From Burkholderiales bacterium (GTDB taxonomy: Bacteria > Pseudomonadota > Gammaproteobacteria > Burkholderiales > UBA6910): DNA of 64,000 nucleotides. Of the stretch, positions 1-64,000 are shown piece by piece (position 1 is the first letter of the stretch; every line of letters starts with the position of its first letter). Both the position numbers and the translations under genes were made by a program. The stretch lies in contig BPKG01000001.1 in the NCBI GenBank assembly GCA_026005015.1, positions 186,001 through 250,000 of the forward strand, written 5' to 3'. Below the pieces are notes generated by a model. The model worked only from the letters and a program-made list of their open reading frames with translations, was not told the origin of the DNA and made no database searches.

Positions 1-307
1 GCAAGGATTCCCAGGCAGCGCGCACCGTATCCGGCTGCCGCGCAAGCCAGGCGTTTTGTCGGGTGCGCACATCCGGGGGGGCGCCTTCCCCGCCAAGTGC
101 GGCGAAGCGCTCAGCCAAGAGCCGCTCCAGAGCCTCGACGGACGCTTCTTTTTCCGCCGCGAGGCACGTCAGGGTCTCCAAGTCTCCGGCCACCAGCGTC
201 TCCCGCTCCCGGGTGAGAAGGGCAGCCAGGGCAGCGAGGGCGCGACGCTCGGCAGTGAAGTCCTGCGCGGGGTTTTCTTCAGCTCCGGGGGCGGGCGAGC
301 AGCTCAC
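1..307 (-). CDS. flgN: Flagellar export chaperone FlgN (3' end cut by window edge)
   Basis: FlgN is a cytoplasmic chaperone that holds the hook-filament junction proteins FlgK and FlgL before type III export. Reading the minus strand from a GTG at 307 gives an uninterrupted 102-codon frame to the window edge. It has an Ala/Leu/Glu-rich helical sequence containing RRALAALAALLTRERETLVA, typical of the FlgN N-terminal helix. The start overlaps the end of flgM by 29 bp, the usual flgM-flgN arrangement, so the two are probably translated together from the flgM promoter. The family runs about 140-160 residues, so roughly a third is missing. Identification rests on position and helical composition more than on a catalytic motif. 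Confidence 0.75.
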   Translation of the reverse strand, partial: MSCSPAPGAEENPAQDFTAERRALAALAALLTRERETLVAGDLETLTCLAAEKEASVEALERLLAERFAALGGEGAPPDVRTRQNAWLARQPDTVRAAWESL

Positions 308-587
308 GGGCCTCCTCGATTAACTTGTCGGCAATGGCCTGTGGATCGATGCGCAAGCGCCCTTCGGCGATAGCAACCCTGAGCTCGGCTACCCTGGTGG
401 TGTCCATCCCCTCGGTGTCGGCAATTCCTTGCGCCAGGCGCTGAAGTCGGGCAGAAAGGGAGGAGAGTTCGACACTATCTGCCTCGGAGGTTCGGGGAGC
501 GGGTGCTGGGCCATTTGTCGGCCGGGCTTGTCCCTCGCCCACGGGGGCGATGCCGGGGAGCTGCTTCACCGAATGGTCGATTTTCAT
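279..587 (-). CDS. flgM: Anti-sigma-28 factor FlgM
   Basis: FlgM binds and inhibits the flagellar sigma factor FliA (sigma-28) and is exported through the finished hook-basal body, which releases late-gene transcription. The product is 102 aa. The N-terminus MKIDHS is the usual FlgM opening, the middle is Pro/Ala-rich and unstructured, and the C-terminal half (about residues 40-102) carries the FliA-binding helices, with VAELRVAIAEGRLRIDP matching the family signature. The ATG at 587 is preferred over the in-frame upstream start at 614 because it gives the canonical N-terminus and has a GGAAGG Shine-Dalgarno just upstream. The gene lies between flgA and flgN. A sigma-28-type promoter directly upstream would give the autoregulated class III expression known for flgM. 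Confidence 0.93.
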   Translation of the reverse strand: MKIDHSVKQLPGIAPVGEGQARPTNGPAPAPRTSEADSVELSSLSARLQRLAQGIADTEGMDTTRVAELRVAIAEGRLRIDPQAIADKLIEEARELLARPRS

Positions 588-618
588 GGGTGTCCTTCCG
601 TCTCCTGGGGGCAACTGG

Positions 619-645
619 ATTACGGCTTCGGTTCCGGAAACTTTA
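619..645 (-). promoter_or_regulatory. Sigma-28 (FliA) promoter of flgMN
   Basis: On the minus strand TAAAGTTT (645-638) is followed after exactly 11 bp by GCCGTAAT (626-619). The -35 equals the enterobacterial FliA consensus TAAAGTTT; the -10 keeps GCCG of GCCGATAA. The first three bases of the -35 are also the TAA stop codon of flgA. Confidence 0.72.
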
Positions 646-1374
646 ATGCGTCACCTCCACCATGGCTCCCGGGCGGGCGATCCCCGAGACCAGCTGCCCG
701 CTCCCCAGGCGCACCTGGACGAGCTGACCCTCGGCGGCGGAGGACAGAGACCGGCCCTCGGCGCTGACGGAAAACCCCCGTCCTCGGGCGATTACCTTTA
801 CTGTCTGGCCCTGCATCACAACGGGCGTTGCCTTCAGCTGATCTGAGCGCAACAGTTGTCCGGCGGCGATGGGGGAGGTCACCGTCTTGCCCAAGGCGTC
901 CCGGGGGTCGCTCACCACGGCGGCCGGCAATTGGGTCAGGTCGGCGGCAACAGGGACGAGGTCCGCATCGCTTAATCGCATTCCGGGAGCGAGGGGACGA
1001 GCGGCGGCCAATACCTCGCCCTCGACGCGCACAGTGACCGGCAGATAGACGGTCCAGGCGGTGGGCGCCACGCAGCGCACACCTACCGAAGCGTTGCCCC
1101 ACAACCGCTGGCCGGGCGGCAGAAAGGGCTCGAGGACCCCACAGGCCGGCAGGACAAGCCGCTCGTCGAGCCCGCCCACCTGCACGCTCACCCGACCGGA
1201 TAGTGACCGCGTTTCCTGCAGCACGAATTCCTGGGCTGCCTGGGCGATCGCTCCCGGTGCTTGGCGTAGGACCTCAGCACTCACCGGCCCGAGGGCGAGG
1301 GCGAGGGCAAGGCCCGCCATCCTGTGTTGGACCACAGGGCGTTGGAAGATGCTGGCACGCTCCATAGGCACCAT
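643..1374 (-). CDS. flgA: Flagellar P-ring assembly chaperone FlgA
   Basis: FlgA is a periplasmic chaperone needed for FlgI to polymerise into the P-ring. The product is 243 aa. A hydrophobic stretch (MAGLALALALGPVSA, about residues 19-33) is a signal peptide with cleavage near VSA-EVL. The C-terminal half contains the SAF-like ChapFlgA domain: LAPGMRLSDADLVPV, then GKTVTSPIAAGQLL, then the conserved end GFSVSAEGRSLSSAAEGQLV. The ATG at 1374 is used; an ATG three codons in (1365) is equally possible, and neither has a strong Shine-Dalgarno. The gene diverges from cheR across 267 bp, and flgM follows 55 bp after its stop. Confidence 0.93.
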   Translation of the reverse strand: MVPMERASIFQRPVVQHRMAGLALALALGPVSAEVLRQAPGAIAQAAQEFVLQETRSLSGRVSVQVGGLDERLVLPACGVLEPFLPPGQRLWGNASVGVRCVAPTAWTVYLPVTVRVEGEVLAAARPLAPGMRLSDADLVPVAADLTQLPAAVVSDPRDALGKTVTSPIAAGQLLRSDQLKATPVVMQGQTVKVIARGRGFSVSAEGRSLSSAAEGQLVQVRLGSGQLVSGIARPGAMVEVTH

Positions 1375-1501
1375 GGTGCCACCGGGAAGAGCAGCCCAGA
1401 GACGGAAAAAGGGGCGGCTTTGCCGGCTTTTTCTCGTCTTTTGCCCTGCCGGTACCGGGCGAAGATGGGCAAGATCGCCGGTCGCAGTGCAGCGAAGCGT
1501 T

Positions 1502-1528
1502 TAAGCTCCGAGACACGAGCGCCGTTAA
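1502..1528 (+). promoter_or_regulatory. Sigma-28-type promoter of cheRB
   Basis: TTAAG (1501-1505) precedes GCCGTTAA (1521-1528), which differs from the FliA -10 consensus GCCGATAA at one base. Spacing is 15 bp from TAAG, in the FliA range. It lies about 115 bp upstream of cheR. The -35 is poorer than in the flgM and fliC promoters. Confidence 0.55.
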
Positions 1529-1641
1529 TGGGATCGTCGGTTTCGCGGAGAGAAGGCAGCCTCCGGCCCGGGTGGTTTACGGGGACCCTTCGGCTCCGGG
1601 AGGCCCTGGCTTAAGACGGGCACGTCGATAGGTCATCCACA

Positions 1642-2652
1642 GTGGGATCGCTTCGAGGGGAAGAAAGAGAGTTCGTCTACCAGGACCGCGACTTCGAGCG
1701 GGTGCGCACCCTCATTCAACAGCGGGCAGGTATATGCCTTTCGCCTGCCAAGAAGGATATGGTCTACAGCCGCCTGGCCCGCCGGTTGCGCTCCTTGGGC
1801 CTGAGGTCTTTCGGCGATTATCTGGCTCGGCTGGAACAAGGCGACGAAGCGGAGTGGGAAGCCTTCACCAATGCCTTGACCACCAACTTGACAGCCTTTT
1901 TCCGGGAAGCCCACCACTTCGACTTGCTGGCGCGCCACGTGGCGGAGCATCGCGGCGGTCGTCCTGTGCGCTTGTGGAGCGCGGCCACCTCCACCGGCGA
2001 GGAGGCGTACTCCCTGGCAATCACCATGATGGAGGTCTTTGCGAGCTATACGCCGCCGGTGACAATTCTCGCCACCGACATCGATACCCAGGCCCTGGCC
2101 TGGGCCCGGAGCGGGGTATATCCAGAGGAGCGGGTGGCGAAGCTTTCCCGGGAACGCTTGCGGCGCTTTTTTCTGAGGGACGCCAGCACTCCGGCGGGCT
2201 GCGTACAGGTGCGCGATGAGCTCAAGGCGATCATCACCTTCGCGCCCCTTAATCTCCTGGATCCCGTCTGGAGCGTGCGCGGGCCCTTCGATGCCGTTTT
2301 CTGCCGCAACGTGATGATCTATTTCGACAAGCCCACCCAGTATCGGATACTGGAGAAACTCGCGCCGCTGCTCGCCCCTCATGGGTTGCTGTTTGCTGGG
2401 CACTCGGAAAGCCTGACCCATGCGGCGGACCTGTTCCGTCCCTGCGGGCGCACCGTCTACGCACCGCTGTGCAACCCGCGGCAAGTCCATGAGAAGGAAA
2501 GAAGAATGGGTGAGGAAGGCTTTGGCTTGGCGGAGGGCCGTCCCGTGACCGGGGCGAACGGGCAGGTTTCCTCTGTCGGGCTGCATGGGAAGGTCGGCAC
2601 ACCAGGTGTGGAGGCGACTGCACCGTACCGAGGAGGGAAACGCTTGCCATGA
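1642..2652 (+). CDS. cheR: Chemotaxis methyltransferase CheR
   Basis: CheR transfers methyl groups from S-adenosylmethionine to glutamates of chemoreceptors during adaptation. The product is 336 aa. The N-terminal helical domain (about 10-80) is followed by the receptor-site segment [10 protein letters not shown], the SAM-binding motif [15 protein letters not shown] (about 112-126) and [12 protein letters not shown] near residue 222, all diagnostic of CheR. The tail beyond about residue 285 is a longer, low-complexity extension than usual, and its end overlaps the start of cheB by 4 bp (ATGA). No cheA, cheW, cheY or receptor gene is in the window, so the rest of the pathway is encoded elsewhere. 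Confidence 0.95.
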
Positions 2653-3737
2653 GCGCCGGGCATCATCATCCGGCATCCATGCCTTCGGCAAAGAGAAGAC
2701 TGGGGGGTCGGCTGCGGGTGTTGATCGTCGACGATTCCGCGCTCATGCGTAGGATCCTGACCGAGATCGTCAACGCAACGCCGGATCTGGAAGCGGTGGG
2801 TGCGGCCCGAGACCCCCTCGCGGCTGAGGAGCTCATTTGGACGCTCAACCCGGATGTGATTACCCTGGACGTGGAAATGCCCAGGATGGATGGGCTCACG
2901 TTCCTCGCCCGGCTCATGCGGCTGCGTCCCACGCCGGTGGTGATGGTGTCGAGCCTCACCGAGTACGGCTCCGAAACTACCCTGAAGGCGCTGGAGCTGG
3001 GTGCAGTGGATTTCGTCGCCAAGCCAAAAGGGGATCCGCTCGGGGCCATGGGCGCTTACGCCGATGAGCTCGCGGAAAAGATCCGCACCGCGGCCATCGC
3101 CCACCTGCGGCCTCCGCCCAATCCCCACCCGCAGCCTGCCGCAGTACCGTCACGATTTTGCGCGAGCGACAAGCTGGTGTTGGTGGGAGCTTCCACCGGG
3201 GGCACGGAAGCGATCAAGGAATTTCTCGTCAATTTTCCCCCGCAGGCTCCCGCGGTGCTCGTCACCCAGCACATGCCCGAAGGTTTCACCCGCTCCTTTG
3301 CCAGGCGGCTCGACGGCCTGTGCCGCATCGCCGTGAAAGAGGCAGAACATGGCGAGCGGGTGTTACCCGGGCATGCCTACATCGCCCCGGGTCATTCCCA
3401 CCTCAAGGTGCGCCGCAGCGGAGCCCACTATACCGTGGAGCTCAGCCAGGAGCCGCCGGTAAACCGCCACCGACCGTCGGTGGAAGTGCTGTTTCGCTCA
3501 GCCGCCCAGTGGGTAGGCGGTAACGCCGTGGGCGTGATTCTGACCGGCATGGGCAAGGATGGGGCGGCGGGCATGCTGGAGATGAAACGCGCCGGGGCCT
3601 ACAACTTCGCCCAAGACGAGGCGACTTGCGTGGTATTCGGCATGCCCCGGGAGGCGATCGCCTTGGGCGCAGTGGACGAAGTGCTGCCGATCCAACGGCT
3701 GGCAGCCCAAGTGCTGGCTCATCTCGCGCGGGCCTGA
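2649..3737 (+). CDS. cheB: Chemotaxis response regulator methylesterase CheB
   Basis: CheB demethylates and deamidates chemoreceptors when phosphorylated by CheA. The product is 362 aa. The receiver domain starts near residue 21 ([14 protein letters not shown]) with its phosphoacceptor Asp in [14 protein letters not shown]. After a Pro-rich linker the esterase domain begins near residue 175, with the Ser-His-Asp triad in [15 protein letters not shown] and [10 protein letters not shown]. All key residues are present. It is translationally coupled to cheR by a 4-bp overlap, so receptor methylation and demethylation enzymes are made together. No cheD lies between them. Confidence 0.96.
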
Positions 3738-3863
3738 ACGCGCGGAATTAGCGGGCTTTCCGTCCGCTTATCCTCCTTTGGCTTTCCCTGCATCGCGGCT
3801 AGCATGGTCTTCGTGGGACCCCGCGCAGACAGCGCGCAGCCCTTAGCTCAAGGAGTATGCTCG

Positions 3864-4259
3864 ATGATGGATCGGCTGGACGCATCGCTTTCGTTACACG
3901 AACAGGCGCTCGCCTTGCGCCTGAGGCGCCAGCAGCTCATTGCCTCCAACATCGCCAATGCCGATACGCCCCATTACAAGGCCAGGGACCTTGATTTTGG
4001 GCGCGCCCTGGCAGAGGCGAACGGTGGCGCCGGTGTTTTCATGGTACGTACCCAGTCAGCCCACTTGCCCGCTTCCAGCTTCGCTGCTGGCACGCCTGCG
4101 GCTCTGTACCGGGTGCCCCTGCAACCCAGCCTGGACGGCAACACGGTGGACATGGATGTGGAGCGTGCCCACTTCGCCGACAACGCGATCCGAGCCGAGG
4201 CGAGCATACGCTTCATCGCGTCTCGGCTCAAGTCCCTGCTCGCCGCGATCACCGGCTAG
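3864..4259 (+). CDS. flgB: Flagellar proximal rod protein FlgB
   Basis: FlgB is a component of the proximal rod of the basal body, exported by the flagellar type III apparatus. The product is 131 aa. The rod/hook N-terminal motif is clear (RRQQLIASNIANADTPHYKARD). The ATG at 3864 is chosen over an in-frame start at 3804 because AAGGAG (3850-3855) sits 8 bp upstream and because FlgB proteins begin close to this point. It opens the flgBCDEFGHIJKL run; the 126-bp gap behind cheB probably carries a promoter, but none is unambiguous. Confidence 0.94.
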   Translation: MMDRLDASLSLHEQALALRLRRQQLIASNIANADTPHYKARDLDFGRALAEANGGAGVFMVRTQSAHLPASSFAAGTPAALYRVPLQPSLDGNTVDMDVERAHFADNAIRAEASIRFIASRLKSLLAAITG

Positions 4260-4283
4260 CGCGGTTCCTAACGGAGGAATTCC

Positions 4284-4685
4284 ATGGCTCTCGGCAAGAT
4301 CTTCGGCATCGCCGCCTCCGCCATGGCGGCCCAGTCCCAGCGGCTCAACGTGATTGCCAGCAACCTGGCGAACGCGCAGAGCGCCACTAGCGCGAGCGGC
4401 ACACCTTATCGGGCCAGGCAGGTGGTGTTTAGCCCCGTGCCGATCGACGCAGGGGCTTCCGCGGTACGGGTGGCGGGCGTGGTGGAAGACCTCTCTCCCC
4501 AGCGCAAGGTGCATGACCCGGGGCATCCCCTCGCCGACGCGGACGGCTACGTTACCTATCCCAACGTGGACGTGGTGGAGGAAATGGTGAACATGATTTC
4601 CGCCTCCCGCTCGTATCAAAACAACGCTGAGGTCATGGCGACTGCCCGCCATCTGATGTTGAAAACCCTGGCCATCGGGGAATGA
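4284..4685 (+). CDS. flgC: Flagellar proximal rod protein FlgC
   Basis: FlgC is a proximal rod subunit. The product is 133 aa, standard for the family. The N-terminus carries the rod motif [15 protein letters not shown] and the C-terminus carries the matching heptad helix with [20 protein letters not shown], shared by rod and hook axial proteins. CGGAGGA lies 5-6 bp before the ATG. It follows flgB by 24 bp and precedes flgD by 7 bp, so it belongs to the same transcript. Confidence 0.96.
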
Positions 4686-4692
4686 AAGGAAC

Positions 4693-5349
4693 ATGGCCGT
4701 GAATGCCGTCGAATCCGTCACTGCCGCCGCCACCTCCGCTACGCCGCCCCGCTCGGTCATGAAGGAGCAGGAAGACCGTTTCCTGCGACTGCTGGTCACC
4801 CAACTCAAAAACCAGGACCCGCTCAATCCCCTGGATAATGCCCAGATCACCAGCCAGATGGCTCAGATCAGCACAGTACAGGGGCTTGAACGGCTGAACA
4901 CCACCTTGAACGCTTTGCTTGGCCAAGCGAATGCGACGCATCAGTTGGCGGCTGCAAGCCTGGTGGGGCGGGGTGTCCTGGTGCCGGGCGGGGAACTGGT
5001 TCTGGAAGGCGGTCATACCTTGTTCGGCGTGGAGTTGAAGGAGCCGGTGGACCAGCTCACGGTGGAGATCCGCGATGCCACGGGAGGCCTTGTCCATCGG
5101 GCCGAGCTAGGCCCCCATAGGGCAGGCATCCACGGGCTTCACTGGGATGGTGTCACCGAATCCGGCGTTGTGGCCGCAGACGGGCGCTACTCCTTTGAGG
5201 TGAGCGCCGTACGGGGCGAAGAGAGCGTTGCGGCGATGGCGCTTTCCTTCGGACGAGTAGACGCAGTTGCCCGCTCGGGGGATTCGGTCTCCCTGGTACT
5301 GTCCGGAGGACGCAGCGCGGTGCTCGCCGACGTGAAACAAGTGTTCTAA
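4693..5349 (+). CDS. flgD: Flagellar hook capping protein FlgD
   Basis: FlgD caps the growing hook and is discarded when the hook is complete. The product is 218 aa, normal for the family. The conserved N-terminal segment FLRLLVTQLKNQDPLNPLDN (about residues 28-47) is the FlgD signature, followed by a beta-rich FlgD Ig-like/Tudor region containing LHWDGVTESG and GRYSFEV. GAAAGGA sits 5 bp before the ATG. It lies between flgC and flgE, the universal order. Confidence 0.96.
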   Translation: MAVNAVESVTAAATSATPPRSVMKEQEDRFLRLLVTQLKNQDPLNPLDNAQITSQMAQISTVQGLERLNTTLNALLGQANATHQLAAASLVGRGVLVPGGELVLEGGHTLFGVELKEPVDQLTVEIRDATGGLVHRAELGPHRAGIHGLHWDGVTESGVVAADGRYSFEVSAVRGEESVAAMALSFGRVDAVARSGDSVSLVLSGGRSAVLADVKQVF

Positions 5350-5375
5350 AGATTGGCCGCAAAAAGGAGCGATTC

Positions 5376-6593
5376 ATGAGCTTTCAACAGGGATTGAGCG
5401 GCCTGAACGCCGCCTCCAAAAACCTGGATGTCATCGGCAACAACGTGGCCAACGCCAGCACGGTGGGCTTCAAGGCGTCCGTAGCCCAATTCGCGGACGT
5501 CTACGCCAATTCTCTTGCAGGGGCCGGCGCCGGCCAGATCGGCATCGGCACGCGCCTTGCGGCGGTGGTCCAGCAGTTCACCCAGGGCAACGTGACGGTG
5601 ACCAGCAATCCTCTAGACGTGGCTATCAACGGCAACGGCTTCTTCCGCTTAAGCGACAACGGTGCCGTCACCTATAGCCGCAACGGCCAGTTCCATACCG
5701 ACCGGGATGGCTACATTGTCAACGCGAGCGGCAAGCGTCTGACCGGATATGGGGCGGTGAACGGCTTACTCAACACCGCCGCTCCGGTCGAGCTGCGCAT
5801 CGATACCGCTGACCTCGTGCCCCAGGCGACCGGATCCGTAGCGGCGCGAGTCAACCTGGATTCCCGTAGCAGCGTGATCAGCGCCGCTTTCGACGTAAAC
5901 GATCCGGCGACCTACACTAGCTCCACAGCGGCTACGGTCTACGACAGCTTGGGGAACCCCCATACTTTGTCCACCTACTTCGTAAAGACGGGGGCCAATC
6001 AGTGGAGAGTTTACGGGGCCCTGGATGGTGCCCAGATCGGAACCGGTCCCTTGGGAAGCCTGAATTTCATCTCCAGCGGCACCATTGACACGACCACTAC
6101 CTCTTTGCCTTTCAGCGTTTCCGCGCCCGTTGCCACCGGCGCGATAAGCCCCCTGACGTTCGACCTAGATTTCGCCGGCAGCACCCAGTTCGGATCGCCC
6201 TTCGGAGTGAATGCCCTCAGTCAGGACGGCTACGGACCCGGCCGGCTCGCCGGCTTCAGCGTGGGGGGCGACGGCGTGATCCTGGCACGCTACACCAATG
6301 GCCAGTCCAGCGTGCTGGGGCAGGTGGTGCTCGCGAATTTCGCCAATCCGACGGGCCTGCAACCCTTGGGGGACAACGCCTGGGCGGAGACCGCCGATTC
6401 GGGACAGCCCCTGGTCGGAGCGCCCGGCTCGAGCAACCTAGGCCTGCTGCAATCGGCGGCGGTGGAGGACTCCAACGTAGATTTGACCCAGGAGCTGGTC
6501 AATATGATCACCGCTCAACGAGTCTATCAGGCCAACGCCCAGACCATCAAAACCCAGGATGCCGTCATGCAGACCCTGGTGAACCTGAGGTAA
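5376..6593 (+). CDS. flgE: Flagellar hook protein FlgE
   Basis: FlgE polymerises into the hook, the universal joint between rod and filament. The product is 405 aa. It starts with the axial-protein motif LNAASKNLDVIGNNVANAST, has the FlgE D1 segment QFTQGNVTVTSNPLDVAING, and ends with the paired C-terminal helix VDLTQELVNMITAQRVYQAN. AAAAAGGAGC lies upstream of the ATG. The central domain is similar in size to the enteric protein, so hook architecture is expected to be conventional. Confidence 0.96.
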   Translation: MSFQQGLSGLNAASKNLDVIGNNVANASTVGFKASVAQFADVYANSLAGAGAGQIGIGTRLAAVVQQFTQGNVTVTSNPLDVAINGNGFFRLSDNGAVTYSRNGQFHTDRDGYIVNASGKRLTGYGAVNGLLNTAAPVELRIDTADLVPQATGSVAARVNLDSRSSVISAAFDVNDPATYTSSTAATVYDSLGNPHTLSTYFVKTGANQWRVYGALDGAQIGTGPLGSLNFISSGTIDTTTTSLPFSVSAPVATGAISPLTFDLDFAGSTQFGSPFGVNALSQDGYGPGRLAGFSVGGDGVILARYTNGQSSVLGQVVLANFANPTGLQPLGDNAWAETADSGQPLVGAPGSSNLGLLQSAAVEDSNVDLTQELVNMITAQRVYQANAQTIKTQDAVMQTLVNLR

Positions 6594-6663
6594 GGACGAT
6601 GGAAGCCGTGCCTGCCGACGTAGGCCCCCGGAGCCTGCAGGAGGTAGTCGGAGGAAATCTTCT

Positions 6664-7407
6664 ATGGACCGCGTGATCTATCTCGCTATGGGCGGCGCCA
6701 AGCAGATCCTGGTACGCCAAGAGGTGGTGGCTCATAATCTGGCCAACGCCGGTACCACGGGCTTTCGGGCGCAAATGTCGGCTTTCCGCGCAGTCCCCGT
6801 GGAGGGGGCGGGCTTGCCCACTCGGGCTTACGTGGTGGAGACAACGCCTGCAGTAAGCCTCGCCCCCGGCCCGATGGAGCAGACGGGACGGGCGCTGGAC
6901 GTGGCTGTGCTCGGCGCCGGGTGGATCGCGGTACAAGCATCCGATGGCGAAGAAGCCTACACTCGCAACGGGCGTTTGCAGGTCAATCCCAATGGAGTCC
7001 TTATCACCGGCGCAGGCCATCCAGTGATGGGCGACAGCGGGCCCATCACCGCACCTCTGGATGCTCGGATCACCATTGCTCCTGACGGTAGCGTATCCGC
7101 TCTGCTCAACGGCCAAAGCGGCGCCAACGTGATGCCCCTCGGACGTATCAAGCTGGTAAATCCTCCCGGGGCCGAGCTCTTGCGGGGCGAGGACGGTCTG
7201 TTTCGGATGAGGGGTGGGGGCGCAGCGACGGCGGACGCGGCGGTGCGGCTTGCCCCCGGTGCGCTGGAAGGCAGCAACGTGAACGTGGTAGAAGCCATGA
7301 TCACCATGATCGGGCTCGCCCGCCAGTTCGATTTGCACATGCGCTTGCTCGGTAACGCCGAGGCAAACGAACGTCAGGCGGACCAGCTCCTCGGCCCGGC
7401 GCGCTGA
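6664..7407 (+). CDS. flgF: Flagellar rod protein FlgF
   Basis: FlgF is a rod subunit joining the proximal and distal rod. The product is 247 aa. The N-terminus MDRVIYLAMGGAKQ with QEVVAHNLANAGTTGFRA, the internal AYTRNGRLQVNPNGVLIT and the C-terminal EGSNVNVVEAMITMIGLARQ are all family features. GGAGGAAAT precedes the ATG. The 70-bp gap after flgE contains no further ORF and no obvious promoter. Confidence 0.95.
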   Translation: MDRVIYLAMGGAKQILVRQEVVAHNLANAGTTGFRAQMSAFRAVPVEGAGLPTRAYVVETTPAVSLAPGPMEQTGRALDVAVLGAGWIAVQASDGEEAYTRNGRLQVNPNGVLITGAGHPVMGDSGPITAPLDARITIAPDGSVSALLNGQSGANVMPLGRIKLVNPPGAELLRGEDGLFRMRGGGAATADAAVRLAPGALEGSNVNVVEAMITMIGLARQFDLHMRLLGNAEANERQADQLLGPAR

Positions 7408-7440
7408 TTCGGACTCCATGGCAACTGAAAGGAAAACGTC

Positions 7441-8223
7441 ATGATTCGATCGCTTTGGATTTCCAAGACCGGGCTCGACGCCCAGCAGACCCAGATGGAC
7501 GTGATCGCCCACAACCTGGCGAACGTCAGCACCAATGGCTTCAAGCGCTCGCGCGCGGTATTTGAAGACTTGCTCTATCAAACGCTGCGCCAGCCGGGAG
7601 CCCAGTCGTCCCAACAGACCCAGATTCCCTCGGGGCTGCAGATCGGCACCGGCGTGCGGCCGGTTGCTACCGAACGGGTCCACACCCAGGGCAACCTGCA
7701 ACAAACCGGCAACGCCCTGGATGTGGCAGTGCAGGGGCCAGGCTTCTTCCAGGTGCTGCTGCCCGACGGCACCCTCGCGTATACCCGGGACGGCGCGTTC
7801 CAGACAGACGCCGATGGCCAGCTGGTGACAGCAAGCGGCTATCCGGTCCAACCGGGAATCACCTTGCCCGCCAATGCGCTGAGCGTCACCATCGGCAAGG
7901 ATGGGACGGTGTCGGTGGTGCTGCCCGGCTCCACCCTCCCGACACAGGTGGGTTCCCTGCAACTGGCCACTTTCGTCAATCCGGCAGGGCTGCAAAGCTA
8001 TGGAGAGAACCTGTATCTGGAGACCGCTGCCTCCGGCACCCCCAATGTGAGCATGCCGGGAACCAACGGTGCCGGGCTGCTCAACCAGGGCTATGTGGAG
8101 ACCTCCAACGTAAACGTGGTGGAAGAGCTGGTGAGCATGATTCAGACCCAACGGGCCTACGAGATCAACTCCAAGGCAATCCAGGTTTCCGACCAGATGC
8201 TGCAGCGCCTCGGGCAGTTGTAA
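7441..8223 (+). CDS. flgG: Flagellar distal rod protein FlgG
   Basis: FlgG forms the distal rod that passes through the P and L rings. The product is 260 aa, the standard length. It begins [16 protein letters not shown] and contains [36 protein letters not shown] and [20 protein letters not shown], all highly conserved in FlgG. GAAAGGA lies upstream of the ATG. The gene is followed by the lipoprotein gene flgH in the same direction. Confidence 0.97.
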
Positions 8224-8253
8224 AAGCGGGGCAGAGGAGGGGAGAGGTAAGCA

Positions 8254-8289
8254 ATGAAGGGAACCCGGCGTAACGAGGTTGGACGTTGA
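8254..8289 (+). CDS. Short leader ORF overlapping the flgH start
   Basis: An ATG at 8254 with a very strong Shine-Dalgarno (GAGGAGG within 8234-8243) opens an 11-codon frame, [11 protein letters not shown], whose TGA (8287-8289) overlaps the TTG start of flgH (8286-8288). The flgH TTG has no comparable ribosome site of its own. The arrangement looks like translational coupling: ribosomes loaded on the leader terminate on the flgH start. No function is claimed for the peptide, and an undetected indel joining the two frames is an alternative. Confidence 0.5.
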   Translation: MKGTRRNEVGR

Positions 8290-8966
8290 AGGCTCGCCCG
8301 GGTATCGTCGGGGTGGCGCTGGTGTTGTGGGGTTGTGCCGCGCCCGCGCCCATCGTGCATCAACCCATGAGCGCCCGGCCCCTTCCACAGGTTGCGCCGC
8401 CGCCGGAGAATGGCGCCATCTACCGGGCCGCTCATTCCGGTCCCGGGTTCGGCCCGGGAGGGCTCCTGTTCGAGGATAGGGTGGCCAGCGCCGTGGGCGA
8501 CACCCTTACCATCGTGCTCAACGAAAAGACCATCGCCGCCAAGAATCGGGCCACTTCTGCCTCTAAGAGTGGCTCGGTGGATTTTAGCGTTCCTTTGGTG
8601 CAGGGGCTGCCGTTCAAGAGTCTTCAAGGCGCCGGCTTGCAGGCCGACTCGGCTAACACTTTCCAGGGCAAAGGTGCCGCGAGCGCTGACAACATGGTAA
8701 GTGGCACCCTCACCGTCACCGTGATTGAAGTGCTTCCCAACGGCAACCTGCTGGTGTCAGGGGAGAAACAGCTCGCCTTGTCCCAAGGTGAGGAGTATGT
8801 TCGCTTCTCGGGGGTGGTCAATCCGAGCACCATCACTCCCGCCAATACGGTGTCTTCCACCCAAGTGGCGGATGCTCGCATCGAATACCGCGGCCGCGGC
8901 ACGATCGACGAGGCCCAAGTCATGGGTTGGCTCGGCCGCTTTTTCCTCACCGTCCTGCCGTTCTAG
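8286..8966 (+). CDS. flgH: Flagellar L-ring lipoprotein FlgH
   Basis: FlgH is an outer-membrane lipoprotein that forms the L-ring bushing around the rod. The product is 226 aa from a TTG start. The first 17 residues form a lipoprotein signal ([16 protein letters not shown]) with the lipobox Cys at residue 17 and an unusual Trp at -2. Diagnostic FlgH segments follow: [46 protein letters not shown] and [23 protein letters not shown] is chosen because it yields a complete signal peptide; an ATG-led 11-codon leader ORF overlaps it. Confidence 0.94.
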
Positions 8967-8982
8967 CCGGAGGCCGGAGGAC

Positions 8983-10149
8983 ATGAGGGGAGGCAGGGAC
9001 GAAAAGACCGTGCGCTGCAAGGACCGATCCGGCCTCGGACGCGCGAAACGGCGTGGGACGCTCGTGCTCGCTTGCGTCCTGTGTTTGCTCTTTTCCGCCC
9101 CCGGCGAAGCTGAGCGCATCAAGGACCTGGCTTCCCTGCAGGGCGTGCGGGACAACCCCCTCATCGGCTACGGTCTGGTGGTGGGACTGGATGGAACGGG
9201 CGACCAGACCACTCAGACGCCCTTCACCGTGCAAAGCCTTGCCAACATGTTGTCGCGGTTGGGCATCAATCTGCCTCCCGGCACAAACCCGCAGCTAAAG
9301 AACGTGGCGGCGGTCATGGTCACAGCGAGCCTGCCGCCCTTTGCCAAGCCGGGGCAGGCGATCGACGTAACCGTCTCCTCCCTGGGCAACGCTAAGAGTC
9401 TACGGGGTGGAACGCTCCTGCTCACTCCCCTGAAGGGGGCCGACGGCCAGGTGTACGCCATTGCCCAGGGAAATGTGGTGGTGGGGGGCGCGGGAGCAGA
9501 GAGCGCCGGAAGCAAGGTGCAGGTCAACCATCTGAGCGTCGGGCGTGTGCCCAGCGGCGCCACGGTGGAACGCGCGGTGCCTATGCCGGTGGGCCAGGAG
9601 GGCTACTTTCAGCTCGAGCTCCACGCCACCGATTTCGGCACCGCCAAGCGGGTGTCAGACGCCATCAATGCCTTGATGCCAGGCAGCGCGGTGGCCTTGG
9701 ACGGGCGCGTGATTCGGGTCCAGGCTCCCACAGCCCCCGAGGAACGGGTGGCTTTCCTTGCCCGAATCGAGTCGCTAGAGGTGACGCCCGCCCAGACCGC
9801 GGCGAAGGTCATCGTCAACGCGCGGACAGGCTCGGTGGTCATGAACCAGGCGGTCACAGTGGGCACTTGCGCGGTCGCCCACGGCAATCTGGCGGTGCTG
9901 GTATCCACCGAGCCGGTGATCAGCCAGCCGGCCCCCTTTGCCCGCCGCGGGGACACGGTGCAGGCTGAGCGCAGCGACATTGAGCTCCGCCAGGAAGGCG
10001 GGCGGCTGATGATGGTGTCCGCCGGCGCATCCCTGGCTGAGGTAGTGAAAGCCTTGAACGCCCTGGGTGCCACGCCCCAGGACCTGGTGGCTATCCTCCA
10101 GGCCATGAAGGCGGCGGGCGCTCTGAGGGCCGAGCTGGAAATCATCTGA
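8983..10149 (+). CDS. flgI: Flagellar P-ring protein FlgI
   Basis: FlgI assembles into the periplasmic P-ring with FlgA as chaperone. The product is 388 aa, about 20 longer than usual because of a basic N-terminal extension before the signal peptide core [18 protein letters not shown]. The mature start [20 protein letters not shown] is the hallmark of FlgI, and [12 protein letters not shown]-like and [20 protein letters not shown] segments complete the family profile. CGGAGG lies just before the ATG at 8983; a later GTG at 9010 would remove most of the extension. It follows flgH by 16 bp. Confidence 0.95.
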
Positions 10150-10168
10150 GCGCGGAAAGTCTCCGGTG

Positions 10169-11032
10169 ATGCACAGCCTCGAAGCGTTGAACGCTCTGGC
10201 GATCGACGGCCGAAGCCTGGATGGATTGCGGACCAAGGCGCGCCGCGACCCCGACGGGGCGCTTAAAGCAGCGGCCAGAGAATTCGAGGCGGTATTCATG
10301 GAGATGGTGCTGAAGAGCATGCGGCAGGCGGCGGTTGCGCAAGCGAGCCTTGAAGAGCACGGCTTCGGAGGCAGTGAGGTGCGAACCTACCAGGGGATGC
10401 TGGACCAGCAACTCGCCCGGGACGCAGCCTCCCGGGGGTTGGGACTGGCACAGCGGCTGGTGGAGCAGCTTTCCCGCAGCCAGCCCCCGAGAGTCGAAAG
10501 AACGCCCCTCTCCTCCACGACTTCGGCTTCGACCGTGTCGGTCCAGGACGCCCCTGCGTCGGCGCCGGCAAGCTTCGTTGAGCAGTTGTGGCCCCATGCC
10601 GAAGCCGCAGCTCGCGCTTTGGGACTGCCGCCGCGCTTCGTGCTCGGCCATGCGGCGCTGGAGAGCGGTTGGGGCCAGTACGAAATCCGCCATCCGGATG
10701 GGCGCCCGAGCCACAACCTGTTCGGTATCAAGGCGGGAGCCGGTTGGAAGGGCGAGACCGTGGAAGTGGTGACCACCGAATATGTGGACGGTCGTGCCGA
10801 AAGGCGCCGCGAGCGCTTCCGCGCCTACAGCTCCTACGCTGAAGCCTTTGCCGATTACGCTCGGCTGCTCGCCGCAAGCCCTCGCTATGCGCCGGTACTC
10901 GCCCATGGGGGTGACGCGGACGCTTTTGCTCGGGCGCTCGCGCAGGCGGGGTATGCCACCGATCCCCTCTACGCCCGCAAGCTCTCGGCGGTGCTGAGGA
11001 GCCCGGTACTGTCCGCGCCTGCGGCGGGGTGA
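10169..11032 (+). CDS. flgJ: Flagellar rod assembly protein/muramidase FlgJ
   Basis: FlgJ caps the rod and hydrolyses peptidoglycan to let it through. The product is 287 aa with both domains. The N-terminal rod-binding domain has AREFEAVFMEMVLKSMRQA. After a Ser/Thr/Pro linker, the glucosaminidase domain (about residues 135-285) has the catalytic Glu in HAALESGWGQYEI and the conserved SHNLFGIKAG. The single-domain form common in alphaproteobacteria is excluded. A GTG at 10166 immediately precedes the ATG at 10169 in frame and cannot be ruled out. The sigma-28 promoter of flgK begins 4 bp after its stop. Confidence 0.94.
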   Translation: MHSLEALNALAIDGRSLDGLRTKARRDPDGALKAAAREFEAVFMEMVLKSMRQAAVAQASLEEHGFGGSEVRTYQGMLDQQLARDAASRGLGLAQRLVEQLSRSQPPRVERTPLSSTTSASTVSVQDAPASAPASFVEQLWPHAEAAARALGLPPRFVLGHAALESGWGQYEIRHPDGRPSHNLFGIKAGAGWKGETVEVVTTEYVDGRAERRRERFRAYSSYAEAFADYARLLAASPRYAPVLAHGGDADAFARALAQAGYATDPLYARKLSAVLRSPVLSAPAAG

Positions 11033-11035
11033 AGC

Positions 11036-11062
11036 TCAAGTCTTTTTCTGCGCGACCGATAA
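11036..11062 (+). promoter_or_regulatory. Sigma-28 promoter of flgKL
   Basis: TCAAGTCT (11036-11043), 11 bp, then ACCGATAA (11055-11062): close to the FliA consensus T(A/C)AAGTTT-N11-GCCGATAA. The flgK ATG is only 9 bp after the -10 box and has no Shine-Dalgarno, so transcripts from here should be leaderless or nearly so. Confidence 0.72.
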
Positions 11063-11071
11063 CTAAAAAGC

Positions 11072-12976
11072 ATGGGCAACAGCATCCTCAACATCGGCGT
11101 GACTGCACTGACCGCTGCCCAGACGGGGCTTACCACGGCGGGGCACAATATCGCCAACGTGAACACGCCCGGCTACAGCCGCCAGCAGGTGATCCAGGCT
11201 ACCAACCCAGCGCTGCGGGCAGGAGCGGGCTATCTGGGACAGGGCACCCACGTGGCCCGCATCGAGCGGTTGTACAACCAGTTTTTGGCTCAGCAAGTCC
11301 TATCTGCGGAAAGCGCAGCGGCAGAGGGGGCGACCCATTACGAACGCATCCAGCAGGTGGACAACCTGCTCGCGGACACGGCGGGTGGGCTTGCTCCGGC
11401 ATTGTCGGATTATTTCAGGGCTCTGCACGATCTTGCTACCCATCCTGCCTCCGCGGTGGCGCGCCAGACGGTGCTGTCTTCTGGGCAGGCGCTGGTTGCC
11501 CGCTTCCGCATGTTGGACGCCCGGCTAGAGGAGATGCGTGCCGCATCGAGCCGACAAGTGGAGGCGAGCGTGGCCGCCATCAACGGGTATGCGCGCCAGA
11601 TCGCGGTGCTGAACGAGCGCATCGCCCTTGCCGAGAGCGGCAACGGGGCGGTGCCGCCCAACGACCTCTTGGACCAGCGCGATGCTCTGCTTGCGCAGCT
11701 CAACCGGGAGATTCGGGTGACAGTGGTGCGCCAGGACAGCGCCTACAACGTGTTCATCGGCAACGGTCAGCCCCTGGTGACGGGCACGGTAGCGGGTCGG
11801 CTCTCGCCCGTGCCGGATCCCCAGGACCCGACCCGCATCACCGTGGCCCTGGAAAGCGGCGCCGGCAACGTGGTGCTGAAGGAGGAGCTTCTCACCGGCG
11901 GGCGCCTGGGGGGCGAGCTCGCGTTCCGCCGGGAGACGCTGGAGCCTGCCCGCAATGGACTAGGGCGCATCGCCGTCGTGCTCGCTGCCACCATGAACGA
12001 CCAGCACCGGCTGGGCCAGGATCTGCAGGGAAACCTGGGCGGTGATCTCTTCGCCGTGGCAAGCCCCCGGGTCACGGACCACGGGGCGAACAGCGGAAGC
12101 GCGCAGCTCACGGCCGTCATCGCCGATGCCTCAGCCCTCACGGCGAGCGACTACCGCCTGAGCTACGACGGTGCGGGCTATACCCTCACGCGTCTGAGCG
12201 ACGGCAGCGTGACCACTTTCAGCACCTTCCCCCAGACCGTGGACGGGTTTACCCTGACGTTGTCTTCTGGCGTCGCGGCAGCGGGCGACAGCTTCCTCAT
12301 CCAACCTACGGTGGACGGGGCCCGTGACCTGGTCCTCGCCGTGGCTGATCCGGCCAAGCTTGCCGCAGCCGCCCCCATCACCACCGCTGCCGCAAGCGGC
12401 AACACTGGCAACGGGCTCATCAGTGCCGCAGAGGTGGTGGGGCCGCCGCCCACTGATCCCAACCTGCAGGCGCAGGTAACCATCGAGTTCAACGATCCGC
12501 CTACTTCGTTCAACGTGACGGGCCCGGGGACCGGTGACCCAGTAGGCGTCCCCTATACGCCCGGCGGCCCGATTGCCTACAACGGCTGGATGATTACCAT
12601 CACCGGCACGCCCGCGGCGGGGGACCGCTTCACCGTCGGCCCCAACACGGGCGGGGTCTCCGACGGGCGCAACGCGTTGAAGCTGGCGGCACTCGCGCAA
12701 GCGGGCACCGTGGTGGGCGGCACGGCGAGCTATCAAGGGGCATACGGAGCCCTGGTAGGACGCATCGGCAGCGCTACCCGCGAGTTGGAAGTCACCAGTA
12801 CCGCCCAGGCGAACCTCGCTCGCCAGGCAGGGGAAGCCCTCGCGGCGGTCACTGGCGTAAACCTGGACGAAGAGGCGGCGGCGCTCCTGCGCTACCAGCA
12901 GGCATACTTGGCCGCCGGAAAGGTGATGCAGATCGCAAGCCGCCTGTTCGACACACTCCTCGAGCTGGGACGTTGA
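11072..12976 (+). CDS. flgK: Hook-filament junction protein FlgK
   Basis: FlgK (HAP1) links hook to filament with FlgL. The product is 634 aa, somewhat longer than the enteric 547 because of an expanded variable middle region (about 330-540). The N-terminus MGNSILNIGVTALTAAQTGL and NIANVNTPGYSRQQV are characteristic, and the C-terminus has GVNLDEEAAALLRYQQAYLA, the flagellin-like helix shared by HAPs. No Shine-Dalgarno precedes the ATG; the sequence before it is the -10 region of a sigma-28-type promoter. It is co-oriented with flgL, 16 bp downstream. Confidence 0.96.
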   Translation: MGNSILNIGVTALTAAQTGLTTAGHNIANVNTPGYSRQQVIQATNPALRAGAGYLGQGTHVARIERLYNQFLAQQVLSAESAAAEGATHYERIQQVDNLLADTAGGLAPALSDYFRALHDLATHPASAVARQTVLSSGQALVARFRMLDARLEEMRAASSRQVEASVAAINGYARQIAVLNERIALAESGNGAVPPNDLLDQRDALLAQLNREIRVTVVRQDSAYNVFIGNGQPLVTGTVAGRLSPVPDPQDPTRITVALESGAGNVVLKEELLTGGRLGGELAFRRETLEPARNGLGRIAVVLAATMNDQHRLGQDLQGNLGGDLFAVASPRVTDHGANSGSAQLTAVIADASALTASDYRLSYDGAGYTLTRLSDGSVTTFSTFPQTVDGFTLTLSSGVAAAGDSFLIQPTVDGARDLVLAVADPAKLAAAAPITTAAASGNTGNGLISAAEVVGPPPTDPNLQAQVTIEFNDPPTSFNVTGPGTGDPVGVPYTPGGPIAYNGWMITITGTPAAGDRFTVGPNTGGVSDGRNALKLAALAQAGTVVGGTASYQGAYGALVGRIGSATRELEVTSTAQANLARQAGEALAAVTGVNLDEEAAALLRYQQAYLAAGKVMQIASRLFDTLLELGR

Positions 12977-12992
12977 TTCTCTGGAGGAAGGG

Positions 12993-14201
12993 ATGCGAAT
13001 CACCACGGGCATGGTCTACGAACGGGGGCTGTTGGCACTCTTGCGCCAACAGCAAGCACTGTTGGAAGTGCAGCAGCAGCTCTCCACCGGTCGGCGGGTG
13101 GTGACGCCCTCCGACGACCCCATCGCTGCGGCGCGGGCGGTAGAACTAAGCCAGGCCCAAGCCCTTAACGACCAGTACGCCGTCAACCGGGGTTACGCCC
13201 GCGACGCCCTTTCCCTGGCCGAGTCCACGTTGGCGCGGGTGGGCGAGCTTATTATCGAAGCTCGTACGGCCTTGGTCCGGGCTGGTAACGGCACGCTGAG
13301 CGACGCCGACCGGCGATCCATCGCAGTGGAGTTGGAGGGCCGATTGCAACAGTTGCTTGCCTACGCCAACGCCACAAACGGAGCCGGCGAATACTTGTTC
13401 TCTGGCTATCGCGGCACGGTGCAGCCTTTCGTGGCAAGCCCCGCAGGAATCGTCTATCAAGGCGACCAGGGGCGGCGCGAAGTCCAGGTGGAAGCATCGC
13501 GGTTCATGCCCGTCACCGACTCGGGCGATGCCATCTTCCAGCGCATTCGAAACGGCAACGGCGTGTTTGTCGTCACTGCCGACAGCGGCAACACAGGCGG
13601 TGGCGTGGTGGACCCCGGCCGCCTCATCGATCCATCGGCTCTCACTGGCCACCGCTACGCGATCGTTTTTACTGTCTCCGGTGCTACGACTACCTACAGC
13701 GTCCTGGACGAGACCACCGGCACGACCCTGTCGTCTGGCAACCCTTACACTAGTGAAGCTGCCATCGAATTCGATGGCCTGCAGCTCACTATCACCGGAG
13801 CGCCAGCGGATGCGGATCGCTTCACCGTGGAGCCGAGCGGCACCCAGAGCCTGTTTACCACCCTGCAAGAAGCCATTTCCACCCTGCAGACTTCCACCAC
13901 CACGGTCGCTGGCGCTGCCCGTGTGGCCAACGGGCTTAATGCGGCCCTCGCCGACCTGGATCTCGCCCTCGATCACGTGTTGGCGGCTCGCGCTTCCTTC
14001 GGTGTGCGCCTGGCGGAGCTGGATACACTGCAAGCGGGGGGCGAAGGCTTGGCGGTGCAGTACCAAACGTCCCTTTCGCGGCTGATCGACGTGGATTATG
14101 CCCAGGCGATCAGCGACTTTTTGCGTGGGCAGCAGTCGCTTGAAGCGGCTCGAGCCTCGTTTAGCCGGGTTGCCGGGCTGTCCCTGTTCGACTACCTCTA
14201 G
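12993..14201 (+). CDS. flgL: Hook-filament junction protein FlgL
   Basis: FlgL (HAP3) sits between FlgK and flagellin. The product is 402 aa. The flagellin-like N-terminal domain includes QQQLSTGRRVVTPSDDPIAA, and the C-terminal domain ends with IDVDYAQAISDFLRGQQSLE and ASFSRVAGLSLFDYL, typical of FlgL. GGAGGAAGG lies upstream of the ATG. It ends the plus-strand flg run and is convergent with fliR 11 bp away; no strong terminator is seen in the gap. Confidence 0.95.
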   Translation: MRITTGMVYERGLLALLRQQQALLEVQQQLSTGRRVVTPSDDPIAAARAVELSQAQALNDQYAVNRGYARDALSLAESTLARVGELIIEARTALVRAGNGTLSDADRRSIAVELEGRLQQLLAYANATNGAGEYLFSGYRGTVQPFVASPAGIVYQGDQGRREVQVEASRFMPVTDSGDAIFQRIRNGNGVFVVTADSGNTGGGVVDPGRLIDPSALTGHRYAIVFTVSGATTTYSVLDETTGTTLSSGNPYTSEAAIEFDGLQLTITGAPADADRFTVEPSGTQSLFTTLQEAISTLQTSTTTVAGAARVANGLNAALADLDLALDHVLAARASFGVRLAELDTLQAGGEGLAVQYQTSLSRLIDVDYAQAISDFLRGQQSLEAARASFSRVAGLSLFDYL

Positions 14202-14212
14202 CGGCCGGCTCC

Positions 14213-14992
14213 TCAACGGGCCGGTGCTATGGCGAGGAGCATATGGCCGACGGCTTCGGTGAGCGTCCGCTCTAGCGCAGGTGCGAGGGCCGGCAGCGCC
14301 AGGGCCAGAGCCACAAAGCCCGTGAGCAGGGTTACCGGAAAGCCCACTGCAAACAGGTTGAGCTGGGGGGCGGTACGGGACAGGACGGCGAGTATCACGT
14401 TCACCACCAGTAGCGGTCCCACGACCGGCAGCGCGAACAGGGTACCGAGGGAGAACACTCTCGCGCCCATCTCCGCCAGGTCTTTCCAATGGTCTGGCGC
14501 CAGAGCAGCGCCGACAGGCAACACCTCGAAGCTTTGGGCGAGCGTTGCCAGCATCATCAAATGGCCGTTGAGGGCGAGAAAGAGCAGAAATCCGGCGAGC
14601 TCCAGAAACTGGGCGGCAACCGGCGTCTGGCCAGCACTCTGGGGGTCATAAAAGATAGCGAAGCCCAGGCCCATCTGCAGCCCGATCAAGTCGCCCGCCA
14701 GGGAAAGGGCCGCAAAGGCAAGGCGTGCGCTCAAACCCATGAGCGCGCCGACGAGCACTTGCTCTGCCAAGATCGCAAGCCCAGCCGCCGAGCCCACCTG
14801 CACTGCAGGCATGGTGCCTGCCATGGGAGCGACGGCAAAGGCCATTGCGGCGCCCAGACCGATGCGCACCCGCACCGGCACATTACGAGAGTGCAAAAGT
14901 GGCGCTGTCATGATCAGCCCCAATACCCGGGCGAGGGGCCAGAGGAAAGTGGCCAACCAGGCGTTCAACTGGGCATCGGTGACCGAAATCAT
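14213..14992 (-). CDS. fliR: Flagellar export gate protein FliR
   Basis: FliR is a core membrane subunit of the flagellar type III export gate with FliP and FliQ. The product is 259 aa, almost entirely hydrophobic with about six membrane segments, and contains RVRIGLGAAMAFAVAP and GFAIFYDPQSAGQTPVAAQF, matching the conserved FliR region. The start ATG at 14992 is 4 bp after the fliQ stop. Order fliP-fliQ-fliR is the canonical operon end. Confidence 0.95.
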   Translation of the reverse strand: MISVTDAQLNAWLATFLWPLARVLGLIMTAPLLHSRNVPVRVRIGLGAAMAFAVAPMAGTMPAVQVGSAAGLAILAEQVLVGALMGLSARLAFAALSLAGDLIGLQMGLGFAIFYDPQSAGQTPVAAQFLELAGFLLFLALNGHLMMLATLAQSFEVLPVGAALAPDHWKDLAEMGARVFSLGTLFALPVVGPLLVVNVILAVLSRTAPQLNLFAVGFPVTLLTGFVALALALPALAPALERTLTEAVGHMLLAIAPAR

Positions 14993-14996
14993 TGTT

Positions 14997-15266
14997 TTAG
15001 CCGATCATCGCGGGAATCGACTCCAGCAGTCTGCGCGTGTAGTCTGTGAGTAGGGTGAGCATCCATGGACCGGCCAGTGCCAGGGCCACCAGAATCGCCA
15101 GCAGTTTTGGGATGAAAGACAAGGTCATTTCGTTGATCTGTGTCGCCGCCTGGAAGATGCTGATCACGAGGCCGGTGACGAGAGCCGAGAGAAGCAGTGG
15201 AGCCGACACGATGGCCGTCAGCTCGATCGCTTGACGAGCGATGGTCATGACCGATTCTGGCGTCAT
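14997..15266 (-). CDS. fliQ: Flagellar export gate protein FliQ
   Basis: FliQ is a small export gate subunit. The product is 89 aa with two membrane helices. The motif TPESVMTIARQAIELT at the start and SIFQAATQINEMTLSFIPK in the middle are family hallmarks. The ATG at 15266 follows AAGGAGAA with good spacing and is preferred over the in-frame TTG one codon upstream. Its stop is 4 bp before fliR. Confidence 0.96.
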   Translation of the reverse strand: MTPESVMTIARQAIELTAIVSAPLLLSALVTGLVISIFQAATQINEMTLSFIPKLLAILVALALAGPWMLTLLTDYTRRLLESIPAMIG

Positions 15267-15285
15267 CAAGGTTCTCCTTAAATTC

Positions 15286-16068
15286 TCATATGCCGAAACT
15301 CTGCACCAGCGAGCCGATCAACAGATGCCAGCCGTCTACCAACACGAACAGCATGAGCTTGAATGGCAGTGCAACGATCACTGGCGAGACCATCATCATG
15401 CCCATGGACATGAGCACGCTTGCTACCACCAGATCGATGATGAGAAAAGGAATGAACACCACGAAACCGATCTGGAAAGCGGTCTTTAATTCGCTCGTCA
15501 CGTAGGCCGGAATCAGCACTTTCATCGGGACATCCTCCGGCCCGTTCATGGTCTGCGTTCCGGAGATACGAGCAAAGAGGGCGAGATCCGGCTCCCGGGT
15601 CTGCTTCAGCATGAACTGCTTGAGGGGTTCGCTCGCACGGGTCACCGCATCCTCGAGGCTCATGCGGCCCTGCGCGTAAGGGACGTAGGCTTGCGCGTGA
15701 ATCTTTTCCAGTACTGGCGACATCACGAACAAGGTGAGGAACAGCGCCAGGCCGATCAGCACCTGGTTGGGCGGCGAAGTCTGAGTGCCGAGGGCGTGGC
15801 GCAGCAGGGACAGCACGATGATGATGCGGGTAAAGCCGGTGAGCATGAGCAATGCCGCTGGTAGAAAGGAAAGGCTGGTGAGAAGCAGCAGGGTTTGCAG
15901 CGGCAGGCTGTAGGTCTGCCCCCCGCCAGGAGCGGGGGTAGCGGTGAGGGCGGGCAGCCCCGCTTGTTGGGCTGCGGTGGGCAGGGCAAGCAGGGCAAGG
16001 ACGGCCGCTGCCATGGTGAGCAAAGTGCGGCGTGCCCGCAGAGCCCTCGACCTTCCCTCAGCCGGCAC
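15286..16068 (-). CDS. fliP: Flagellar export gate protein FliP
   Basis: FliP is the main pore subunit of the export gate. The product is about 260 aa. A cleavable signal sequence (basic RALRARR then [17 protein letters not shown]) is followed by four membrane helices. Conserved elements include [32 protein letters not shown] and [19 protein letters not shown]. The start is uncertain: the GTG at 16068 retains the basic n-region and overlaps the fliO stop by 11 bp, while an ATG at 16014 would give a signal without positive charge. Confidence 0.92.
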
Positions 16069-16465
16069 GGTCGCGCTCCATAAATTGCTTAAGCCAAGCG
16101 GCAAAGGAGCCGTTATTCGTTACAGGGGGGGAAGTGGGCGTGGCCTGGGCCGGCATTGCGTGCAGGGCATAGACCCGGCCCGGCGCGACCCCCAACACCA
16201 GCCAGGCACCGCCCACTTCCACCACCACCACCCGCTCCCGCGCGCCCACACCCACTGCGGCCACGACCCGCAGCCCTGCCGTACCACTGCCCGATGACCG
16301 GGAAGAGCGGCGCAGAAGCCAGGCGCCCCCCAGCACGACGAGCAGGACGAGAGCCAACCCTAAGACTCCCTGGAGCAGTTCCGCCACCGGTGCGCCTTGG
16401 CCCTGGGCCAGGGCGTTGGCCGGCAGGAGCACCGCACAAGCACAGGACCATGCTCTGCTTGCCAT
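16058..16465 (-). CDS. fliO: Flagellar export assembly protein FliO
   Basis: FliO is a scaffold that helps FliP oligomerise. The product is 135 aa from the ATG at 16465: a signal-like N-terminus ([20 protein letters not shown]), one membrane segment ([20 protein letters not shown]), then a basic cytoplasmic domain with [20 protein letters not shown], the conserved FliO/YscJ-like strand. A GTG at 16474 overlapping the fliN stop (GTGA) is an alternative. Poor overall conservation is normal for FliO; position between fliN and fliP is strong support. Confidence 0.88.
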
Positions 16466-16470
16466 AGAAA

Positions 16471-16884
16471 TCACCGGTTCAGGCGCCGGATGCGTTCGCT
16501 CGGAGTGACGATGTCGGTCAGCCGGATGCCGAACTTGTCGTTTACCACCACCACTTCGCCCTGGGCGATCAGGCAACCGTTTACCAGCACGTCCATGGGC
16601 TCGCCGGCCAACCCGTCCAGCTCTACCACTGAGCCCTGGGCGAGCTGGAGCAGGTTCTTGATGGGTAGCTTGGTGCGGCCTAGCTCCACCGTGAGCTGGA
16701 CTGGGATGTCCAGGATCAGGTCCAGGTCGTTGCGGGCGGAAGGCGGAGCACCGTCCGAGAAGCGCTCGAAGATCTGGGCACTGGCGGCAACCGGCTGGGA
16801 GCCGGTTGCCGCCTGCTGTTCCGCTATGGCGGCAGCCCAGTCCTCGTTGCTCACGCTACCTTGGGCGTCTTTCAGGTTGGACAT
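16471..16884 (-). CDS. fliN: Flagellar motor switch protein FliN
   Basis: FliN forms most of the C-ring with FliM and controls rotation and export docking. The product is 137 aa. The C-terminal SpoA domain is complete: LDIPVQLTVELGRTKLPIKN, LAQGSVVELDGLAGEPMDVL and GEVVVVNDKFGIRLTDIV. The ATG at 16884 has GACGGAGGAAG before it and is preferred over the longer frame reaching 16971, which would overlap fliM. The N-terminal 50 residues are Ala/Gln-rich, as is common. Confidence 0.95.
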   Translation of the reverse strand: MSNLKDAQGSVSNEDWAAAIAEQQAATGSQPVAASAQIFERFSDGAPPSARNDLDLILDIPVQLTVELGRTKLPIKNLLQLAQGSVVELDGLAGEPMDVLVNGCLIAQGEVVVVNDKFGIRLTDIVTPSERIRRLNR

Positions 16885-16895
16885 GGCTTCCTCCG

Positions 16896-17873
16896 TCAGA
16901 GGGCGTCTGCGGGCGAGACCAGCCGCTCCACTCGCAGGGCATATTGACCGTTGGAAATACCGTAGCGGCATTCCATGACCGGAACACCGTCCACAGTGGC
17001 CAGGATGCGGAGCGGAATCTCGATCGGAATAACATCGCCTTCCCGCATGGTCAGGATCTGCTCCAGCGTCATGGTGGTCTGAGCCAGGTTGGCGACGATC
17101 TCCACTTCGGCTAGCTTCACCTGCTGGGAAAGCAGCTGCACCCAGCGCCGGTCCACGTCGAGCTGCTCGCCGTGGGTGGTGCTGTAGACTTTTTCTCGGA
17201 TAGGCTCCAGCATAGAGTACGGCAAGCAGATGTGGAGCTCCCCCGCGCTCGCGCCCACTTCGATACGGAATGCAGTGGCGACGACTACTTCGTTGGGGGT
17301 GGCGATATTGGCGAACTGGGTATGCATTTCAGAACGCACGCACTCGAAGCTCAGGGGATGCACGGGCTGCCAGGCCTTTTCATACTCGGCAAACACCAAG
17401 GAGAGCAGCCGCTGGATGATGCGCTGCTCGGTCGGGGTGAAATCTCGGCCCTCGACCCGGGTGTGAAAGCGGCCATCGCCGCCGAATAGGTTGTCGATCA
17501 CCAAGAACACCAGATTCGGGTCGAGCACGAAGAGGGCCATTCCCCGCAGCGGTTTCACCTGGACCACGTTGAGATTGGTAGGCACCGCCAGGTTGCGGGT
17601 GAATTCGCTGTACTTGACCACTCGCACCGGACCGGCGGTAATCTCCGCCGTGCGACGGATAAAGTTGAAGATCACCAGCCGTAACTGCCGCGCCAGGCGT
17701 TCGTTGATGATCTCCAGTGTCGGCATGCGGCCGCGGACGATGCGCTCCTGTTTCGCCAGGTTGTAAGGGCGCACCGCCGAAACCTCGGAAGGTGGCGCTT
17801 CGTCCTCGACCTCCCCGCTTACCCCTTTGAGCAGGGCATCGACCTCTTCCTGGGACAGGAAATCCTTGGCCAT
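16896..17873 (-). CDS. fliM: Flagellar motor switch protein FliM
   Basis: FliM is the C-ring protein that binds phospho-CheY. The product is 325 aa. The N-terminus DFLSQEEVDALLKG is the CheY-binding peptide. The middle CheC-like domain (about 45-230) and the C-terminal SpoA domain (about 240-320, with GDVIPIEIPLRILATVDGV) are both present. The ATG at 17873 lies 4 bp after the fliL stop and gives the canonical start; the longer frame to 17939 lies inside fliL. Confidence 0.96.
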   Translation of the reverse strand: MAKDFLSQEEVDALLKGVSGEVEDEAPPSEVSAVRPYNLAKQERIVRGRMPTLEIINERLARQLRLVIFNFIRRTAEITAGPVRVVKYSEFTRNLAVPTNLNVVQVKPLRGMALFVLDPNLVFLVIDNLFGGDGRFHTRVEGRDFTPTEQRIIQRLLSLVFAEYEKAWQPVHPLSFECVRSEMHTQFANIATPNEVVVATAFRIEVGASAGELHICLPYSMLEPIREKVYSTTHGEQLDVDRRWVQLLSQQVKLAEVEIVANLAQTTMTLEQILTMREGDVIPIEIPLRILATVDGVPVMECRYGISNGQYALRVERLVSPADAL

Positions 17874-17877
17874 GGCC

Positions 17878-18372
17878 TCACTGGATGACGAAGGAGGTGA
17901 ACAATACAGCGTCCACCGCCTGAGGTCGCTCGCCGTCAAAAGGGGCGGTCACCGCCGCGGCGATTTCTGACGCCAGTTTTTCCTTGCCCTCGGTGCTAAG
18001 CAGGGCTTCACCCCGTTGGCTCGAGAGCACCCGCAGGATACGGTCCCGCACTACCGGCATATGGGTCTTGATGGCGGCTTCCGTATCCGGCTCGGTGGTC
18101 CTGAGTACCACGGTGGTCTGCAAATACTGGGCATCGCCGCCAGGCTGGAGATTCACCGTGAAGGGCTCGAGCGCGATGAAAACAGCCGGCTTGGGCTTGG
18201 ATGCTTGAGCAGCGGAGGCTTCCTGCTGGAAAGTGAAATACCAGGCCCCGGCGCCTCCCGCGCCAGCGAGTCCCAGCGTGCCGAGCAGGATCAGCCAAAG
18301 TTTTTTTCTTTTGGGCTTCGTGCTCTTGGGGGCCTCCGATACTGGAGTGCCGGTAGGAGTTGATCGAGCCAT
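17878..18372 (-). CDS. fliL: Flagellar basal body protein FliL
   Basis: FliL is a single-pass inner-membrane protein that surrounds the stator and supports torque. The product is 164 aa: a short basic cytoplasmic tail (KSTKPKRKK), one membrane helix (about residues 25-45), and a periplasmic domain with FIALEPFTVNLQPGGDAQYL and the C-terminal FTSFVIQ, the classic FliL ending. ATGGAAAGAAAG lies before the start. It opens the fliLMNOPQR operon; no promoter is recognisable in the 628 bp upstream. Confidence 0.95.
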   Translation of the reverse strand: MARSTPTGTPVSEAPKSTKPKRKKLWLILLGTLGLAGAGGAGAWYFTFQQEASAAQASKPKPAVFIALEPFTVNLQPGGDAQYLQTTVVLRTTEPDTEAAIKTHMPVVRDRILRVLSSQRGEALLSTEGKEKLASEIAAAVTAPFDGERPQAVDAVLFTSFVIQ

Positions 18373-19000
18373 CGCTTTCTTTCCATCTTTCGCTGTAAAT
18401 TATGGGCAGTAAGAAAACAGCATCATTTCCGGAAAAGCGTGCCCTTCAGGCGTCATTTCTCGATTGGAAGAGCACCCCCTGTGCTTCATCGGATACTCGG
18501 CGGAAATCTTTAGGGAGCCTGTGTAACAGTCATCTGCTACCAGAGTGGTGCGCCCAATCGTGAACGCGGCCGGCAGGAAGCCGAATGCGGAAACAAAGCT
18601 TTGCTCAAGGCGCTTTCGAAGCGTAGGCCAAGCCCATGCGCCGCGCGGCGTTTCTGGTCGGATTGGAGCGAGAGATGACTGTCTCAACAGCAAAGAGCAG
18701 GGCGCGTCCAATGAATAAAAAGGGCCCGAAAGGGCAACCGCCAAAATGACCTGACGCCGCTACGCTAGTAATGATTTTCTGGACCCTAAAGCCGCACACT
18801 GCGCCAGGCAAGAGCTTTGACGGAGAAGCAAATCAGGCTGTCAGGCTGATATTTCGCGCGAGGGAGCTCACAAGTAGGGTTTCAACTTTGAAGGCCACGG
18901 ATTCAGGAACCGTGCATAAACACCCCCTGCCGAAGCCTGGCCCACTTCGAGGGTCAGGGGCTTTCCGAACGGCACGAAAACCGGCGCTACGCTGCCTTTA
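18373..19000. other. 628-bp region without a recognisable gene
   Basis: This gap separates fliL from the GGDEF/EAL gene, both on the minus strand. No reading frame in it resembles a known protein. It holds a hairpin at 18924-18960 and, near 18470-18490 on the minus strand, a short DEAQG-coding stretch resembling the EAL C-terminus. The fliL promoter should lie here, but neither a sigma-54 nor a sigma-28 site is convincing. A c-di-GMP riboswitch was looked for and not found. Confidence 0.6.
18924..18960. terminator. Hairpin downstream of the GGDEF/EAL gene
   Basis: CCCCTG (18924-18929) pairs with CAGGGG (18955-18960), with an inner CGAAG/CTTCG pairing. It lies 41 bp beyond the minus-strand stop at 19001. 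On the minus strand it is followed by GTGTTTATG rather than a clean T-run, so it is only a possible terminator or structured 3' end. Confidence 0.35.
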
Positions 19001-21991
19001 TCAAAAACTCGCCATCTCTTGGCGATCCCCGTCCAGGCGGGAATCAAGACTCGGAGCCTGCAACCACCTGCGCGCGAAGACCCCGGCTGGCTGTGGGGGA
19101 TCGAAGTAATACCCCTGTGCTTCGTCGCAACCCAATGCCTGCAGTGCGTACACCTGGGCGGCCTGTTCCACGCCCTCGGCGAGTGTTTTGAGCTGAAGGC
19201 TTTTCCCCATCGCGACGATGGTGCTCACGATGGAATAATTGCTGCGATCGTTTAACATGTCACGCACGAACGAGATGTCGATCTTGAGCTTGTGTACCGG
19301 AAAGCGCTTGAGGTAGGCAAGCGAAGAATAGCCGGTGCCGAAGTCATCGATGGCAAGGGCAAAGCCGGCCGAGGCCAGGGCGCGCGTGACCTCCACGGCC
19401 CGCTCCGGGTCGCGCATTACGCCGGATTCGGTCAGCTCGAGCTCGATTGCAGAGGGTGCTGTACCGGTTTCGCGAGCGATCCGAAGACACCGGTCGATGA
19501 AGCTGTCGTCCTCGAACTGCCTGGCGGACACATTCACCGCGATTTTTCCGGATAGCGGGCATTGGCGCTCCTGCCAGCGCCGCACCTGGCGGCAGGCTTC
19601 GGTAAGGACCCATTCGCCCAAGGTGCCGATTATCCCCCGCTCCTCGGCGATGGGGATGAATTCGGCGGGGGAGACTGCCCCCCACTCGGGATCGTGCCAG
19701 CGCGCCAGCGCCTCGGCCCCCGCAAGCCTGCCGCTTGCCAGATGCACCTGGGGCTGATAGTGAAGTTGCAGCCCTCCCTCGGCAAGCGCCGCCTCCAGCC
19801 GGCGGGCGATTTCCAGCTTTCTCGCCAGCTCGGCGCCCATTTGCGGGCGATAGAAGTAATAGCCGCCGCCGGAGGTCTTGGCGCGGTACATGGCAATGTC
19901 GGCGTTCTTGTGCAGCTCCTCGGGCGTGCGGCCATCTTCGGGAAAGACGGCGATGCCGATGCTTACCTTGAGGGTAAAGCCCCGTCCATTGATGGCGAGA
20001 GGCTCACTGAGCGCCTTCTGGAGCCGTTCGGCGATGAGCGCCGCGGCCGACTGGTCGACCCCCATAGCGATCACGACAAACTCATCACCCCCCAGGCGCG
20101 CCAGGGTTTCCTCCCCTCGCACGGTGGCCTGAAAGCGCCGGGCGGCCTCGACGAGCACCCGATCGCCGATGGCGTGCCCCTGGGTGTCGTTGATCTCCTT
20201 GAAGCGGTCCAGATCCAAGAACAGAAGCGCCAGGCGCTGCCTGTGGCGCTTCCCGCTCGCCAGCGCCTGCTGGAGTCGATCGAGGAACAACGCGCGGTTG
20301 GGCAGCCCCGTCAGAGGATCGTAGAAGGCAAGCTGCTCGATCTTCGCCGCCTGGGCTTTCTGCTCGCTGATGTCGCGGGCGATCGTGGAAAGATATTCGA
20401 TCTTCCCCTCCATCCCCTTATGTGCCAGGATCACCTGTGAGACCAGAATCTCTCGCCCATCCCGGCTCAAGAAAGCCGTTTCTCCCTCCCAGGTGCCCTC
20501 AACGCTAGCCGTGGGAATGCCTTCTTCCAGCACGATCTTGCTTGCCCATTCAGGGTGGGTATCTTGGATTCTGATCTTCGAAACATCTTCTTGCTCACCG
20601 ACCCCGAGCAAGCGCCGGGCAGCTCGGTTGAAGTACAACACCCGGCCATCGGGTGTGGCCGTGGCGACGAAATCAGGAGTCTGTTCCAAGATGGCAGCAA
20701 GACGGGTCAACTCTGCCTCAGTTTTCTTTCTTTGGGTGATGTTCTGAATCTGGGAGATGAAATACAAGGGCTCGCCGACCTCGTTGCGAACCAAGGAAAC
20801 GCTCAACAACACCCAAATCACGTGGCCTTGTTTGTGGAGGTAGCGTTTCTCCATTTGGTAGGTCTGAATTTCTCCGGCCAGCATCTGGCGCACGTACTGT
20901 AAATCGGTCTCGAGGTCATCGGGATGGGTAATGTCCTGGAACGTGCGAGTCAATAATTCCGCCTCGCTATAGCCGACCACTTCGCAGAGCGACCGGTTAA
21001 CTTTTAACCAGCGACCTTCTGGCGACACCAGAGCCATGCCGATAGCGGCATATTCGAAGGCGCTGATAAAGGTTTTCTCGCTTTCCCTAAGCGCTTGCTG
21101 CATCCTGGCCTTTTCGGTCGCGTCTTCCACAATCATGAGGAGACGGGCTTCTTCTTCCGCAAAGCGGATTCCAGTCAGCGTAACGCGCACCGGCTTGCGC
21201 GCCCTTGTTCCCGCCGCGCCCATGCTGAAGGGCACATCATGCAGGGCGATTCCGCTTTCCAGCACTTCCCGGGCGCGCGCTTCCAGCCCCTCGGCCGCGA
21301 CCACCTCCCTGAGCCTGCGGTTGCGCACCGCCTCCGGTTCCAGCCCGAACTGCTGCAGGAACGAGCGGTTGGCAGACAAAATCGTAAGCTCCTGGGAGAG
21401 CACCAGCAGACCGTCGGGCAGGCTCGCGAACACCTTCTCTGCGTACTCTTTCAGCGCCAGGATGGCTCGCCGGTCGGCCTCGATATAGGTGTCGATGGCG
21501 AGCCCCATGTCCAGCAGCACGATCTTGACGAGCGAGCGCACGCTGGCAATGAACGTCTCGGGGTCTTTCCCGAGCCGCTGCCAGAGTTCAGGGAGCAATC
21601 CCGAGAGATACTTGCCATAGGCGCCCAGATACCATGCCGGCGCCAGGCCGGCGCGCTGGTGAGCGACCCCCGCGCGCAGGCGGTGGTGGGTGTATTCCAG
21701 GCCGTAGTCGCCTGCGGTGAGGCTATCGAAGTAGTGGGCCTGGGACTGCTTCAGGCGCTCGAGCGCGGCGGGGTCGGGGATGAGGCGCCGGATTTCTTCG
21801 AAACGCAGCAGATGCTCGTAGAAAGCCCGGGTGAATTCCGGGCTGAGATCCTGCAGGGCGACATGGAGCCGCTTGAGCCGGGCGATGTCTTCGTCGGTGA
21901 ACTCCAGAAAAGCCTTACGCCGCTCTATCGCGGCCTCGTCGAGCTGCAAAGCCCGCATTACCGCTTCGGCGATCTCGTGCTCCTGCTTCAT
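19001..21991 (-). CDS. Globin-coupled sensor with PAS x3, GGDEF and EAL domains
   Basis: This is a probable haem-based oxygen (or redox gas) sensor controlling c-di-GMP. The product is 996 aa. A protoglobin domain (about 1-165) has the proximal-His segment RLRAGVAHQRAGLAPAWY. It is followed by three PAS domains (about 190-300, 315-430, 445-560). The GGDEF domain (about 570-735) has an intact LARLGGDEFVVI; the upstream inhibitory position reads RGEE instead of RxxD, so product inhibition is likely lost. The EAL domain (about 745-990) keeps AEALARWH, NVSARQF, ELTES, IDDFGTGYSSL, EGVE and DEAQGYYF, so both activities are possible. The ATG at 21991 is chosen because a strongly initiated 33-codon ORF ends on it (ATGA). 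The gene is inserted between fliK and fliL, pointing to control of motility. Confidence 0.93.
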   Translation of the reverse strand: MKQEHEIAEAVMRALQLDEAAIERRKAFLEFTDEDIARLKRLHVALQDLSPEFTRAFYEHLLRFEEIRRLIPDPAALERLKQSQAHYFDSLTAGDYGLEYTHHRLRAGVAHQRAGLAPAWYLGAYGKYLSGLLPELWQRLGKDPETFIASVRSLVKIVLLDMGLAIDTYIEADRRAILALKEYAEKVFASLPDGLLVLSQELTILSANRSFLQQFGLEPEAVRNRRLREVVAAEGLEARAREVLESGIALHDVPFSMGAAGTRARKPVRVTLTGIRFAEEEARLLMIVEDATEKARMQQALRESEKTFISAFEYAAIGMALVSPEGRWLKVNRSLCEVVGYSEAELLTRTFQDITHPDDLETDLQYVRQMLAGEIQTYQMEKRYLHKQGHVIWVLLSVSLVRNEVGEPLYFISQIQNITQRKKTEAELTRLAAILEQTPDFVATATPDGRVLYFNRAARRLLGVGEQEDVSKIRIQDTHPEWASKIVLEEGIPTASVEGTWEGETAFLSRDGREILVSQVILAHKGMEGKIEYLSTIARDISEQKAQAAKIEQLAFYDPLTGLPNRALFLDRLQQALASGKRHRQRLALLFLDLDRFKEINDTQGHAIGDRVLVEAARRFQATVRGEETLARLGGDEFVVIAMGVDQSAAALIAERLQKALSEPLAINGRGFTLKVSIGIAVFPEDGRTPEELHKNADIAMYRAKTSGGGYYFYRPQMGAELARKLEIARRLEAALAEGGLQLHYQPQVHLASGRLAGAEALARWHDPEWGAVSPAEFIPIAEERGIIGTLGEWVLTEACRQVRRWQERQCPLSGKIAVNVSARQFEDDSFIDRCLRIARETGTAPSAIELELTESGVMRDPERAVEVTRALASAGFALAIDDFGTGYSSLAYLKRFPVHKLKIDISFVRDMLNDRSNYSIVSTIVAMGKSLQLKTLAEGVEQAAQVYALQALGCDEAQGYYFDPPQPAGVFARRWLQAPSLDSRLDGDRQEMASF

Positions 21992-22089
21992 GCCCGCGGC
22001 CCTCGTCTGAACCCAGGAGCGGGAGATGAAGCTTGCTTGCGCAAGATTTCCTCTATCCACTCCAAATCCGACCACTGATGTTCACGCAC
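21988..22089 (-). CDS. 33-aa upstream ORF coupled to the globin-GGDEF-EAL gene
   Basis: A GTG at 22089 is preceded by TAGGAGGG at ideal spacing and opens a 33-codon frame beginning VREHQWSDLEWIEEILRKQA and ending in TGA at 21990-21988. That stop overlaps the ATG (21991) of the large sensor gene as ATGA. The sensor ATG has only a weak GAGG upstream, so its translation probably depends on ribosomes arriving from this ORF. No homologue is recognised; the first 20 residues could form an amphipathic helix. Confidence 0.55.
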   Translation of the reverse strand: MREHQWSDLEWIEEILRKQASSPAPGFRRGPRA

Positions 22090-22183
22090 GCGATTCCCTC
22101 CTAAAAATCATGACCTTATAAGAATTTCACGAGAGAAAATTTTTGGGCGGTGGCGAGAGAGGTGTGGCACAGCGCTTCGCGTA

Positions 22184-23116
22184 TCAGGCGAAGAGATCCA
22201 CCAGACCGCGCCTGCGCCGGGAGGAAATCTCGGCCACTGCTGCGGTTTTGGTATCAGGGCCGTTGTGGATAAGGGAGGGGAGAGAGGGACGGTCGCCGTC
22301 GAATCTGCGCCAACCCTCGAAGCCTTCGGCGCTCACCGTGGCACCGCCCAAGGCGATGCCCGCCTCCGCCAGCATGTCCTTCAAGCGGGGCAAAGCCGCC
22401 TCGATGGCTTCCCGAGTTTGGGGGTGCAGGGCTGAGAACGCCGCGCTGGCTTCGCCTTCCCGCAGGTGGATGACTATCCGCACCGGGCCGAGCTCAGGCG
22501 GGTCGAGGCGCAGCTCCGCCTGTTGGAGTTCGTGGGTTGCAATCCATACCACTTGCCGGGAGAACTCCTCATTGAAGCGGGGAGAACTCACTGGTGCTGT
22601 GACCGGCAAGGAGGCGATGCGAGGCTCGGTCCCCGGAGGGGGAGGGGCTGGGGGAGCCATGGGAGCGTCGCGCGCACTCACTGCTTGAGGCAACGATTCC
22701 CCCGGTGTGACCCCCAGCGAGCCGCGGGCTGACGACTGCTGCTCATCCCGGACGCGCGCCGAAACCTCGGGGGGCTCCACAGCGATCTCGGGGGTGCTGA
22801 TGGGGCGACCATTGCTCGAAATCGATTCCAGGGGGATCGTCCAGTGCAGCGGTGCCGCAACGATGTTGCCTTCATCTGAGACGGCGCTTTCAATCCTAGA
22901 CCATGAATCCGATGCCTGCGGTTCTGTGGAGTCGGCCTCCCGGTCCTCGCGGCTGATCCCCTGTGGAAGGAAGGATCCTAGGGCGAGCTCGCTGGCAAGC
23001 ACGGCAGCGAACGTGTCTTCCGTGCCTAGGGCGGTAGCACCGAGCGCCGCGGGTAAAAGGGCGTGGGCAGATGAGGCGGTGACGAGGGAAGCGGAAATCG
23101 GGGGCGGGGTTTCCAT
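22184..23116 (-). CDS. fliK: Flagellar hook-length control protein FliK
   Basis: FliK measures hook length and switches the export apparatus to filament substrates. The product is 310 aa. The first 190 residues are Pro/Ser/Ala-rich and poorly conserved, as expected for the ruler. The C-terminal Flg_hook domain (about 195-275) is clear: QQAELRLDPPELGPVRIVIH, then FSALHPQTREAIEAALPRLK and the following DMLAEAGI. The tail SSRRRRGLVDLFA is basic. It is the last gene of the fliFGHIJK operon, 30 bp after fliJ. Confidence 0.92.
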   Translation of the reverse strand: METPPPISASLVTASSAHALLPAALGATALGTEDTFAAVLASELALGSFLPQGISREDREADSTEPQASDSWSRIESAVSDEGNIVAAPLHWTIPLESISSNGRPISTPEIAVEPPEVSARVRDEQQSSARGSLGVTPGESLPQAVSARDAPMAPPAPPPPGTEPRIASLPVTAPVSSPRFNEEFSRQVVWIATHELQQAELRLDPPELGPVRIVIHLREGEASAAFSALHPQTREAIEAALPRLKDMLAEAGIALGGATVSAEGFEGWRRFDGDRPSLPSLIHNGPDTKTAAVAEISSRRRRGLVDLFA

Positions 23117-23146
23117 GACGAATCTCTCTCACCTTTGCGGCCGGCT

Positions 23147-23599
23147 TCATTCCGTGGGTTTGTCCCAGGGCGCCGCGACGCCTCGGGCTCCGTGCTCATC
23201 CGATTGGCGCTGCTCCACGCGGGCGTTTCTCGCCCGCTCGGCGTGGCGGCGACGCTCTTCCAGCCGTTGAAACGACTGGAGGGTGCGTTGCTCCGTCTGC
23301 CATGTCACCTGACCGCTCTGACGCCGGATGCGGGCCGCAGCCAGCTGTTCCCGGCATTGGGCAATGGTCCGGTCCAGGGTTCCCAGGAATGCCTGGTAGT
23401 TCTGCAGCGCTACGCGGGGCAGGCCCGAGCGCACCGAGGCGAACAGGCGGGCTTGGTACTCGGCCTGATAGGCAGTTAAGAGCTTGAGCCGCTCCTCCGT
23501 TTCCTGCTCGTGGTGGAGTAAGTGCCCGAGCTGACGGGCGGCGGCTTCAGCCCGATTCTTCGCAAGACGGATCAAGGTACTCAGGGTGTCGCGGGTCAT
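23147..23599 (-). CDS. fliJ: Flagellar export chaperone/stalk protein FliJ
   Basis: FliJ is the coiled-coil stalk of the export ATPase. The product is 150 aa, about the family length (147), and almost wholly helical with many Gln, Arg and Glu, including [20 protein letters not shown] and [20 protein letters not shown]. The ATG overlaps the fliI stop by 4 bp. Sequence conservation in the family is low; operon position between fliI and fliK makes the call firm. Confidence 0.92.
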
Positions 23600-25017
23600 G
23601 GGATGTGCTCCGAGTTGGCTTCCATGCTGAGCAATTGCGCCAGGGCTTCTATGCTATCTGCATGGTTTACCCGTTCGTTCATGCCCTGTTGCAGGTACGC
23701 CTCCATTCTGGGATAGAGGGCGATGGCCCGGTCGAGCAGAGGATCTGCGCCTCTCTGGTAGGCGCCTACGCTGATCAGATCGCGGGAGCGCTGGTAACGG
23801 GCGTATAGAGCCTTGAAGCAGCGCACCTGCTCGAAGCGCTCCGCGGGCATGAGGCTTGCCATGGCGCGGCTTACCGAAGCCTCGATATCGATGGCTGGAT
23901 AGTGGCCGGCCTCCGCCAGGGGGCGGGACAGCACCACGTGCCCGTCCAGGATTGCCCGGGCGGCGTCGGCGACAGGATCCTGGGGGTCGTCGCCCTCTGT
24001 AAGCACGGTGTAGAAGGCGGTAATGGAACCACCGCCGGGAGGGCCGTTACCCGCCCGCTCCACGAGTTGGGGCAGCCGGGCGAATACCGAGGGCGGGTAG
24101 CCTTTGGTGGCGGGCGGCTCGCCGATAGCCAGGGCGATTTCTCGGGCCGCCATGGCATAGCGGGTGAGGGAATCCATGATAAGCAGCACCGAGCGCCCCC
24201 GGTCTCGGAAATACTCGGCGATGGCGGTAGCGTAGGCCGCGCCCTGCAACCGCATGAGCGGCGGGTTGTCGGCAGGGGCGGCAACCACCACCGAACGCGC
24301 GAGCCCCTCCGCTCCCAAGATCGACTCGATGAATTCTTTAACCTCCCGGCCACGCTCCCCGATCAGGCCTACCACCGTCACGTCGGCGCTGGTGTAGCGG
24401 GCCATCATGCCGAGGAGCACGCTCTTGCCCACGCCGCTGCCGGCAAATAGTCCCATGCGTTGCCCGCGTCCGAGGGTGAGGAGGCCGTTGATCGCCCGCA
24501 CGCCCACGTCTAGCACTTCCCGAATGGGCGCCCGGTCAAGGGGGTTGTAGGGCCGGGCCTGGAGCGGCGCAAGATGCACGTTGGCGAGGGGTCCCAGGCC
24601 GTCTAGGGGGCGGCCCACGCCGTCCAGCACCCGTCCCAGCAGCCCCTCGCCCACAGGCACCAGCCGCGTCCGGTCGGTAGCCCGGCGCAGGGGTTGGCGG
24701 CCTCCGCCCGGCTGGCGCAATGCCAAAGGCATTTCCATCGGTACCACTGGTGCCCCTGGTGTGAGCCCGAGCACCTCCCCCGTCGGCATGAGGTAGAGCT
24801 TTTCCCCGTTGAAGCCCACTACTTCCGCTTCTACGCTGGCACCGTGCGGCAAAAGCACGCGGCAGCCGCTACCCAGAGCGAGCTTGAGGCCCACCGCCTC
24901 CATCACCAGTCCTGCTACCCGGGTGAGACGCCCGCTGACGAGTAGAGGCGAGCGCTGGATTAGGCGCTCGGCGCAGTCTTCCAGCCGAGCCCGCCAGCGC
25001 GCTGCATGGGGGCTCAT
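23596..25017 (-). CDS. fliI: Flagellum-specific export ATPase FliI
   Basis: FliI is the hexameric ATPase that drives unfolding and export of flagellar substrates. The product is 473 aa from the ATG at 25017, which overlaps the fliH stop (ATGA); an ATG at 25026 is also possible. The Walker [16 protein letters not shown], the [12 protein letters not shown] segment, Walker [15 protein letters not shown] and the C-terminal [16 protein letters not shown] are intact. The much longer open frame running up to 25500 lies inside fliH and is not real. Confidence 0.96.
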
Positions 25018-25622
25018 GGCGTCCATGCCTGCTCGTCCTGGAGAGCAGCCGTGATACGTTCCCAACGCCCGGCGAGGGTTGCATCCACCGTCGTGGCAGC
25101 GCTCTCCACCCGGCAGCCGCCGCGCTCGAGGACGGGGTCCTCCACCAGTTTCCAGCCGCCCTGTTCCAGCTCGTGGGCGAGGAGCCGGCGCACCAAGAGC
25201 GCATCGTCGGGGTGGAGCACGAGTCGCGGATGGGCGCCTGAATGGGGTACGGCCGCCATGGCTTCCTTCACTACAGCGATGACCAGCTCGGGGCGAACCG
25301 CCAGGGCCTCCCGCAGCACGTGAGCAGCAATAGCGAGAGCAAGCTGCACGAGCGCCTGTGACACCTCTTCCTCCAGGCTGGCGAGGGCTGAAGACCAGGC
25401 CTCTCCGATCGCCTTGAGCCGTTCGGTCTCCAGACGGGCTTGCGCAAGCCCTTCGGCGTAGCCCGCTGCGTAGCCTTCGTCGCGGGCGCTTTGGTGCCAC
25501 TGCTCCAGCTCTTCCGCCGTGGGCAACTTGGTCACCGGCGCCTCGGGAGGCGCGGGATCGAAGGAACCCAATTCCCAGCGCTGGTAGGCAGACAGGCGTT
25601 CCTTGGGAATTACGCTAGACAT
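25014..25622 (-). CDS. fliH: Flagellar export ATPase regulator FliH
   Basis: FliH binds and restrains FliI and anchors it to the C-ring. The product is 202 aa. The start [20 protein letters not shown] has the aromatic export-gate-binding element. The middle has the Gly/Ala repeat [16 protein letters not shown], the GxxxG-type region of FliH, and the C-terminus resembles the V-ATPase E-subunit fold with [11 protein letters not shown]. The ATG at 25622 overlaps the fliG stop by 8 bp; an in-frame start at 25664 would lie further inside fliG. Confidence 0.94.
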
Positions 25623-26610
25623 AGGTATCTTCCCCGGCTCCCCCAAGGACGATTTGGCCGGCATCGGCCAGGCGGCGCACGATCTTGAGGATTTCCTTCT
25701 GCTCGGCTTCTACCTCGGAAACCCGCACTGGACCCTTTGCTTCCAGATCCTCCCGCAGAAGCTCTGCCGCCCGCTGGGACATGTTCTTGAAGATCTTTTC
25801 CTTGAGTGCGTCGGAAGAGCCCTTCAGCGCGACGATGAGGGATTCGGACTGGACCTCCCGCAGCAGGAGCTGGATGGCCCGGTCTTCCAGCTCCAGCAAG
25901 TCCTCGAATACAAACATCTCGTCCAGGATCCTCTGGGCAAGCTCGGCGTCGTGTTCGCGCACGCTTTCGATGACTGCGTTTTCGTAGATTGTGGGCATGA
26001 AGTTGAGAATCTCGGCCGCTGCGCGCACACCGCCCATGGCGGTCTTGCGCAAGCTGGCGTTACCGGTGAGGAGCTTGGCCAGCACTTCGTTGAGCTCTTT
26101 GATGGCCGCTGGCTGTACCCCGTCCAGGGTAGCTATACGCAGGATTACGTCGCTGCGCAGCCGTTCGGGGAGATGACCGATCACCTCTCCCGCCTGGTCC
26201 CGATCCAGATGTACCAGGATGGTGGCAATGATCTGGGGATGTTCGTTGCGGATGAGCTCCGCGACCGAAGCCGAGTCCATCCATTTCAGGCTTTCGATGC
26301 CGCTCGTGTCGCCGCCTTGGAGGATACGGTCGATGACGTGGGCCGCTTTCTCGTCTCCCAGGGCCTTGGTGAGCACGGCACGGATGTACTCGTCAGAGGC
26401 GAGAGCGAGCGTCGAGCGATCCTCAGCCTTCTTCTTAAATTCGTCGAGGACCGCATCAACCCGTTCTTTGGGCACCGCTTTGAGCCGGGCCATGGTCGCG
26501 CCCAGCTTCTGCACCTCCCTCGGAGACAAGTACTTCAGCACTTGGGCCGCTTCTTCCTCCCCCAAGGACATCAGAAGGATCGCGCTTTTTTCCAGACCCT
26601 CATCCTTCAT
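25615..26610 (-). CDS. fliG: Flagellar motor switch protein FliG
   Basis: FliG couples the stator to the rotor. The product is 331 aa. The N-terminal domain begins MKDEGLEKSAILLMSLGEEE, the middle domain contains EHPQIIATILVHLDRDQAGE, and the C-terminal torque helix reads LEDRAIQLLLREV with conserved charges. The ATG at 26610 overlaps the end of fliF by 11 bp; the in-frame TTG at 26619 is unlikely. Confidence 0.97.
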   Translation of the reverse strand: MKDEGLEKSAILLMSLGEEEAAQVLKYLSPREVQKLGATMARLKAVPKERVDAVLDEFKKKAEDRSTLALASDEYIRAVLTKALGDEKAAHVIDRILQGGDTSGIESLKWMDSASVAELIRNEHPQIIATILVHLDRDQAGEVIGHLPERLRSDVILRIATLDGVQPAAIKELNEVLAKLLTGNASLRKTAMGGVRAAAEILNFMPTIYENAVIESVREHDAELAQRILDEMFVFEDLLELEDRAIQLLLREVQSESLIVALKGSSDALKEKIFKNMSQRAAELLREDLEAKGPVRVSEVEAEQKEILKIVRRLADAGQIVLGGAGEDTYV

Positions 26611-28222
26611 CGCCGCCAACCCACGACTTGACTACGTTGGCCACGACTTTGGGGTCCTGGCGGGCGAGCTGGCGGGCGGCTTCCAGGCTGCTCGCCTGGG
26701 AGGAGGGTGGTGCCGCCAGTTCCGGCACGGAATCCTCCACCGCGAGCGGCCTACCGGTGGTACCCGCCGCCAGGAGGTTTTGCAACAACGGCCGCAGCAC
26801 GCCGAACAACAGGTAGGCGGCGAGGAGGGCGAGCAGCAAGTGCTTACCCAGGTCTTTGGCCAAGGACAGAATCTCCGGCTGTTTCCAGAACGGAAGCTGC
26901 GGCTCCGGCGCCTCCTCAGGCACGGTGAAGGGACTGTTCACCACGTTCACCGTATCACCGCGCTTCTCATCGAAACCGATGGCCTCCTTCACCAGGTTGG
27001 TGATCTGGGCGAGCTCCTCGGGGGAGAGGGGTTTCATTTCCATCCTGCCGTCCGCCCCGACAACCGCGCGGTAGTTGACCACCACCGCTGCTGAGAGCCT
27101 GCGCACGGTCCCGCTCGCTTGCCGTGTATAGGTGACGGTCTTGTCCACTTCATAATTGGTGGTGGATTCCTTGCGGCTAGGTGAGGCAGCAGACGCTGGT
27201 GATGGTCCGGCCGACTCTTTTTTCCCGGGCTGGGGCTCGAGAGGTGCGGTGACCGCGGGAGGCGGCTGGTTGGACAGCGCTCCTGGTATGCCGCCAGTCG
27301 GGACCAGGCCGTCGCCCGTTGACTCGGTCACGTGCTGGCTGCGCACAGTGGCCTGTCCCGGCATGGCGTTTGGCCGGTAGGTTTCAGCGGTCTGTTCCAC
27401 GTGGGAGAAATCCACCTCTGCGGATACTTGGGCCCGCAGGTTGGGCGCACCGACGATGGGCGTCAGAATCGCCTCGATGCGCCGGGCGTAGAGGCTCTCC
27501 AGGTGGTTGCGGTACTTGATCTGGACCGGATCCAGACCCGAGGCCGAAAGCGGGTCAGCGTTGGCGGAAAGCAGGTTGCCTTTCTGATCGATCACCGTGA
27601 CGTTGCGCGGCGCGAGTTCAGGGACGCTGCTCGAGACGAGGTGGACTATGGCGTTGACCTGGGCTTCGTCCAGGGTGCGGCCCGGGTACAGGTGCACCAG
27701 GACCGAAGCGCTGGGCTTTTGCCGCTCTCGCAGGAACACGCTGGGGCGCGGTAGGGCAAGATGGACCCGGGCGGATTCCACCGAGGCGATGGACTGCACC
27801 GTACGTGCAAGCTCTCCTTCCAGCGCGCGCTGGTAATTGACCTGTTCCTGGAACTGGGATGCGCCGAGCTTCGGGTTTTCCAGGAGCTCGAAGCCCAAGA
27901 CGCCCCCCTTGGGCAGCCCTTGGCTGGCCAATTTGAGCCGCACCTCGTGGACCTGGGCGGCAGGCACCAGGATCGCCCCGCCTTCCCCCAGTTTGTAGGG
28001 CACGTTCATTTGCTGCAGCGCCGCCAGCACAGCTCCCCCGTCCCGGTCGCTCAGTTGGGTAAAGAGGATGCGGTAATCGGGGGCGCGAGCCCAGATCCAG
28101 GCTCCTGCCAAAAGGGCTGCGGCGAGCGCCACCGTGACGATCAACGTGATTTTCTGGGAAGCGGATAGTCGGGTGAGGGCTAGCCAGCGCACGGGCATGC
28201 GGGAACTCTCCACAACAGCCAT
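26600..28222 (-). CDS. fliF: Flagellar MS-ring protein FliF
   Basis: FliF forms the MS ring in the inner membrane. The product is 540 aa. A first membrane helix (KITLIVTVALAAALLAGAWI, about 25-44) precedes the YscJ-type ring domain with APDYRILFTQLSDRDGGAVL and SVESARVHLALPRPSVF; a second membrane helix lies near residue 450, and the C-terminus VVANVVKSWVGGDEG is the FliG-binding end. The ATG at 28222 follows GAGGAGAG and replaces the longer frame reaching 28306. It is transcribed away from fliE, unlike the usual fliEF operon. Confidence 0.96.
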   Translation of the reverse strand: MAVVESSRMPVRWLALTRLSASQKITLIVTVALAAALLAGAWIWARAPDYRILFTQLSDRDGGAVLAALQQMNVPYKLGEGGAILVPAAQVHEVRLKLASQGLPKGGVLGFELLENPKLGASQFQEQVNYQRALEGELARTVQSIASVESARVHLALPRPSVFLRERQKPSASVLVHLYPGRTLDEAQVNAIVHLVSSSVPELAPRNVTVIDQKGNLLSANADPLSASGLDPVQIKYRNHLESLYARRIEAILTPIVGAPNLRAQVSAEVDFSHVEQTAETYRPNAMPGQATVRSQHVTESTGDGLVPTGGIPGALSNQPPPAVTAPLEPQPGKKESAGPSPASAASPSRKESTTNYEVDKTVTYTRQASGTVRRLSAAVVVNYRAVVGADGRMEMKPLSPEELAQITNLVKEAIGFDEKRGDTVNVVNSPFTVPEEAPEPQLPFWKQPEILSLAKDLGKHLLLALLAAYLLFGVLRPLLQNLLAAGTTGRPLAVEDSVPELAAPPSSQASSLEAARQLARQDPKVVANVVKSWVGGDEG

Positions 28223-28364
28223 AAACGGCGTCTCTCTCCTCGGTCGCACAGGTGGCTCCGGTGCTTGTCCGGCTCCTATTCTCGACGCTGGCATTATCGA
28301 GGCCATCTCGGCCAGGGTGATGGGCAGAAAAGAGGGAAATTCACCGCCATTTTTCCCGGTTCGG

Positions 28365-28381
28365 AAGGCTCCGGGGTTGCT
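28365..28381 (+). promoter_or_regulatory. Sigma-54 promoter of fliE
   Basis: AAGGCTCCGGGGTTGCT has the invariant GG (28367-28368) and GC (28379-28380) at the exact sigma-54 distance and a perfect TTGCT -12 element; the -24 half keeps GGC. Transcription would start near 28392, about 34 bp before fliE. Confidence 0.62.
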
Positions 28382-28425
28382 ACCGTAGCGACGTTACGCT
28401 CAAGGCTTGAAAAGAGGTGGCCGAT

Positions 28426-28740
28426 ATGGACGCAAGAGGCATCGACAAACTGCTCGCTCCCTTGGAGGGAGACGCCGCTGGGCCGCACCCAGGCGGGAGG
28501 GTGGCGTCCGGGCAGGGTGTGGATTTTGGGCAAGCTCTCAAGGCTGCCCTGGAAGCAGTCAACGCCCGCCAGCAGGAAGCGGCACGGCTGTCGGCGAACT
28601 TCGAGCGTGGCGAGCCAGGCACGGAGTTACACCAGGTGATGGTGGCAATGCAGAAGGCCAATATCGCCTTGCAAGTCACCATCCAAGTGAGAAACCGCCT
28701 CGTTTCGGCTTATCACGACATCATGAACATGCCGGTTTAG
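28426..28740 (+). CDS. fliE: Flagellar MS-ring/rod junction protein FliE
   Basis: FliE joins the MS ring to the rod and is the first exported rod component. The product is 104 aa, the family length. VDFGQALKAALEAVNARQQE and the C-terminal KANIALQVTIQVRNRLVSAY are the FliE signature. AAAGAGG (28411-28417) lies 8 bp before the ATG at 28426, which is preferred over the in-frame GTG at 28417. It is divergent from fliF across about 200 bp and has its own sigma-54-type promoter. Confidence 0.95.
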   Translation: MDARGIDKLLAPLEGDAAGPHPGGRVASGQGVDFGQALKAALEAVNARQQEAARLSANFERGEPGTELHQVMVAMQKANIALQVTIQVRNRLVSAYHDIMNMPV

Positions 28741-28779
28741 CCCTAGGCGGGGCGGGTATCGTCTGATTGCACGGGAGCG

Positions 28780-29505
28780 ATGGACGCGGAAGACCAGGAT
28801 CGCTACCGCGTGGACTGCGCCATAGAGGTGGCGGCCATCCTGCAGGCGATGGCCCACAGCCGTTCCTTGGTTACCGCCTGGTACGGTGGAGGTAGCGCTT
28901 TCGCTCTCACCGCAGTGCTCGAGGCCGATGCCGGCCGTGATGAGCTGATTCTGGATCAGGTGCACGAAGAGCATGCCCCGGGGCTGCTGGCGAGCCACGG
29001 CATTCAATGCACAGGGACACACAACGGGGTGGAGATCCGCTTTGTCGTGGAGAGTGTGGAACCCGTCCTCTTTCAGGGGGTTGCCGCTCTGCGCTCGGCG
29101 TTACCTGTAAGGCTCCTGCGGCTCCAGCGCCGCGAGTACTTCCGGGTAGTGACGCCGGCAGAGGCTCCGGTCACATGTATGATTCCCGCTGTTGCAGCCC
29201 CGATCGAAGCGCCCGTGCTGGATATCAGCTGTGGCGGCCTCGCCCTATGGATCTCCCAGGATGTGCTCGCCTTGGAGCGCGGCACGATACTCCGCGGCTG
29301 CCGGCTGCGGCTGCCCCACTTTGGCACGGTTGAAATCGACATCCGGGTAGTACGCGTGGGAGAGCCGAGCTTCACGGCCGGAGTTGCGGGCCGACGCTGC
29401 GGCTGCGCATTCGTGGGCATGGGCGAAGGCGAGCGCAAGCGCGTGCAGCGCTACATCATAGAACTTGAGCGTTGCCGCAATTCCCGGTTAAGCGGCTTGA
29501 GGTAA
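28780..29505 (+). CDS. PilZ-domain flagellar brake protein (YcgR-like)
   Basis: YcgR-type proteins bind c-di-GMP and slow the flagellar motor through FliG/FliM or the stator. The product is 241 aa. An N-terminal YcgR/PilZN domain (about 10-105) is followed by a PilZ domain with both ligand motifs, RREYFR (RxxxR) near residue 116 and DISCGGLAL (D/NxSxxG) near residue 150. Both are intact, so c-di-GMP binding is expected. It lies 39 bp behind fliE, making a fliE-brake operon, and a second PilZ gene is at 44484. Confidence 0.88.
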   Translation: MDAEDQDRYRVDCAIEVAAILQAMAHSRSLVTAWYGGGSAFALTAVLEADAGRDELILDQVHEEHAPGLLASHGIQCTGTHNGVEIRFVVESVEPVLFQGVAALRSALPVRLLRLQRREYFRVVTPAEAPVTCMIPAVAAPIEAPVLDISCGGLALWISQDVLALERGTILRGCRLRLPHFGTVEIDIRVVRVGEPSFTAGVAGRRCGCAFVGMGEGERKRVQRYIIELERCRNSRLSGLR

Positions 29506-29528
29506 GCTCTCGTCCGGCATTCGCGAGA

Positions 29529-29882
29529 TCAACTTTCCCCGTGGCCCTCGCCGCTTGCGTAGACGCGCCTGAGCGCTTGCTCCCGCCGATGGGTGTCGAG
29601 CAGTCGTTCCAGCTTTGCCATCCAATCCACGGCGAGGCTGCGGATCTCGGCGTCATCGGCAAGCACCTTGCGGATGAGGGCCGCTTTGCGCTGTTGCTCT
29701 TCGTGCGTGAGGGGGATCCGAGGGGCGGTCTGGAGCGTCTCGGCCAGACGGCGGCATTCCTGTTCCAACTCCACCAGCCGGTCCCAGTCCCCGGCGCGGG
29801 CACTCTGCAGCATGCGCTCGGTGAGGGCTGAGAGCGCCTCGAACGCGGCGAGACAAGGGCGGGGCGGGGAAGGGTTCGTCAT
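29529..29882 (-). CDS. fliT: Flagellar chaperone FliT
   Basis: FliT is the chaperone of the filament cap FliD. The product is 117 aa and helical, with FEALSALTERMLQSARAGDW and LVELEQECRRLAETL resembling the FliT helices, and conserved position behind fliS. The ATG at 29882 is 2 bp after the fliS stop, which argues against the longer frame to 29990. It is convergent with the PilZ gene, 23 bp apart. Confidence 0.82.
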   Translation of the reverse strand: MTNPSPPRPCLAAFEALSALTERMLQSARAGDWDRLVELEQECRRLAETLQTAPRIPLTHEEQQRKAALIRKVLADDAEIRSLAVDWMAKLERLLDTHRREQALRRVYASGEGHGES

Positions 29883-29884
29883 CG

Positions 29885-30331
29885 TCACCGCCCCGGGGCT
29901 GACGGTCTCTGAGGTTGGAGCGTTAGCGTTTTTTGCGCCGCGCCAGGAGTGATGCTTTCCCAGGCCTCCTGCAATTCGCCAAGGAGCCAAGCTACCTCTG
30001 CCAGGGCGCCAGCGTCGTTGTGCCGGTTAGCCACCACCAAGCGGTGGGCAAGGTAATCGTAAAGCGAGGCTAGGCGTTCTGCCAGCTCACCGCCGGCTTT
30101 CATGTCTAGGCTGGCCTTCAGCCCCTGGTCGATGATCTGAATCGCCTTGGAGATGGCTTCTCCCTTGGCAGCGGTTTGGCTGTCCGCCATGTGACGGCGG
30201 GCGCGGGCGATGGCCACCCGCGCCGCTTCAAACAGCATGACGATCAGCCGGTGCGGATGCGCCGTCATGACATCGGCGTCCACGCTCGCCTGGGTATAGG
30301 CGCTGACGGCACGGTCGATGAGCGATTGCAT
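29885..30331 (-). CDS. fliS: Flagellin export chaperone FliS
   Basis: FliS binds the flagellin C-terminus and prevents premature polymerisation. The product is 148 aa. AVSAYTQASVDADVMTAHPH, LIVMLFEAARVAIARARRHM and the C-terminal SLYDYLAHRLVVANRHND are family hallmarks. The ATG at 30331 is chosen; upstream frame to 30592 lies inside fliD. It follows fliD by 10 bp and precedes fliT. Confidence 0.95.
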   Translation of the reverse strand: MQSLIDRAVSAYTQASVDADVMTAHPHRLIVMLFEAARVAIARARRHMADSQTAAKGEAISKAIQIIDQGLKASLDMKAGGELAERLASLYDYLAHRLVVANRHNDAGALAEVAWLLGELQEAWESITPGAAQKTLTLQPQRPSAPGR

Positions 30332-30341
30332 GAAAGTGTCC

Positions 30342-32336
30342 TCAAGAAGAAGATGAAAGGGCAGCGAGCTGCCGCTCCAGGAAGCTCGAAGTCTTGAGCA
30401 TGCTGGCGACCATGGCGTCCAAGGCCGTGAATTGGGCGCGCAGCCGCTTTTCCACCGCCTCCAGCCGCCGCTGCATCTCTTGCTGGCGGCGTTGCAGGGC
30501 GTCGATGGCGGCCTCCAGCGTATCGCTGCGTCCCGCGACGAGCCCATCGGCGGCGAGCAGGGTGTCGGCGAGGGTCCGAAGCCGGTAGGCATAGCCTTGG
30601 GAGTAAGAAACGCTGCCGCGCTCGCCGAGTTGCACCCCCCATACCTCGATGGTGATGCCTTCAGCGTCGGTACCCGAGGCGGCGGTCAGGGTGCGGCCCG
30701 AGCCGATAGCGGCTACGCCACCAATGCTGCCTGCCGCATCTACGCCCGCCGCTGCACTGGGACTTGCGCCGAACAGACTCTCCTGGGCGTTGCCACCGCC
30801 CAGAAGCACCGCGGAGGCCGAACCGTAACGGTTCGAGGTCACGGTAAGGGCGCCGCCCGCCTCTGAGACGGTAACGCTCACGCCAGTGGTGGAGAGGGCT
30901 GGAGCGCCGTTGATCTTGGACTGGAGTTCTGCGGCGAGACCGTCCGCCGTGTAGGTTCCGGCCTGCAGGGTGACGGTAGCTGTGACCCCGTCCACGCTCA
31001 GGCTGAGGGTGTCGTTGACCCCCGCGGTGATGGTGGTATTGGCTGCTGCCGACCCGGTCACGGACCCCTGGGTGGCGAGTCGGGTCACGGAGACCTGGTA
31101 GATGCCCGGCTTGGCAGTAGAGGTTGCGGAGGCGAACCGCATCAGACTGTCGGAGGTTTTCCCCGTGGTGGCAAATACGCCCGCCACGGCCGCGGCATCA
31201 GCCTGGAGCGCCGCCTCCAGCTTGGTCGCGTCCAGCTTCAGGGTGCCATTGGGGGCGAAGGTGATGCCGAGCTGGTATAAAGCGCTATAGCTCCCCTGGA
31301 GCCCGACCAGCTCTGCCGAAAGAGTCGAGCGCAGACGCGATTCGATGAGCCGGGGGAGCCCGTCGCTCTGGAGTACCCCGGCGGTTTTCGTGGTGGAATC
31401 GTAGCTGCCCAGCTCCTTGAGGGACTTCGCCAGCCGGTTATATGCCTCTACAAACGATTCCACCGCTTGACGAATCCCGGCGACGTCAGGGGCGATGGTA
31501 AGGTTTGTCGGCGCGCCCGCATTCGTCTTGGCCAGGGTAAGGGTTACTCCTTCCAGCGCACCGGTCACGGTGTTGGAGGCGGAGCGCATGGCGATACCGT
31601 CCAGGGTGAAGTGGGCGTCTCGGGCGGTGACCGTTTCCGCGAGGTTTTGGGTTCCGGCCGGGTCGTGGGCTAGGAGGTTGGCGAGCGCCGCATCTCCCGA
31701 GACCGAAATGCGCATGCTCCCATGAGCGCCCGAAGTGCCTGAGGACAGCACCAGGCGATGGCCGCTGCCATCGTACACGATGCTGGCGCTCACTCCGATG
31801 CCCGCCTCGTTGATGGCGTCGCGGATGCCGGCGAGACTGGCGTGAGCGGCATCGATGGTTACCGTTTTGGATGCGGTGCCACTCGGGGTAAAGGTGGCGC
31901 CGCTGTACTTGCCCGTCGCTGCATCGAAGCTTCCGCCGTCAATGCTACCGAACTCGACAGTGAGGGTTCCGGTACCAATCGATGCGGTCGCAGAGTCCTG
32001 GAGTGTCGTGGCCAGCTTTTGAGCCTGGGCCAGTTGAGTGACCTCCAGGCTGTGGAGGCCGGCTACCGCCCCTGCGCTGGCGGTGGCGGTGGCGACCTGG
32101 GCATCGCCCAAGGTGGCGGCGTAGGCGCTGAAGCGGGAAGCGGAGGCGAGGCCGGATACGGCTGACTGGAACTGGGAAAGAGACCCTTTGAGGGAACCTA
32201 GGGCTGACAGCCGCGTCTGAAAATCAGACTCCCGGCGTTGCAGCAGGGAGAGGGGCCGCCGCTCTAGGGCCACAAGCTGGGCCACCAGAGTGTTCACATC
32301 CAGGTTGGAGCCGATGCCGGGCGATGATAAAGACAT
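30342..32336 (-). CDS. fliD: Flagellar filament cap protein FliD
   Basis: FliD caps the filament and inserts flagellin subunits. The product is 664 aa, longer than the enteric 468, mainly through an extra beta-rich, Thr/Gly-rich segment (about 380-560). It starts MSLSSPGIGSNLDVNTLVAQ, typical of FliD, and ends with a coiled-coil RRQQEMQRRLEAVEKRLRAQ. The ATG at 32336 is used, not the in-frame start at 32354. It follows flaG in the fliC-flaG-fliD-fliS-fliT order. Confidence 0.95.
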   Translation of the reverse strand: MSLSSPGIGSNLDVNTLVAQLVALERRPLSLLQRRESDFQTRLSALGSLKGSLSQFQSAVSGLASASRFSAYAATLGDAQVATATASAGAVAGLHSLEVTQLAQAQKLATTLQDSATASIGTGTLTVEFGSIDGGSFDAATGKYSGATFTPSGTASKTVTIDAAHASLAGIRDAINEAGIGVSASIVYDGSGHRLVLSSGTSGAHGSMRISVSGDAALANLLAHDPAGTQNLAETVTARDAHFTLDGIAMRSASNTVTGALEGVTLTLAKTNAGAPTNLTIAPDVAGIRQAVESFVEAYNRLAKSLKELGSYDSTTKTAGVLQSDGLPRLIESRLRSTLSAELVGLQGSYSALYQLGITFAPNGTLKLDATKLEAALQADAAAVAGVFATTGKTSDSLMRFASATSTAKPGIYQVSVTRLATQGSVTGSAAANTTITAGVNDTLSLSVDGVTATVTLQAGTYTADGLAAELQSKINGAPALSTTGVSVTVSEAGGALTVTSNRYGSASAVLLGGGNAQESLFGASPSAAAGVDAAGSIGGVAAIGSGRTLTAASGTDAEGITIEVWGVQLGERGSVSYSQGYAYRLRTLADTLLAADGLVAGRSDTLEAAIDALQRRQQEMQRRLEAVEKRLRAQFTALDAMVASMLKTSSFLERQLAALSSSS

Positions 32337-32354
32337 GTAGCGCCTCCGTCGCAA

Positions 32355-32693
32355 TTACCCCTTGTGGTCCAGCAGCACCCCCTGCATCCGGTCGAGACCC
32401 CGAGCGATGGCCAAGACTTCCTCTGGGGGAATCTGCCGCAGGACCTCGCCAGTGGTCCGGTCCACTATTTGCACCACGAGCTTGCGGGTCGCCTCATCCA
32501 TACCATAGCGAAGCTCTACCGACAGATGGCGCAAAGCGGCGTTGATCTGCCCGGACGTCTCGCGCACTTGCGCTTCCTCCACGGCCGATGTCCGAGCGGC
32601 CTCGGTACGTGGCAGTTCGTGCTCGCGGGGTGCGAGATCGAGAGACCGCGCTGCTCTGGTGTCCGTAGCAGGGCCGATGGAGTTGGCGATCAT
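32355..32693 (-). CDS. flaG: FlaG family protein
   Basis: FlaG-type proteins influence filament length in polarly flagellated bacteria. The product is 112 aa. A disordered N-terminal half is followed by the FlaG domain: LRYGMDEATRKLVVQIVDRT and TGEVLRQIPPEEVLAIARGL. It lies between fliC and fliD, the standard position. A stable hairpin separates it from fliC, so its level may depend on read-through. Confidence 0.92.
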   Translation of the reverse strand: MIANSIGPATDTRAARSLDLAPREHELPRTEAARTSAVEEAQVRETSGQINAALRHLSVELRYGMDEATRKLVVQIVDRTTGEVLRQIPPEEVLAIARGLDRMQGVLLDHKG

Positions 32694-32716
32694 GGGTTAG
32701 GCTCCCTTTTTATTGA

Positions 32717-32742
32717 GCCCGCGCCGGAGAAACGGCGCGGGC
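32717..32742 (-). terminator. Hairpin between fliC and flaG
   Basis: GCCCGCGCCG and CGGCGCGGGC form a perfect 10-bp GC-rich stem with a 6-base loop, 11 bp beyond the fliC stop on the minus strand. The following bases are TCAATAAAAAG, with no T-run, so it may be a partial terminator or an mRNA-stabilising 3' stem for abundant fliC message. Confidence 0.55.
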
Positions 32743-32752
32743 GGCACGGAGC

Positions 32753-33607
32753 TTACCGTAGTAAGGAGAGCACGGTATTGGGCAGAGCGTTTGCTTGCGC
32801 CAGCATCGCAACGCCGGCCTGTTGCAGGATTTGACCGCGGGTGAGGGCTGCCGTCTCGGCGGCGAAGTCCGCGTCCATGATCCGGCTGCGGGAAGCGGTG
32901 AGGTTCTCGGCGTAGTTCTGCAGGTTGGCGATCACGGCCTCGAACCGGTTTTGCACGGCACCGAAAGTGGCGCGCACCGTGCTTACCCTGGAAATGTCGG
33001 CGTCCAGGTTGGCGATAGCCGCTGAAGCGTTGGCTGAGGTGGATACGTTGATCACGCCTGTCGCAGTGAGGGTGCCACTGTAAGAGTAAAGACCTGCAGA
33101 TCCGTTGGTCGCGAGATCGGTGGTGGTCACGGAAACCTGGTTAGACGCTACTCCGCTTGCACCCACCTGGAAGGTCAGCGTCGAGGAACCTGACAGCAGC
33201 GAGGTGCCGTTGAAGGTGGTTGTCTGGACGATGCGGGAAATTTCCTGAGTGAGCTGATCCACCTCCTTTTGCAACTGGCCACGGTCGGTGTCGCTGATGG
33301 TGCCATTGGCGGCCTGCACCGCGATCTCGCGGATGCGTTGCAGGTTGTTGGCTATCTGGGCTAAGGCGCCCTCGGCCGTTTGGCCAAGGGAGATGCCGTC
33401 GTTGGCGTTACGCACCGCTTGATTGGTGCCCCGGATTTGGGAAGTGAAGCTTTCTGCCACCGCCAGACCCGCAGCGTCGTCCTTGGCGCTATTGACCCGC
33501 AGCCCAGAGGACAGGCGTTGAATGGCGGTCTGCAATTGGGATTGGGATGCAGACAGATTGCGCTGAGCGTTCAGCGACGCGATGTTGGTGTTGACTACAA
33601 GTGCCAT
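32753..33607 (-). CDS. fliC: Flagellin FliC
   Basis: FliC is the filament subunit. The product is 284 aa, a short flagellin: D0/D1 domains with a small central domain (about 150-200). It starts [20 protein letters not shown], has [20 protein letters not shown], and ends [15 protein letters not shown]. The segment [18 protein letters not shown] corresponds to the TLR5-contact and assembly region of enteric flagellin. The central part is rich in Ser, Thr and Asn, giving possible O-glycosylation sites. AAAGGAG precedes the ATG at 33607. A sigma-28-type promoter lies about 80 bp upstream and a glycosyltransferase gene ends at that promoter. Confidence 0.97.
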
Positions 33608-33684
33608 TTCCGATCTCCTTTCAATTCGATGTAACTGGGGCGATCCGACCGCTCGATTCGCGTCGCACAACCGCCTTGTGCCGG

Positions 33685-33712
33685 TTATCGGATGGCTGAC
33701 GGGAAAACTTTA
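33685..33712 (-). promoter_or_regulatory. Sigma-28 promoter of fliC
   Basis: On the minus strand TAAAGTTT (33712-33705) is followed after 12 bp by TCCGATAA (33692-33685): a perfect FliA -35 and a 7/8 -10, with spacing one base longer than usual. The first TAA of the -35 is the stop codon of the upstream glycosyltransferase gene. Confidence 0.75.
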
Positions 33713-36700
33713 GGGTAAAGCCAGGGCGCACGGCCGGGCCTGGACCGGGGCCCGGTCAGTAAGCGCGTCTAGCCATTCCTCCAAGGAATTTTCCAAAAGG
33801 TAGCTCGCGAGTACCCACTCGCGTAGCCTGTCGCCTTCTTGTGCTGCTGCATCCAGGTTGTGGATCCGTTCCCGGATCGCCTCGATCCATACGCGGGGTT
33901 CGTTGGACAGACGGGTGACCGGGGCCCCCTGGTAGGGATAAATGTCAGTGCACACCACCGGCCAACCCAGCACGCCGTACTCCAGCAGCCGCAGGTTGCT
34001 TTTGGCCTCGTTGAAGGCATTGAGCTCTAGAGGCGCTATGGCCAGGTCCAGGTTGAGGCTCGCGAGCTTGGCGGGATATTCGTCGAAGGAGACGAATTCG
34101 TGGAATTCGTGCACGTAGGGGCGCAGCGCTTCCGGGCACATGCCGAAAAACACCCATTCGGCCTCCTGGGCGGTAGCGCGCACCACGTCGTAGATGAGTT
34201 CCAGGTCCCCTTGGTGTTGCTGGGCGCCGGCCCAACCCACCCGTGGCTTACGGCCTGCCCGGCGCGCCGAGTGCAATCCGAGCCAGCGATCGCTCTCCAG
34301 CCGGTTAGGCACCACCCGCACGTCATCGCACATGCTGCGGGTAAGTTCCCGTAAAGGCTCGGTGGAGACGATTAGGCGCTGACACAAGGCCGCTGCACGG
34401 CGTAGACGCGGTTTGGCGTCTTTGAAGGCGAAGCGGTAAAAAGCGTTCTTAGGCGGAAGCTGGGTAATAAGATCATCCAGGCTCATGACGCGCAGCATTC
34501 GCGGAAGGAAACGGCTATAGAGTTCGAGTGCCTGCAGGTAGGCGTCGTTGATCGCCGCGTGCAATACTAGCGTGTCGGGAGCCAAACGCTCCATCTCGAT
34601 GAGGCTCAGCACCCTTGCCTGCATGAGGCCAGGAGGATCGATGGCGGTGCACTGGGCAAGGCCCGCGTCGGACAAAGCTCGGAAAGGGCCACGGATGCGA
34701 TACTCGCCGGAGCCCCCTGCCAAGGGAAGACCCAGCACCCGTGGACGGTCGTGAAACTCGGGATCCCATTCCGGCACAGCACCGGCCTCCACCCGGAAGT
34801 CCAGGGCGGTGAGGGCGAGGTTACGGTTGTACGCAGGATCCCGGGCAAGTCGGGGGAGCCAGCGGGAGAGCATCCAGAGGCGCTCTTTCTCCGCGCGCTC
34901 TGCAGCTAAGGCGAGTTTCTTCAAGTCCCTGCGCTCATCGTGGATGGAAGTGGAGCCATGATGAACTACAGTGGCAAACGGCGTCCAAACTACCCGGTAT
35001 CCTTGTTTGGCGAGGCGCAGACAGAAGTCCACGTCGTTAAACAGCACGGCAAGATTCTCTTGATCCATGCCTCCGGCATTCAAATAGACATTGCGCCGCA
35101 CCAGCATGCATGCTGCAGTCACCGCCGAATAGTTTTGGTCCACCTGGGCGCGGTTCATGTAACCGGAATCGCTCAGGCTGGTCTTGCCGTCACTGAACGC
35201 GTGGTGGGCGATATCTGTAAGGCCAAGCACTATGCCAGCATGTTGAAGGGCCGCGGACTCCGGGTACACCAACCGGCAGCCTACGACTCCAACGTCGGGG
35301 CGCATGCCGTGGAGCATCATGCGTTCCAGCCATTCCGGCTGTACGATCTGGGTGTCGTTGTTCAGAAACAGCAGATATTCCCCACGGGCCTCTTTGGCTG
35401 CGGCGTTGCACATGGCGGCGAAGTTAAAAGGATAGGGATAGGATAGCAGCCGCACCCGTTCGCCATGTTTTTCCTCGAGCGTTTCGTAGTACGCCAAGAC
35501 GTCTGGATCGCTGCTGCCGTTGTCACACAGGATTACTTCGTAGTGGGGATAGGTGGTCTTGGCGAAAAGGCTTTCGACACAGGGTTGAAGGAATTCCAGT
35601 TTGTCTTTTGTCGGTATGATGATGGAAACAAGGGGTCTGTCCGGGTGGTGGTAGATGACCCGCACGGTGCCAGGGATAAACCCATCGGCCAGCTCGGCCT
35701 GGATGCCGCGGCGGTGCAGGTGGCGCGTCAGGGCCGCTCGGGTAGAAGGCGTGTGCAGCCCGGCTTCCAGCTTGCTGGGAAGGCTCAGTAGCACATCCGC
35801 GATGTGCCCGATGGCTTCCTCCTCGTAGCGGTCCAGGATTTGGAGGAGAAGATCGTAATCATGCGCTGGCGATACCTCGGCGAAAGCGTCTGCCCGCACA
35901 GCAATCCCGGGGCCGGCATAAGGCATGGAGCGAGCCAGATCTAGGTTAAAGTCGGGTTTGAAGCGGGGATTCAAACGGTTTCCGCCAGGATCGATGCGGT
36001 CGTCATCCCAGTAGATCAAGCGCCAGCGAGGATGGGCATCGGCGTAGTCGGCGATAGAAAACAAGGCATGGGGGGCAAGCTGAGCGCCGGCCGGCAGGCA
36101 CACGATCCAATCCTCGGGAGGTGGCGCTACGGCGAATAGGGGTGCATCGGGCGAAATCCAGCGGACACCTGCAGCCACAGGACCCTCGGCTGCTGGCGCT
36201 GGGAATTCGGCCATCACCGTAAGTTCGAGTTGGCGATAGAGCTGGGTAGAGAGGGAATCCAGGGTGTCTGCGAGTAGTTCTTCCTCCCCGTGCCTCGCGT
36301 GCACCACAACGTGTAGCGTCGGGCGCGAGCGCCAGCGCAGCATCATCCGTTCGGCATACACTTGGCCGTGAATTAGGCGCAGGCGCTTGTGGGCGCACCA
36401 GCGGGTGTAAGCATGCGCGTCGTCGCGGACTTTGGTAGGCTCGGACGGGGTGCTTGTTAGGCCCTCTTCCGCAAAACGGGAAAGGGGGCCATGGTGGACT
36501 GCCGTTACCCGCGGCAGGTGGGCATGGGTGACCCCCATTTCCAGGAAACGCTCCCAAAGATCCCAATCGGCAGGGTAAAAATACTTCCAGCTGGCCCCGT
36601 TGTAATGGAAGGACTTCAATCCGGCGTGGTACAAGGATGAGATGCGGGCGATGTGCCCCAGTGCCGGGATTTCTCCCCCCACTCTCACGTTCGGGCGGCC

Positions 36701-37279
36701 GTTGCCACGGATGAATTCGACTTCTGAGTGGACCCATTCGACGCGGCGTTGCCTTGCGAGCTCCAAGAGATCTCCCAAGTGCTGGGGAAAAAATTCGTCG
36801 TCATCGTCCAAATGGGCGATCCATTGCCCCCGGGCAAGCGCCAGGCCTACGTTAGCGGGTTTGCAACCGGCCACGTACCAGCGTGGCCCGGCCAGTTCCG
36901 GATAGCGCCCGCGGCGGCGCAGATTGACGAAGCGCACGCGCGGGTCTTCGATTCCTGCCAGCAGCCGCGCGCTGTCAGGATCGGCGCCATCGCCGACGAT
37001 GATCAATTCCCAATGGGGATATTCCTGGCGCAGCACCGAAGGCAGGGTACGCTCAAGAATGATCCGGGCGCGATTATAGGTGGGGATGATCACTGATATC
37101 AGGGGCGCGGGTGCGTCGAAGGCGGCAGCGTATTGGGAGTGGGCGCGGAGCCTTGCCAGGCGCTCACGGTCATCGCGGCGGCGTTTGGCCTTCTCTACGC
37201 GCCCGATTGCTTCGAAGAACTGCAGCGCGAATCGGTAATGGGCATCAGGTGCAGTGGGCGCTGGCTCGGGTAGGCTCAT
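33710..37279 (-). CDS. Multi-module glycosyltransferase (GT2, GT2 and GT-B), probable flagellin glycosyltransferase
   Basis: The product is 1189 aa with several sugar-transfer modules. A GT2/GT-A domain starts near residue 60 (PLISVIIPTYNRARIILERT) with the metal-binding AHLDDDDEF. A central part resembles a degenerate GT2. A second full GT2 domain begins near residue 550 (PLVSIIIPTKDKLEFLQPCV) with LLFLNNDTQIVQPEW and FNDVDFCLRLAKQGYRVVW. The C-terminal 300 residues resemble a GT-B (GT4-like) fold: RKPRVGWAGAQQHQGDLELI and AFNEAKSNLRLLEYGVLGWP. Such proteins build short glycans on flagellin or surface polysaccharide. Position immediately before fliC and behind sugar-biosynthesis genes favours flagellin; O-antigen is the alternative. 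The ATG at 37279 overlaps the DegT gene by 35 bp. Confidence 0.85.
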   Translation of the reverse strand: MSLPEPAPTAPDAHYRFALQFFEAIGRVEKAKRRRDDRERLARLRAHSQYAAAFDAPAPLISVIIPTYNRARIILERTLPSVLRQEYPHWELIIVGDGADPDSARLLAGIEDPRVRFVNLRRRGRYPELAGPRWYVAGCKPANVGLALARGQWIAHLDDDDEFFPQHLGDLLELARQRRVEWVHSEVEFIRGNGRPNVRVGGEIPALGHIARISSLYHAGLKSFHYNGASWKYFYPADWDLWERFLEMGVTHAHLPRVTAVHHGPLSRFAEEGLTSTPSEPTKVRDDAHAYTRWCAHKRLRLIHGQVYAERMMLRWRSRPTLHVVVHARHGEEELLADTLDSLSTQLYRQLELTVMAEFPAPAAEGPVAAGVRWISPDAPLFAVAPPPEDWIVCLPAGAQLAPHALFSIADYADAHPRWRLIYWDDDRIDPGGNRLNPRFKPDFNLDLARSMPYAGPGIAVRADAFAEVSPAHDYDLLLQILDRYEEEAIGHIADVLLSLPSKLEAGLHTPSTRAALTRHLHRRGIQAELADGFIPGTVRVIYHHPDRPLVSIIIPTKDKLEFLQPCVESLFAKTTYPHYEVILCDNGSSDPDVLAYYETLEEKHGERVRLLSYPYPFNFAAMCNAAAKEARGEYLLFLNNDTQIVQPEWLERMMLHGMRPDVGVVGCRLVYPESAALQHAGIVLGLTDIAHHAFSDGKTSLSDSGYMNRAQVDQNYSAVTAACMLVRRNVYLNAGGMDQENLAVLFNDVDFCLRLAKQGYRVVWTPFATVVHHGSTSIHDERRDLKKLALAAERAEKERLWMLSRWLPRLARDPAYNRNLALTALDFRVEAGAVPEWDPEFHDRPRVLGLPLAGGSGEYRIRGPFRALSDAGLAQCTAIDPPGLMQARVLSLIEMERLAPDTLVLHAAINDAYLQALELYSRFLPRMLRVMSLDDLITQLPPKNAFYRFAFKDAKPRLRRAAALCQRLIVSTEPLRELTRSMCDDVRVVPNRLESDRWLGLHSARRAGRKPRVGWAGAQQHQGDLELIYDVVRATAQEAEWVFFGMCPEALRPYVHEFHEFVSFDEYPAKLASLNLDLAIAPLELNAFNEAKSNLRLLEYGVLGWPVVCTDIYPYQGAPVTRLSNEPRVWIEAIRERIHNLDAAAQEGDRLREWVLASYLLENSLEEWLDALTDRAPVQARPCALALP

Positions 37280-38402
37280 GGATCGGCTCTCGTGCTCGGA
37301 AGGTATCGGTAAGGACTTGGCTAAAGAGGGCGCTCGCCGCATCGATCAGCGAGGGCTTCATGGTCGCGTGCACCGGCATGCAGATCATCGAGGAGCAAAG
37401 GCGTTCGGTAACCGGCAAAGCGCGCTTCAGGCCGTAGTGGCGGAATAGCCGGGTGCGATGCAGCGCCGGATGATAGTAGCGACGAAGCTCAAGGCCAGCG
37501 CGGATGCAACGTCGGCGCAGCGCTTCAGCGTCCGTGCCCGGGGCGAGCAGCAGGGGCAGCGTTTGCCAAGGGGGTTCGCCTGGGGCATGGGGTGCGGTGA
37601 TGATCCCCCTTTCAAGCCACGGCGAGAGCTGCTGGAGGTAGCGGCCCACGGTGGCGCGCCGTGCGGCAATGTGGCGCTGCAGCTCATCAAGGGCCGCTAA
37701 ACCGATAGCCGCGGCAAACTCGGAGAGTTTGCCGTTCACGCCGCGGGCGATGACGTCTCCGTCTTGAAAACCGAAGTTGATAGCCCGGCGCACGGCGGTT
37801 GCGAGCTGCGGAGGGCACAGAACGATTCCACCCTCGCCGATGGCGAACACCTTGGTGGCATGTAGCGAGAAAATTTCGGCCACGCCGGCATGGCCCACGG
37901 GAATGCCAGGGCCCGCCCCGCCTAGGGCGGCGGCACTATCCACGATCAGGGGCACGCCGTGGCGAGCGCAGACGGATTCCAGCGGCGCCAGGTCACGGCA
38001 GAGGCCGAACGCCCGCACGGTGACCACGGCGTTTGCGCTCCGGGACGAGAGCAGCTCTTCCAAGGCCGTTGGGCAGAGCTCCCAGCTCACGGGATCCACG
38101 TCGCAAAAGAGCGGCGTCGCTCCTGCGGCCAGGACTGCTTGAGCGGTGGCTGCAAAAGTGAAGGAGGGCACCACGACCCGACCGCGGATCTCTAGGGCGC
38201 GCAACACCGCCTCCAATCCTGCTGTGGCGTTGGCGACCGGCACTGCCACGCGACTACCCATGCCGAAGCACTCACTGAGCCGCCGGGCAAAAAGCTCGTG
38301 GACGGGGCCAAAGTTGCTAAACCAATGGTTCTGGTAGGCCGGGCGCAGATACGCCAGCCAGCGCTCCGGTGGCGGAAGGTCGGGTTTGATGAAGCGGATC
38401 AC
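37245..38402 (-). CDS. DegT/DnrJ/EryC1-family sugar aminotransferase
   Basis: This PLP enzyme family transaminates nucleotide-linked keto-sugars to amino-sugars. The product is 385 aa. The PLP-binding Asp is in PLIVDSAAALGG and the Schiff-base Lys in FSLHATKVFAIGEGG; NGKLSEFAAAIGLAAL is the conserved active-site segment. The GTG at 38402 overlaps the stop of the acyltransferase gene (GTGA) and is preferred to the TTG at 38423. Together with the acyltransferase it should make an N-acylated amino-sugar such as a Fuc3NAc- or Qui4NAc-type residue; the exact sugar cannot be told. Confidence 0.87.
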   Translation of the reverse strand: MIRFIKPDLPPPERWLAYLRPAYQNHWFSNFGPVHELFARRLSECFGMGSRVAVPVANATAGLEAVLRALEIRGRVVVPSFTFAATAQAVLAAGATPLFCDVDPVSWELCPTALEELLSSRSANAVVTVRAFGLCRDLAPLESVCARHGVPLIVDSAAALGGAGPGIPVGHAGVAEIFSLHATKVFAIGEGGIVLCPPQLATAVRRAINFGFQDGDVIARGVNGKLSEFAAAIGLAALDELQRHIAARRATVGRYLQQLSPWLERGIITAPHAPGEPPWQTLPLLLAPGTDAEALRRRCIRAGLELRRYYHPALHRTRLFRHYGLKRALPVTERLCSSMICMPVHATMKPSLIDAASALFSQVLTDTFRAREPIHEPTRASAHCT

Positions 38403-38989
38403 TGGACTACCTGGCCAGGACAAAGGTTTTGGAATAGCCGTCCGGGCTTACCGTGCTGGGCATATAGCGATTGCTCCATGGCAAGCAAGGTATCGGCGGG
38501 GCGCCGGCCGATGCGGCGCGCTGGGCTGCCTGCCACCACGCTCCATGGTTCGACGTCGCGCCGCACCAAGGACAAAGCGCCAACCGCGGCGCCTGTACCG
38601 ACGGTTACGCCGGGGAGAATGACGCTATTCGCCCCGATGATGGCGTGCGCTTGGACCCAGGCGCGGGAGCGTCGCACGGCTCGGTAAGACGGGGGGATGG
38701 TGGGATTAGTCAGCCCGCCTCCTAGGAAATCCTCGCTTCCAGTAAGAAGCCGCACCCCCGAGGAGAGACCGGCAAAATCTTCCAGCACGAACGGACCGCC
38801 TCCGGTGATGGAGGCAAAAGCGGCGATATGCACGTAGTTGCCGATAACACTGGGGCTGGTGGCCTGGATGAAAACGAAGTCATCGATGATGACGTGATCG
38901 CCGATATGGAGGTATTCGGCACCGACAATGCGGGCCGAAGGATAGATTCGTACCCCCAAGCCGACCGAGCAGAAGCGGTGCTCGGTCAC
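38399..38989 (-). CDS. Left-handed beta-helix (hexapeptide) acyltransferase
   Basis: This family acetylates amino-sugar nucleotides. The product is 196 aa with hexapeptide repeats throughout (VRIYPSARIVGAEYLHIGDH, IGANSVILPGVTVGTGAAVG) and the family ending VVAGSPARRIGRR. The catalytic His cannot be assigned with confidence; VHIAAFASITGGG is the likely region. The GTG at 38989 overlaps the diguanylate cyclase stop by 4 bp and its own stop overlaps the DegT start, so the genes are a tightly coupled operon. It most likely acts on the product of the DegT enzyme. Confidence 0.85.
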   Translation of the reverse strand: MTEHRFCSVGLGVRIYPSARIVGAEYLHIGDHVIIDDFVFIQATSPSVIGNYVHIAAFASITGGGPFVLEDFAGLSSGVRLLTGSEDFLGGGLTNPTIPPSYRAVRRSRAWVQAHAIIGANSVILPGVTVGTGAAVGALSLVRRDVEPWSVVAGSPARRIGRRPADTLLAMEQSLYAQHGKPGRLFQNLCPGQVVQ

Positions 38990-40728
38990 GGTCCGTCCCC
39001 CTGCGGCGGTGGCAGCACTGCGACCCGGTTCTTGCCCGCCCGCTTGGCTTGATAAAGGGCCTTGTCTGCGCGTCCCAGCACCACATTGTCGTCCTCTCCC
39101 GCGCGACGCAGGGTCACTCCGGCGCTGAAGGTCACGATGGGTCTGCGTTGATCGTGGAGATAGATATTCTTAGTGAGCTCCCGCTGCAGGCGCACGAGCA
39201 CTTTGGCCGCCTCTTCCAACTCGGTCTCGGGAAAGAGCAAGACGAACTCCTCGCCGCCATAGCGGGCCACCACGTCGGTCGGCCGCAGGCTATGGCGCAT
39301 GGTTTGAGCTAGGGCGCGCAACGCCTCGTCTCCCACCTGATGGCCCCAAGCGTCGTTGAGTTGCTTGAAGTTATCCACGTCCAGCATGGCCACGGCGAGG
39401 GGTGCGCCATGCCGGTCGGCGCGGGCCGCCTCCCGGTGCCACGCTTCGGCCAGGCCCACGCGATTGAGCGCACCGGTCAAGGAGTCCTCGCGAGCGTTTT
39501 CCGCAGCCAGGGCAAGTTGGGCTTGCAGATGGCGGATTTTTTCTTCCGCTTCCTCGGCCCGCCGGCGAGCTTCTTGTAACTCCTTGTGGGAGCGGCGCGC
39601 GCTTGCTTCCATGGCCCGAGTGTCTTGCAGCACTTCCGCCAGAATCGCGCCCAGCTCGTCCAGATCAGCGGCGCCGCTGATGCGCTGTGCGTAACGCTCG
39701 ATTTGGCCGTGAAATTGACCGGTCTCATCCGCAAGACTTCCCAGCCGGTCGATGAACAACGCGATCATACTTTTGAGGGCTTGGTGTGATTCGTGCACCG
39801 ACCGCCGCACCGCGCCTTGGCGGATGATGGTATCCCGCAGGGCGCGCTCTGCCTGTGCCAGCGCAGGCAGATCGAAAGGCGCTTCCAAGGCTTGGGACAG
39901 CGCACGCATTTGCTGGTGAAGCCCCGGAGTCTCCTGAACGCTTTCGGCCAAGCTGTCGGCCATCAGTTTCAACAGACGGCGCGCCAACTCATCGCGCTGC
40001 GCCTGTTCGGCAAGGCGCATTTCCACATCTAGCCACAAGTGGCGCAACTGCTCCCTCAAGCGGTCGGTGGAAAGCGGTCGATCAGCTTGCCGAACGGCTC
40101 CCGCCAGACGCTTGGCCTGCGTTGCCAAGGCGGCGCTGCTTGTTTCAAGAAAAGCAGCGAAACGCTCTAGGGTGTCGGCAAGGAGATGGCGAAGTTCCCC
40201 GCCGTCAGCGTCGGAAGGCGGTGCAGGTGCGGGCGCCGGCTCCAGGCCCTGGGGCGCCAGGGCCCAGGCGTCAGCCAGCTCCTTTATCCGTCGAAACAAT
40301 TCCTGCGCATGGCCGCCGTGGGCAGCAAGCACGTTTTCCAACCTTTCCCGCTTGCGGGTCGGCGTGAGGCCTTTGCGAGGAATGTCCCATTGGCGCAGCA
40401 AATGCCGCACCAGAGCGGCCCAATCCAGGTTGAGGTGGGAGGCGATGAACGCGGACAGATCCTGTAGCGCGGTGCGCACGAGAGGCTCGCTGCGGGTGAC
40501 GATGGCTTTCTGCACGGCATGAGTTTGGGAGGCCGCAGCGGGCGCCTCTCGACCCAGCCTGGTGCACCAGTCTGCGAGCAGCTCCCAACCATCGATCTCC
40601 AGCGGCAAACCGGCAATCTCCCGGTACACCCGGGCGTAGTTGTCGGGTGTCGGCACGAGCCGCTGCTGGGCCAGGCGGTGCAAGGTGGATCGAGCGATAG
40701 CGGCTGGATCTGCGGCGCTCGTGGACAT
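38986..40728 (-). CDS. Diguanylate cyclase with N-terminal helical sensor region
   Basis: The product is 580 aa. The first 400 residues have no recognised sensory domain; they are helical, with heptad-rich coiled coil (for example SRRSHKELQEARRRAEEAEE is typical of its composition) leading into the catalytic domain. The GGDEF domain (about 410-570) has the active signature ARYGGEEFVLLFP and an intact RPTD inhibitory site five residues upstream, so it should make c-di-GMP under product control. No membrane segment is seen, so it is likely cytoplasmic. Its stop overlaps the acyltransferase start, which makes it the first gene of the glycosylation operon. Confidence 0.92.
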   Translation of the reverse strand: MSTSAADPAAIARSTLHRLAQQRLVPTPDNYARVYREIAGLPLEIDGWELLADWCTRLGREAPAAASQTHAVQKAIVTRSEPLVRTALQDLSAFIASHLNLDWAALVRHLLRQWDIPRKGLTPTRKRERLENVLAAHGGHAQELFRRIKELADAWALAPQGLEPAPAPAPPSDADGGELRHLLADTLERFAAFLETSSAALATQAKRLAGAVRQADRPLSTDRLREQLRHLWLDVEMRLAEQAQRDELARRLLKLMADSLAESVQETPGLHQQMRALSQALEAPFDLPALAQAERALRDTIIRQGAVRRSVHESHQALKSMIALFIDRLGSLADETGQFHGQIERYAQRISGAADLDELGAILAEVLQDTRAMEASARRSHKELQEARRRAEEAEEKIRHLQAQLALAAENAREDSLTGALNRVGLAEAWHREAARADRHGAPLAVAMLDVDNFKQLNDAWGHQVGDEALRALAQTMRHSLRPTDVVARYGGEEFVLLFPETELEEAAKVLVRLQRELTKNIYLHDQRRPIVTFSAGVTLRRAGEDDNVVLGRADKALYQAKRAGKNRVAVLPPPQGDGP

Positions 40729-40791
40729 AAGGCAAACCGGTCACTGAATGCACGAGCATTATGGGTGGCCGATTCGTGCCGCAAGGGTCAG

Positions 40792-40823
40792 AAAAAAGGC
40801 GGGGAAAGGGGTTATTTCCCCGC
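40792..40823 (-). terminator. Rho-independent terminator of the response regulator operon
   Basis: On the minus strand GCGGGGAAA pairs with TTTCCCCGC (40823-40799, 7-base loop) and is followed by CTTTTTTC. It lies 27 bp beyond the regulator stop at 40850 and is the clearest intrinsic terminator on this strand. Confidence 0.85.
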
Positions 40824-40849
40824 TCGCAGGACAGGAGAAGTGCCCCAGC

Positions 40850-41488
40850 CTACTCCACCAGGCCCTTAGAGATGGCGTAGCGGATGAGCTCGGCGTTGTT
40901 TTTAAGCCGCATTTTTTCCAGCAGCCGGGCTCGGTAGACGCTCACGGTCTTGACGCTAATATTGAGCTCCTCGGCGATTTGCGTGAGGCCTTTCCCCGAA
41001 GCAATCAGGCACAAAATCTGGTATTCCCGGTTCGACAGGCGCTCGTGGGGCGCCTCTTGAGCGTTGCCGGCGATGGAGTCGGCGAGCTGCTCCGCTAAGG
41101 TGGGGCTCACGTACTTGCGGCCTGAGGCCACCTGGCGAATGGCCTCCACCAGCAGCTCGGGAGCACTCTGCTTGGAAACGTAACCTGCTGCGCCTGCCTT
41201 GAGAACGCGCAGCCCGACCATGTCTTCCGGATACATAGACAGGACCAGGACCGGAAGGCGGGGAAACTCGTTCCGGATCTGGGTCAAGGTGTCGAGACCG
41301 CTCCGTTTGGGCATGGCGATGTCGAGCAAGACCGCTTGGCACCCTTGCCCGTAGCGGCGCAGCCACTGGATTGCCTCTACCCCGTTGTCGGCTTCGCCTG
41401 CTACGTCAAGATCGTCGCAATCATTGAGGATCTGCTTGAGCCCGTGACGCACCACCGCGTGGTCGTCCACGATAAGCACTCGGATCAT
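40850..41488 (-). CDS. NarL/FixJ-type response regulator
   Basis: The product is 212 aa. The receiver domain (1-120) starts MIRVLIVDDHAVVRHGLKQI with the phosphoacceptor Asp in AVLLDIAMPKRSG and the conserved Lys in GYVSKQSAPELL. The LuxR-type helix-turn-helix (about 145-210) reads LSNREYQILCLIASGKGLTQ then IAEELNISVKTVSVYRARLL. The ATG at 41488 overlaps the kinase stop (ATGA), so the pair is co-translated. Target genes are not evident; an intrinsic terminator follows. Confidence 0.94.
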   Translation of the reverse strand: MIRVLIVDDHAVVRHGLKQILNDCDDLDVAGEADNGVEAIQWLRRYGQGCQAVLLDIAMPKRSGLDTLTQIRNEFPRLPVLVLSMYPEDMVGLRVLKAGAAGYVSKQSAPELLVEAIRQVASGRKYVSPTLAEQLADSIAGNAQEAPHERLSNREYQILCLIASGKGLTQIAEELNISVKTVSVYRARLLEKMRLKNNAELIRYAISKGLVE

Positions 41489-43017
41489 GGGCGGGCCTCG
41501 ACTGAGGTCAGGCCAGGCTTGTGCGGCTCGTTCCGGCGTGGCGGGCCGCTCGTCTGAAAGTCCGGAATGCAGACTCGAAGCCGGGTGCCTCCTGCTAGCC
41601 CCGCCTCGATGTGCGCCTCGCCGCCCAGGGCACGGCAACGTTCCAAGATGCCTCGAATGCCGAACGCACCCGGTTTGGCAAGATCCGCGGCCTCGATCCC
41701 ACGCCCGTTGTCCATCACCTCCAGGCTCACCTGCCCTCCTTGATAGCGCAAAACGGCGCGCACTTCGGATGCCTCCGCATGCTTCGAGACATTGGTCAGG
41801 GCCTCCTGGAAAATCCGAAACAGGGCAGTCGCCAGCTCCTCAGGGAGCTCTAGGTCTTCCGGCTCTGCTTCCACATCGCACACGATCCCGAGGCGGTTTT
41901 CGAACTCCTTCGCCTGCCAGAAGAAGGCTGGCGCCAGGCCGAAATCCAGGATTGGGGGGCGCAGATCGCGGGCGATGCGCTCCGTCGCGGCGATGACCCG
42001 ATCCACCAGGATGCGGATCGAGCTCACTCGACCCAACAGGTCCATGCTTTGCGTCGGCAGGCGATTCATGAGGGAGGCGAGCTCCAGCTTGACTGCCGTG
42101 AGCGTGCCGCCCAAGTCGTCGTGGATCTCCCGAGCGATCCGGGCGCGCTCCTCCTCCCTGACCCGTTCCACGTGGGAGGAAAGCTCCAAAAGCTGCGCAC
42201 TAGAGCGCTTCGCTTCCAGCTCGATGCGCTTGTTGCGGGTGATGTTGGTTACGATGCCCGCCCATAGCACGGTACCGTCTTCCCGGCGACGAGGCCCGGC
42301 ACGCACGTTTACCCACTTGGGACCGTTGCTATAGGAGGTGAGGAGGCGCCCTTCCCAGTTACAGGTATCGAGGTGGCGCTCAGAGTGGGACAGCGCTTCG
42401 AGGAAGCTGGCCCGGTCCTCGAGCACGATCTGCTCGATGAAGCGCCCGGCATCCGCAAGGAGCGCTTCCGGGGCGAGCCCCAGAAGCGGCCGGGCGCCCT
42501 CGCTGACGAAGGTGAAGCGATCGCCGCTTCGCTCCCGGGCTAGCTCGAATACCATGCCGGGCACGTGGCAGGCGAGGCTGCGGAACTTGGCCTCGCTTTC
42601 CCGCAGGGCCTGTTGGGCCTGAAGCCGCTCCCGCCGTTCGGCGGCAACGGCAAGGGCGCGCTCTACCGCGTGGGCAAGCCGCCACAAGTGGTCCCGCAGC
42701 AGATATTCATCGGCGCCGGCTTTGACGATGTCCGCCGCGGCTTGTTCGCCGATTGGATCCAAGACCACTACCACGGGAAGGTCTGGGCGGATCTCCTTGG
42801 CCGAGACAATAGCGGCCAAGGCATTGAAGCCCGGAACGGCGTGCTCCGTCACCAAGAGATCCCATGGCCGGAGCGAGAGCGCTGTTGTCAAAGCTGTCAG
42901 CGTTTCGACGCGCTCTGCCTCGATTTGGTATCCCTCGGCCTCCATCCGCGGGATGAGGCAGGTCTGCGCCGACGTCGCGTCTCCTGCGATGAGCAGGCGC
43001 AGTAATCGTCCTTTCAT
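41485..43017 (-). CDS. Sensor histidine kinase with degenerate receiver, PAS, HisKA_3 and HATPase domains
   Basis: The product is 510 aa and soluble. An N-terminal receiver-like domain (about 8-125) lacks the phosphoacceptor: where the family has Asp (SDY), it reads WDLLVTEHAVPGF, and the acidic pair is reduced. A PAS domain (about 150-265) follows. The HisKA_3 dimerisation helix carries the phosphorylatable His in IAREIHDDLGGTLTAVKLEL, and the ATPase domain has FRIFQEALTNVSKHAEAS and VMDNGRGI. This is the NarX/DegS class that pairs with the NarL-type regulator overlapping its 3' end. The ATG at 43017 replaces an in-frame start at 43089. An FNR/Anr-type box lies upstream. Confidence 0.92.
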   Translation of the reverse strand: MKGRLLRLLIAGDATSAQTCLIPRMEAEGYQIEAERVETLTALTTALSLRPWDLLVTEHAVPGFNALAAIVSAKEIRPDLPVVVVLDPIGEQAAADIVKAGADEYLLRDHLWRLAHAVERALAVAAERRERLQAQQALRESEAKFRSLACHVPGMVFELARERSGDRFTFVSEGARPLLGLAPEALLADAGRFIEQIVLEDRASFLEALSHSERHLDTCNWEGRLLTSYSNGPKWVNVRAGPRRREDGTVLWAGIVTNITRNKRIELEAKRSSAQLLELSSHVERVREEERARIAREIHDDLGGTLTAVKLELASLMNRLPTQSMDLLGRVSSIRILVDRVIAATERIARDLRPPILDFGLAPAFFWQAKEFENRLGIVCDVEAEPEDLELPEELATALFRIFQEALTNVSKHAEASEVRAVLRYQGGQVSLEVMDNGRGIEAADLAKPGAFGIRGILERCRALGGEAHIEAGLAGGTRLRVCIPDFQTSGPPRRNEPHKPGLTSVEARP

Positions 43018-43055
43018 GCTGTTTTTGGGCTTTTTCCTACCCGCAGGCGCGGGCA

Positions 43056-43097
43056 ATTGTAACATCGTTTTTGCCGCGCATCTTGACATCGGTCAAG
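43056..43097 (-). promoter_or_regulatory. FNR/Anr-type box and -10 element before the kinase-regulator operon
   Basis: CTTGACATCGGTCAAG (43082-43097) is a perfect 16-bp palindrome of the FNR/Anr/Dnr class (TTGAC-N4-GTCAA). A -10-like TACAAT (43061-43056 on the minus strand) predicts a start near 43049, placing the box centre near -40.5, i.e. class II activator geometry for the kinase gene. Confidence 0.7.
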
Positions 43098-43161
43098 TTT
43101 TCGCGAGCGCCACCCGAACTGGCGCGCGGGAACCGCTAGCACGATTCATGCAATAGGCGGC

Positions 43162-43188
43162 TCAAGTTTCGATGCAGCACGCCGTTAG
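43162..43188 (+). promoter_or_regulatory. Sigma-28 promoter of the EAL-HDOD/PilZ operon
   Basis: TCAAGTTT (43162-43169), 11 bp, GCCGTTAG (43181-43188): a strong FliA-type promoter about 37 bp before the EAL-HDOD start. It places these two genes in the late flagellar regulon. Confidence 0.75.
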
Positions 43189-43224
43189 GTCATCGGACAG
43201 CCCATCGACGCAACCCAATAGTGT

Positions 43225-44472
43225 ATGCGAGACGTCTACCTCGGGCGCCAGCCCATCCTCGACATCCAGCGCCAAACTGTGGCCTACGAGCTTCTGTTCC
43301 GGAGCGCGTCGACCGGGCCGGCCGTGATCCGAGATGACTCCCTGGCCACTGCCCAGGTCATCGTGGGAGCGTTCTGCGACCTGGGTTTGCAGCAGGTGCT
43401 GGGAGCGTACAAGGGCCATATCAACGTGGGTAGCGATCTCCTGCTGAGCGACACGGTGGAGCTCCTGCCCAAGGAGTGCGCAGTGCTGGAGTTGCTGGAG
43501 ACGGTGGAGCCCGTGCCGGAAGTCCTCAAGCGCTGCGCCGAGCTCAGACGCCAGGGTTATCGCATCGCCCTGGACGATGTGGTGGAGCCGGGCGAGCGGC
43601 TGGAGCGGCTGCTCGACGTGGCAGACGTGGTCAAGGTGGACGTCAAGGCTGCTTCAGAAAGTTCCGTGCGCGCAACGGTCGAAGCGCTGCGGGGGCGGTC
43701 GGTGGTGCTGCTGGCGGAAAAAGTGGACACTCCGGAGCAGGCCGAGACATGCAGAGCCCTCGGCTTCCGATTGTTCCAAGGCTATTTCTTCGCGCGTCCA
43801 GAAATTCTTTCCAGCAAGCGGGCCGACCCGACGAAGATGGCGCTGCTGCGACTCCTGTCCCTGGTTTTGGCGGACGCAAGTCCGGCCGAGATCGAGCAGG
43901 CGCTCAAACCCCACGTGGGGCTTTCCTACAACCTACTGCGCCTGGTGAACTCGGCCGCAAGCGGCTTGCCGAGGCGCATCCATTCCTTGCGCCAGGGCAT
44001 CCTCGTCCTGGGACAGCGCCAGCTGCTGCGCTGGGTGCAGCTTCTGCTTTATACCGCCCCTGTGGCGGGGGGCAACCTGACCAATCCCTTGATCCAGCTC
44101 GTGGCCACCCGCGCCAGGCTGATGGAGTTGCTCGCCGCTCGGGAGGTGCCCGAACGACCGGAGGTGAGGGATCAGGCTTTTATGGTGGGGTTATTGTCCC
44201 TGCTGGACACTTTGCTTGGCATGCCGATGGCCGAGATCGTAGAGGAGCTGAATCTCGCCCCGGAAATTGCCGAGGCACTGCTCAAGCGCAGGGGGATGTT
44301 CGGCCGCCTGCTTGAGCTGCAGGAGTGGCTCGAATCGGGCGAGGTCGCCAAGGTGATGGCGGCGCTCAAGCAATTTACCGGCTTCAACCTAGGCGATCTC
44401 ATGCAGGACCAGCTGGAAGCGTTCAAATGGGCCCATGACCTGGGTCGAGACAGTGGCGAGAGTACAGGCTAA
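43225..44472 (+). CDS. EAL-HDOD protein (YuxH/CdgJ-like), degenerate EAL
   Basis: The product is 415 aa with an N-terminal EAL-like domain (about 1-195) and a C-terminal HDOD domain (about 200-390). The EAL motif reads VAYELLFRS and the metal-binding DDFG position reads LDDVVEPGE, so phosphodiesterase activity is doubtful; such proteins may bind c-di-GMP or act through the HDOD part. HDOD features include GLSYNLLRLVNSAASGLP and RQGILVLGQRQLLRW. A sigma-28-type promoter lies upstream and a PilZ gene follows 11 bp downstream, pointing to motility. The ATG at 43225 has no clear Shine-Dalgarno. Confidence 0.9.
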   Translation: MRDVYLGRQPILDIQRQTVAYELLFRSASTGPAVIRDDSLATAQVIVGAFCDLGLQQVLGAYKGHINVGSDLLLSDTVELLPKECAVLELLETVEPVPEVLKRCAELRRQGYRIALDDVVEPGERLERLLDVADVVKVDVKAASESSVRATVEALRGRSVVLLAEKVDTPEQAETCRALGFRLFQGYFFARPEILSSKRADPTKMALLRLLSLVLADASPAEIEQALKPHVGLSYNLLRLVNSAASGLPRRIHSLRQGILVLGQRQLLRWVQLLLYTAPVAGGNLTNPLIQLVATRARLMELLAAREVPERPEVRDQAFMVGLLSLLDTLLGMPMAEIVEELNLAPEIAEALLKRRGMFGRLLELQEWLESGEVAKVMAALKQFTGFNLGDLMQDQLEAFKWAHDLGRDSGESTG

Positions 44473-44483
44473 GGAGTGGTAAA

Positions 44484-45398
44484 GTGGGAAATGGCATGGT
44501 CGCTGGGCTCGTGGCGGTCGAACCTCAAGATCTCGAGTCGGGGCAGCCACTGCCTTTTTGTGTATACGATGAGAGCGGACGATTGATTCTCGAACGGGGA
44601 GAGGTGGTTGCCAGCCGGGAGCTTGCGCGACTGTTGGTTGCCTGTCGCGCGAAGCGGGATTTGGTCCCGGAGGCTGCGCCGCCGAGAGCTGAAACGGCAC
44701 TCTCCAACGCTCGGGATGACCAGGCGGCTGCCCGTCGCTTGTTCCAAGCCATGGGGCTGCGTCCCGGAGACCGGCTGCAACTCGAGTTGCCGCGACCCCT
44801 GGGGGCGCGACGGGTGGTGGTGCGCCTAATCGGCTATCGGGAAGGGCAGGCCTTACTCGTGACATCACCCCTGCAGGAGGGAGGGTGTGTATCTTTGCTG
44901 GAAGGCGAGCAGGTACGCGTGCGGCTGTTCACCGGACGGCGGGCTTACGGCTTCGAGAGCTTTGTCGAGCGAGCGTGTCTACAGGGATTGGAGTGCCTCC
45001 AACTATCTTTTCCGACGCATGTTCAAGCGGTGAATGTGCGCAAGGCTCCACGGGTCAAGACTTGCATCGTGGCAAGCTTACGTCCCGAGGATGCCGAGGC
45101 GTCCGCATCCGCCTCGGCCGCGCTGATCGTCAACTTAAGCACGACCGGGGCCGCGGTGGTGACTTGCCGAGAGGTTGCCGCCAAGGAGGGTTGGGTGAAG
45201 CTGTCTTTCACCTTGCGCCTAGAGGAGGCTGCGGTGGCGATCGAGACCAGAGCGCTCGTTCGGTCGGTCAATTCGGATCCGGCCACGGGCGGGTTTCGTC
45301 TCGGGCTGCAATTCGACCGGCTAGAGGATCAGCAGCATCTGACGCTCAAGGCGTACGTGCTGGAGCAGCTGTATGAGGACCCCTCAAGTGTCGTTTGA
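44484..45398 (+). CDS. PilZ-domain protein, second YcgR-like flagellar brake
   Basis: The product is 304 aa. An N-terminal region (1-80) of unclear type is followed by a PilZN-like domain (about 90-175) and a PilZ domain with VRKAPRVKT (RxxxR) and VNLSTTGAAV (NxSxxG), both intact. c-di-GMP binding is expected. The GTG at 44484 follows AAGGAG by 7 bp; an ATG two codons later is also possible. It shares a transcript with the EAL-HDOD gene. Compared with the PilZ gene at 28780 it carries an extra N-terminal segment. Confidence 0.85.
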   Translation: MGNGMVAGLVAVEPQDLESGQPLPFCVYDESGRLILERGEVVASRELARLLVACRAKRDLVPEAAPPRAETALSNARDDQAAARRLFQAMGLRPGDRLQLELPRPLGARRVVVRLIGYREGQALLVTSPLQEGGCVSLLEGEQVRVRLFTGRRAYGFESFVERACLQGLECLQLSFPTHVQAVNVRKAPRVKTCIVASLRPEDAEASASASAALIVNLSTTGAAVVTCREVAAKEGWVKLSFTLRLEEAAVAIETRALVRSVNSDPATGGFRLGLQFDRLEDQQHLTLKAYVLEQLYEDPSSVV

Positions 45399-45508
45399 AA
45401 GGGAGGCCAGCCTCGCCGACCGCCAAACTCCTTTTATCTGAACAGCGATCGATTGTTCGTGTCCACGGCACCGGCTGGCTTTTCTGTACGCCTCCCCGGA
45501 GCGGCCCA

Positions 45509-46564
45509 CTAGTAGAGAACTTCCACCGAAAATCCCCGGCGCGCGAGCAGGGTGGGAACGCCCCGCTCCCCATAGAGGTGCAGCGCGCCGAAGGCGGCGA
45601 AGACGCTGCCCTGGGCGATGAGGGGCGCCAGGCGCTCGGCCATGCGCTCGTTGCGGTCGTACAAGAGGCGGCGCAGGAACAGCTCGTTATGGGGCCGGAG
45701 GTCTCCGTCGTCCCCCAGAGCCTGGGCGTTGAGCCGCCACAGGGCCTCCCCGGCCAGCGCGGCAAGATCGCCGCCGGTCACGCCCCAGTGGGCCAGAATG
45801 GGGCGCTGCTCCGTCTTGGGAAGTTGGGCGACTTCCTTGATCAACTGGGCGCCTTCGCCTTCGTTGGCAACGAGCACGATCGCCTCGGCGCCCGCCTGTG
45901 CCAGACTCCGGTACTTGGGCGCGAGGGGCTTTTCGTCCCAGTTGAACCAATGGATGCCGACGCTGTGAATGCGAGCGCTTTCGGAAAGATAGGTCTCGAT
46001 AGCGCCCTGGTTGCTCCTGCCCCAACTCGTGTTGGGAAGGAGGAAACCTACGCGCCGGAAGCCGCGGTTCTCGGCATGCCCGAGGAGGCTGGCGATCGCC
46101 CAGCGGTCCCGAAGGGAGAGGCGGAACACGTAGTTGGGGTCATAGCCGTTGTCGATGATGTTGTCGGCGGCCGCCCAGGGATTTAGCACGATGAGCTTGT
46201 GTTCGCGGATCAAGGGTAGCACCTCCAGGACCGTCGGGCTGAACTTGCCGCAGAACACGGCGACCAGGTCCGGCACCTTCAGGAGGTCCAGGAGATTGGC
46301 GCGGGCACGGGCCGGGATGGAGCGGTTGTCCCGTACCAGCAGCTTCAATGGCCGGCCGCCGAGGACGCCGCCCGCCGCGTTGATCTCCTCGATGGCGATC
46401 TCGATGCCCTGCTGAATGGCCTGGGCAGAGGTGCTGGTCCTGTGGCCGAATTCCGCGTCCAGGCCGATGAATACGGGGGGCCGCTCGGAGGCCAGGGATA
46501 GGCCGGAGAAAAGGAAAACGAAAAATAGCCCGCTGAGGGCTTTCGACCATCGGAGGTCAACCAT
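45509..46564 (-). CDS. Chimeric periplasmic binding protein with a TraB/GumN C-terminus
   Basis: The product is 351 aa. A signal peptide (KALSGLFFVFLFSGLSLASE) leads into a Peripla_BP_6/LivJ-type domain: FGHRTSTSAQAIQQGIEIAI, INAAGGVLGGRPLKLLVRDN, then VGFLLPNTSWGRSNQGA. The family normally runs about 380 residues, but after about residue 273 the sequence switches in frame to the last 77 residues of the TraB/GumN protein encoded at 54756-55679 (LWRLNAQALGDDGDL onward). The DNA of that tail is a perfect 230-bp copy. The binding-protein fold is therefore incomplete and function is doubtful. The true downstream half and any partner transporter genes are absent. Confidence 0.75.
   Translation of the reverse strand: MVDLRWSKALSGLFFVFLFSGLSLASERPPVFIGLDAEFGHRTSTSAQAIQQGIEIAIEEINAAGGVLGGRPLKLLVRDNRSIPARARANLLDLLKVPDLVAVFCGKFSPTVLEVLPLIREHKLIVLNPWAAADNIIDNGYDPNYVFRLSLRDRWAIASLLGHAENRGFRRVGFLLPNTSWGRSNQGAIETYLSESARIHSVGIHWFNWDEKPLAPKYRSLAQAGAEAIVLVANEGEGAQLIKEVAQLPKTEQRPILAHWGVTGGDLAALAGEALWRLNAQALGDDGDLRPHNELFLRRLLYDRNERMAERLAPLIAQGSVFAAFGALHLYGERGVPTLLARRGFSVEVLY
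45520..45749. repeat. 230-bp direct repeat, copy A
   Basis: Identical over its whole length to 54767-54996, same orientation, offset 9247 bp. It codes the C-terminal tail of the chimeric binding protein. Flanks on both sides are unrelated to those of copy B except for the few codons before the stop, which differ (VLY versus AVY). Confidence 0.95.
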
Positions 46565-47090
46565 ACTTATCTCCCATAAGTGGTGAGGCGCAACGGCCTG
46601 AGCAGAAAGGGACCTGAATCGGAACCGGTCGCCCGCGGCAGTCGCCGGGGTCGAGCCCGTGCCTGGATTCGACGGTCCCGCTGTCATAAGGCGCAAGCCT
46701 CGCCGACCAGCGAGTTTCCGTTCCCGCTCTTCGATCGAAGTTATTCTTTTAGCCGCGAATCGTCCCCGAACCGGTTGGGCGAACGACTTTTTTTTCGAGG
46801 AAACCGCTACTCGAGAGGGCACGAACCATGCCATGCGGTCGCTGCCCGGTTTCGTTGGTGGGCGCAGCCACTGCCTGCCTTAACCGGTGGAATGAAAAGG
46901 CTTTTCGTTCAGGCTTGCGGCGGAAGGCGTCGGTCTCGGGGATGGAGGAGGAAACCCGCCGTTGGGTAAAAAACAGGGGTGTCGAGATCTGGACGGTGCG
47001 GAAAGTCAACGCTTTCTTGGTTCGCGCATAACCGTAGCTAGATACTGCCCGCCAGTTTGCTGAACCACGGTTTTGAAGGTTTGTCGCTCA
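46565..47090. other. 526-bp region without a recognisable gene
   Basis: The gap lies between the chimeric binding protein gene and the TRAP large-subunit stop. None of its frames resembles a known protein. It contains a T8 run near 46789-46796 and no clear terminator, although it should hold the promoter of the binding protein and the end of the TRAP operon. Confidence 0.6.
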
Positions 47091-48365
47091 TTAGCGGTTT
47101 CCGATCGCCCACAGGGACAGGGCGGGGACGAAGGCCACGACGGCCGAGATGATGATCATCCCTATCACGAAGGGCACCGCGCGGCGGGCGATGGCCATGA
47201 TAGGCTGGCCGGTGAGCCCCGACATCACGAAAAGGTTGAGCCCCATGGGCGGCGTGATGAACCCCAGGCCCAGAGAGGTGATCATGAACACGCAGAAATG
47301 GATGTCGTTCATGCCGATGGCCTTAGCCACGGGGTGCAGCAGGGGCGCCAGGATCACGATGTTGGGCGTGGTTTCCATTAACATGCCGGCGACGATGAAG
47401 ATCGCGAGCATCACGACCCGTAGGGCCACGGTATCGTCGGTGATGGAGGTGAGCGTCTGGACGAAGGTTTGCGGGACGTCCAGCACGGTGAGGGCCTGGG
47501 CGAAGAGCATCGCCACCGCGATGATGGGCAGGATCACGCCATTCACCCGGGCGGAGGTCTCCAACATGGCCGGAAAATCGCGCAGCGTGATGGTGCGCTG
47601 GACCAGACCGACTGCCAGCGCCACCGCCACGGCCACCGCCGCGGACTCGGTCGGCGTGAAGATGCCGCTGTAGATCCCACTAAGGATGATGACTGGCACG
47701 GCCAGCGCCCACTTGGCGTCGTTGAGGGTCCGCAACCAGCGGCGCCAGGAGAAGGGCTGGCGGGAGTTCTCATAGCCCTTCAGGCGGTTGACGATGGTGT
47801 TGGTGATGACGACCCCGAGCAGCACCAGCACGCCGGGGATGGCCGCGGCGACGAACAGGGTGGCCGAGGAGATCCCTAGTACCAGGCCGATGATAATGTA
47901 GGCGATGGATGGCGGGATCAGGATACCGGTGCAGGCGCCCGCCGCCACCAGGGCGCAGGCGTAAGGCTTCGGGTAGCCCCGCTCTACCAGCCGGTCCATG
48001 GTGATGCGGCCGATGGCCGCCGCGTCCGCCGCATCCGAGCCGGAAATGCAGGCAAAGAGGCCGCAGCCCAGGACGGTGGAGGTGCCGAAGCCCGAGCGGA
48101 ACGATCCGGTGCTGGCCTCGGCGAAGTCCAGCAGCTTGTACGCCAGGCCCGAGCGCACCATCACGTCTCCGGTCAGCACGAACAGCGGGATAGCGATCAA
48201 GGCGAAGGAGTCCACCCCCTCGAACAGGGCTTCTCCCAGGAGCGATAGGGGCAGCGCCCCGGTCGCCAAGAGCAGCGCTACGGTGCCCAGCCCCAGGGCT
48301 ATCCAGAACGGCACCGCCAGGGCGAAGAGCAGCAAGACCAGCAGCAGGGAGAGCGTTACTGCCAC
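47091..48365 (-). CDS. TRAP transporter large membrane subunit (DctM family)
   Basis: DctM is the ion-coupled transport subunit of TRAP carriers. The product is 424 aa with about 12 membrane segments. Conserved elements are FALIAIPLFVLTGDVM, GCGLFACISGSDAADAAAIG, AAGACTGILIPPSIAYIIIG and TSLGLGFITPPMGLNLFV. The start is a GTG at 48365, 9 bp after the small subunit. It ends the seven-gene operon from the HisD-like gene; by context the substrate is probably 2,3-dihydroxypropane-1-sulfonate or another small hydroxy-acid/sulfonate. Confidence 0.93.
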   Translation of the reverse strand: MAVTLSLLLVLLLFALAVPFWIALGLGTVALLLATGALPLSLLGEALFEGVDSFALIAIPLFVLTGDVMVRSGLAYKLLDFAEASTGSFRSGFGTSTVLGCGLFACISGSDAADAAAIGRITMDRLVERGYPKPYACALVAAGACTGILIPPSIAYIIIGLVLGISSATLFVAAAIPGVLVLLGVVITNTIVNRLKGYENSRQPFSWRRWLRTLNDAKWALAVPVIILSGIYSGIFTPTESAAVAVAVALAVGLVQRTITLRDFPAMLETSARVNGVILPIIAVAMLFAQALTVLDVPQTFVQTLTSITDDTVALRVVMLAIFIVAGMLMETTPNIVILAPLLHPVAKAIGMNDIHFCVFMITSLGLGFITPPMGLNLFVMSGLTGQPIMAIARRAVPFVIGMIIISAVVAFVPALSLWAIGNR

Positions 48366-48374
48366 GGGCGGCCC

Positions 48375-48890
48375 TTAGTCGAAGAGCAGCTTGCCGCCGC
48401 GGGCTTCCTGGCCGGCGCGCAGGTCGCGGATGTCCCGCGCCGCCGACTGAACCAGCCGCACCATCATCAGCGTGAAGCCTACGGGGATGGCCGCCTCGAA
48501 CCAGGCCTTGCTGATGCGCAGCGCATACGACCGGGCGTCGAACTGGATCAGCGTGCCGATGGTGTGCAGCGACCAGTAGAGGGCGAAGCAGGCGAAGACG
48601 AAGGTGGCGATCTCACCGAACAGGTAGATGTAGCCGTGCAGCCGCTTCGGCACCGCGTGAAGCAGCACGTCGAAGCGGATGTGGGCCCGCTCCTTGACGG
48701 CGTAGGAGGCGCCCACCCAGCCCAGGTAGATGAAGGCGTAGCGGGCCACCTCTTCGCCCCAAAGGGAGGAATAGCTCAAGACGAAGCGGCGGAAGACTTC
48801 CGTGACGATGACGAACACGATAGTGCAGTAAAACACCAGCATGAGGTAACGCTCGGCGTTGCGGTCGAGCCTGCGGAGGAATTCGCGCAT
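48375..48890 (-). CDS. TRAP transporter small membrane subunit (DctQ family)
   Basis: The product is 171 aa with four membrane helices, including LMLVFYCTIVFVIVTEVFRR and ARYAFIYLGWVGASYAVKER, a typical DctQ segment followed by AHIRFDVLL. It pairs with the large subunit 9 bp downstream. The ATG at 48890 has GAGCGAGG before it. Confidence 0.92.
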   Translation of the reverse strand: MREFLRRLDRNAERYLMLVFYCTIVFVIVTEVFRRFVLSYSSLWGEEVARYAFIYLGWVGASYAVKERAHIRFDVLLHAVPKRLHGYIYLFGEIATFVFACFALYWSLHTIGTLIQFDARSYALRISKAWFEAAIPVGFTLMMVRLVQSAARDIRDLRAGQEARGGKLLFD

Positions 48891-48950
48891 ACCTCGCTCC
48901 AGGAGGTGCAGGGAGCGGGCGGGAGTGGATGCCGCCCGCCCGCGGGCTTG

Positions 48951-50111
48951 TCAGGCCAAGTGGTCGTCGACCTTGAGCTTGCCCTGGGTGTTGGCGGCGG
49001 TTTTGAGCTTCTCGAATACGTCGATAGAACCGGCGAGTTCCTTCTTGAACTCGTTCCACTCTGGCCGCTGCTCGCCGCAAGCCTGCACCCACTGATTCAT
49101 CTCCGAGGCCGAGGGCCTATAGAACTTCACCCCCGCCTTGCCCATGGCCTCCATGGCGTTCTTGCGGCACACGGGGATCTGGGCGAAAGAGGCCGCCTGG
49201 GTCTGCTCGGAAGCTTCGTCGAACTTGACCTGCAAGTCCTTGGGCAGGGTGTTGAACCATTGCAGGTTGCAGGCGAACATCTGAGCGTCCGGCACGGAGT
49301 CGACCATGGTGATCGCTTCCAGGGTGTCGATGAAGCCGAAGGTATAAAGGGCTCCGATGGCCGGATCGAGGCCGTCAGCCACGCCCTGCTTGAGCGCCGT
49401 GGGGGTCTCGCCCCAGGGGACTATGGTGGGATTCGCGCCGGCAAGCTGGTAGAACCTGGCGAGCAGCTTGGAAGGGGGGATGCGCATCTTCATGCCGCGC
49501 ATGTCCTCCGGGGTCTTCACGACCTTGCCGAAGCCGCGCCGCACGGCCACCGTGCGCGGATCCACCGTGTAATAGAACATGGGCCGGTAGTTTTTGGCGG
49601 CGACGCGAGGGTTCACCTCGTCGGCCCACGCCTTGGAAGTCACCAGGTTGGCGAATTTCTGGTTCTCACCGCACCAGAAGGGGATGTTGACCAAGTCCAC
49701 AACCGGGGCGAAGGGGGAGAAGTTGGAGAGAGAAATCGCGCCACCGTGGACCGTGCCGCCCTGGATTTTCTGTCCCAGGGCAGCGCCGATCCCAAGCTGT
49801 CCGGCGGGGTACAGCTTCACATATACCGCGCCGCCGGTGGCCTTTTCCACGTTCTCCTTAAACGTTTCCTGCATGATGGGATAGGTCTCGTAGGCTCCGA
49901 GCTTGTACTCGGTGGCGAACGTCATGGTAAACCTAGCCGCCTTCTGTTTAGCCGCTTCGTCCTGGGCGGCGAGGGCTACCTCGGGCTCCGACCACAGATA
50001 ACCACCGGTGGCGGCCAGCACCGCGGTGGTGAAGCCATACCGGACGGCCACGTCCAGGAAGCGGCGCCGCTCGTGGGATTGCAGCGCTTCGGATGGTTGC
50101 TTTCGCGACAT
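48951..50111 (-). CDS. TRAP transporter substrate-binding protein (DctP family), Tat-exported
   Basis: The product is 386 aa. The N-terminus has a twin-arginine signal (HERRRFLDVAVRYGF) rather than a Sec signal, suggesting export of a folded protein. DctP features include FKENVEKATGGAVYVKLYPA, GQLGIGAALGQKIQGGTVHG and MRGMKMRIPPSKLLARFYQL, the latter carrying the conserved ligand-binding Arg. The ATG at 50111 follows GAGGAGGAG and replaces the in-frame start at 50147. It lies before the DctQ/DctM genes in the same operon. Confidence 0.93.
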   Translation of the reverse strand: MSRKQPSEALQSHERRRFLDVAVRYGFTTAVLAATGGYLWSEPEVALAAQDEAAKQKAARFTMTFATEYKLGAYETYPIMQETFKENVEKATGGAVYVKLYPAGQLGIGAALGQKIQGGTVHGGAISLSNFSPFAPVVDLVNIPFWCGENQKFANLVTSKAWADEVNPRVAAKNYRPMFYYTVDPRTVAVRRGFGKVVKTPEDMRGMKMRIPPSKLLARFYQLAGANPTIVPWGETPTALKQGVADGLDPAIGALYTFGFIDTLEAITMVDSVPDAQMFACNLQWFNTLPKDLQVKFDEASEQTQAASFAQIPVCRKNAMEAMGKAGVKFYRPSASEMNQWVQACGEQRPEWNEFKKELAGSIDVFEKLKTAANTQGKLKVDDHLA

Positions 50112-50148
50112 GGTACTCCTCCTCTTTTGGTTCACGTCGAATTTCACG

Positions 50149-50397
50149 CTACGGCGCTTCGGACGCCCTGTCCTCGAGGCAGAACAGGCCCGTCACGAAA
50201 CACAACATACCGGTCAGCACCAGCAGAAACTCCCCCACGTCGCCGATGCGAGGAAGCGCCCAGCCGAGCCGGGTGGCCGCGAGCCCAGCGAGGACGTTGA
50301 GCGCGTAGGCGAGCAGGAAGCCTGCGGAGAGCCAGAAGAAAACCCGGCCGCCGTTACGCGCTGCGCTCGCCATGGCTCGTGGCGTCGTTTCCGCCAT
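50149..50397 (-). CDS. Small membrane protein of the TRAP operon
   Basis: The product is 82 aa with two predicted membrane helices (VFFWLSAGFLLAYALNVLAG and FLLVLTGMLCFVTGLFCLED) and a short basic N-terminus. It is not recognised as any named family. It sits between the dehydrogenase and binding-protein genes, so it may be an accessory component of the uptake system. The spacing (10 bp and 37 bp) supports operon membership. Confidence 0.7.
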   Translation of the reverse strand: MAETTPRAMASAARNGGRVFFWLSAGFLLAYALNVLAGLAATRLGWALPRIGDVGEFLLVLTGMLCFVTGLFCLEDRASEAP

Positions 50398-50407
50398 TTT
50401 TCCGCGT

Positions 50408-51400
50408 TCAGTGGGGAGACAGCACGATCTTGGCGGCGGCCGCCCGTCCTTGGTCCAGCTCGGCGAATGCTCGCGGGCCGTCCTGGAGAGGCCGCACCTC
50501 GACCCAATCCAGATCCCCGAATACGCCGCGATGCAAGGCGTCTACGGCCGCGCGCAGGTCCGCCGTGGAGTAGGTATATGTGCCGATCAGGCTGACCTCG
50601 GATAGGGTGAGCTTGCGCATGTCAATCTCGCTCGCCCAGTCCTGGAGCCCGATATGCATCACGACTCCCCCGGGCGTTACCGCCTTGAGGGCGGCCTCCC
50701 GGGTGGCCTTACCCCCTACTGCGTCGACTACCAGCGTCGCCGAGTTCTCCGCAATGCTGGTTGCGAGGGGATCGAAAACTTGAGCCGCGCCGGTCTTTCC
50801 GGCCGAGGCGCGGCGAAGGCGATTGGTCTCGGCGAGCCGAATATCGCGGCAACCGTAGGCGCGTAGCAGGAGGGCGCAGAGGAGCCCGATGGCGCCGCCG
50901 CCGATCACCAGCACGTCCGCTTCGGGCAGCGGCCGGGCGAGGGCTCGCATAGCCATGCCCACCGCGTGCAATGCTGTGGCGGCGGGCTCGGTGAGCGCCG
51001 CCCGCTTGGGATCCATGTCCTGCGGAATGGAGATCAGGCACGAGGCGGGGATTGCCATGCGCTCGGCAAAGCCTCCGGGTCGGGTCATGCCGATCATGGC
51101 GCGATGGGCGCACAGGTTGTTGCGGCCTTGCACGCAGTAGTCGCAGCGGCCGCAGGTGATGAGCGGATTGACCGTGACGCGCTGTCCTTTCCCGGGTCCC
51201 TCGAGGATGGTGGCGGCCAGCTCGTGACCCAGGATGAGGGGCGGGACCCGGCGGGGATCGTGGCCGTGATAGGCGTGCATGTCGGAGCCGCAGATGCCCA
51301 CGGCATCGATCCCGAGCAGCACCTCGCCCGTCCCTACAGAGGGCTCCGGCTCGTCCCGGTAGACCACCTGGTTCGGCGCGGTGTAGACCAGAGCTTTCAC
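50408..51400 (-). CDS. Zinc-dependent alcohol dehydrogenase, HpsP-like
   Basis: The product is 330 aa of the medium-chain dehydrogenase family. Catalytic zinc ligands are in GICGSDMHAYHG and ILGHELAATI, structural zinc Cys in CGRCDYCVQGRNNLC, and the NAD fold in VLVIGGGAIGLLCALLL. The GTG at 51400 has GAGAGGAG at good spacing; an ATG at 51427 overlapping the SDR stop would add nine residues. By analogy with the characterised hps cluster it would interconvert DHPS enantiomers together with the SDR; a different polyol substrate is possible. Confidence 0.85.
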   Translation of the reverse strand: MKALVYTAPNQVVYRDEPEPSVGTGEVLLGIDAVGICGSDMHAYHGHDPRRVPPLILGHELAATILEGPGKGQRVTVNPLITCGRCDYCVQGRNNLCAHRAMIGMTRPGGFAERMAIPASCLISIPQDMDPKRAALTEPAATALHAVGMAMRALARPLPEADVLVIGGGAIGLLCALLLRAYGCRDIRLAETNRLRRASAGKTGAAQVFDPLATSIAENSATLVVDAVGGKATREAALKAVTPGGVVMHIGLQDWASEIDMRKLTLSEVSLIGTYTYSTADLRAAVDALHRGVFGDLDWVEVRPLQDGPRAFAELDQGRAAAAKIVLSPH

Positions 51401-51423
51401 GGGCAAGGCTCCTCTCGTATCGA

Positions 51424-52193
51424 TCATCCGGCGGAAAAGCCGCCGTCCACGAAAATGATTTGTCCGGTCACATAGTCGGAAGCGGGGCTTGCCAGGAAGA
51501 TGGCGGTGCCGGCCAGATCCTCCAGTCGCCCGTTTCTACCGATGAAAGTGCGCTGGGCCATGGCCCGGGCGCGCTGCGGGTCGCCGAACACGGGCGCGGT
51601 GAGCGGCGTTTCGAAAAACCCCGGCGCGATGGCGTTGGCGTTCACGCCGTGGCGGGACCAGGCCTCCGCCTGGGCGCGAGTGAGCTGGGCGATGCCGCCC
51701 TTGGAAGCCCCGTAGGGGCCGCTATTGCCGAACGCCCGCACCGACTGCAGCGAGGCGATGTTGATGATGCGGCCCCAGCCTTTCTCGATCATGGCGGGTG
51801 CGAGTTTTTGCGCCAGGAAGAAGGGCGCCTCCAGGTTGATCTTGAGGGTGAGGTCCCAGTCGGCTTCGGTGATTTCCAGCATGGGCCGCCGGATATTGAC
51901 GCCGGCGGCGGAAACCAGGATGTCTGGCGGACCGAAGAACGAGGCTGCCCTGGCGGCTCCGGCGTACAGCTCGGCGCGCACCGCGAGGTCGCACGGCACG
52001 CAGGCCGCGTCGCCGCCCAGCGCCTCTACACGCCCGCGGGTCTCGTCCAGCTCCGCCGCCCGACGCGCCATCAAGACCACCCGAGCGCCCGCCTGGGCCA
52101 GCGCCAGGGCAATGGCCTGGCCGATGCCGGAGCTCGCGCCGGTGACCAGGGCGACCTTGCCCTCGAGGGAGAACAACCGTCGGATCAGGGACA

Positions 52194-52194
<1 letters not shown>
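51424..52194 (-). CDS. Short-chain dehydrogenase, HpsO-like
   Basis: The product is 256 aa, a classical SDR: cofactor motif VTGASSGIGQAIAL, NNAG-equivalent VSAAGVNIRRP, catalytic Ser in NIASLQSV, YGASKGG with the Tyr-Lys pair, and the C-terminal VTGQIIFVDGGFSAG. All catalytic residues are present. The ATG overlaps the stop of the HisD-like gene by one base (TGATG). In the hps pathway the partner dehydrogenases racemise DHPS before oxidation by the HisD-like enzyme. Confidence 0.87.
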
Positions 52195-53560
<1,366 letters not shown>

Positions 53561-53641
53561 GTCAAAAATATAGGAATTTCTATACAATATAAAAAAACAA
53601 TGTATTATTGATAGGAGTCACTTATCGAGAAGGTAGTTGAT

Positions 53642-53655
53642 TGTAATCGATATCA
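53642..53655. promoter_or_regulatory. LacI-family operator 2
   Basis: TGTAATCGATATCA repeats the left half of operator 1 (TGTAATCGAT) with an imperfect right half. It lies 21 bp before the LacI gene and 126 bp from operator 1, suggesting autoregulation or looping. Confidence 0.65.
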
Positions 53656-53676
53656 TAAAATGCTGAACAAACCTCA

Positions 53677-54741
53677 ATGAGCTCCAGACGATGGAGCAGC
53701 CAGGCCGGTGCTTCTGCGAAGGGCGCCGAGCCGCGGCACGACGTAAAGCTCGCCGATGTGGCGCGGCTTGCCGGCGTGTCCACAGCGACCGTCTCCAGGG
53801 CACTTTCAACGCCCTATAAGGTGAGCCCAGAGATGCTGCGCCGCGTGGAGGACGCGGTGCGCCTCTCGGGTTACGTGCTCCATGGGGCGGCGCGAGCCCT
53901 GCGCTCTCGCCGCTCGCGCACGGTCGGCGCGGTGGTTCCCACCCTAGACAACGCCATCTTTGCCAACGCGACCCATGCCTTGCAGAAGACCCTGGAGGAA
54001 AACGGCTACACCTTGCTGGTGGCGTCCCACGAATTCGACCTTGAGGGGGAAGTGCGCGTCGTGCGGCCGCTCCTCGAGCGGGGCATCGACGGCCTGGTGC
54101 TGGTGGGGCTCGATCACGAGCCGGCGCTGTTCGAGCTGCTCGAATCGTTTCGCTTGCCTTACGTACTGACCTGGGCGCTGGACCCGGAAGGGCGGCACCC
54201 GTGCGTCGGATTCCGCAACCGGGAAGCGGCGGCCCGGATAGCCGCGTACCTGCTGGACATGGGTCATCGCCGTTACGGGATGATCGCCGGTCTCACGGCC
54301 CGAAACGACCGCGCCCGGGAACGCGTGGTCGGCGTGCGTGAGACCCTCGCTTCCCGGGGCGTCGTTCTCGATCCCGAACATGTCCTGGAGCGGCCCTACA
54401 CCTTCGGTGACGGCCGCCGAGCGCTTGCGGCCCTCATGCAGCTCAATCCGCCGCCTACGGCGGTGATCTGCGGCAACGACGTGCTGGCCATAGGCGCGAT
54501 GACCGAGGCGCGGGCCCAGGGCATCGCCATACCGCAGGAACTCTCCATTACCGGATTCGATGACCTGGAAATCTCCTCGCTGATCGAGCCGGCCTTGACC
54601 ACGGTGCGGGTGCCTACCCGGGAGCTGGGCCAGCTTGCGGCCCAGCATCTGCTTGCTCGCCTAGCCGGAGAGGAGGTGGAGAGACTTCGGGAGGTATCCG
54701 TCGAGCTGATCGTGCGTGCCAGCACTGCGCCGCCGCCCTGA
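53677..54741 (+). CDS. LacI-family transcriptional regulator, HpsR-like
   Basis: The product is 354 aa. An N-terminal helix-turn-helix (about 23-75) reads VKLADVARLAGVSTATVSRA, preceded by a 20-residue extension, and the periplasmic-binding-protein-like effector domain follows (SRTVGAVVPTLDNAIFANAT, VICGNDVLAIGAMTEARAQG, ISITGFDDLEISSLIEPALT). It is divergent from the HisD-like operon with two cre-like operators in the 180-bp AT-rich gap, so it most likely represses that operon until its inducer is present. The characterised hps cluster also has a LacI-type regulator. Confidence 0.92.
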   Translation: MSSRRWSSQAGASAKGAEPRHDVKLADVARLAGVSTATVSRALSTPYKVSPEMLRRVEDAVRLSGYVLHGAARALRSRRSRTVGAVVPTLDNAIFANATHALQKTLEENGYTLLVASHEFDLEGEVRVVRPLLERGIDGLVLVGLDHEPALFELLESFRLPYVLTWALDPEGRHPCVGFRNREAAARIAAYLLDMGHRRYGMIAGLTARNDRARERVVGVRETLASRGVVLDPEHVLERPYTFGDGRRALAALMQLNPPPTAVICGNDVLAIGAMTEARAQGIAIPQELSITGFDDLEISSLIEPALTTVRVPTRELGQLAAQHLLARLAGEEVERLREVSVELIVRASTAPPP

Positions 54742-54755
54742 TGGTGCTTGTGCGG

Positions 54756-55679
54756 TCAATAGACGGCTTCCACCGAAAATCCCCGGCGCGCGAGCAGGGT
54801 GGGAACGCCCCGCTCCCCATAGAGGTGCAGCGCGCCGAAGGCGGCGAAGACGCTGCCCTGGGCGATGAGGGGCGCCAGGCGCTCGGCCATGCGCTCGTTG
54901 CGGTCGTACAAGAGGCGGCGCAGGAACAGCTCGTTATGGGGCCGGAGGTCTCCGTCGTCCCCCAGAGCCTGGGCGTTGAGCCGCCACAGGGCCTCCAGGT
55001 CCCGCCCCAGGTAGGCCTCCACCAGGCGGTGAATCGCTTCCTGGAGAGCGGCATAGTCGGCGATCACTTTTTTCAGCAGGACGAGCTGGGTCTCCCGGGG
55101 CATTCCGTCGAAGGCGGCGATCTGCTCGTCCACCGTTTCCAGGGCGTGGATGGACTTTCCCGCCCGCACTGCCTCGTTCACCAATACCCGGTCGAGGATG
55201 AGGCCGTTGGCTCCGGGCGGCTGCAGCAGGGTCAGCATGGCCGCCCAGGGCTTGAGGCGGGGTCGCGCTTCTCCGGGAATGCCGTAGCGGGCCAGCAGCC
55301 GGTCCGCCTCGGCGTAGAGGGCCTCGCCGAGGAGCGCCGGCAACCGGGGCGCCTCCGTGACCATGGCGGAGCGGAAGGCGCGGCCCGCCGCCTCGTCGTA
55401 CAGCAGTTCCGCGGCGAAGGTCCGGGCGCGGTCGAAGGCGCCCCTGACGGGCTCGGGGAGCGCCAGCACCCGATCGTCGTCCAGGTGGAGGGTGCCGAAC
55501 AGGTAGCTCGGCGCCACCCCCTTCGCTTCTACCTTCCACAAGACGCCCCGAGAAAATCCGGCCCGCTCTGGCGCGGACGCCGGGGGTTCAGCCAGCGCCC
55601 GGCCGGCGGCCCAGAGCGCGGCCAGGCTGGCGAAGATCAGGAAGCTCTTCCGAGGGAACGGACGTCGTACAAGCCGCAT
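54756..55679 (-). CDS. TraB/GumN-family protein
   Basis: The product is 307 aa with a signal peptide (SFLIFASLAALWAAGRALAE). The TraB/GumN (ChaN-like) fold is shown by GVLWKVEAKGVAPSYLFGTL followed by HLDDDRV, by NGLILDRVLVNEA with HALETVDEQIAAFDGMP, and by the C-terminal VFAAFGALHLYGERGVPTLL then ARRGFSVE. GTxH and GAxHL are the family motifs; a metal-dependent peptidase-like activity is suspected for the family but unproven. Its last 77 codons are duplicated perfectly in the binding protein gene at 45509. It is convergent with the LacI gene. Confidence 0.88.
   Translation of the reverse strand: MRLVRRPFPRKSFLIFASLAALWAAGRALAEPPASAPERAGFSRGVLWKVEAKGVAPSYLFGTLHLDDDRVLALPEPVRGAFDRARTFAAELLYDEAAGRAFRSAMVTEAPRLPALLGEALYAEADRLLARYGIPGEARPRLKPWAAMLTLLQPPGANGLILDRVLVNEAVRAGKSIHALETVDEQIAAFDGMPRETQLVLLKKVIADYAALQEAIHRLVEAYLGRDLEALWRLNAQALGDDGDLRPHNELFLRRLLYDRNERMAERLAPLIAQGSVFAAFGALHLYGERGVPTLLARRGFSVEAVY
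54767..54996. repeat. 230-bp direct repeat, copy B
   Basis: Identical to 45520-45749. Here it is the natural 3' end of the TraB/GumN gene, continuous with a full-length family protein, so this copy is likely the source. Confidence 0.95.
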
Positions 55680-55850
55680 GGGCACAAGCTGCAGGGTGAG
55701 GTGGCGATGGTCAAGGATAGCAGCGAATGGGACAATGGGCACCGCCCGTCGAGCCTTCGATGGATGGTGGAGAACCATTGATCGCTGTCCTCGTGCTCCA
55801 GCATTTTTACGGTGCCCGGCGGGCGAACGGCAAACCATGGGAGATCGGAG

Positions 55851-56567
55851 ATGCAGGTCAAACGATGGCTGACGATCGTGGCCGCAGGGCTGGCCCTGGG
55901 CAGCGGAACGCTCCGGGCGGAGTCCGGCGCGGGCCATGACCAGGCGCTTTCCGGCGTGCTTACCCTCGACGCGGAAGCCTCCGCCGAAATTCCCAACGAC
56001 GTGGCGGTCATGACGCTGTTCGTGGAGCGCCAGGCGGAAAATCCCGCCGCAGCGGCGGGGGAAGTGGCCCAGGCCCTGGACGAGGCGGCCGGACAGGCCC
56101 GCGCGGTGCCGGACGTGCAGGTACGCACGGGCGGGGTGGGCACTTTCCCCCAGCACGATCCCAAAGGCAAGATCGTGCGCTGGCGGGCCCGGGGAGAGCT
56201 GATCCTGGAATCCAAAGACTTTCCCAAGCTCTCGGCCTTGAGCGCCCGGCTCAACCCCTTGATGCAGATTGCCCAGGTCCGTTTCCAGCTCTCTAACGAA
56301 GCGCGCCAGCGGGAAGAGACGCGGTTGATCGGCGCCGCCATCGAGGCTTTCCGGCGCAAGGCGGCGCAGGCGGCCAAAGCCTTCGGCTATCGGGGCGTCA
56401 CGATCCGCGAGGTGAGCGTGTCCTCGGGGCCGAGCCGAGGCGAGCCGCCGGTGCCCTATCGGGCCCAGGCCCTGAGCGTTCCGGCGGAAGCCGCGCCCGT
56501 GCCCCTGGAGGGCGGGCGCACCGAGGTGGCCGTCACCGTCCGCGGATCGGTGCAGATGGAGCGCTGA
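55851..56567 (+). CDS. SIMPL-domain (DUF541) periplasmic protein
   Basis: The product is 238 aa. A signal peptide (KRWLTIVAAGLALGSGTLRA) precedes a SIMPL domain: LTLDAEASAEIPNDVAVMTL, VRTGGVGTFPQHDPKGKIVR, and the C-terminal AVTVRGSVQMER strand. The family is periplasmic or outer-membrane associated with no settled biochemical role. The ATG at 55851 has GGAG directly upstream. Its stop (56565-56567) touches the apparent beginning of the lyase pseudogene, suggesting a former operon. Confidence 0.88.
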   Translation: MQVKRWLTIVAAGLALGSGTLRAESGAGHDQALSGVLTLDAEASAEIPNDVAVMTLFVERQAENPAAAAGEVAQALDEAAGQARAVPDVQVRTGGVGTFPQHDPKGKIVRWRARGELILESKDFPKLSALSARLNPLMQIAQVRFQLSNEARQREETRLIGAAIEAFRRKAAQAAKAFGYRGVTIREVSVSSGPSRGEPPVPYRAQALSVPAEAAPVPLEGGRTEVAVTVRGSVQMER

Positions 56568-57921
56568 TCAAGACCATCATCGAGCCTTTCCGCATCAAGA
56601 CCGTCGAGCCCATTCGCTGGACCACCCGTGCGGAGCGGGAGGCGCTGCTGCGCCGGGCGGGCTATAACCTGTTTCTCTTGCCGGCCGATGGGATCCTGAT
56701 CGACCTGCTCACCGATTCCGGGACGGCGGCCATGAGCACCCGGCAATGGGCCGCCATGATGCTGGGCGACGAAAGCTACGCCGGAAGCGCCAGCTTCGAA
56801 CACTTCCGGCGCTCGGTGCAGGACGTGTTCGGCTTCAAGCACGTGATCCCCACCCATCAGGGGCGGGCCGCCGAGCGCATCCTGTTCAGCGTGATGTGCA
56901 AGCGGGGCGACGTGGTGCCCAACAACACCCACTTCGATACCACGCGGGCCAACGTCGAGTTCGTGGGCGCCCAGGCGGTGGACCTGCCGATCCCGCAGGC
57001 GCTGGACCCGGCCAGCCGGCATCCGTTCAAGGGCAACATGGACGTGGCGGCCCTCGAGCGCCTGATTGCAGAGGCGGGCGCGAGCCGCATCCCCCTGGTG
57101 ATGCTCACCCTCACCAACAATTCCGGCGGCGGCCAGCCGGTGTCGCTAGAAAACGCGCGCGCGGTGAAGTCGGTGTGCGACAAGCACGGGATCCCCCTCT
57201 ACTTCGACGCCTGCCGTTTCGCCGAGAACGCCTATCTCGTCAAGCTGCGCGAGCCCGGCTGCTGGCAAAAGAGCGCCCGGGAGATCGCCCGGGAGATTTT
57301 TTTCCCTCGGCGACGGCTGCACCATGTCGGCCAAGAAGGACGGGCTCGCCAACATCGGCGGCTTCCTGTGCACCAACGACGACACCCTCGCCCTCCGGGA
57401 GCGCAACCTCCTCATTCTCACCGAGGGCTTCCCGACCTACGGCGGCCTGGCGGGGCGCGACCTGGAAGCGGTGGCGGTCGGCCTGCAGGAGGCGCTGGAC
57501 GAAGACTACCTGAGATACCGGATCGCCTCGGTCGCCTATCTGGGCGAGCACCTCGCCGCGGCGGGGGCGCCCATCGTGCAGCCGCCCGGTGGGCACGCCA
57601 TCTATCTGGATGCCCGTGCCTTCCTCCCCCATGTTCCGCCGGCCCAGTTTCCCGGGGTGGCGCTGGCGGCCGAGCTTTATCTGGAGGCCGGCATCCGCTC
57701 GGTGGAGATCGGGACCCTGACGTTCGGCGAGCGCGCCGCCATGGACCTGGTGCCTGGTGCGGCTCGCCGTCCCCCGGCGGGTCTACACCCAAAGCCACAT
57801 CGACTACGTGATCGAAGCAACCCGCGAAGTGTGGGCGCGCCGGGAGCACATCCGGGGGCTGAAGCTCCTGTACCAGGCCCCGTTCCTGCGCCACTTCACC
57901 GCCCGGCTCGCGCCCCTGTGA
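56564..57921 (+). pseudogene. Beta-eliminating lyase (tryptophanase/tyrosine phenol-lyase family), broken
   Basis: The family cleaves tryptophan or tyrosine with PLP to indole or phenol, pyruvate and ammonia. Across three frames nearly the whole protein (about 450 aa) can be read: [74 protein letters not shown], the PLP-Lys segment [18 protein letters not shown], and [20 protein letters not shown]. The frame is lost at seven T (57297-57303, six expected) and again by a 7-bp tandem duplication (CCTGGTG twice, near 57748-57761). No ATG or GTG begins the frame; only a CTG at 56564 is available. Tryptophanase versus tyrosine phenol-lyase cannot be decided from these fragments. Confidence 0.85.
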
Positions 57922-57993
57922 CCCGGGCTCGCGACTACGCCCCTGGAAAGCCGGCCCATGAATCCAGGCCGCGCTTCATGGAAAACCTTCGCA

Positions 57994-58025
57994 AGCCAAC
58001 CCTCGAGCTTGCTCGAGGGTTGGCT
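57994..58025. repeat. Perfect 15-bp inverted repeat
   Basis: AGCCAACCCTCGAGC and its exact reverse complement are separated by TT, giving a very stable hairpin between the lyase pseudogene and the kinase gene. No T-run follows on either strand, so a conventional terminator is not certain. Confidence 0.7.
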
Positions 58026-58115
58026 GCCCTTGGACTCGCGCTAAGATACACGTTGTTTTTCACCCGAACGACTGCCCCCGCCTTCGATACCAGGCGTTCC
58101 AGACCCCTTCGACCC

Positions 58116-59639
58116 ATGATCGTCGATCAAAAACAGCGGCAGGGCGCCGTGAAGGCTTCCTTTCCCGCGCAAAGGGACTGGTCAGAAACCTCCAGCGATT
58201 GCCGGGCACGCCTTCGCCAGATCGCCAACACCGTGCCCTTGCTCATCCGCTTTTGCGGGCCCGACGGTCGCTGGATTTTTTTCAACCGGCATTGGCTCTC
58301 GCTGACCGGCCGCACCCCGGGTCAAGAGCTGGGTTGCGGCTGGATCGAGGGGTTGCATCCCGACGATCGCCCCCTGTGCCTGGAAGCCCATTCTTCCGCC
58401 CTCAGTGCCCGCCAGCCTTTTTGGGCCAGGTACCGGCTGCGACTGGCCGACGGGGGCTACCTTTGGATCGTCGATACCTGTCTTCCCATGTTTGAACCGG
58501 ACGGAGGCTTCGCGGGCCTGGTCAGCATCGGGACCGCCGGCCCACCGCCGGAACCGCGGGAGGCGGTTTTGCCGACAACCTGGGAGACGCGCGCGGCTGA
58601 AAGTGGAAAGGCGTGCGAAGAAAGGGAGCAGCGCATCCAAGCCTTCATGGACCATACCCCCACCCTGGCGTTCATGAAGGACGCCCAGGGGCGCTACGTC
58701 TACGTCAACCGGGCGTTCGAGCGCCTCTTCGGCGCCCGGGTGCTCGGGAGGACGGATTTCGACCTCCTTCCCCAGAGCACTGCGAAGCAGCTTCAGTACG
58801 ACGACCTGCTCGTTCTCGCCAGCGGGGAGCCGCGACAGTTCGTCGAAGCAGTGCCTACGCCGGATGGAGCGCCCCACGACTGGCTGGTGGTGAAGTTTCC
58901 GTTCCGAAACGCCCAGGGCGCCGACTACGTGGGCACCATTACCGACATCACCGAACAGAGGCGCTCCCAGGAGCAGTTGCGCGCCTTCTCGTCCCACCTG
59001 CAAGACACCCTGGAGATCGAGCGGGCCCGCATCGCCCAGGAGATCCACGACGAGCTGGGGGCGCCGCTCACCGCGATCAAGATGGACCTGAGCTTCTGCC
59101 TAGAGGAGGCGGGAGCCACAGAGAGCTTTCTGAGCGAAAAGCTCTACCAAGCCATGACCCGGGTCGATACCGCCGCCCAGGCGGTCAGAAAGATCGCTGC
59201 CGGCTTGCGGCCGAGCATACTGGACGACTTCGGGCTGTGGGCGGCCATCGAATGGCTGGCCCAGGATTTCCAGGAACGCACGGGCATTCCCTGCGAGCTG
59301 TCGATGGACGTTCCCCACGTTTCGGTGCGGCGCGACCGGGCCACGGCAATTTTTCGCATTTTGCAGGAGGCGCTGACCAACGTGGCCCGCCACGCCCAGG
59401 CCTCCCGGGTGTCGATCACCGTGCAGGCGCCGGGAAATGACCTCCGGGTCGAGGTGACCGATAACGGCAAGGGCATCCCCAGCGAGCGGATTCACGATCC
59501 CCAATCCTTCGGGCTGCGGGGCATGTTCGAGCGGGCCGCCGTCTTGGGCGGGGAGGTGCGGATCCACGGCACGCCTGGGCAAGGCGCCCGCGTCGCCATC
59601 CGCCTCCCCTTGGAGGAGACGAGAGGAGAAAAGCCCTAA
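58116..59639 (+). CDS. Sensor histidine kinase, PAS-PAS-HisKA_3-HATPase
   Basis: The product is 507 aa, without membrane segments. Two PAS domains are seen (about 25-150, with [20 protein letters not shown]; about 170-290, with [20 protein letters not shown]). The HisKA_3 helix has the phosphorylatable His in [20 protein letters not shown], and the ATPase domain has [18 protein letters not shown] and [12 protein letters not shown]. It belongs to the same NarX-like class as the kinases at 41485 and 62820, but no response regulator is adjacent, so it is an orphan here. The ATG at 58116 is the first plausible start; the open frame continues upstream only as the broken lyase. Confidence 0.88.
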
Positions 59640-59820
59640 TCGCAGGCCGTTTTTTTTGGCCGGCGCCGTGTAAGGCAAAATCCGATGCCCGGATCGGACC
59701 GTCGCCCGATAGCCAACGGGGTCCGGGGCGGCCTATCCTTCAGCTCCCGTCCTAAGTGTTCATTTCCACGGCGGGTCCCTTTACCATCGAATCCCCATGG
59801 CACGCCAAAAGAGGAAAAGC

Positions 59821-60225
59821 ATGTTTAACTCGACCGAGCAATTCATGACGATTGCCAAGGCCAATATGGAAACGGCCCAGCGCCTCGCTTCCCTGTGCTG
59901 CGACGAGGTGGAGCGCCTACTCAAGCTGCAGATGGACGCGATCGGCGCCGCATTGGCTAGCAATTCCAGGAACCTGAAATCGCTGCTCAACAACGGCGAA
60001 GCGAACAAGGCCTTCACCCAGTGGCCCGAGGTGGCGGGGGCGAGCGCCCAGAGCTTCGTGGACATCCTGCGCGCCTGCAACGAGGCGGCGTCGAAGACCC
60101 ATGCCCAGTGGCTGAGCCTGGTCACCGAAGGAACGACCGCTATCGGAAGGACCTACCTGCAAAGCCTCGAGCAAATGACCGGCAAAGCCGGTTCCGAGGA
60201 GGGGAAGATAAAAGCCGCTGCCTGA
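59821..60225 (+). CDS. Phasin family protein
   Basis: Phasins coat polyhydroxyalkanoate granules. The product is 134 aa: MFNSTEQFMTIAKANMETAQ is a typical phasin opening, followed by amphipathic helices with few charged breaks. The ATG at 59821 follows AGAGGAAAA; an in-frame ATG at 59797 has no ribosome site. A strong intrinsic terminator follows. The gene implies PHA storage, although no synthase gene is in the window. Confidence 0.85.
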   Translation: MFNSTEQFMTIAKANMETAQRLASLCCDEVERLLKLQMDAIGAALASNSRNLKSLLNNGEANKAFTQWPEVAGASAQSFVDILRACNEAASKTHAQWLSLVTEGTTAIGRTYLQSLEQMTGKAGSEEGKIKAAA

Positions 60226-60262
60226 GGCGGCAATCGGATTCTCCCGCCCGAGCGGGAGTGCG

Positions 60263-60293
60263 CCGGGGCGCCGCAAGGCGCCCCGGTTTGTTT
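60263..60293 (+). terminator. Rho-independent terminator of the phasin gene
   Basis: CCGGGGCGCC pairs with GGCGCCCCGG across a GCAA loop and is followed by TTTGTTT. A second hairpin (CTCCCGC/GCGGGAG, 60241-60258) stands just before it. Confidence 0.85.
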
Positions 60294-60622
60294 AAGCCGT
60301 CAGAACATTGGATGAGATGTCGTGCTCGCGGCAAAGCATCCGCGTTTCCAGCGTCGCGGTGTAAGGTTTTTGCTGAGCTGCGGCAGCCGCGAGGCGCCCG
60401 CACTTTCCTAAGAGCAAGACGTTTCGGCGGCAGGGGCCGACCGCCACTACGACCCTCGGCTTGTCGGTCTTCGTCCTATACCCGGTGAATCCGGAGAAAG
60501 CTATAAATTGTAAAAAATAAGCTCGATGTCGTTGCCGGCCACATCGGCTGCGCTTCATTAAGACTAAGTGCATAGCCGCAATCCAGGGGACAGGTGCGCG
60601 GGAGGCACGGGGAGGGGGGGTC
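60294..60622. other. 329-bp region without a recognisable gene
   Basis: The gap between the phasin terminator and the STAS-like gene has no convincing frame. An AT-rich patch (ATAAATTGTAAAAAATAAG, near 60502-60520) is a likely promoter area for the downstream gene. No riboswitch-like motif was recognised. Confidence 0.5.
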
Positions 60623-60973
60623 ATGACAGTGCATATCGAAGCAGGCGGCCGCAGCGAGCCCGTGCTGGTGGAGTTTCATGGGGAAATCGATTCGGCGTCC
60701 TGGGAGGAATGCATCGACGCCTTCAACCGAATTCCCCATATCTGGTGGAAGGACGTCATCGTCATCCTGCGCGAGCTGAGCTCCATCGACCCGGACGGGA
60801 TCGAGCTGTTGCTTTATCTCAGGGAGCGGGCGAGCACGTGCGATCTGTGGCTCGTCCAGTGTCGTTCCCAAGTGGTCCACCGTCTGGATGCGGTCAAGCG
60901 GTGCTTTCATCTGGTCAACGTGGTGGGAACGGATCCGGCGCCCGACCCGGCGGGGGACGGCACCCTGGCATAG
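60623..60973 (+). CDS. STAS-like protein (anti-anti-sigma type)
   Basis: The product is 116 aa. The order of strands and helices fits a STAS domain: VLVEFHGEIDSASWEECIDA, then VIVILRELSSIDPDGIELLL, then WLVQCRSQVVHRLDAVKRCF. At the position of the phosphorylatable Ser/Thr (consensus DSSG) it has DPDG, so regulation by a SpoIIAB-like kinase is unlikely, or the Asp mimics the phosphorylated state. GGAGGGGGGG precedes the ATG. No partner anti-sigma factor is adjacent. Family assignment is by pattern only. Confidence 0.65.
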   Translation: MTVHIEAGGRSEPVLVEFHGEIDSASWEECIDAFNRIPHIWWKDVIVILRELSSIDPDGIELLLYLRERASTCDLWLVQCRSQVVHRLDAVKRCFHLVNVVGTDPAPDPAGDGTLA

Positions 60974-61157
60974 CGGACGGCGGCCGACATCATCGGGTCA
61001 CAAAAGAGGGGGATCATGAGCGCGCTGCGCCATGAACCGGAATGTCCTCCCTGATGCGAGAGGGGGATCGGCGCCGGGTCTCGGGGAAGGGGGCACGGCT
61101 GCCTTTTTTCCCAGCATGACCTTCAACGTCCAACGGCAAAAATCGAAGGGGAACGTG

Positions 61158-61616
61158 ATGGAGATGGTATTGGATCAGTGGGCGAAACTCAACGAAGCCA
61201 ATCTCAATGCGACGCTGCGGTGCGCAGCCGTCTCGACGGAAGCCGCGCGGCGGTTATGCGAACGGCAGATACAGGCGATCGGCAAGGCGTGGACCGAAGG
61301 CGCCGAAGCCGTGGGTGGCGTTCGCGAGGGATGGCGATGTGTTCAAGGGCGTTGCGCGTTTGGCCGAGCCTGTGCGACGCGGGGCTGCACCAGATGGCGC
61401 AACTGCCGCAGATGGCCATCGAGATGACGGCCCAGGCGCAAGCGGAAATCCTCAAGGCGGTTAAACGAGGATCTGGCGCTCATGGCAAGAATGATGACCG
61501 AAAATCTCAAGGCGCTGACCCAACCGGCCGCCGCGGAAGGCGCTAGCGACGGGACCCCTGCGGTTCCGAGCCCGGCGGAAGCCGGCGGTACAATCAAGCC
61601 GGCACGGAAGGGGTAA
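61158..61616 (+). pseudogene. Phasin-like gene with several frameshifts
   Basis: Reading across frames gives one phasin-like helical protein of about 150 aa: MEMVLDQWAKLNEANLNATL and TEAARRLCERQIQAIGKAW in the first frame, GDVFKGVARLAEPV in another, LHQMAQLPQMAIEMTAQAQA in a third, and MARMMTENLKALTQPAAAEG to a TAA at 61614-61616 in the last. At least three indels are needed. The start ATG at 61158 has GAAGGGGAA upstream. It is the second phasin-type gene within 1.4 kb. Confidence 0.65.
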
Positions 61617-61691
61617 CGCGCGAGCCCGAGCGGCGCTCCCCGGCGGCCTTGATGGAATGGCTAGCGACGGGAGCAAAAACGGAGCAGCGAA

Positions 61692-62072
61692 ATGGCTGAA
61701 CTGGAAGCCGCCGCCGGGTTGATGGATCGACCCGGGGCGGATGGGGCCGCCGGCGTGGCCCGTCCCATGGATACCTCTACGGCGAGCCCGGGCGGTCTCC
61801 CGGGAGCGGTGGTTTCCCATCCCGCCAGGCCGGAACCTCCGGTTCTCTGGGACGAGGCGGTAAAGAAGTTCCTGGTGGTCTCCCGCCGGTATCTTTTCCC
61901 AGGGCTGATGGCGGCCGTCCCGAAGGAGGACTTGGATGCCGGCCTAAGCCGCGCCAGAAGCCACCCGGCCCTGTCCGGAGGGCTCGCCGATTCCCGGGGA
62001 TTGAGGGCACTGCCCCTCGGGACGTTTTCCTTTGAAGGAGCCAGGCGGAGGCGAAACCCGCCGAGGACCTGA
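61692..62072 (+). CDS. Hypothetical protein
   Basis: A 126-aa frame with GGAGCAG before the ATG. The N-terminal 45 residues are Gly/Ala/Pro-rich; a central segment VLWDEAVKKFLVVSRRYLFP looks like genuine protein sequence, whereas the end turns into Arg-rich sequence typical of a shifted frame. It may be the intact 5' part of another damaged gene. No family is recognised. Confidence 0.4.
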   Translation: MAELEAAAGLMDRPGADGAAGVARPMDTSTASPGGLPGAVVSHPARPEPPVLWDEAVKKFLVVSRRYLFPGLMAAVPKEDLDAGLSRARSHPALSGGLADSRGLRALPLGTFSFEGARRRRNPPRT

Positions 62073-62173
62073 CCGGGCGGCCGGGGCGGAGATGGCTCGG
62101 TTTGGCGGCTCCCAGTACAACGGCCTGATCTGGCGTTTTGCGGGAAGGCTCGCGACCGCCGCGCCAACGCACC

Positions 62174-62820
62174 TTAAGCCACCAGTCCCTGCTTGATCCC
62201 GTAGGCGATGAGCTGGGCGCTGGTCTTCATGTTCATCTTTTCGAGGATGCGGGGCGCGATAGGTGGCGACCGTCTTCACGCTCAGGTGCAGCTCCTCGGC
62301 GATCTGCGCCTGGGTTTTTGCCGGAGGCCAACATGCGCAGCACCTCGAACTCCCTGGCGGAGAGGGCCTCATGGGGCACGCCGCCGCCCGGCCCTCGGAG
62401 CGCGCCGGCCAGCCGCTCGGCCACCGTGTCGCTGATGCACTTCCCGCCATACCCTACTTTCCGGATCGCAGCGATCGCTTGGTGGGTCCGCTCTCCTTGG
62501 TGAGATAGCCGGAGGCTCCCGCCCCCGGATGACCCGCACCGCGTACTGGTCTTCCGGATGCATGCTGAGAACCAGGACCGGCAGACGGGGCTGCTCGGAC
62601 CTGATGACCTTCAGCACCTCCAGCCCGCTCTGCCCGGGCAGTGAGATGTCGAGGACGCCACGTCCCATCTGTTCTCCCGCAAGAGCTTGAAGGCGCCCGA
62701 CGCGTCGTCGGCCTCGCCGGCCACTTCCAGGTCAGGCGCTTCGGCGATGATGCGCTTCAACCCCTCCCGCACCATCGCGTGGTCCTCGACGAGCAGGATC
62801 TTGAACTTTCTGGGATGCAT
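62174..62820 (-). pseudogene. NarL-type response regulator, multiply frameshifted
   Basis: Joining frames gives a complete regulator of about 213 aa: KFKILLVEDHAMVREGLKRI, then LDISLPGQSGLEVLKVIRSE, LPVLVLSMHPEDQYAVRVIR, the LuxR helix LSAREFEVLRMLASGK, IAEELHLSVKTVATYR, and a C-terminus IAYGIKQGLVA with TAA at 62174. At least five single-base indels are needed, several in short homopolymers (for example C5 near 62520 and T5 at 62315-62319). It mirrors the intact regulator at 40850. The ATG at 62820 touches the end of the kinase frame upstream. Confidence 0.8.
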
Positions 62821-63986
62821 TAACCCCCCTCACCGGCAGCTCGATCCGCACTGTAGTGCCTTGTCCCGGCACGCTCGAAACGGCGAGCCTTCCTCCCAGG
62901 CTGCCGGCGCGCTCCGACATGCTGGCGATGCCGAGCCCTCCGCGGTCGCCGGTCCGCATCTCGGTGATGCCTTCTCCATTATCGCAGACCTCGACCACCA
63001 GCAAGTCTGATGAAAGCTGCGCCCGAACGCGCACCTCCGACGCCTGGGCGTGCCCGCACCACGTTGGTCAGCGCTTCCTGGACGATGCGGTAGAGGGCGG
63101 TCGCGCGCTCTTGATCCAGGGCCGCGTTTTCCGCCGCCGGCTCGATCGTGAGCTCGCAGCGGAGGCCGGGCCTGCTCCAGCAGGCTCTCGGCAAGCCACT
63201 CGATCGCGGCCAGGGCCCGAAGTCGTCGAGGATGCTCGGGCGCAGGTCGGTCACGATTCTGCGCACGGCATCGATGGAGGCGTCGATGGCGCGGATCGTC
63301 TTGTCGATCGTTTCCCGATCCTCGTCCGCTAGATGGGGGCGCGAGGCGCTGCACGCAGTGGGTGACGTCGGGCTTCAGGGCCGTGAGCATTGCCCCCAAT
63401 TCGTCGTGGATCTCCCGGGCCACCCGGCGGCGTTCCTCCTCCCGCACCGCCATCAGCCGGATGGAGAGCTGGCGCAGCTTCTCGTTCGTCAGGCGAAGCT
63501 CCTCCTGGGCCTTGTGCATCTCGGTGATGTCCTCGGCGATGCCCGCGACGCGATAGATCGCGCCTGTCTCGTCCCGAACCGCGGAAAGCTACGGGCCCGG
63601 ATCCAGCGGATGATGCCGTCGGGTCTCGAAATCCGGTACTCCTCATCGAACGATCCCGTGATCGATTCCTTTTCGAGCGCGGCGCGCACCCGTTCCCGAT
63701 CCTCCGGCAGGATGGCGTCGGCCCAGGACCGGGGATTGGCGTAAAGGCTCTCCCGGCTTCGCCCCCAGATTGCCTCGTAGGCCGGGCTCACGTAGAGCAT
63801 TTCCCTGTTGTCCGGATCCGTCAGATAGAAGACTCCCTGGATATACTCCGCCAGTTGCCGGAAGCGCATGGACTCCTCGCTGAGCTTTTCGAGCGCCGCC
63901 GAAAGCTCTTCGGTGCGGGCCCGAACTTGTCGCTCGAACAGCACTTCATATTGAAGCTCGGGGGAGTCGAAATCAGGGTTGCTCAT
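62820..63986 (-). pseudogene. PAS-type sensor histidine kinase, multiply frameshifted
   Basis: Fragments in several frames assemble into a kinase of about 390 aa: MSNPDFDSPELQYEVLFERQ, a PAS domain (FRQLAEYIQGVFYLTDPDNR, LYVSPAYEAIWGRSRESLYA), the HisKA_3 helix [20 protein letters not shown] with its His, then [25 protein letters not shown] and the ATPase end VCDNGEGITEMRTGDRGGLG. At least four indels separate these. It precedes the equally damaged regulator gene and belongs to the same class as the intact kinases at 41485 and 58116. Confidence 0.8.
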
Positions 63987-64000
63987 CCTCGGGCCTCGGG

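Follow-up and report, generated by a model that had tools for sequence, protein, structure and literature searches.

A candidate exchangeable flagellin-glycan gene set between a diguanylate cyclase gene and fliC in a Burkholderiales bacterium

Results

The window, that is, the whole 64,000-nucleotide stretch of DNA analysed here, carries a group of sugar genes between a conserved diguanylate cyclase gene and fliC, and we put at about 0.65 the probability that this locus is an exchangeable cassette that makes and attaches a flagellin glycan. Glycosylation of flagellin with an N-acyl amino sugar, as the preliminary description had proposed, is still the best reading of the sequence, because a conserved glycosyltransferase (GT) core adjoins fliC and the relatives of the encoded enzymes fit. 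The locus is best read as a variant of the known flagellin-glycosylation islands, of which the PAK-type island of Pseudomonas aeruginosa is larger than the gene set of the window.

Gene organization and transcription signals

As listed in Table 1, the genes from the histidine kinase (HK) to fliD lie on the minus strand, and only four genes are found between the response regulator (RR) and fliC. The open reading frames (ORFs) of all four were present and the overlaps previously given for them (4, 4, and 35 bp) were confirmed. The cyclase/acyltransferase (38989-38986) and acyltransferase/DegT (38402-38399) junctions are both 4-bp GTGA overlaps, the DegT start in the ORF list being a TTG further upstream; the DegT/GT overlap (37279-37245) is 35 bp given a GT start at ATG 37279, and would be 98 bp from the start of the longest ORF at 37342. 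The whole GT has 1189 aa and matches Glycos_transf_2 at 3e-42.

Table 1. Position and strand of the features of the locus in the window
Feature	Coordinates	Strand	Remarks
YcgR-type protein (PilZN + PilZ)	28780..29505	+	
fliD	30342..32354	-	family search
flaG	32355..32693	-	family search
fliC, 284-aa flagellin	32753..33607	-	Flagellin_N 2e-45, Flagellin_C 8e-24
sigma-28-type fliC promoter	33685..33712	-	overlaps GT stop codon
GT conserved core, residues 287-1189, GT2 domain at 573-752	33710..36421	-	
GT N-terminal GT2 module, residues 1-286	36422..37279	-	
DegT sugar aminotransferase, 385 aa	37245..38402	-	DegT_DnrJ_EryC1 3e-69
hexapeptide acyltransferase, 196 aa, GTG start	38399..38989	-	Hexapep 1e-10
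GGDEF diguanylate cyclase, 580 aa	38986..40728	-	GGDEF E 4e-44
intrinsic-terminator-like site between RR and cyclase	40799..40823	-	9-pair stem, 6 GC, then CTTTTTT
4.44-kb segment, replaced by 0.98 kb in sister species G001	36413..40850	.	blastn borders
NarL/GacA-type RR	40850..41485	-	Response_reg, GerE; ORF list start = 41638
HK, first gene of HK-RR-cyclase block	41485..43089	-	HisKA_3, HATPase_c

The GT stop codon TAA (33712-33710) forms the first letters of TAAAGTTT-N12-TCCGATAA (33712-33685), which bears out the earlier observation that the last stop codon lies inside the -35 box of the fliC sigma-28 promoter; the same TAA-in-TAAAGTTT arrangement is present in the sister species. The promoter pattern, composed after the site had been sighted, gave one match in the window versus a mean of 0.00 in shuffled sequences. 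Its spacer is 12 in the window, and the sigma-28 consensus spacer is 11. The four genes likely form one transcription unit, since the terminator-like site separates the RR gene from the cyclase gene and a search for a sigma-70-type promoter upstream of the cyclase gene found none. No terminators were called at the four-gene junctions, and terminator-like sites were not enriched in the region (9 versus 10.9 in shuffles). The cyclase gene is probably co-transcribed with the sugar cassette.

The acyltransferase and the DegT aminotransferase

The enzyme pair points to an N-acylated 4-amino-4,6-dideoxy sugar as the predicted product. The best solved relatives of the acyltransferase were the 3vbi group (111 bits; next, 47 bits), with residues 5-165 of 196 aligning to 3vbi at an E-value of 5e-31; 3vbi was deposited as Galactoside O-acetyltransferase, and we take it to be AntD. 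By this similarity over most of its length, the protein is a predicted AntD-like N-acyltransferase; against TIGR03570 (NeuD/PglB/VioB acetyltransferase) it reached 54 bits, below the cut-off of 160.8, over residues 110-158 only. The best solved relative of the DegT protein, whose Lys184 sits in HATK, was 2po3, presumably DesI, and its best match among the families listed was TIGR04427 (DesI-type dTDP-4-keto-6-deoxyglucose aminotransferase; 199 bits, cut-off 650). A pseudaminic acid pathway was rejected on a PseC score of 144 bits, below the cut-off of 423.5. The supply of the dTDP-sugar precursor is uncertain, because rmlB of the same genome is spread over three reading frames. A first scan with the DegT protein as query yielded no relative in the named genome collection, and plasmid records held only distant acyltransferases (4 records).

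The closest acyltransferase-DegT pair (G161; 56/45% identity, tblastn) stands behind genes resembling O-antigen ABC transporters, which we take to be wzm/wzt, so the sugar could be destined for LPS or another polysaccharide, its genes standing before fliC by accident. The acyltransferase also occurred in 13 other genomes of the order, with the GT core alongside only in G052 and with no fliC within the stretch read in any of the 13. We nevertheless judge an LPS destination distinctly improbable: the pair of the window is embedded, with overlapping frames, between the cyclase and a flagellin-locus GT, and a separate Wzm/Wzt-like locus, equipped with DegT and NeuD-type genes of its own, lies on C4 of this genome, with rmlC some kilobases away. 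On account of that separate locus an O-antigen reading was put aside, and glycosylation of flagellin by the genes of the locus is judged likely from their sequences.

The giant glycosyltransferase

The GT core, in which we read a degenerate GT2-like front and a GT-B-like end, was 79% identical in the sister species and 37-54% identical in eight others. It was located upstream of fliC in seven of 11 loci of the order (the sister species, G036, G050, G016, G035, G024, and G007), fliC not being beside it in the other four; G052 carries a detached final third of the core next to fliC. Named genomes were scanned with the GT-core alignment, and of the best 80 loci among more, 30 had fliC ≤2.5 kb downstream of the core; fliC, fliD, or fliS stood elsewhere in the locus in 15, and none of them was seen nearby in 32.

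The N-terminal modules differ widely among the 12 core GTs scanned; one type is common to G046, G035, and G024, and G004 has none. The GT2 module of the window matched only generic GT2 domains. Among its 36 other matches listed, a DegT gene lay beside the module in one of 24 other loci and an acyltransferase gene lay within ~1.5 kb in none of the 24, so that a pairing of this module with this sugar finds no support from sequence.

Exchange of the segment in the sister species

In the sister species, collinear DNA of ~75% identity was found on both flanks of the replaced segment, whose borders lie at the RR stop (blastn border 40851) and near GT codon 289. The segment includes the cyclase gene; the sister species is without it and keeps GT and fliC. 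There, a Methyltransf_24 module, which is not homologous to the GT2 module of the window, is joined to the same GT core, and the best reading is that the N-terminal module is swappable on a conserved core. Base composition gave no foreign mark: GC3 was 0.70-0.74 in the segment and likewise 0.70 in the conserved GT core, versus 0.73-0.77 in HK, RR, fliC, and fliD. The sugar set looks swapped, because other bacteria keep the cyclase at this place even without sugar genes. The cyclase may also have been acquired together with the cassette, as it is present in only one of the four genomes of family f1.

The cyclase-fliC interval across the order

Orthologues of the cyclase were detected in 214 of 399 genomes of the order. 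A hand-made choice among the matching genomes, mostly one per genus, gave 58 cyclase loci; 18 of these at first lacked markers, fliC being further downstream in G040, G217, and G277. The interval was resolvable in 30 genomes, which are no random sample (G112 and G277 placed by hand, duplicate G048 counted once): it was shorter than 400 bp with nothing between in 15, held a second GGDEF gene in six, a glycan cassette in six, and other content in three. An HK gene lies upstream of part of the orthologues; the neighbours in G085 are presumably chemotaxis genes, and fliS and the genes known only by their ORF beginnings likewise carry presumptive names. Flagellar loci widely include the cyclase gene, often arranged as HK-RR-cyclase-fliC without intervening genes.

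Glycan cassettes of quite different types recur at this same place. They are Pse-type in G040, G125, and G217 (PseC over the cut-off, with PseB or a PseB-like protein), RfbH plus a CDP-sugar nucleotidyltransferase in G112, CDP-sugar type by layout and weaker matches in G362, and an FkbM methyltransferase plus GT core in G277. The single genus g76 includes an empty interval (G335), a Pse-type cassette (G217), and a CDP-sugar-type cassette (G112, probably G362).

Among 30 named loci with the GT core before fliC, a cyclase orthologue was absent in 28 within the stretch examined, four of them having <9 kb of upstream sequence, and present in two. These are Denitromonas ohlonensis (HK-RR-cyclase-GT-fliC) and the Nitrosomonadales MAG nzgw561 (L174; HK-RR-cyclase-...-DegT-GT-fliC), which has a full-length cyclase orthologue and lacks the window-type acyltransferase; one gene of L174, found also in L215 and L255, we take to encode a 3,4-ketoisomerase. 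Pseudomonas sp. G34 shows AcT-DegT-GT-fliC without the cyclase (AcT, acyltransferase). The first description knew of no described system with this exact composition; none of the other loci examined had the exact four-gene order, and G34 and nzgw561 are near precedents. The lack of a second such locus would also fit an accidental grouping of genes that share no function, but the frames overlap, the terminator-like site precedes the cyclase with none called at the junctions, and similar assemblies recur, and we regard such a grouping as very improbable.

The diguanylate cyclase and c-di-GMP

The cyclase carries a GGEEF motif at 491 and an RPTD I-site at 482; GGEEF and R482/D485 were invariant in 12 aligned orthologues (L081, L085, and L099, partial or stop-containing, were left out). 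Active and inhibitory sites are, by these residues, intact, and activity is predicted. The N-terminus was all-helical in an AlphaFold model of low global confidence (pTM 0.36) and, we presume, resembles that of DgcP.

The first description had also linked sugar production and filament modification to local c-di-GMP. A translationally coupled cyclase might tune the provision of the sugar or its transfer while the filament grows, and in keeping with this its gene overlaps the acyltransferase gene by 4 bp, its catalytic and inhibitory residues are intact, and it precedes five other arrangements: Pse-type, CDP-sugar-type, FkbM-GT (G277), GT alone (Denitromonas), and ketoisomerase-DegT-GT (nzgw561). 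Such coupling is, however, unlikely. The first description itself had named conserved neighbourhoods lacking the cyclase as a finding that would weaken the link, and such neighbourhoods largely prevail. The idea that the cyclase belongs to the sugar system is weakened by the 15 empty intervals and by the sister species and the 28 GT-fliC loci that do without it in the stretch examined, and Pfam detected no PilZ domain in the GT of the window or in 12 GT orthologues, where another type of c-di-GMP-binding site might be present. What stood of the claim is that HK-RR-cyclase, glycan genes, and fliC recur in this order with different sugars, for which reason a coupling between c-di-GMP and sugar keeps a low probability. 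A YcgR-type gene offers a closer candidate target: a relative was found downstream of fliD in all 12 decidable cyclase-fliC loci (17 were undecidable). Located next to the block, this brake gene makes a simpler target of the cyclase than the sugar, and motility control, for example through YcgR, is the more likely role. A broader proposal, that the interval is an order-wide exchange site for flagellin glycans at which any installed glycan would be subject to the local c-di-GMP control that also governs filament growth and braking, is tentative and in our view rather unlikely.

In the open-access literature, nothing was found that combined a diguanylate cyclase, a flagellar gene cluster, and a position upstream of fliC. 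Open-access papers joining c-di-GMP, flagellin, glycosylation, and motility exist, and we do not claim a link between c-di-GMP and flagellin glycans as unpublished.

Discussion

An exchangeable flagellin-glycan cassette, comprising the acyltransferase, DegT, and the N-terminal GT module between HK-RR-cyclase and fliC, would work as follows. The DegT enzyme would aminate dTDP-4-keto-6-deoxyglucose supplied from elsewhere in the genome, and N-acylation by the AntD-like acyltransferase would then yield a viosamine- or anthrose-type sugar. The conserved GT core would build the common protein-linked part of the glycan, the N-terminal module would add the strain-specific residue, and the giant GT would load the glycan onto FliC prior to export.

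In Pseudomonas syringae, fgt1/fgt2 lie upstream of fliC and the viosamine island vioA-vioB-vioT encodes a DegT-type aminotransferase of 372 aa, a small acyltransferase of 213 aa, and a transferase of 1,173 aa (PMC3927599); the flagellin glycan there ends in a 4-amino-4,6-dideoxy sugar that bears an N-acyl group (PMC3958885). In the window, too, a large multidomain GT, likened to Fgt1/VioT by layout and size rather than by direct sequence comparison, immediately precedes fliC, and a DegT aminotransferase and an acyltransferase belong to the set. In contrast to the vio genes, which share a different locus with vioS, vioR, acp, and vioM (PMC3927599), the aminotransferase, acyltransferase, and one multidomain GT of the window form a single overlapping unit before fliC, led by the cyclase. 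The 3-hydroxybutyryl supply genes vioS/vioR/acp are not in the unit between RR and fliC. The P. aeruginosa PAK-type island (orfA-orfN) likewise precedes the flagellin gene and varies in content between strains, although the available parts of PMC3927599 and PMC3958885 mention no cyclase in it. As in the module of the sister species, a methyltransferase domain is carried by a flagellin GT2 of Clostridioides difficile type B, the likeness being one of domain layout; its GT loci, unlike that of the window, lie downstream of fliC (PMC5207246). P. aeruginosa DgcP, a polar cyclase that interacts with FimV, is also a GGEEF cyclase thought to serve polar organelles, but is not described as a flagellin-locus gene in the available part of PMC7033161.

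With the cyclase and YcgR-type genes recurring around a variable part, any connection of c-di-GMP to filament decoration can be addressed cleanly. Closely related strains differ in their flagellin glycans, which can influence recognition, adhesion, and swimming. The species of the window and its sister, members of one genus, have fliC and the GT core in common, with the donor-sugar genes and the first GT module swapped at sharp borders, providing a testable model in which the coating of the filament would be altered and the filament itself left unchanged.

Gene Order and Sister-Species Comparison

On the minus strand, the window carries a histidine kinase, a response regulator, a terminator-like site, a GGDEF cyclase, a hexapeptide acyltransferase, a DegT aminotransferase, a giant glycosyltransferase, fliC, flaG, and fliD, in that order. 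The preliminary description of four overlapping genes, with the last stop codon inside the fliC promoter, was confirmed: neighboring genes share 4, 4, and 35 bp, with the 35-bp value depending on the ATG chosen for the glycosyltransferase, whose TAA stop forms the initial three bases of TAAAGTTT-N12-TCCGATAA before fliC. This pattern, drawn up after the site was seen, had a single match in the window, and the sister species (G001, of the same genus) exhibited the same construction, with the glycosyltransferase stop within the pattern. Co-transcription of the cyclase with the sugar genes is likely in the window.

Coordinates of the features in the window and of the split glycosyltransferase core of G052
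Feature	Location	Strand	Remark
GGDEF cyclase	38986-40728	-	
Hexapeptide acyltransferase	38399-38989	-	
DegT aminotransferase	37245-38402	-	
Glycosyltransferase	33710-37279	-	1189 aa
YcgR/PilZ-type protein	28780-29505	+	opposite strand to cyclase-fliC block
EAL-HDOD protein and second YcgR/PilZ-type protein	43225-44472 and 44484-45398	+	beside histidine kinase
G052 split core, front part	L066 15499-18735		behind DegT and acyltransferase
G052 split core, last third	L121 9383-10708		before fliC

Window positions 29941-36412 and 40851-42950 aligned with G001 DNA at approximately 75%, and positions 36413-40850 (cyclase, acyltransferase, DegT, and glycosyltransferase front) showed no alignment, the site being occupied in G001 by 0.98 kb, a replacement with sharp borders. 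A cyclase orthologue was absent from the whole G001 genome at the thresholds used.

Contents of the Cyclase-fliC Interval

The interval was surveyed in 30 order genomes with both genes placed on one strand, which are not a random sample. It was shorter than 400 bp in 15 of the 30, 632 bp in one, and 1.6 kb without identified content in another; a second GGDEF gene lay there in six, and apparent chemotaxis genes in one. The remaining six carried glycan cassettes of differing content: PseB and PseC above curated cut-offs (G217); PseC and PseI above cut-off, with a PseB-like gene and a large TPR protein (G040); PseC and PseF above cut-off, with a PseB-like gene (G125); glucose-1-phosphate cytidylyltransferase and RfbH above cut-off (G112); the G112 layout from weaker matches (G362); and an FkbM methyltransferase, a glycosyltransferase that has the window-type core and is no shorter than 1,800 residues, and two more genes, one with TPR repeats (G277). 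Within one genus (g76), the interval was empty (G335), Pse-type (G217), or CDP-sugar-type (G112, probably G362). Outside the order sample, Denitromonas ohlonensis showed the order kinase, regulator, cyclase, methyltransferase-fronted glycosyltransferase, and fliC. In the Nitrosomonadales MAG nzgw561, kinase, regulator, and cyclase (44% identity, E 1.5e-125) were followed by ~9.7 kb with TPR, ketoisomerase-like, DegT, and glycosyltransferase-core genes, and then by fliC-flaG-fliD and a YcgR-type gene. The window, with its acyltransferase, DegT, and glycosyltransferase, adds one more distinct content.

The glycosyltransferase itself is modular. Its residues 287-1189 (the core) aligned with nine relatives at 37-79% identity, and a search placed the G001 core at 79% across residues 277-1185; residues 1-288 are not homologous between the window and G001, where the front is a Methyltransf_24 domain. 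A domain scan of 12 core glycosyltransferases revealed fronts of GT2 (G028), several GT2 domains (G036), GT2 plus group-1 glycosyltransferase (G050), Methyltransf_11-type plus GT2 (G052), Methyltransf_11 (Denitromonas), group-1 glycosyltransferase plus GT2 with a weak methyltransferase match (G016), and a Methyltransf_23-type domain common to G046, G035, and G024; G004 had no additional domain, and G007 gave no match among the families listed. The G052 core is split: residues 289-853 are fused to the methyltransferase and GT2 front downstream of DegT and the acyltransferase (acyltransferase/glycosyltransferase overlap, 4 bp), and residues 867-1174 are matched by a second, independent protein encoded immediately 5' of fliC. 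The new element is twofold: an exchangeable glycan cassette, bounded by a conserved cyclase on one side and fliC on the other, and a swappable front module on a conserved glycosyltransferase core.

Predicted Sugar and Flagellin Glycosylation

The closest solved relatives of the acyltransferase were the 3vbi group (E 5e-31, residues 5-165; 111 bits versus 47 for the next family), which we take to be AntD, acylating dTDP-4-amino-4,6-dideoxyglucose. For DegT, the closest was 2po3 (E 5e-43), presumably DesI; DesI was also its top NCBIfam family, with a score far below the DesI cut-off. Together, these relatives point to, without proving, an N-acylated 4-amino-4,6-dideoxy sugar. The predicted class matches that carried by P. 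syringae flagellin (PMC3958885, PMC3927599). Flagellin glycosylation by this gene set, as originally proposed, is judged likely from sequence, and the two enzymes would suit the N-acyl amino sugar then suggested.

The genome harboring the window also contains rmlC and an rmlB-like gene. The latter, a dTDP-glucose 4,6-dehydratase gene (contig C4:196725-197722), spans three reading frames, reflecting either a true disruption or an assembly error. Some kilobases from rmlC, C4 holds a polysaccharide locus of the Wzm/Wzt-like type, which includes DegT and NeuD-type genes of its own.

Distribution and Possible Role of the Cyclase

The GGEEF motif and RxxD inhibitory site of the cyclase were invariant in 12 aligned orthologues, and its N-terminus was predicted, with modest model confidence, to be helical. 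Orthologues occurred in 214 of the 399 order genomes (N-terminal query, E 1e-12 or better). Among 58 loci inspected, with counts applying to the stretch read, fliC lay ≤3 kb downstream in 17, a response regulator nearby in 17 (16 upstream on the same strand), both downstream fliC and upstream regulator in 11, and flg/mot genes nearby in 19; all these markers were missing in 18. The cyclase was often placed between flgA and flgBCDE (e.g., L124, L126, L131, and L264). Literature searches yielded no description of this recurring flagellar-locus cyclase.

Within 6 kb of the cyclase, DegT was found in 4/58 loci and the acyltransferase or glycosyltransferase core in none. The acyltransferase occurred in 14 of the 399 genomes, including the one harboring the window; in the 13 others, the stretches of 5-20 kb around it contained no cyclase, and the glycosyltransferase core adjoined it in one (G052).

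Among the best 80 of a larger number of glycosyltransferase-core loci from the named genome collection, fliC followed within 2.5 kb in 30, flagellar genes lay elsewhere in the locus in 15, none were seen in 32, and 3 ended too soon. Loci of Thiomonas, Tibeticola, and several MAGs (L153, L154, L157, L159, L164, L176, and L186) have an EAL-HDOD-like gene, not fliC, after the core. The 30 core-fliC loci included DegT in 16 and an acyltransferase match in three (Zoogloea sp. LCSB751, MAG SZAS-78, and Pseudomonas sp. G34, the last ordered acyltransferase, DegT, ketoisomerase-like gene, glycosyltransferase, fliC). A cyclase orthologue lay upstream in two (Denitromonas and nzgw561), and none was seen in the available stretch of the other 28, four of which had <9 kb upstream; a GGDEF-domain match lay far downstream on the other strand in five of these 28. 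The suggested coupling of the sugar to c-di-GMP found no support beyond gene neighborhood.

A YcgR-type gene lay 3' of fliD on the same strand in all 12 decidable cyclase-fliC loci (17 undecidable) versus 2 of 20 decidable named core loci (10 undecidable), one of the two being the cyclase-bearing nzgw561, a comparison confounded by kinship. In the window, the EAL-HDOD gene and two YcgR/PilZ-type genes flank the kinase-cyclase-flagellin block, so that several c-di-GMP genes are clustered there; the corresponding region of the sister species contains relatives of all three. The likely co-transcription in the window and the recurring association of cyclase and cassette speak against a passive arrangement and make a regulatory use of the cyclase for the glycan cassette possible. 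On the simplest reading, the cyclase works for the flagellum, for example for its brake, and the space separating it from fliC is a place where glycan cassettes become established.
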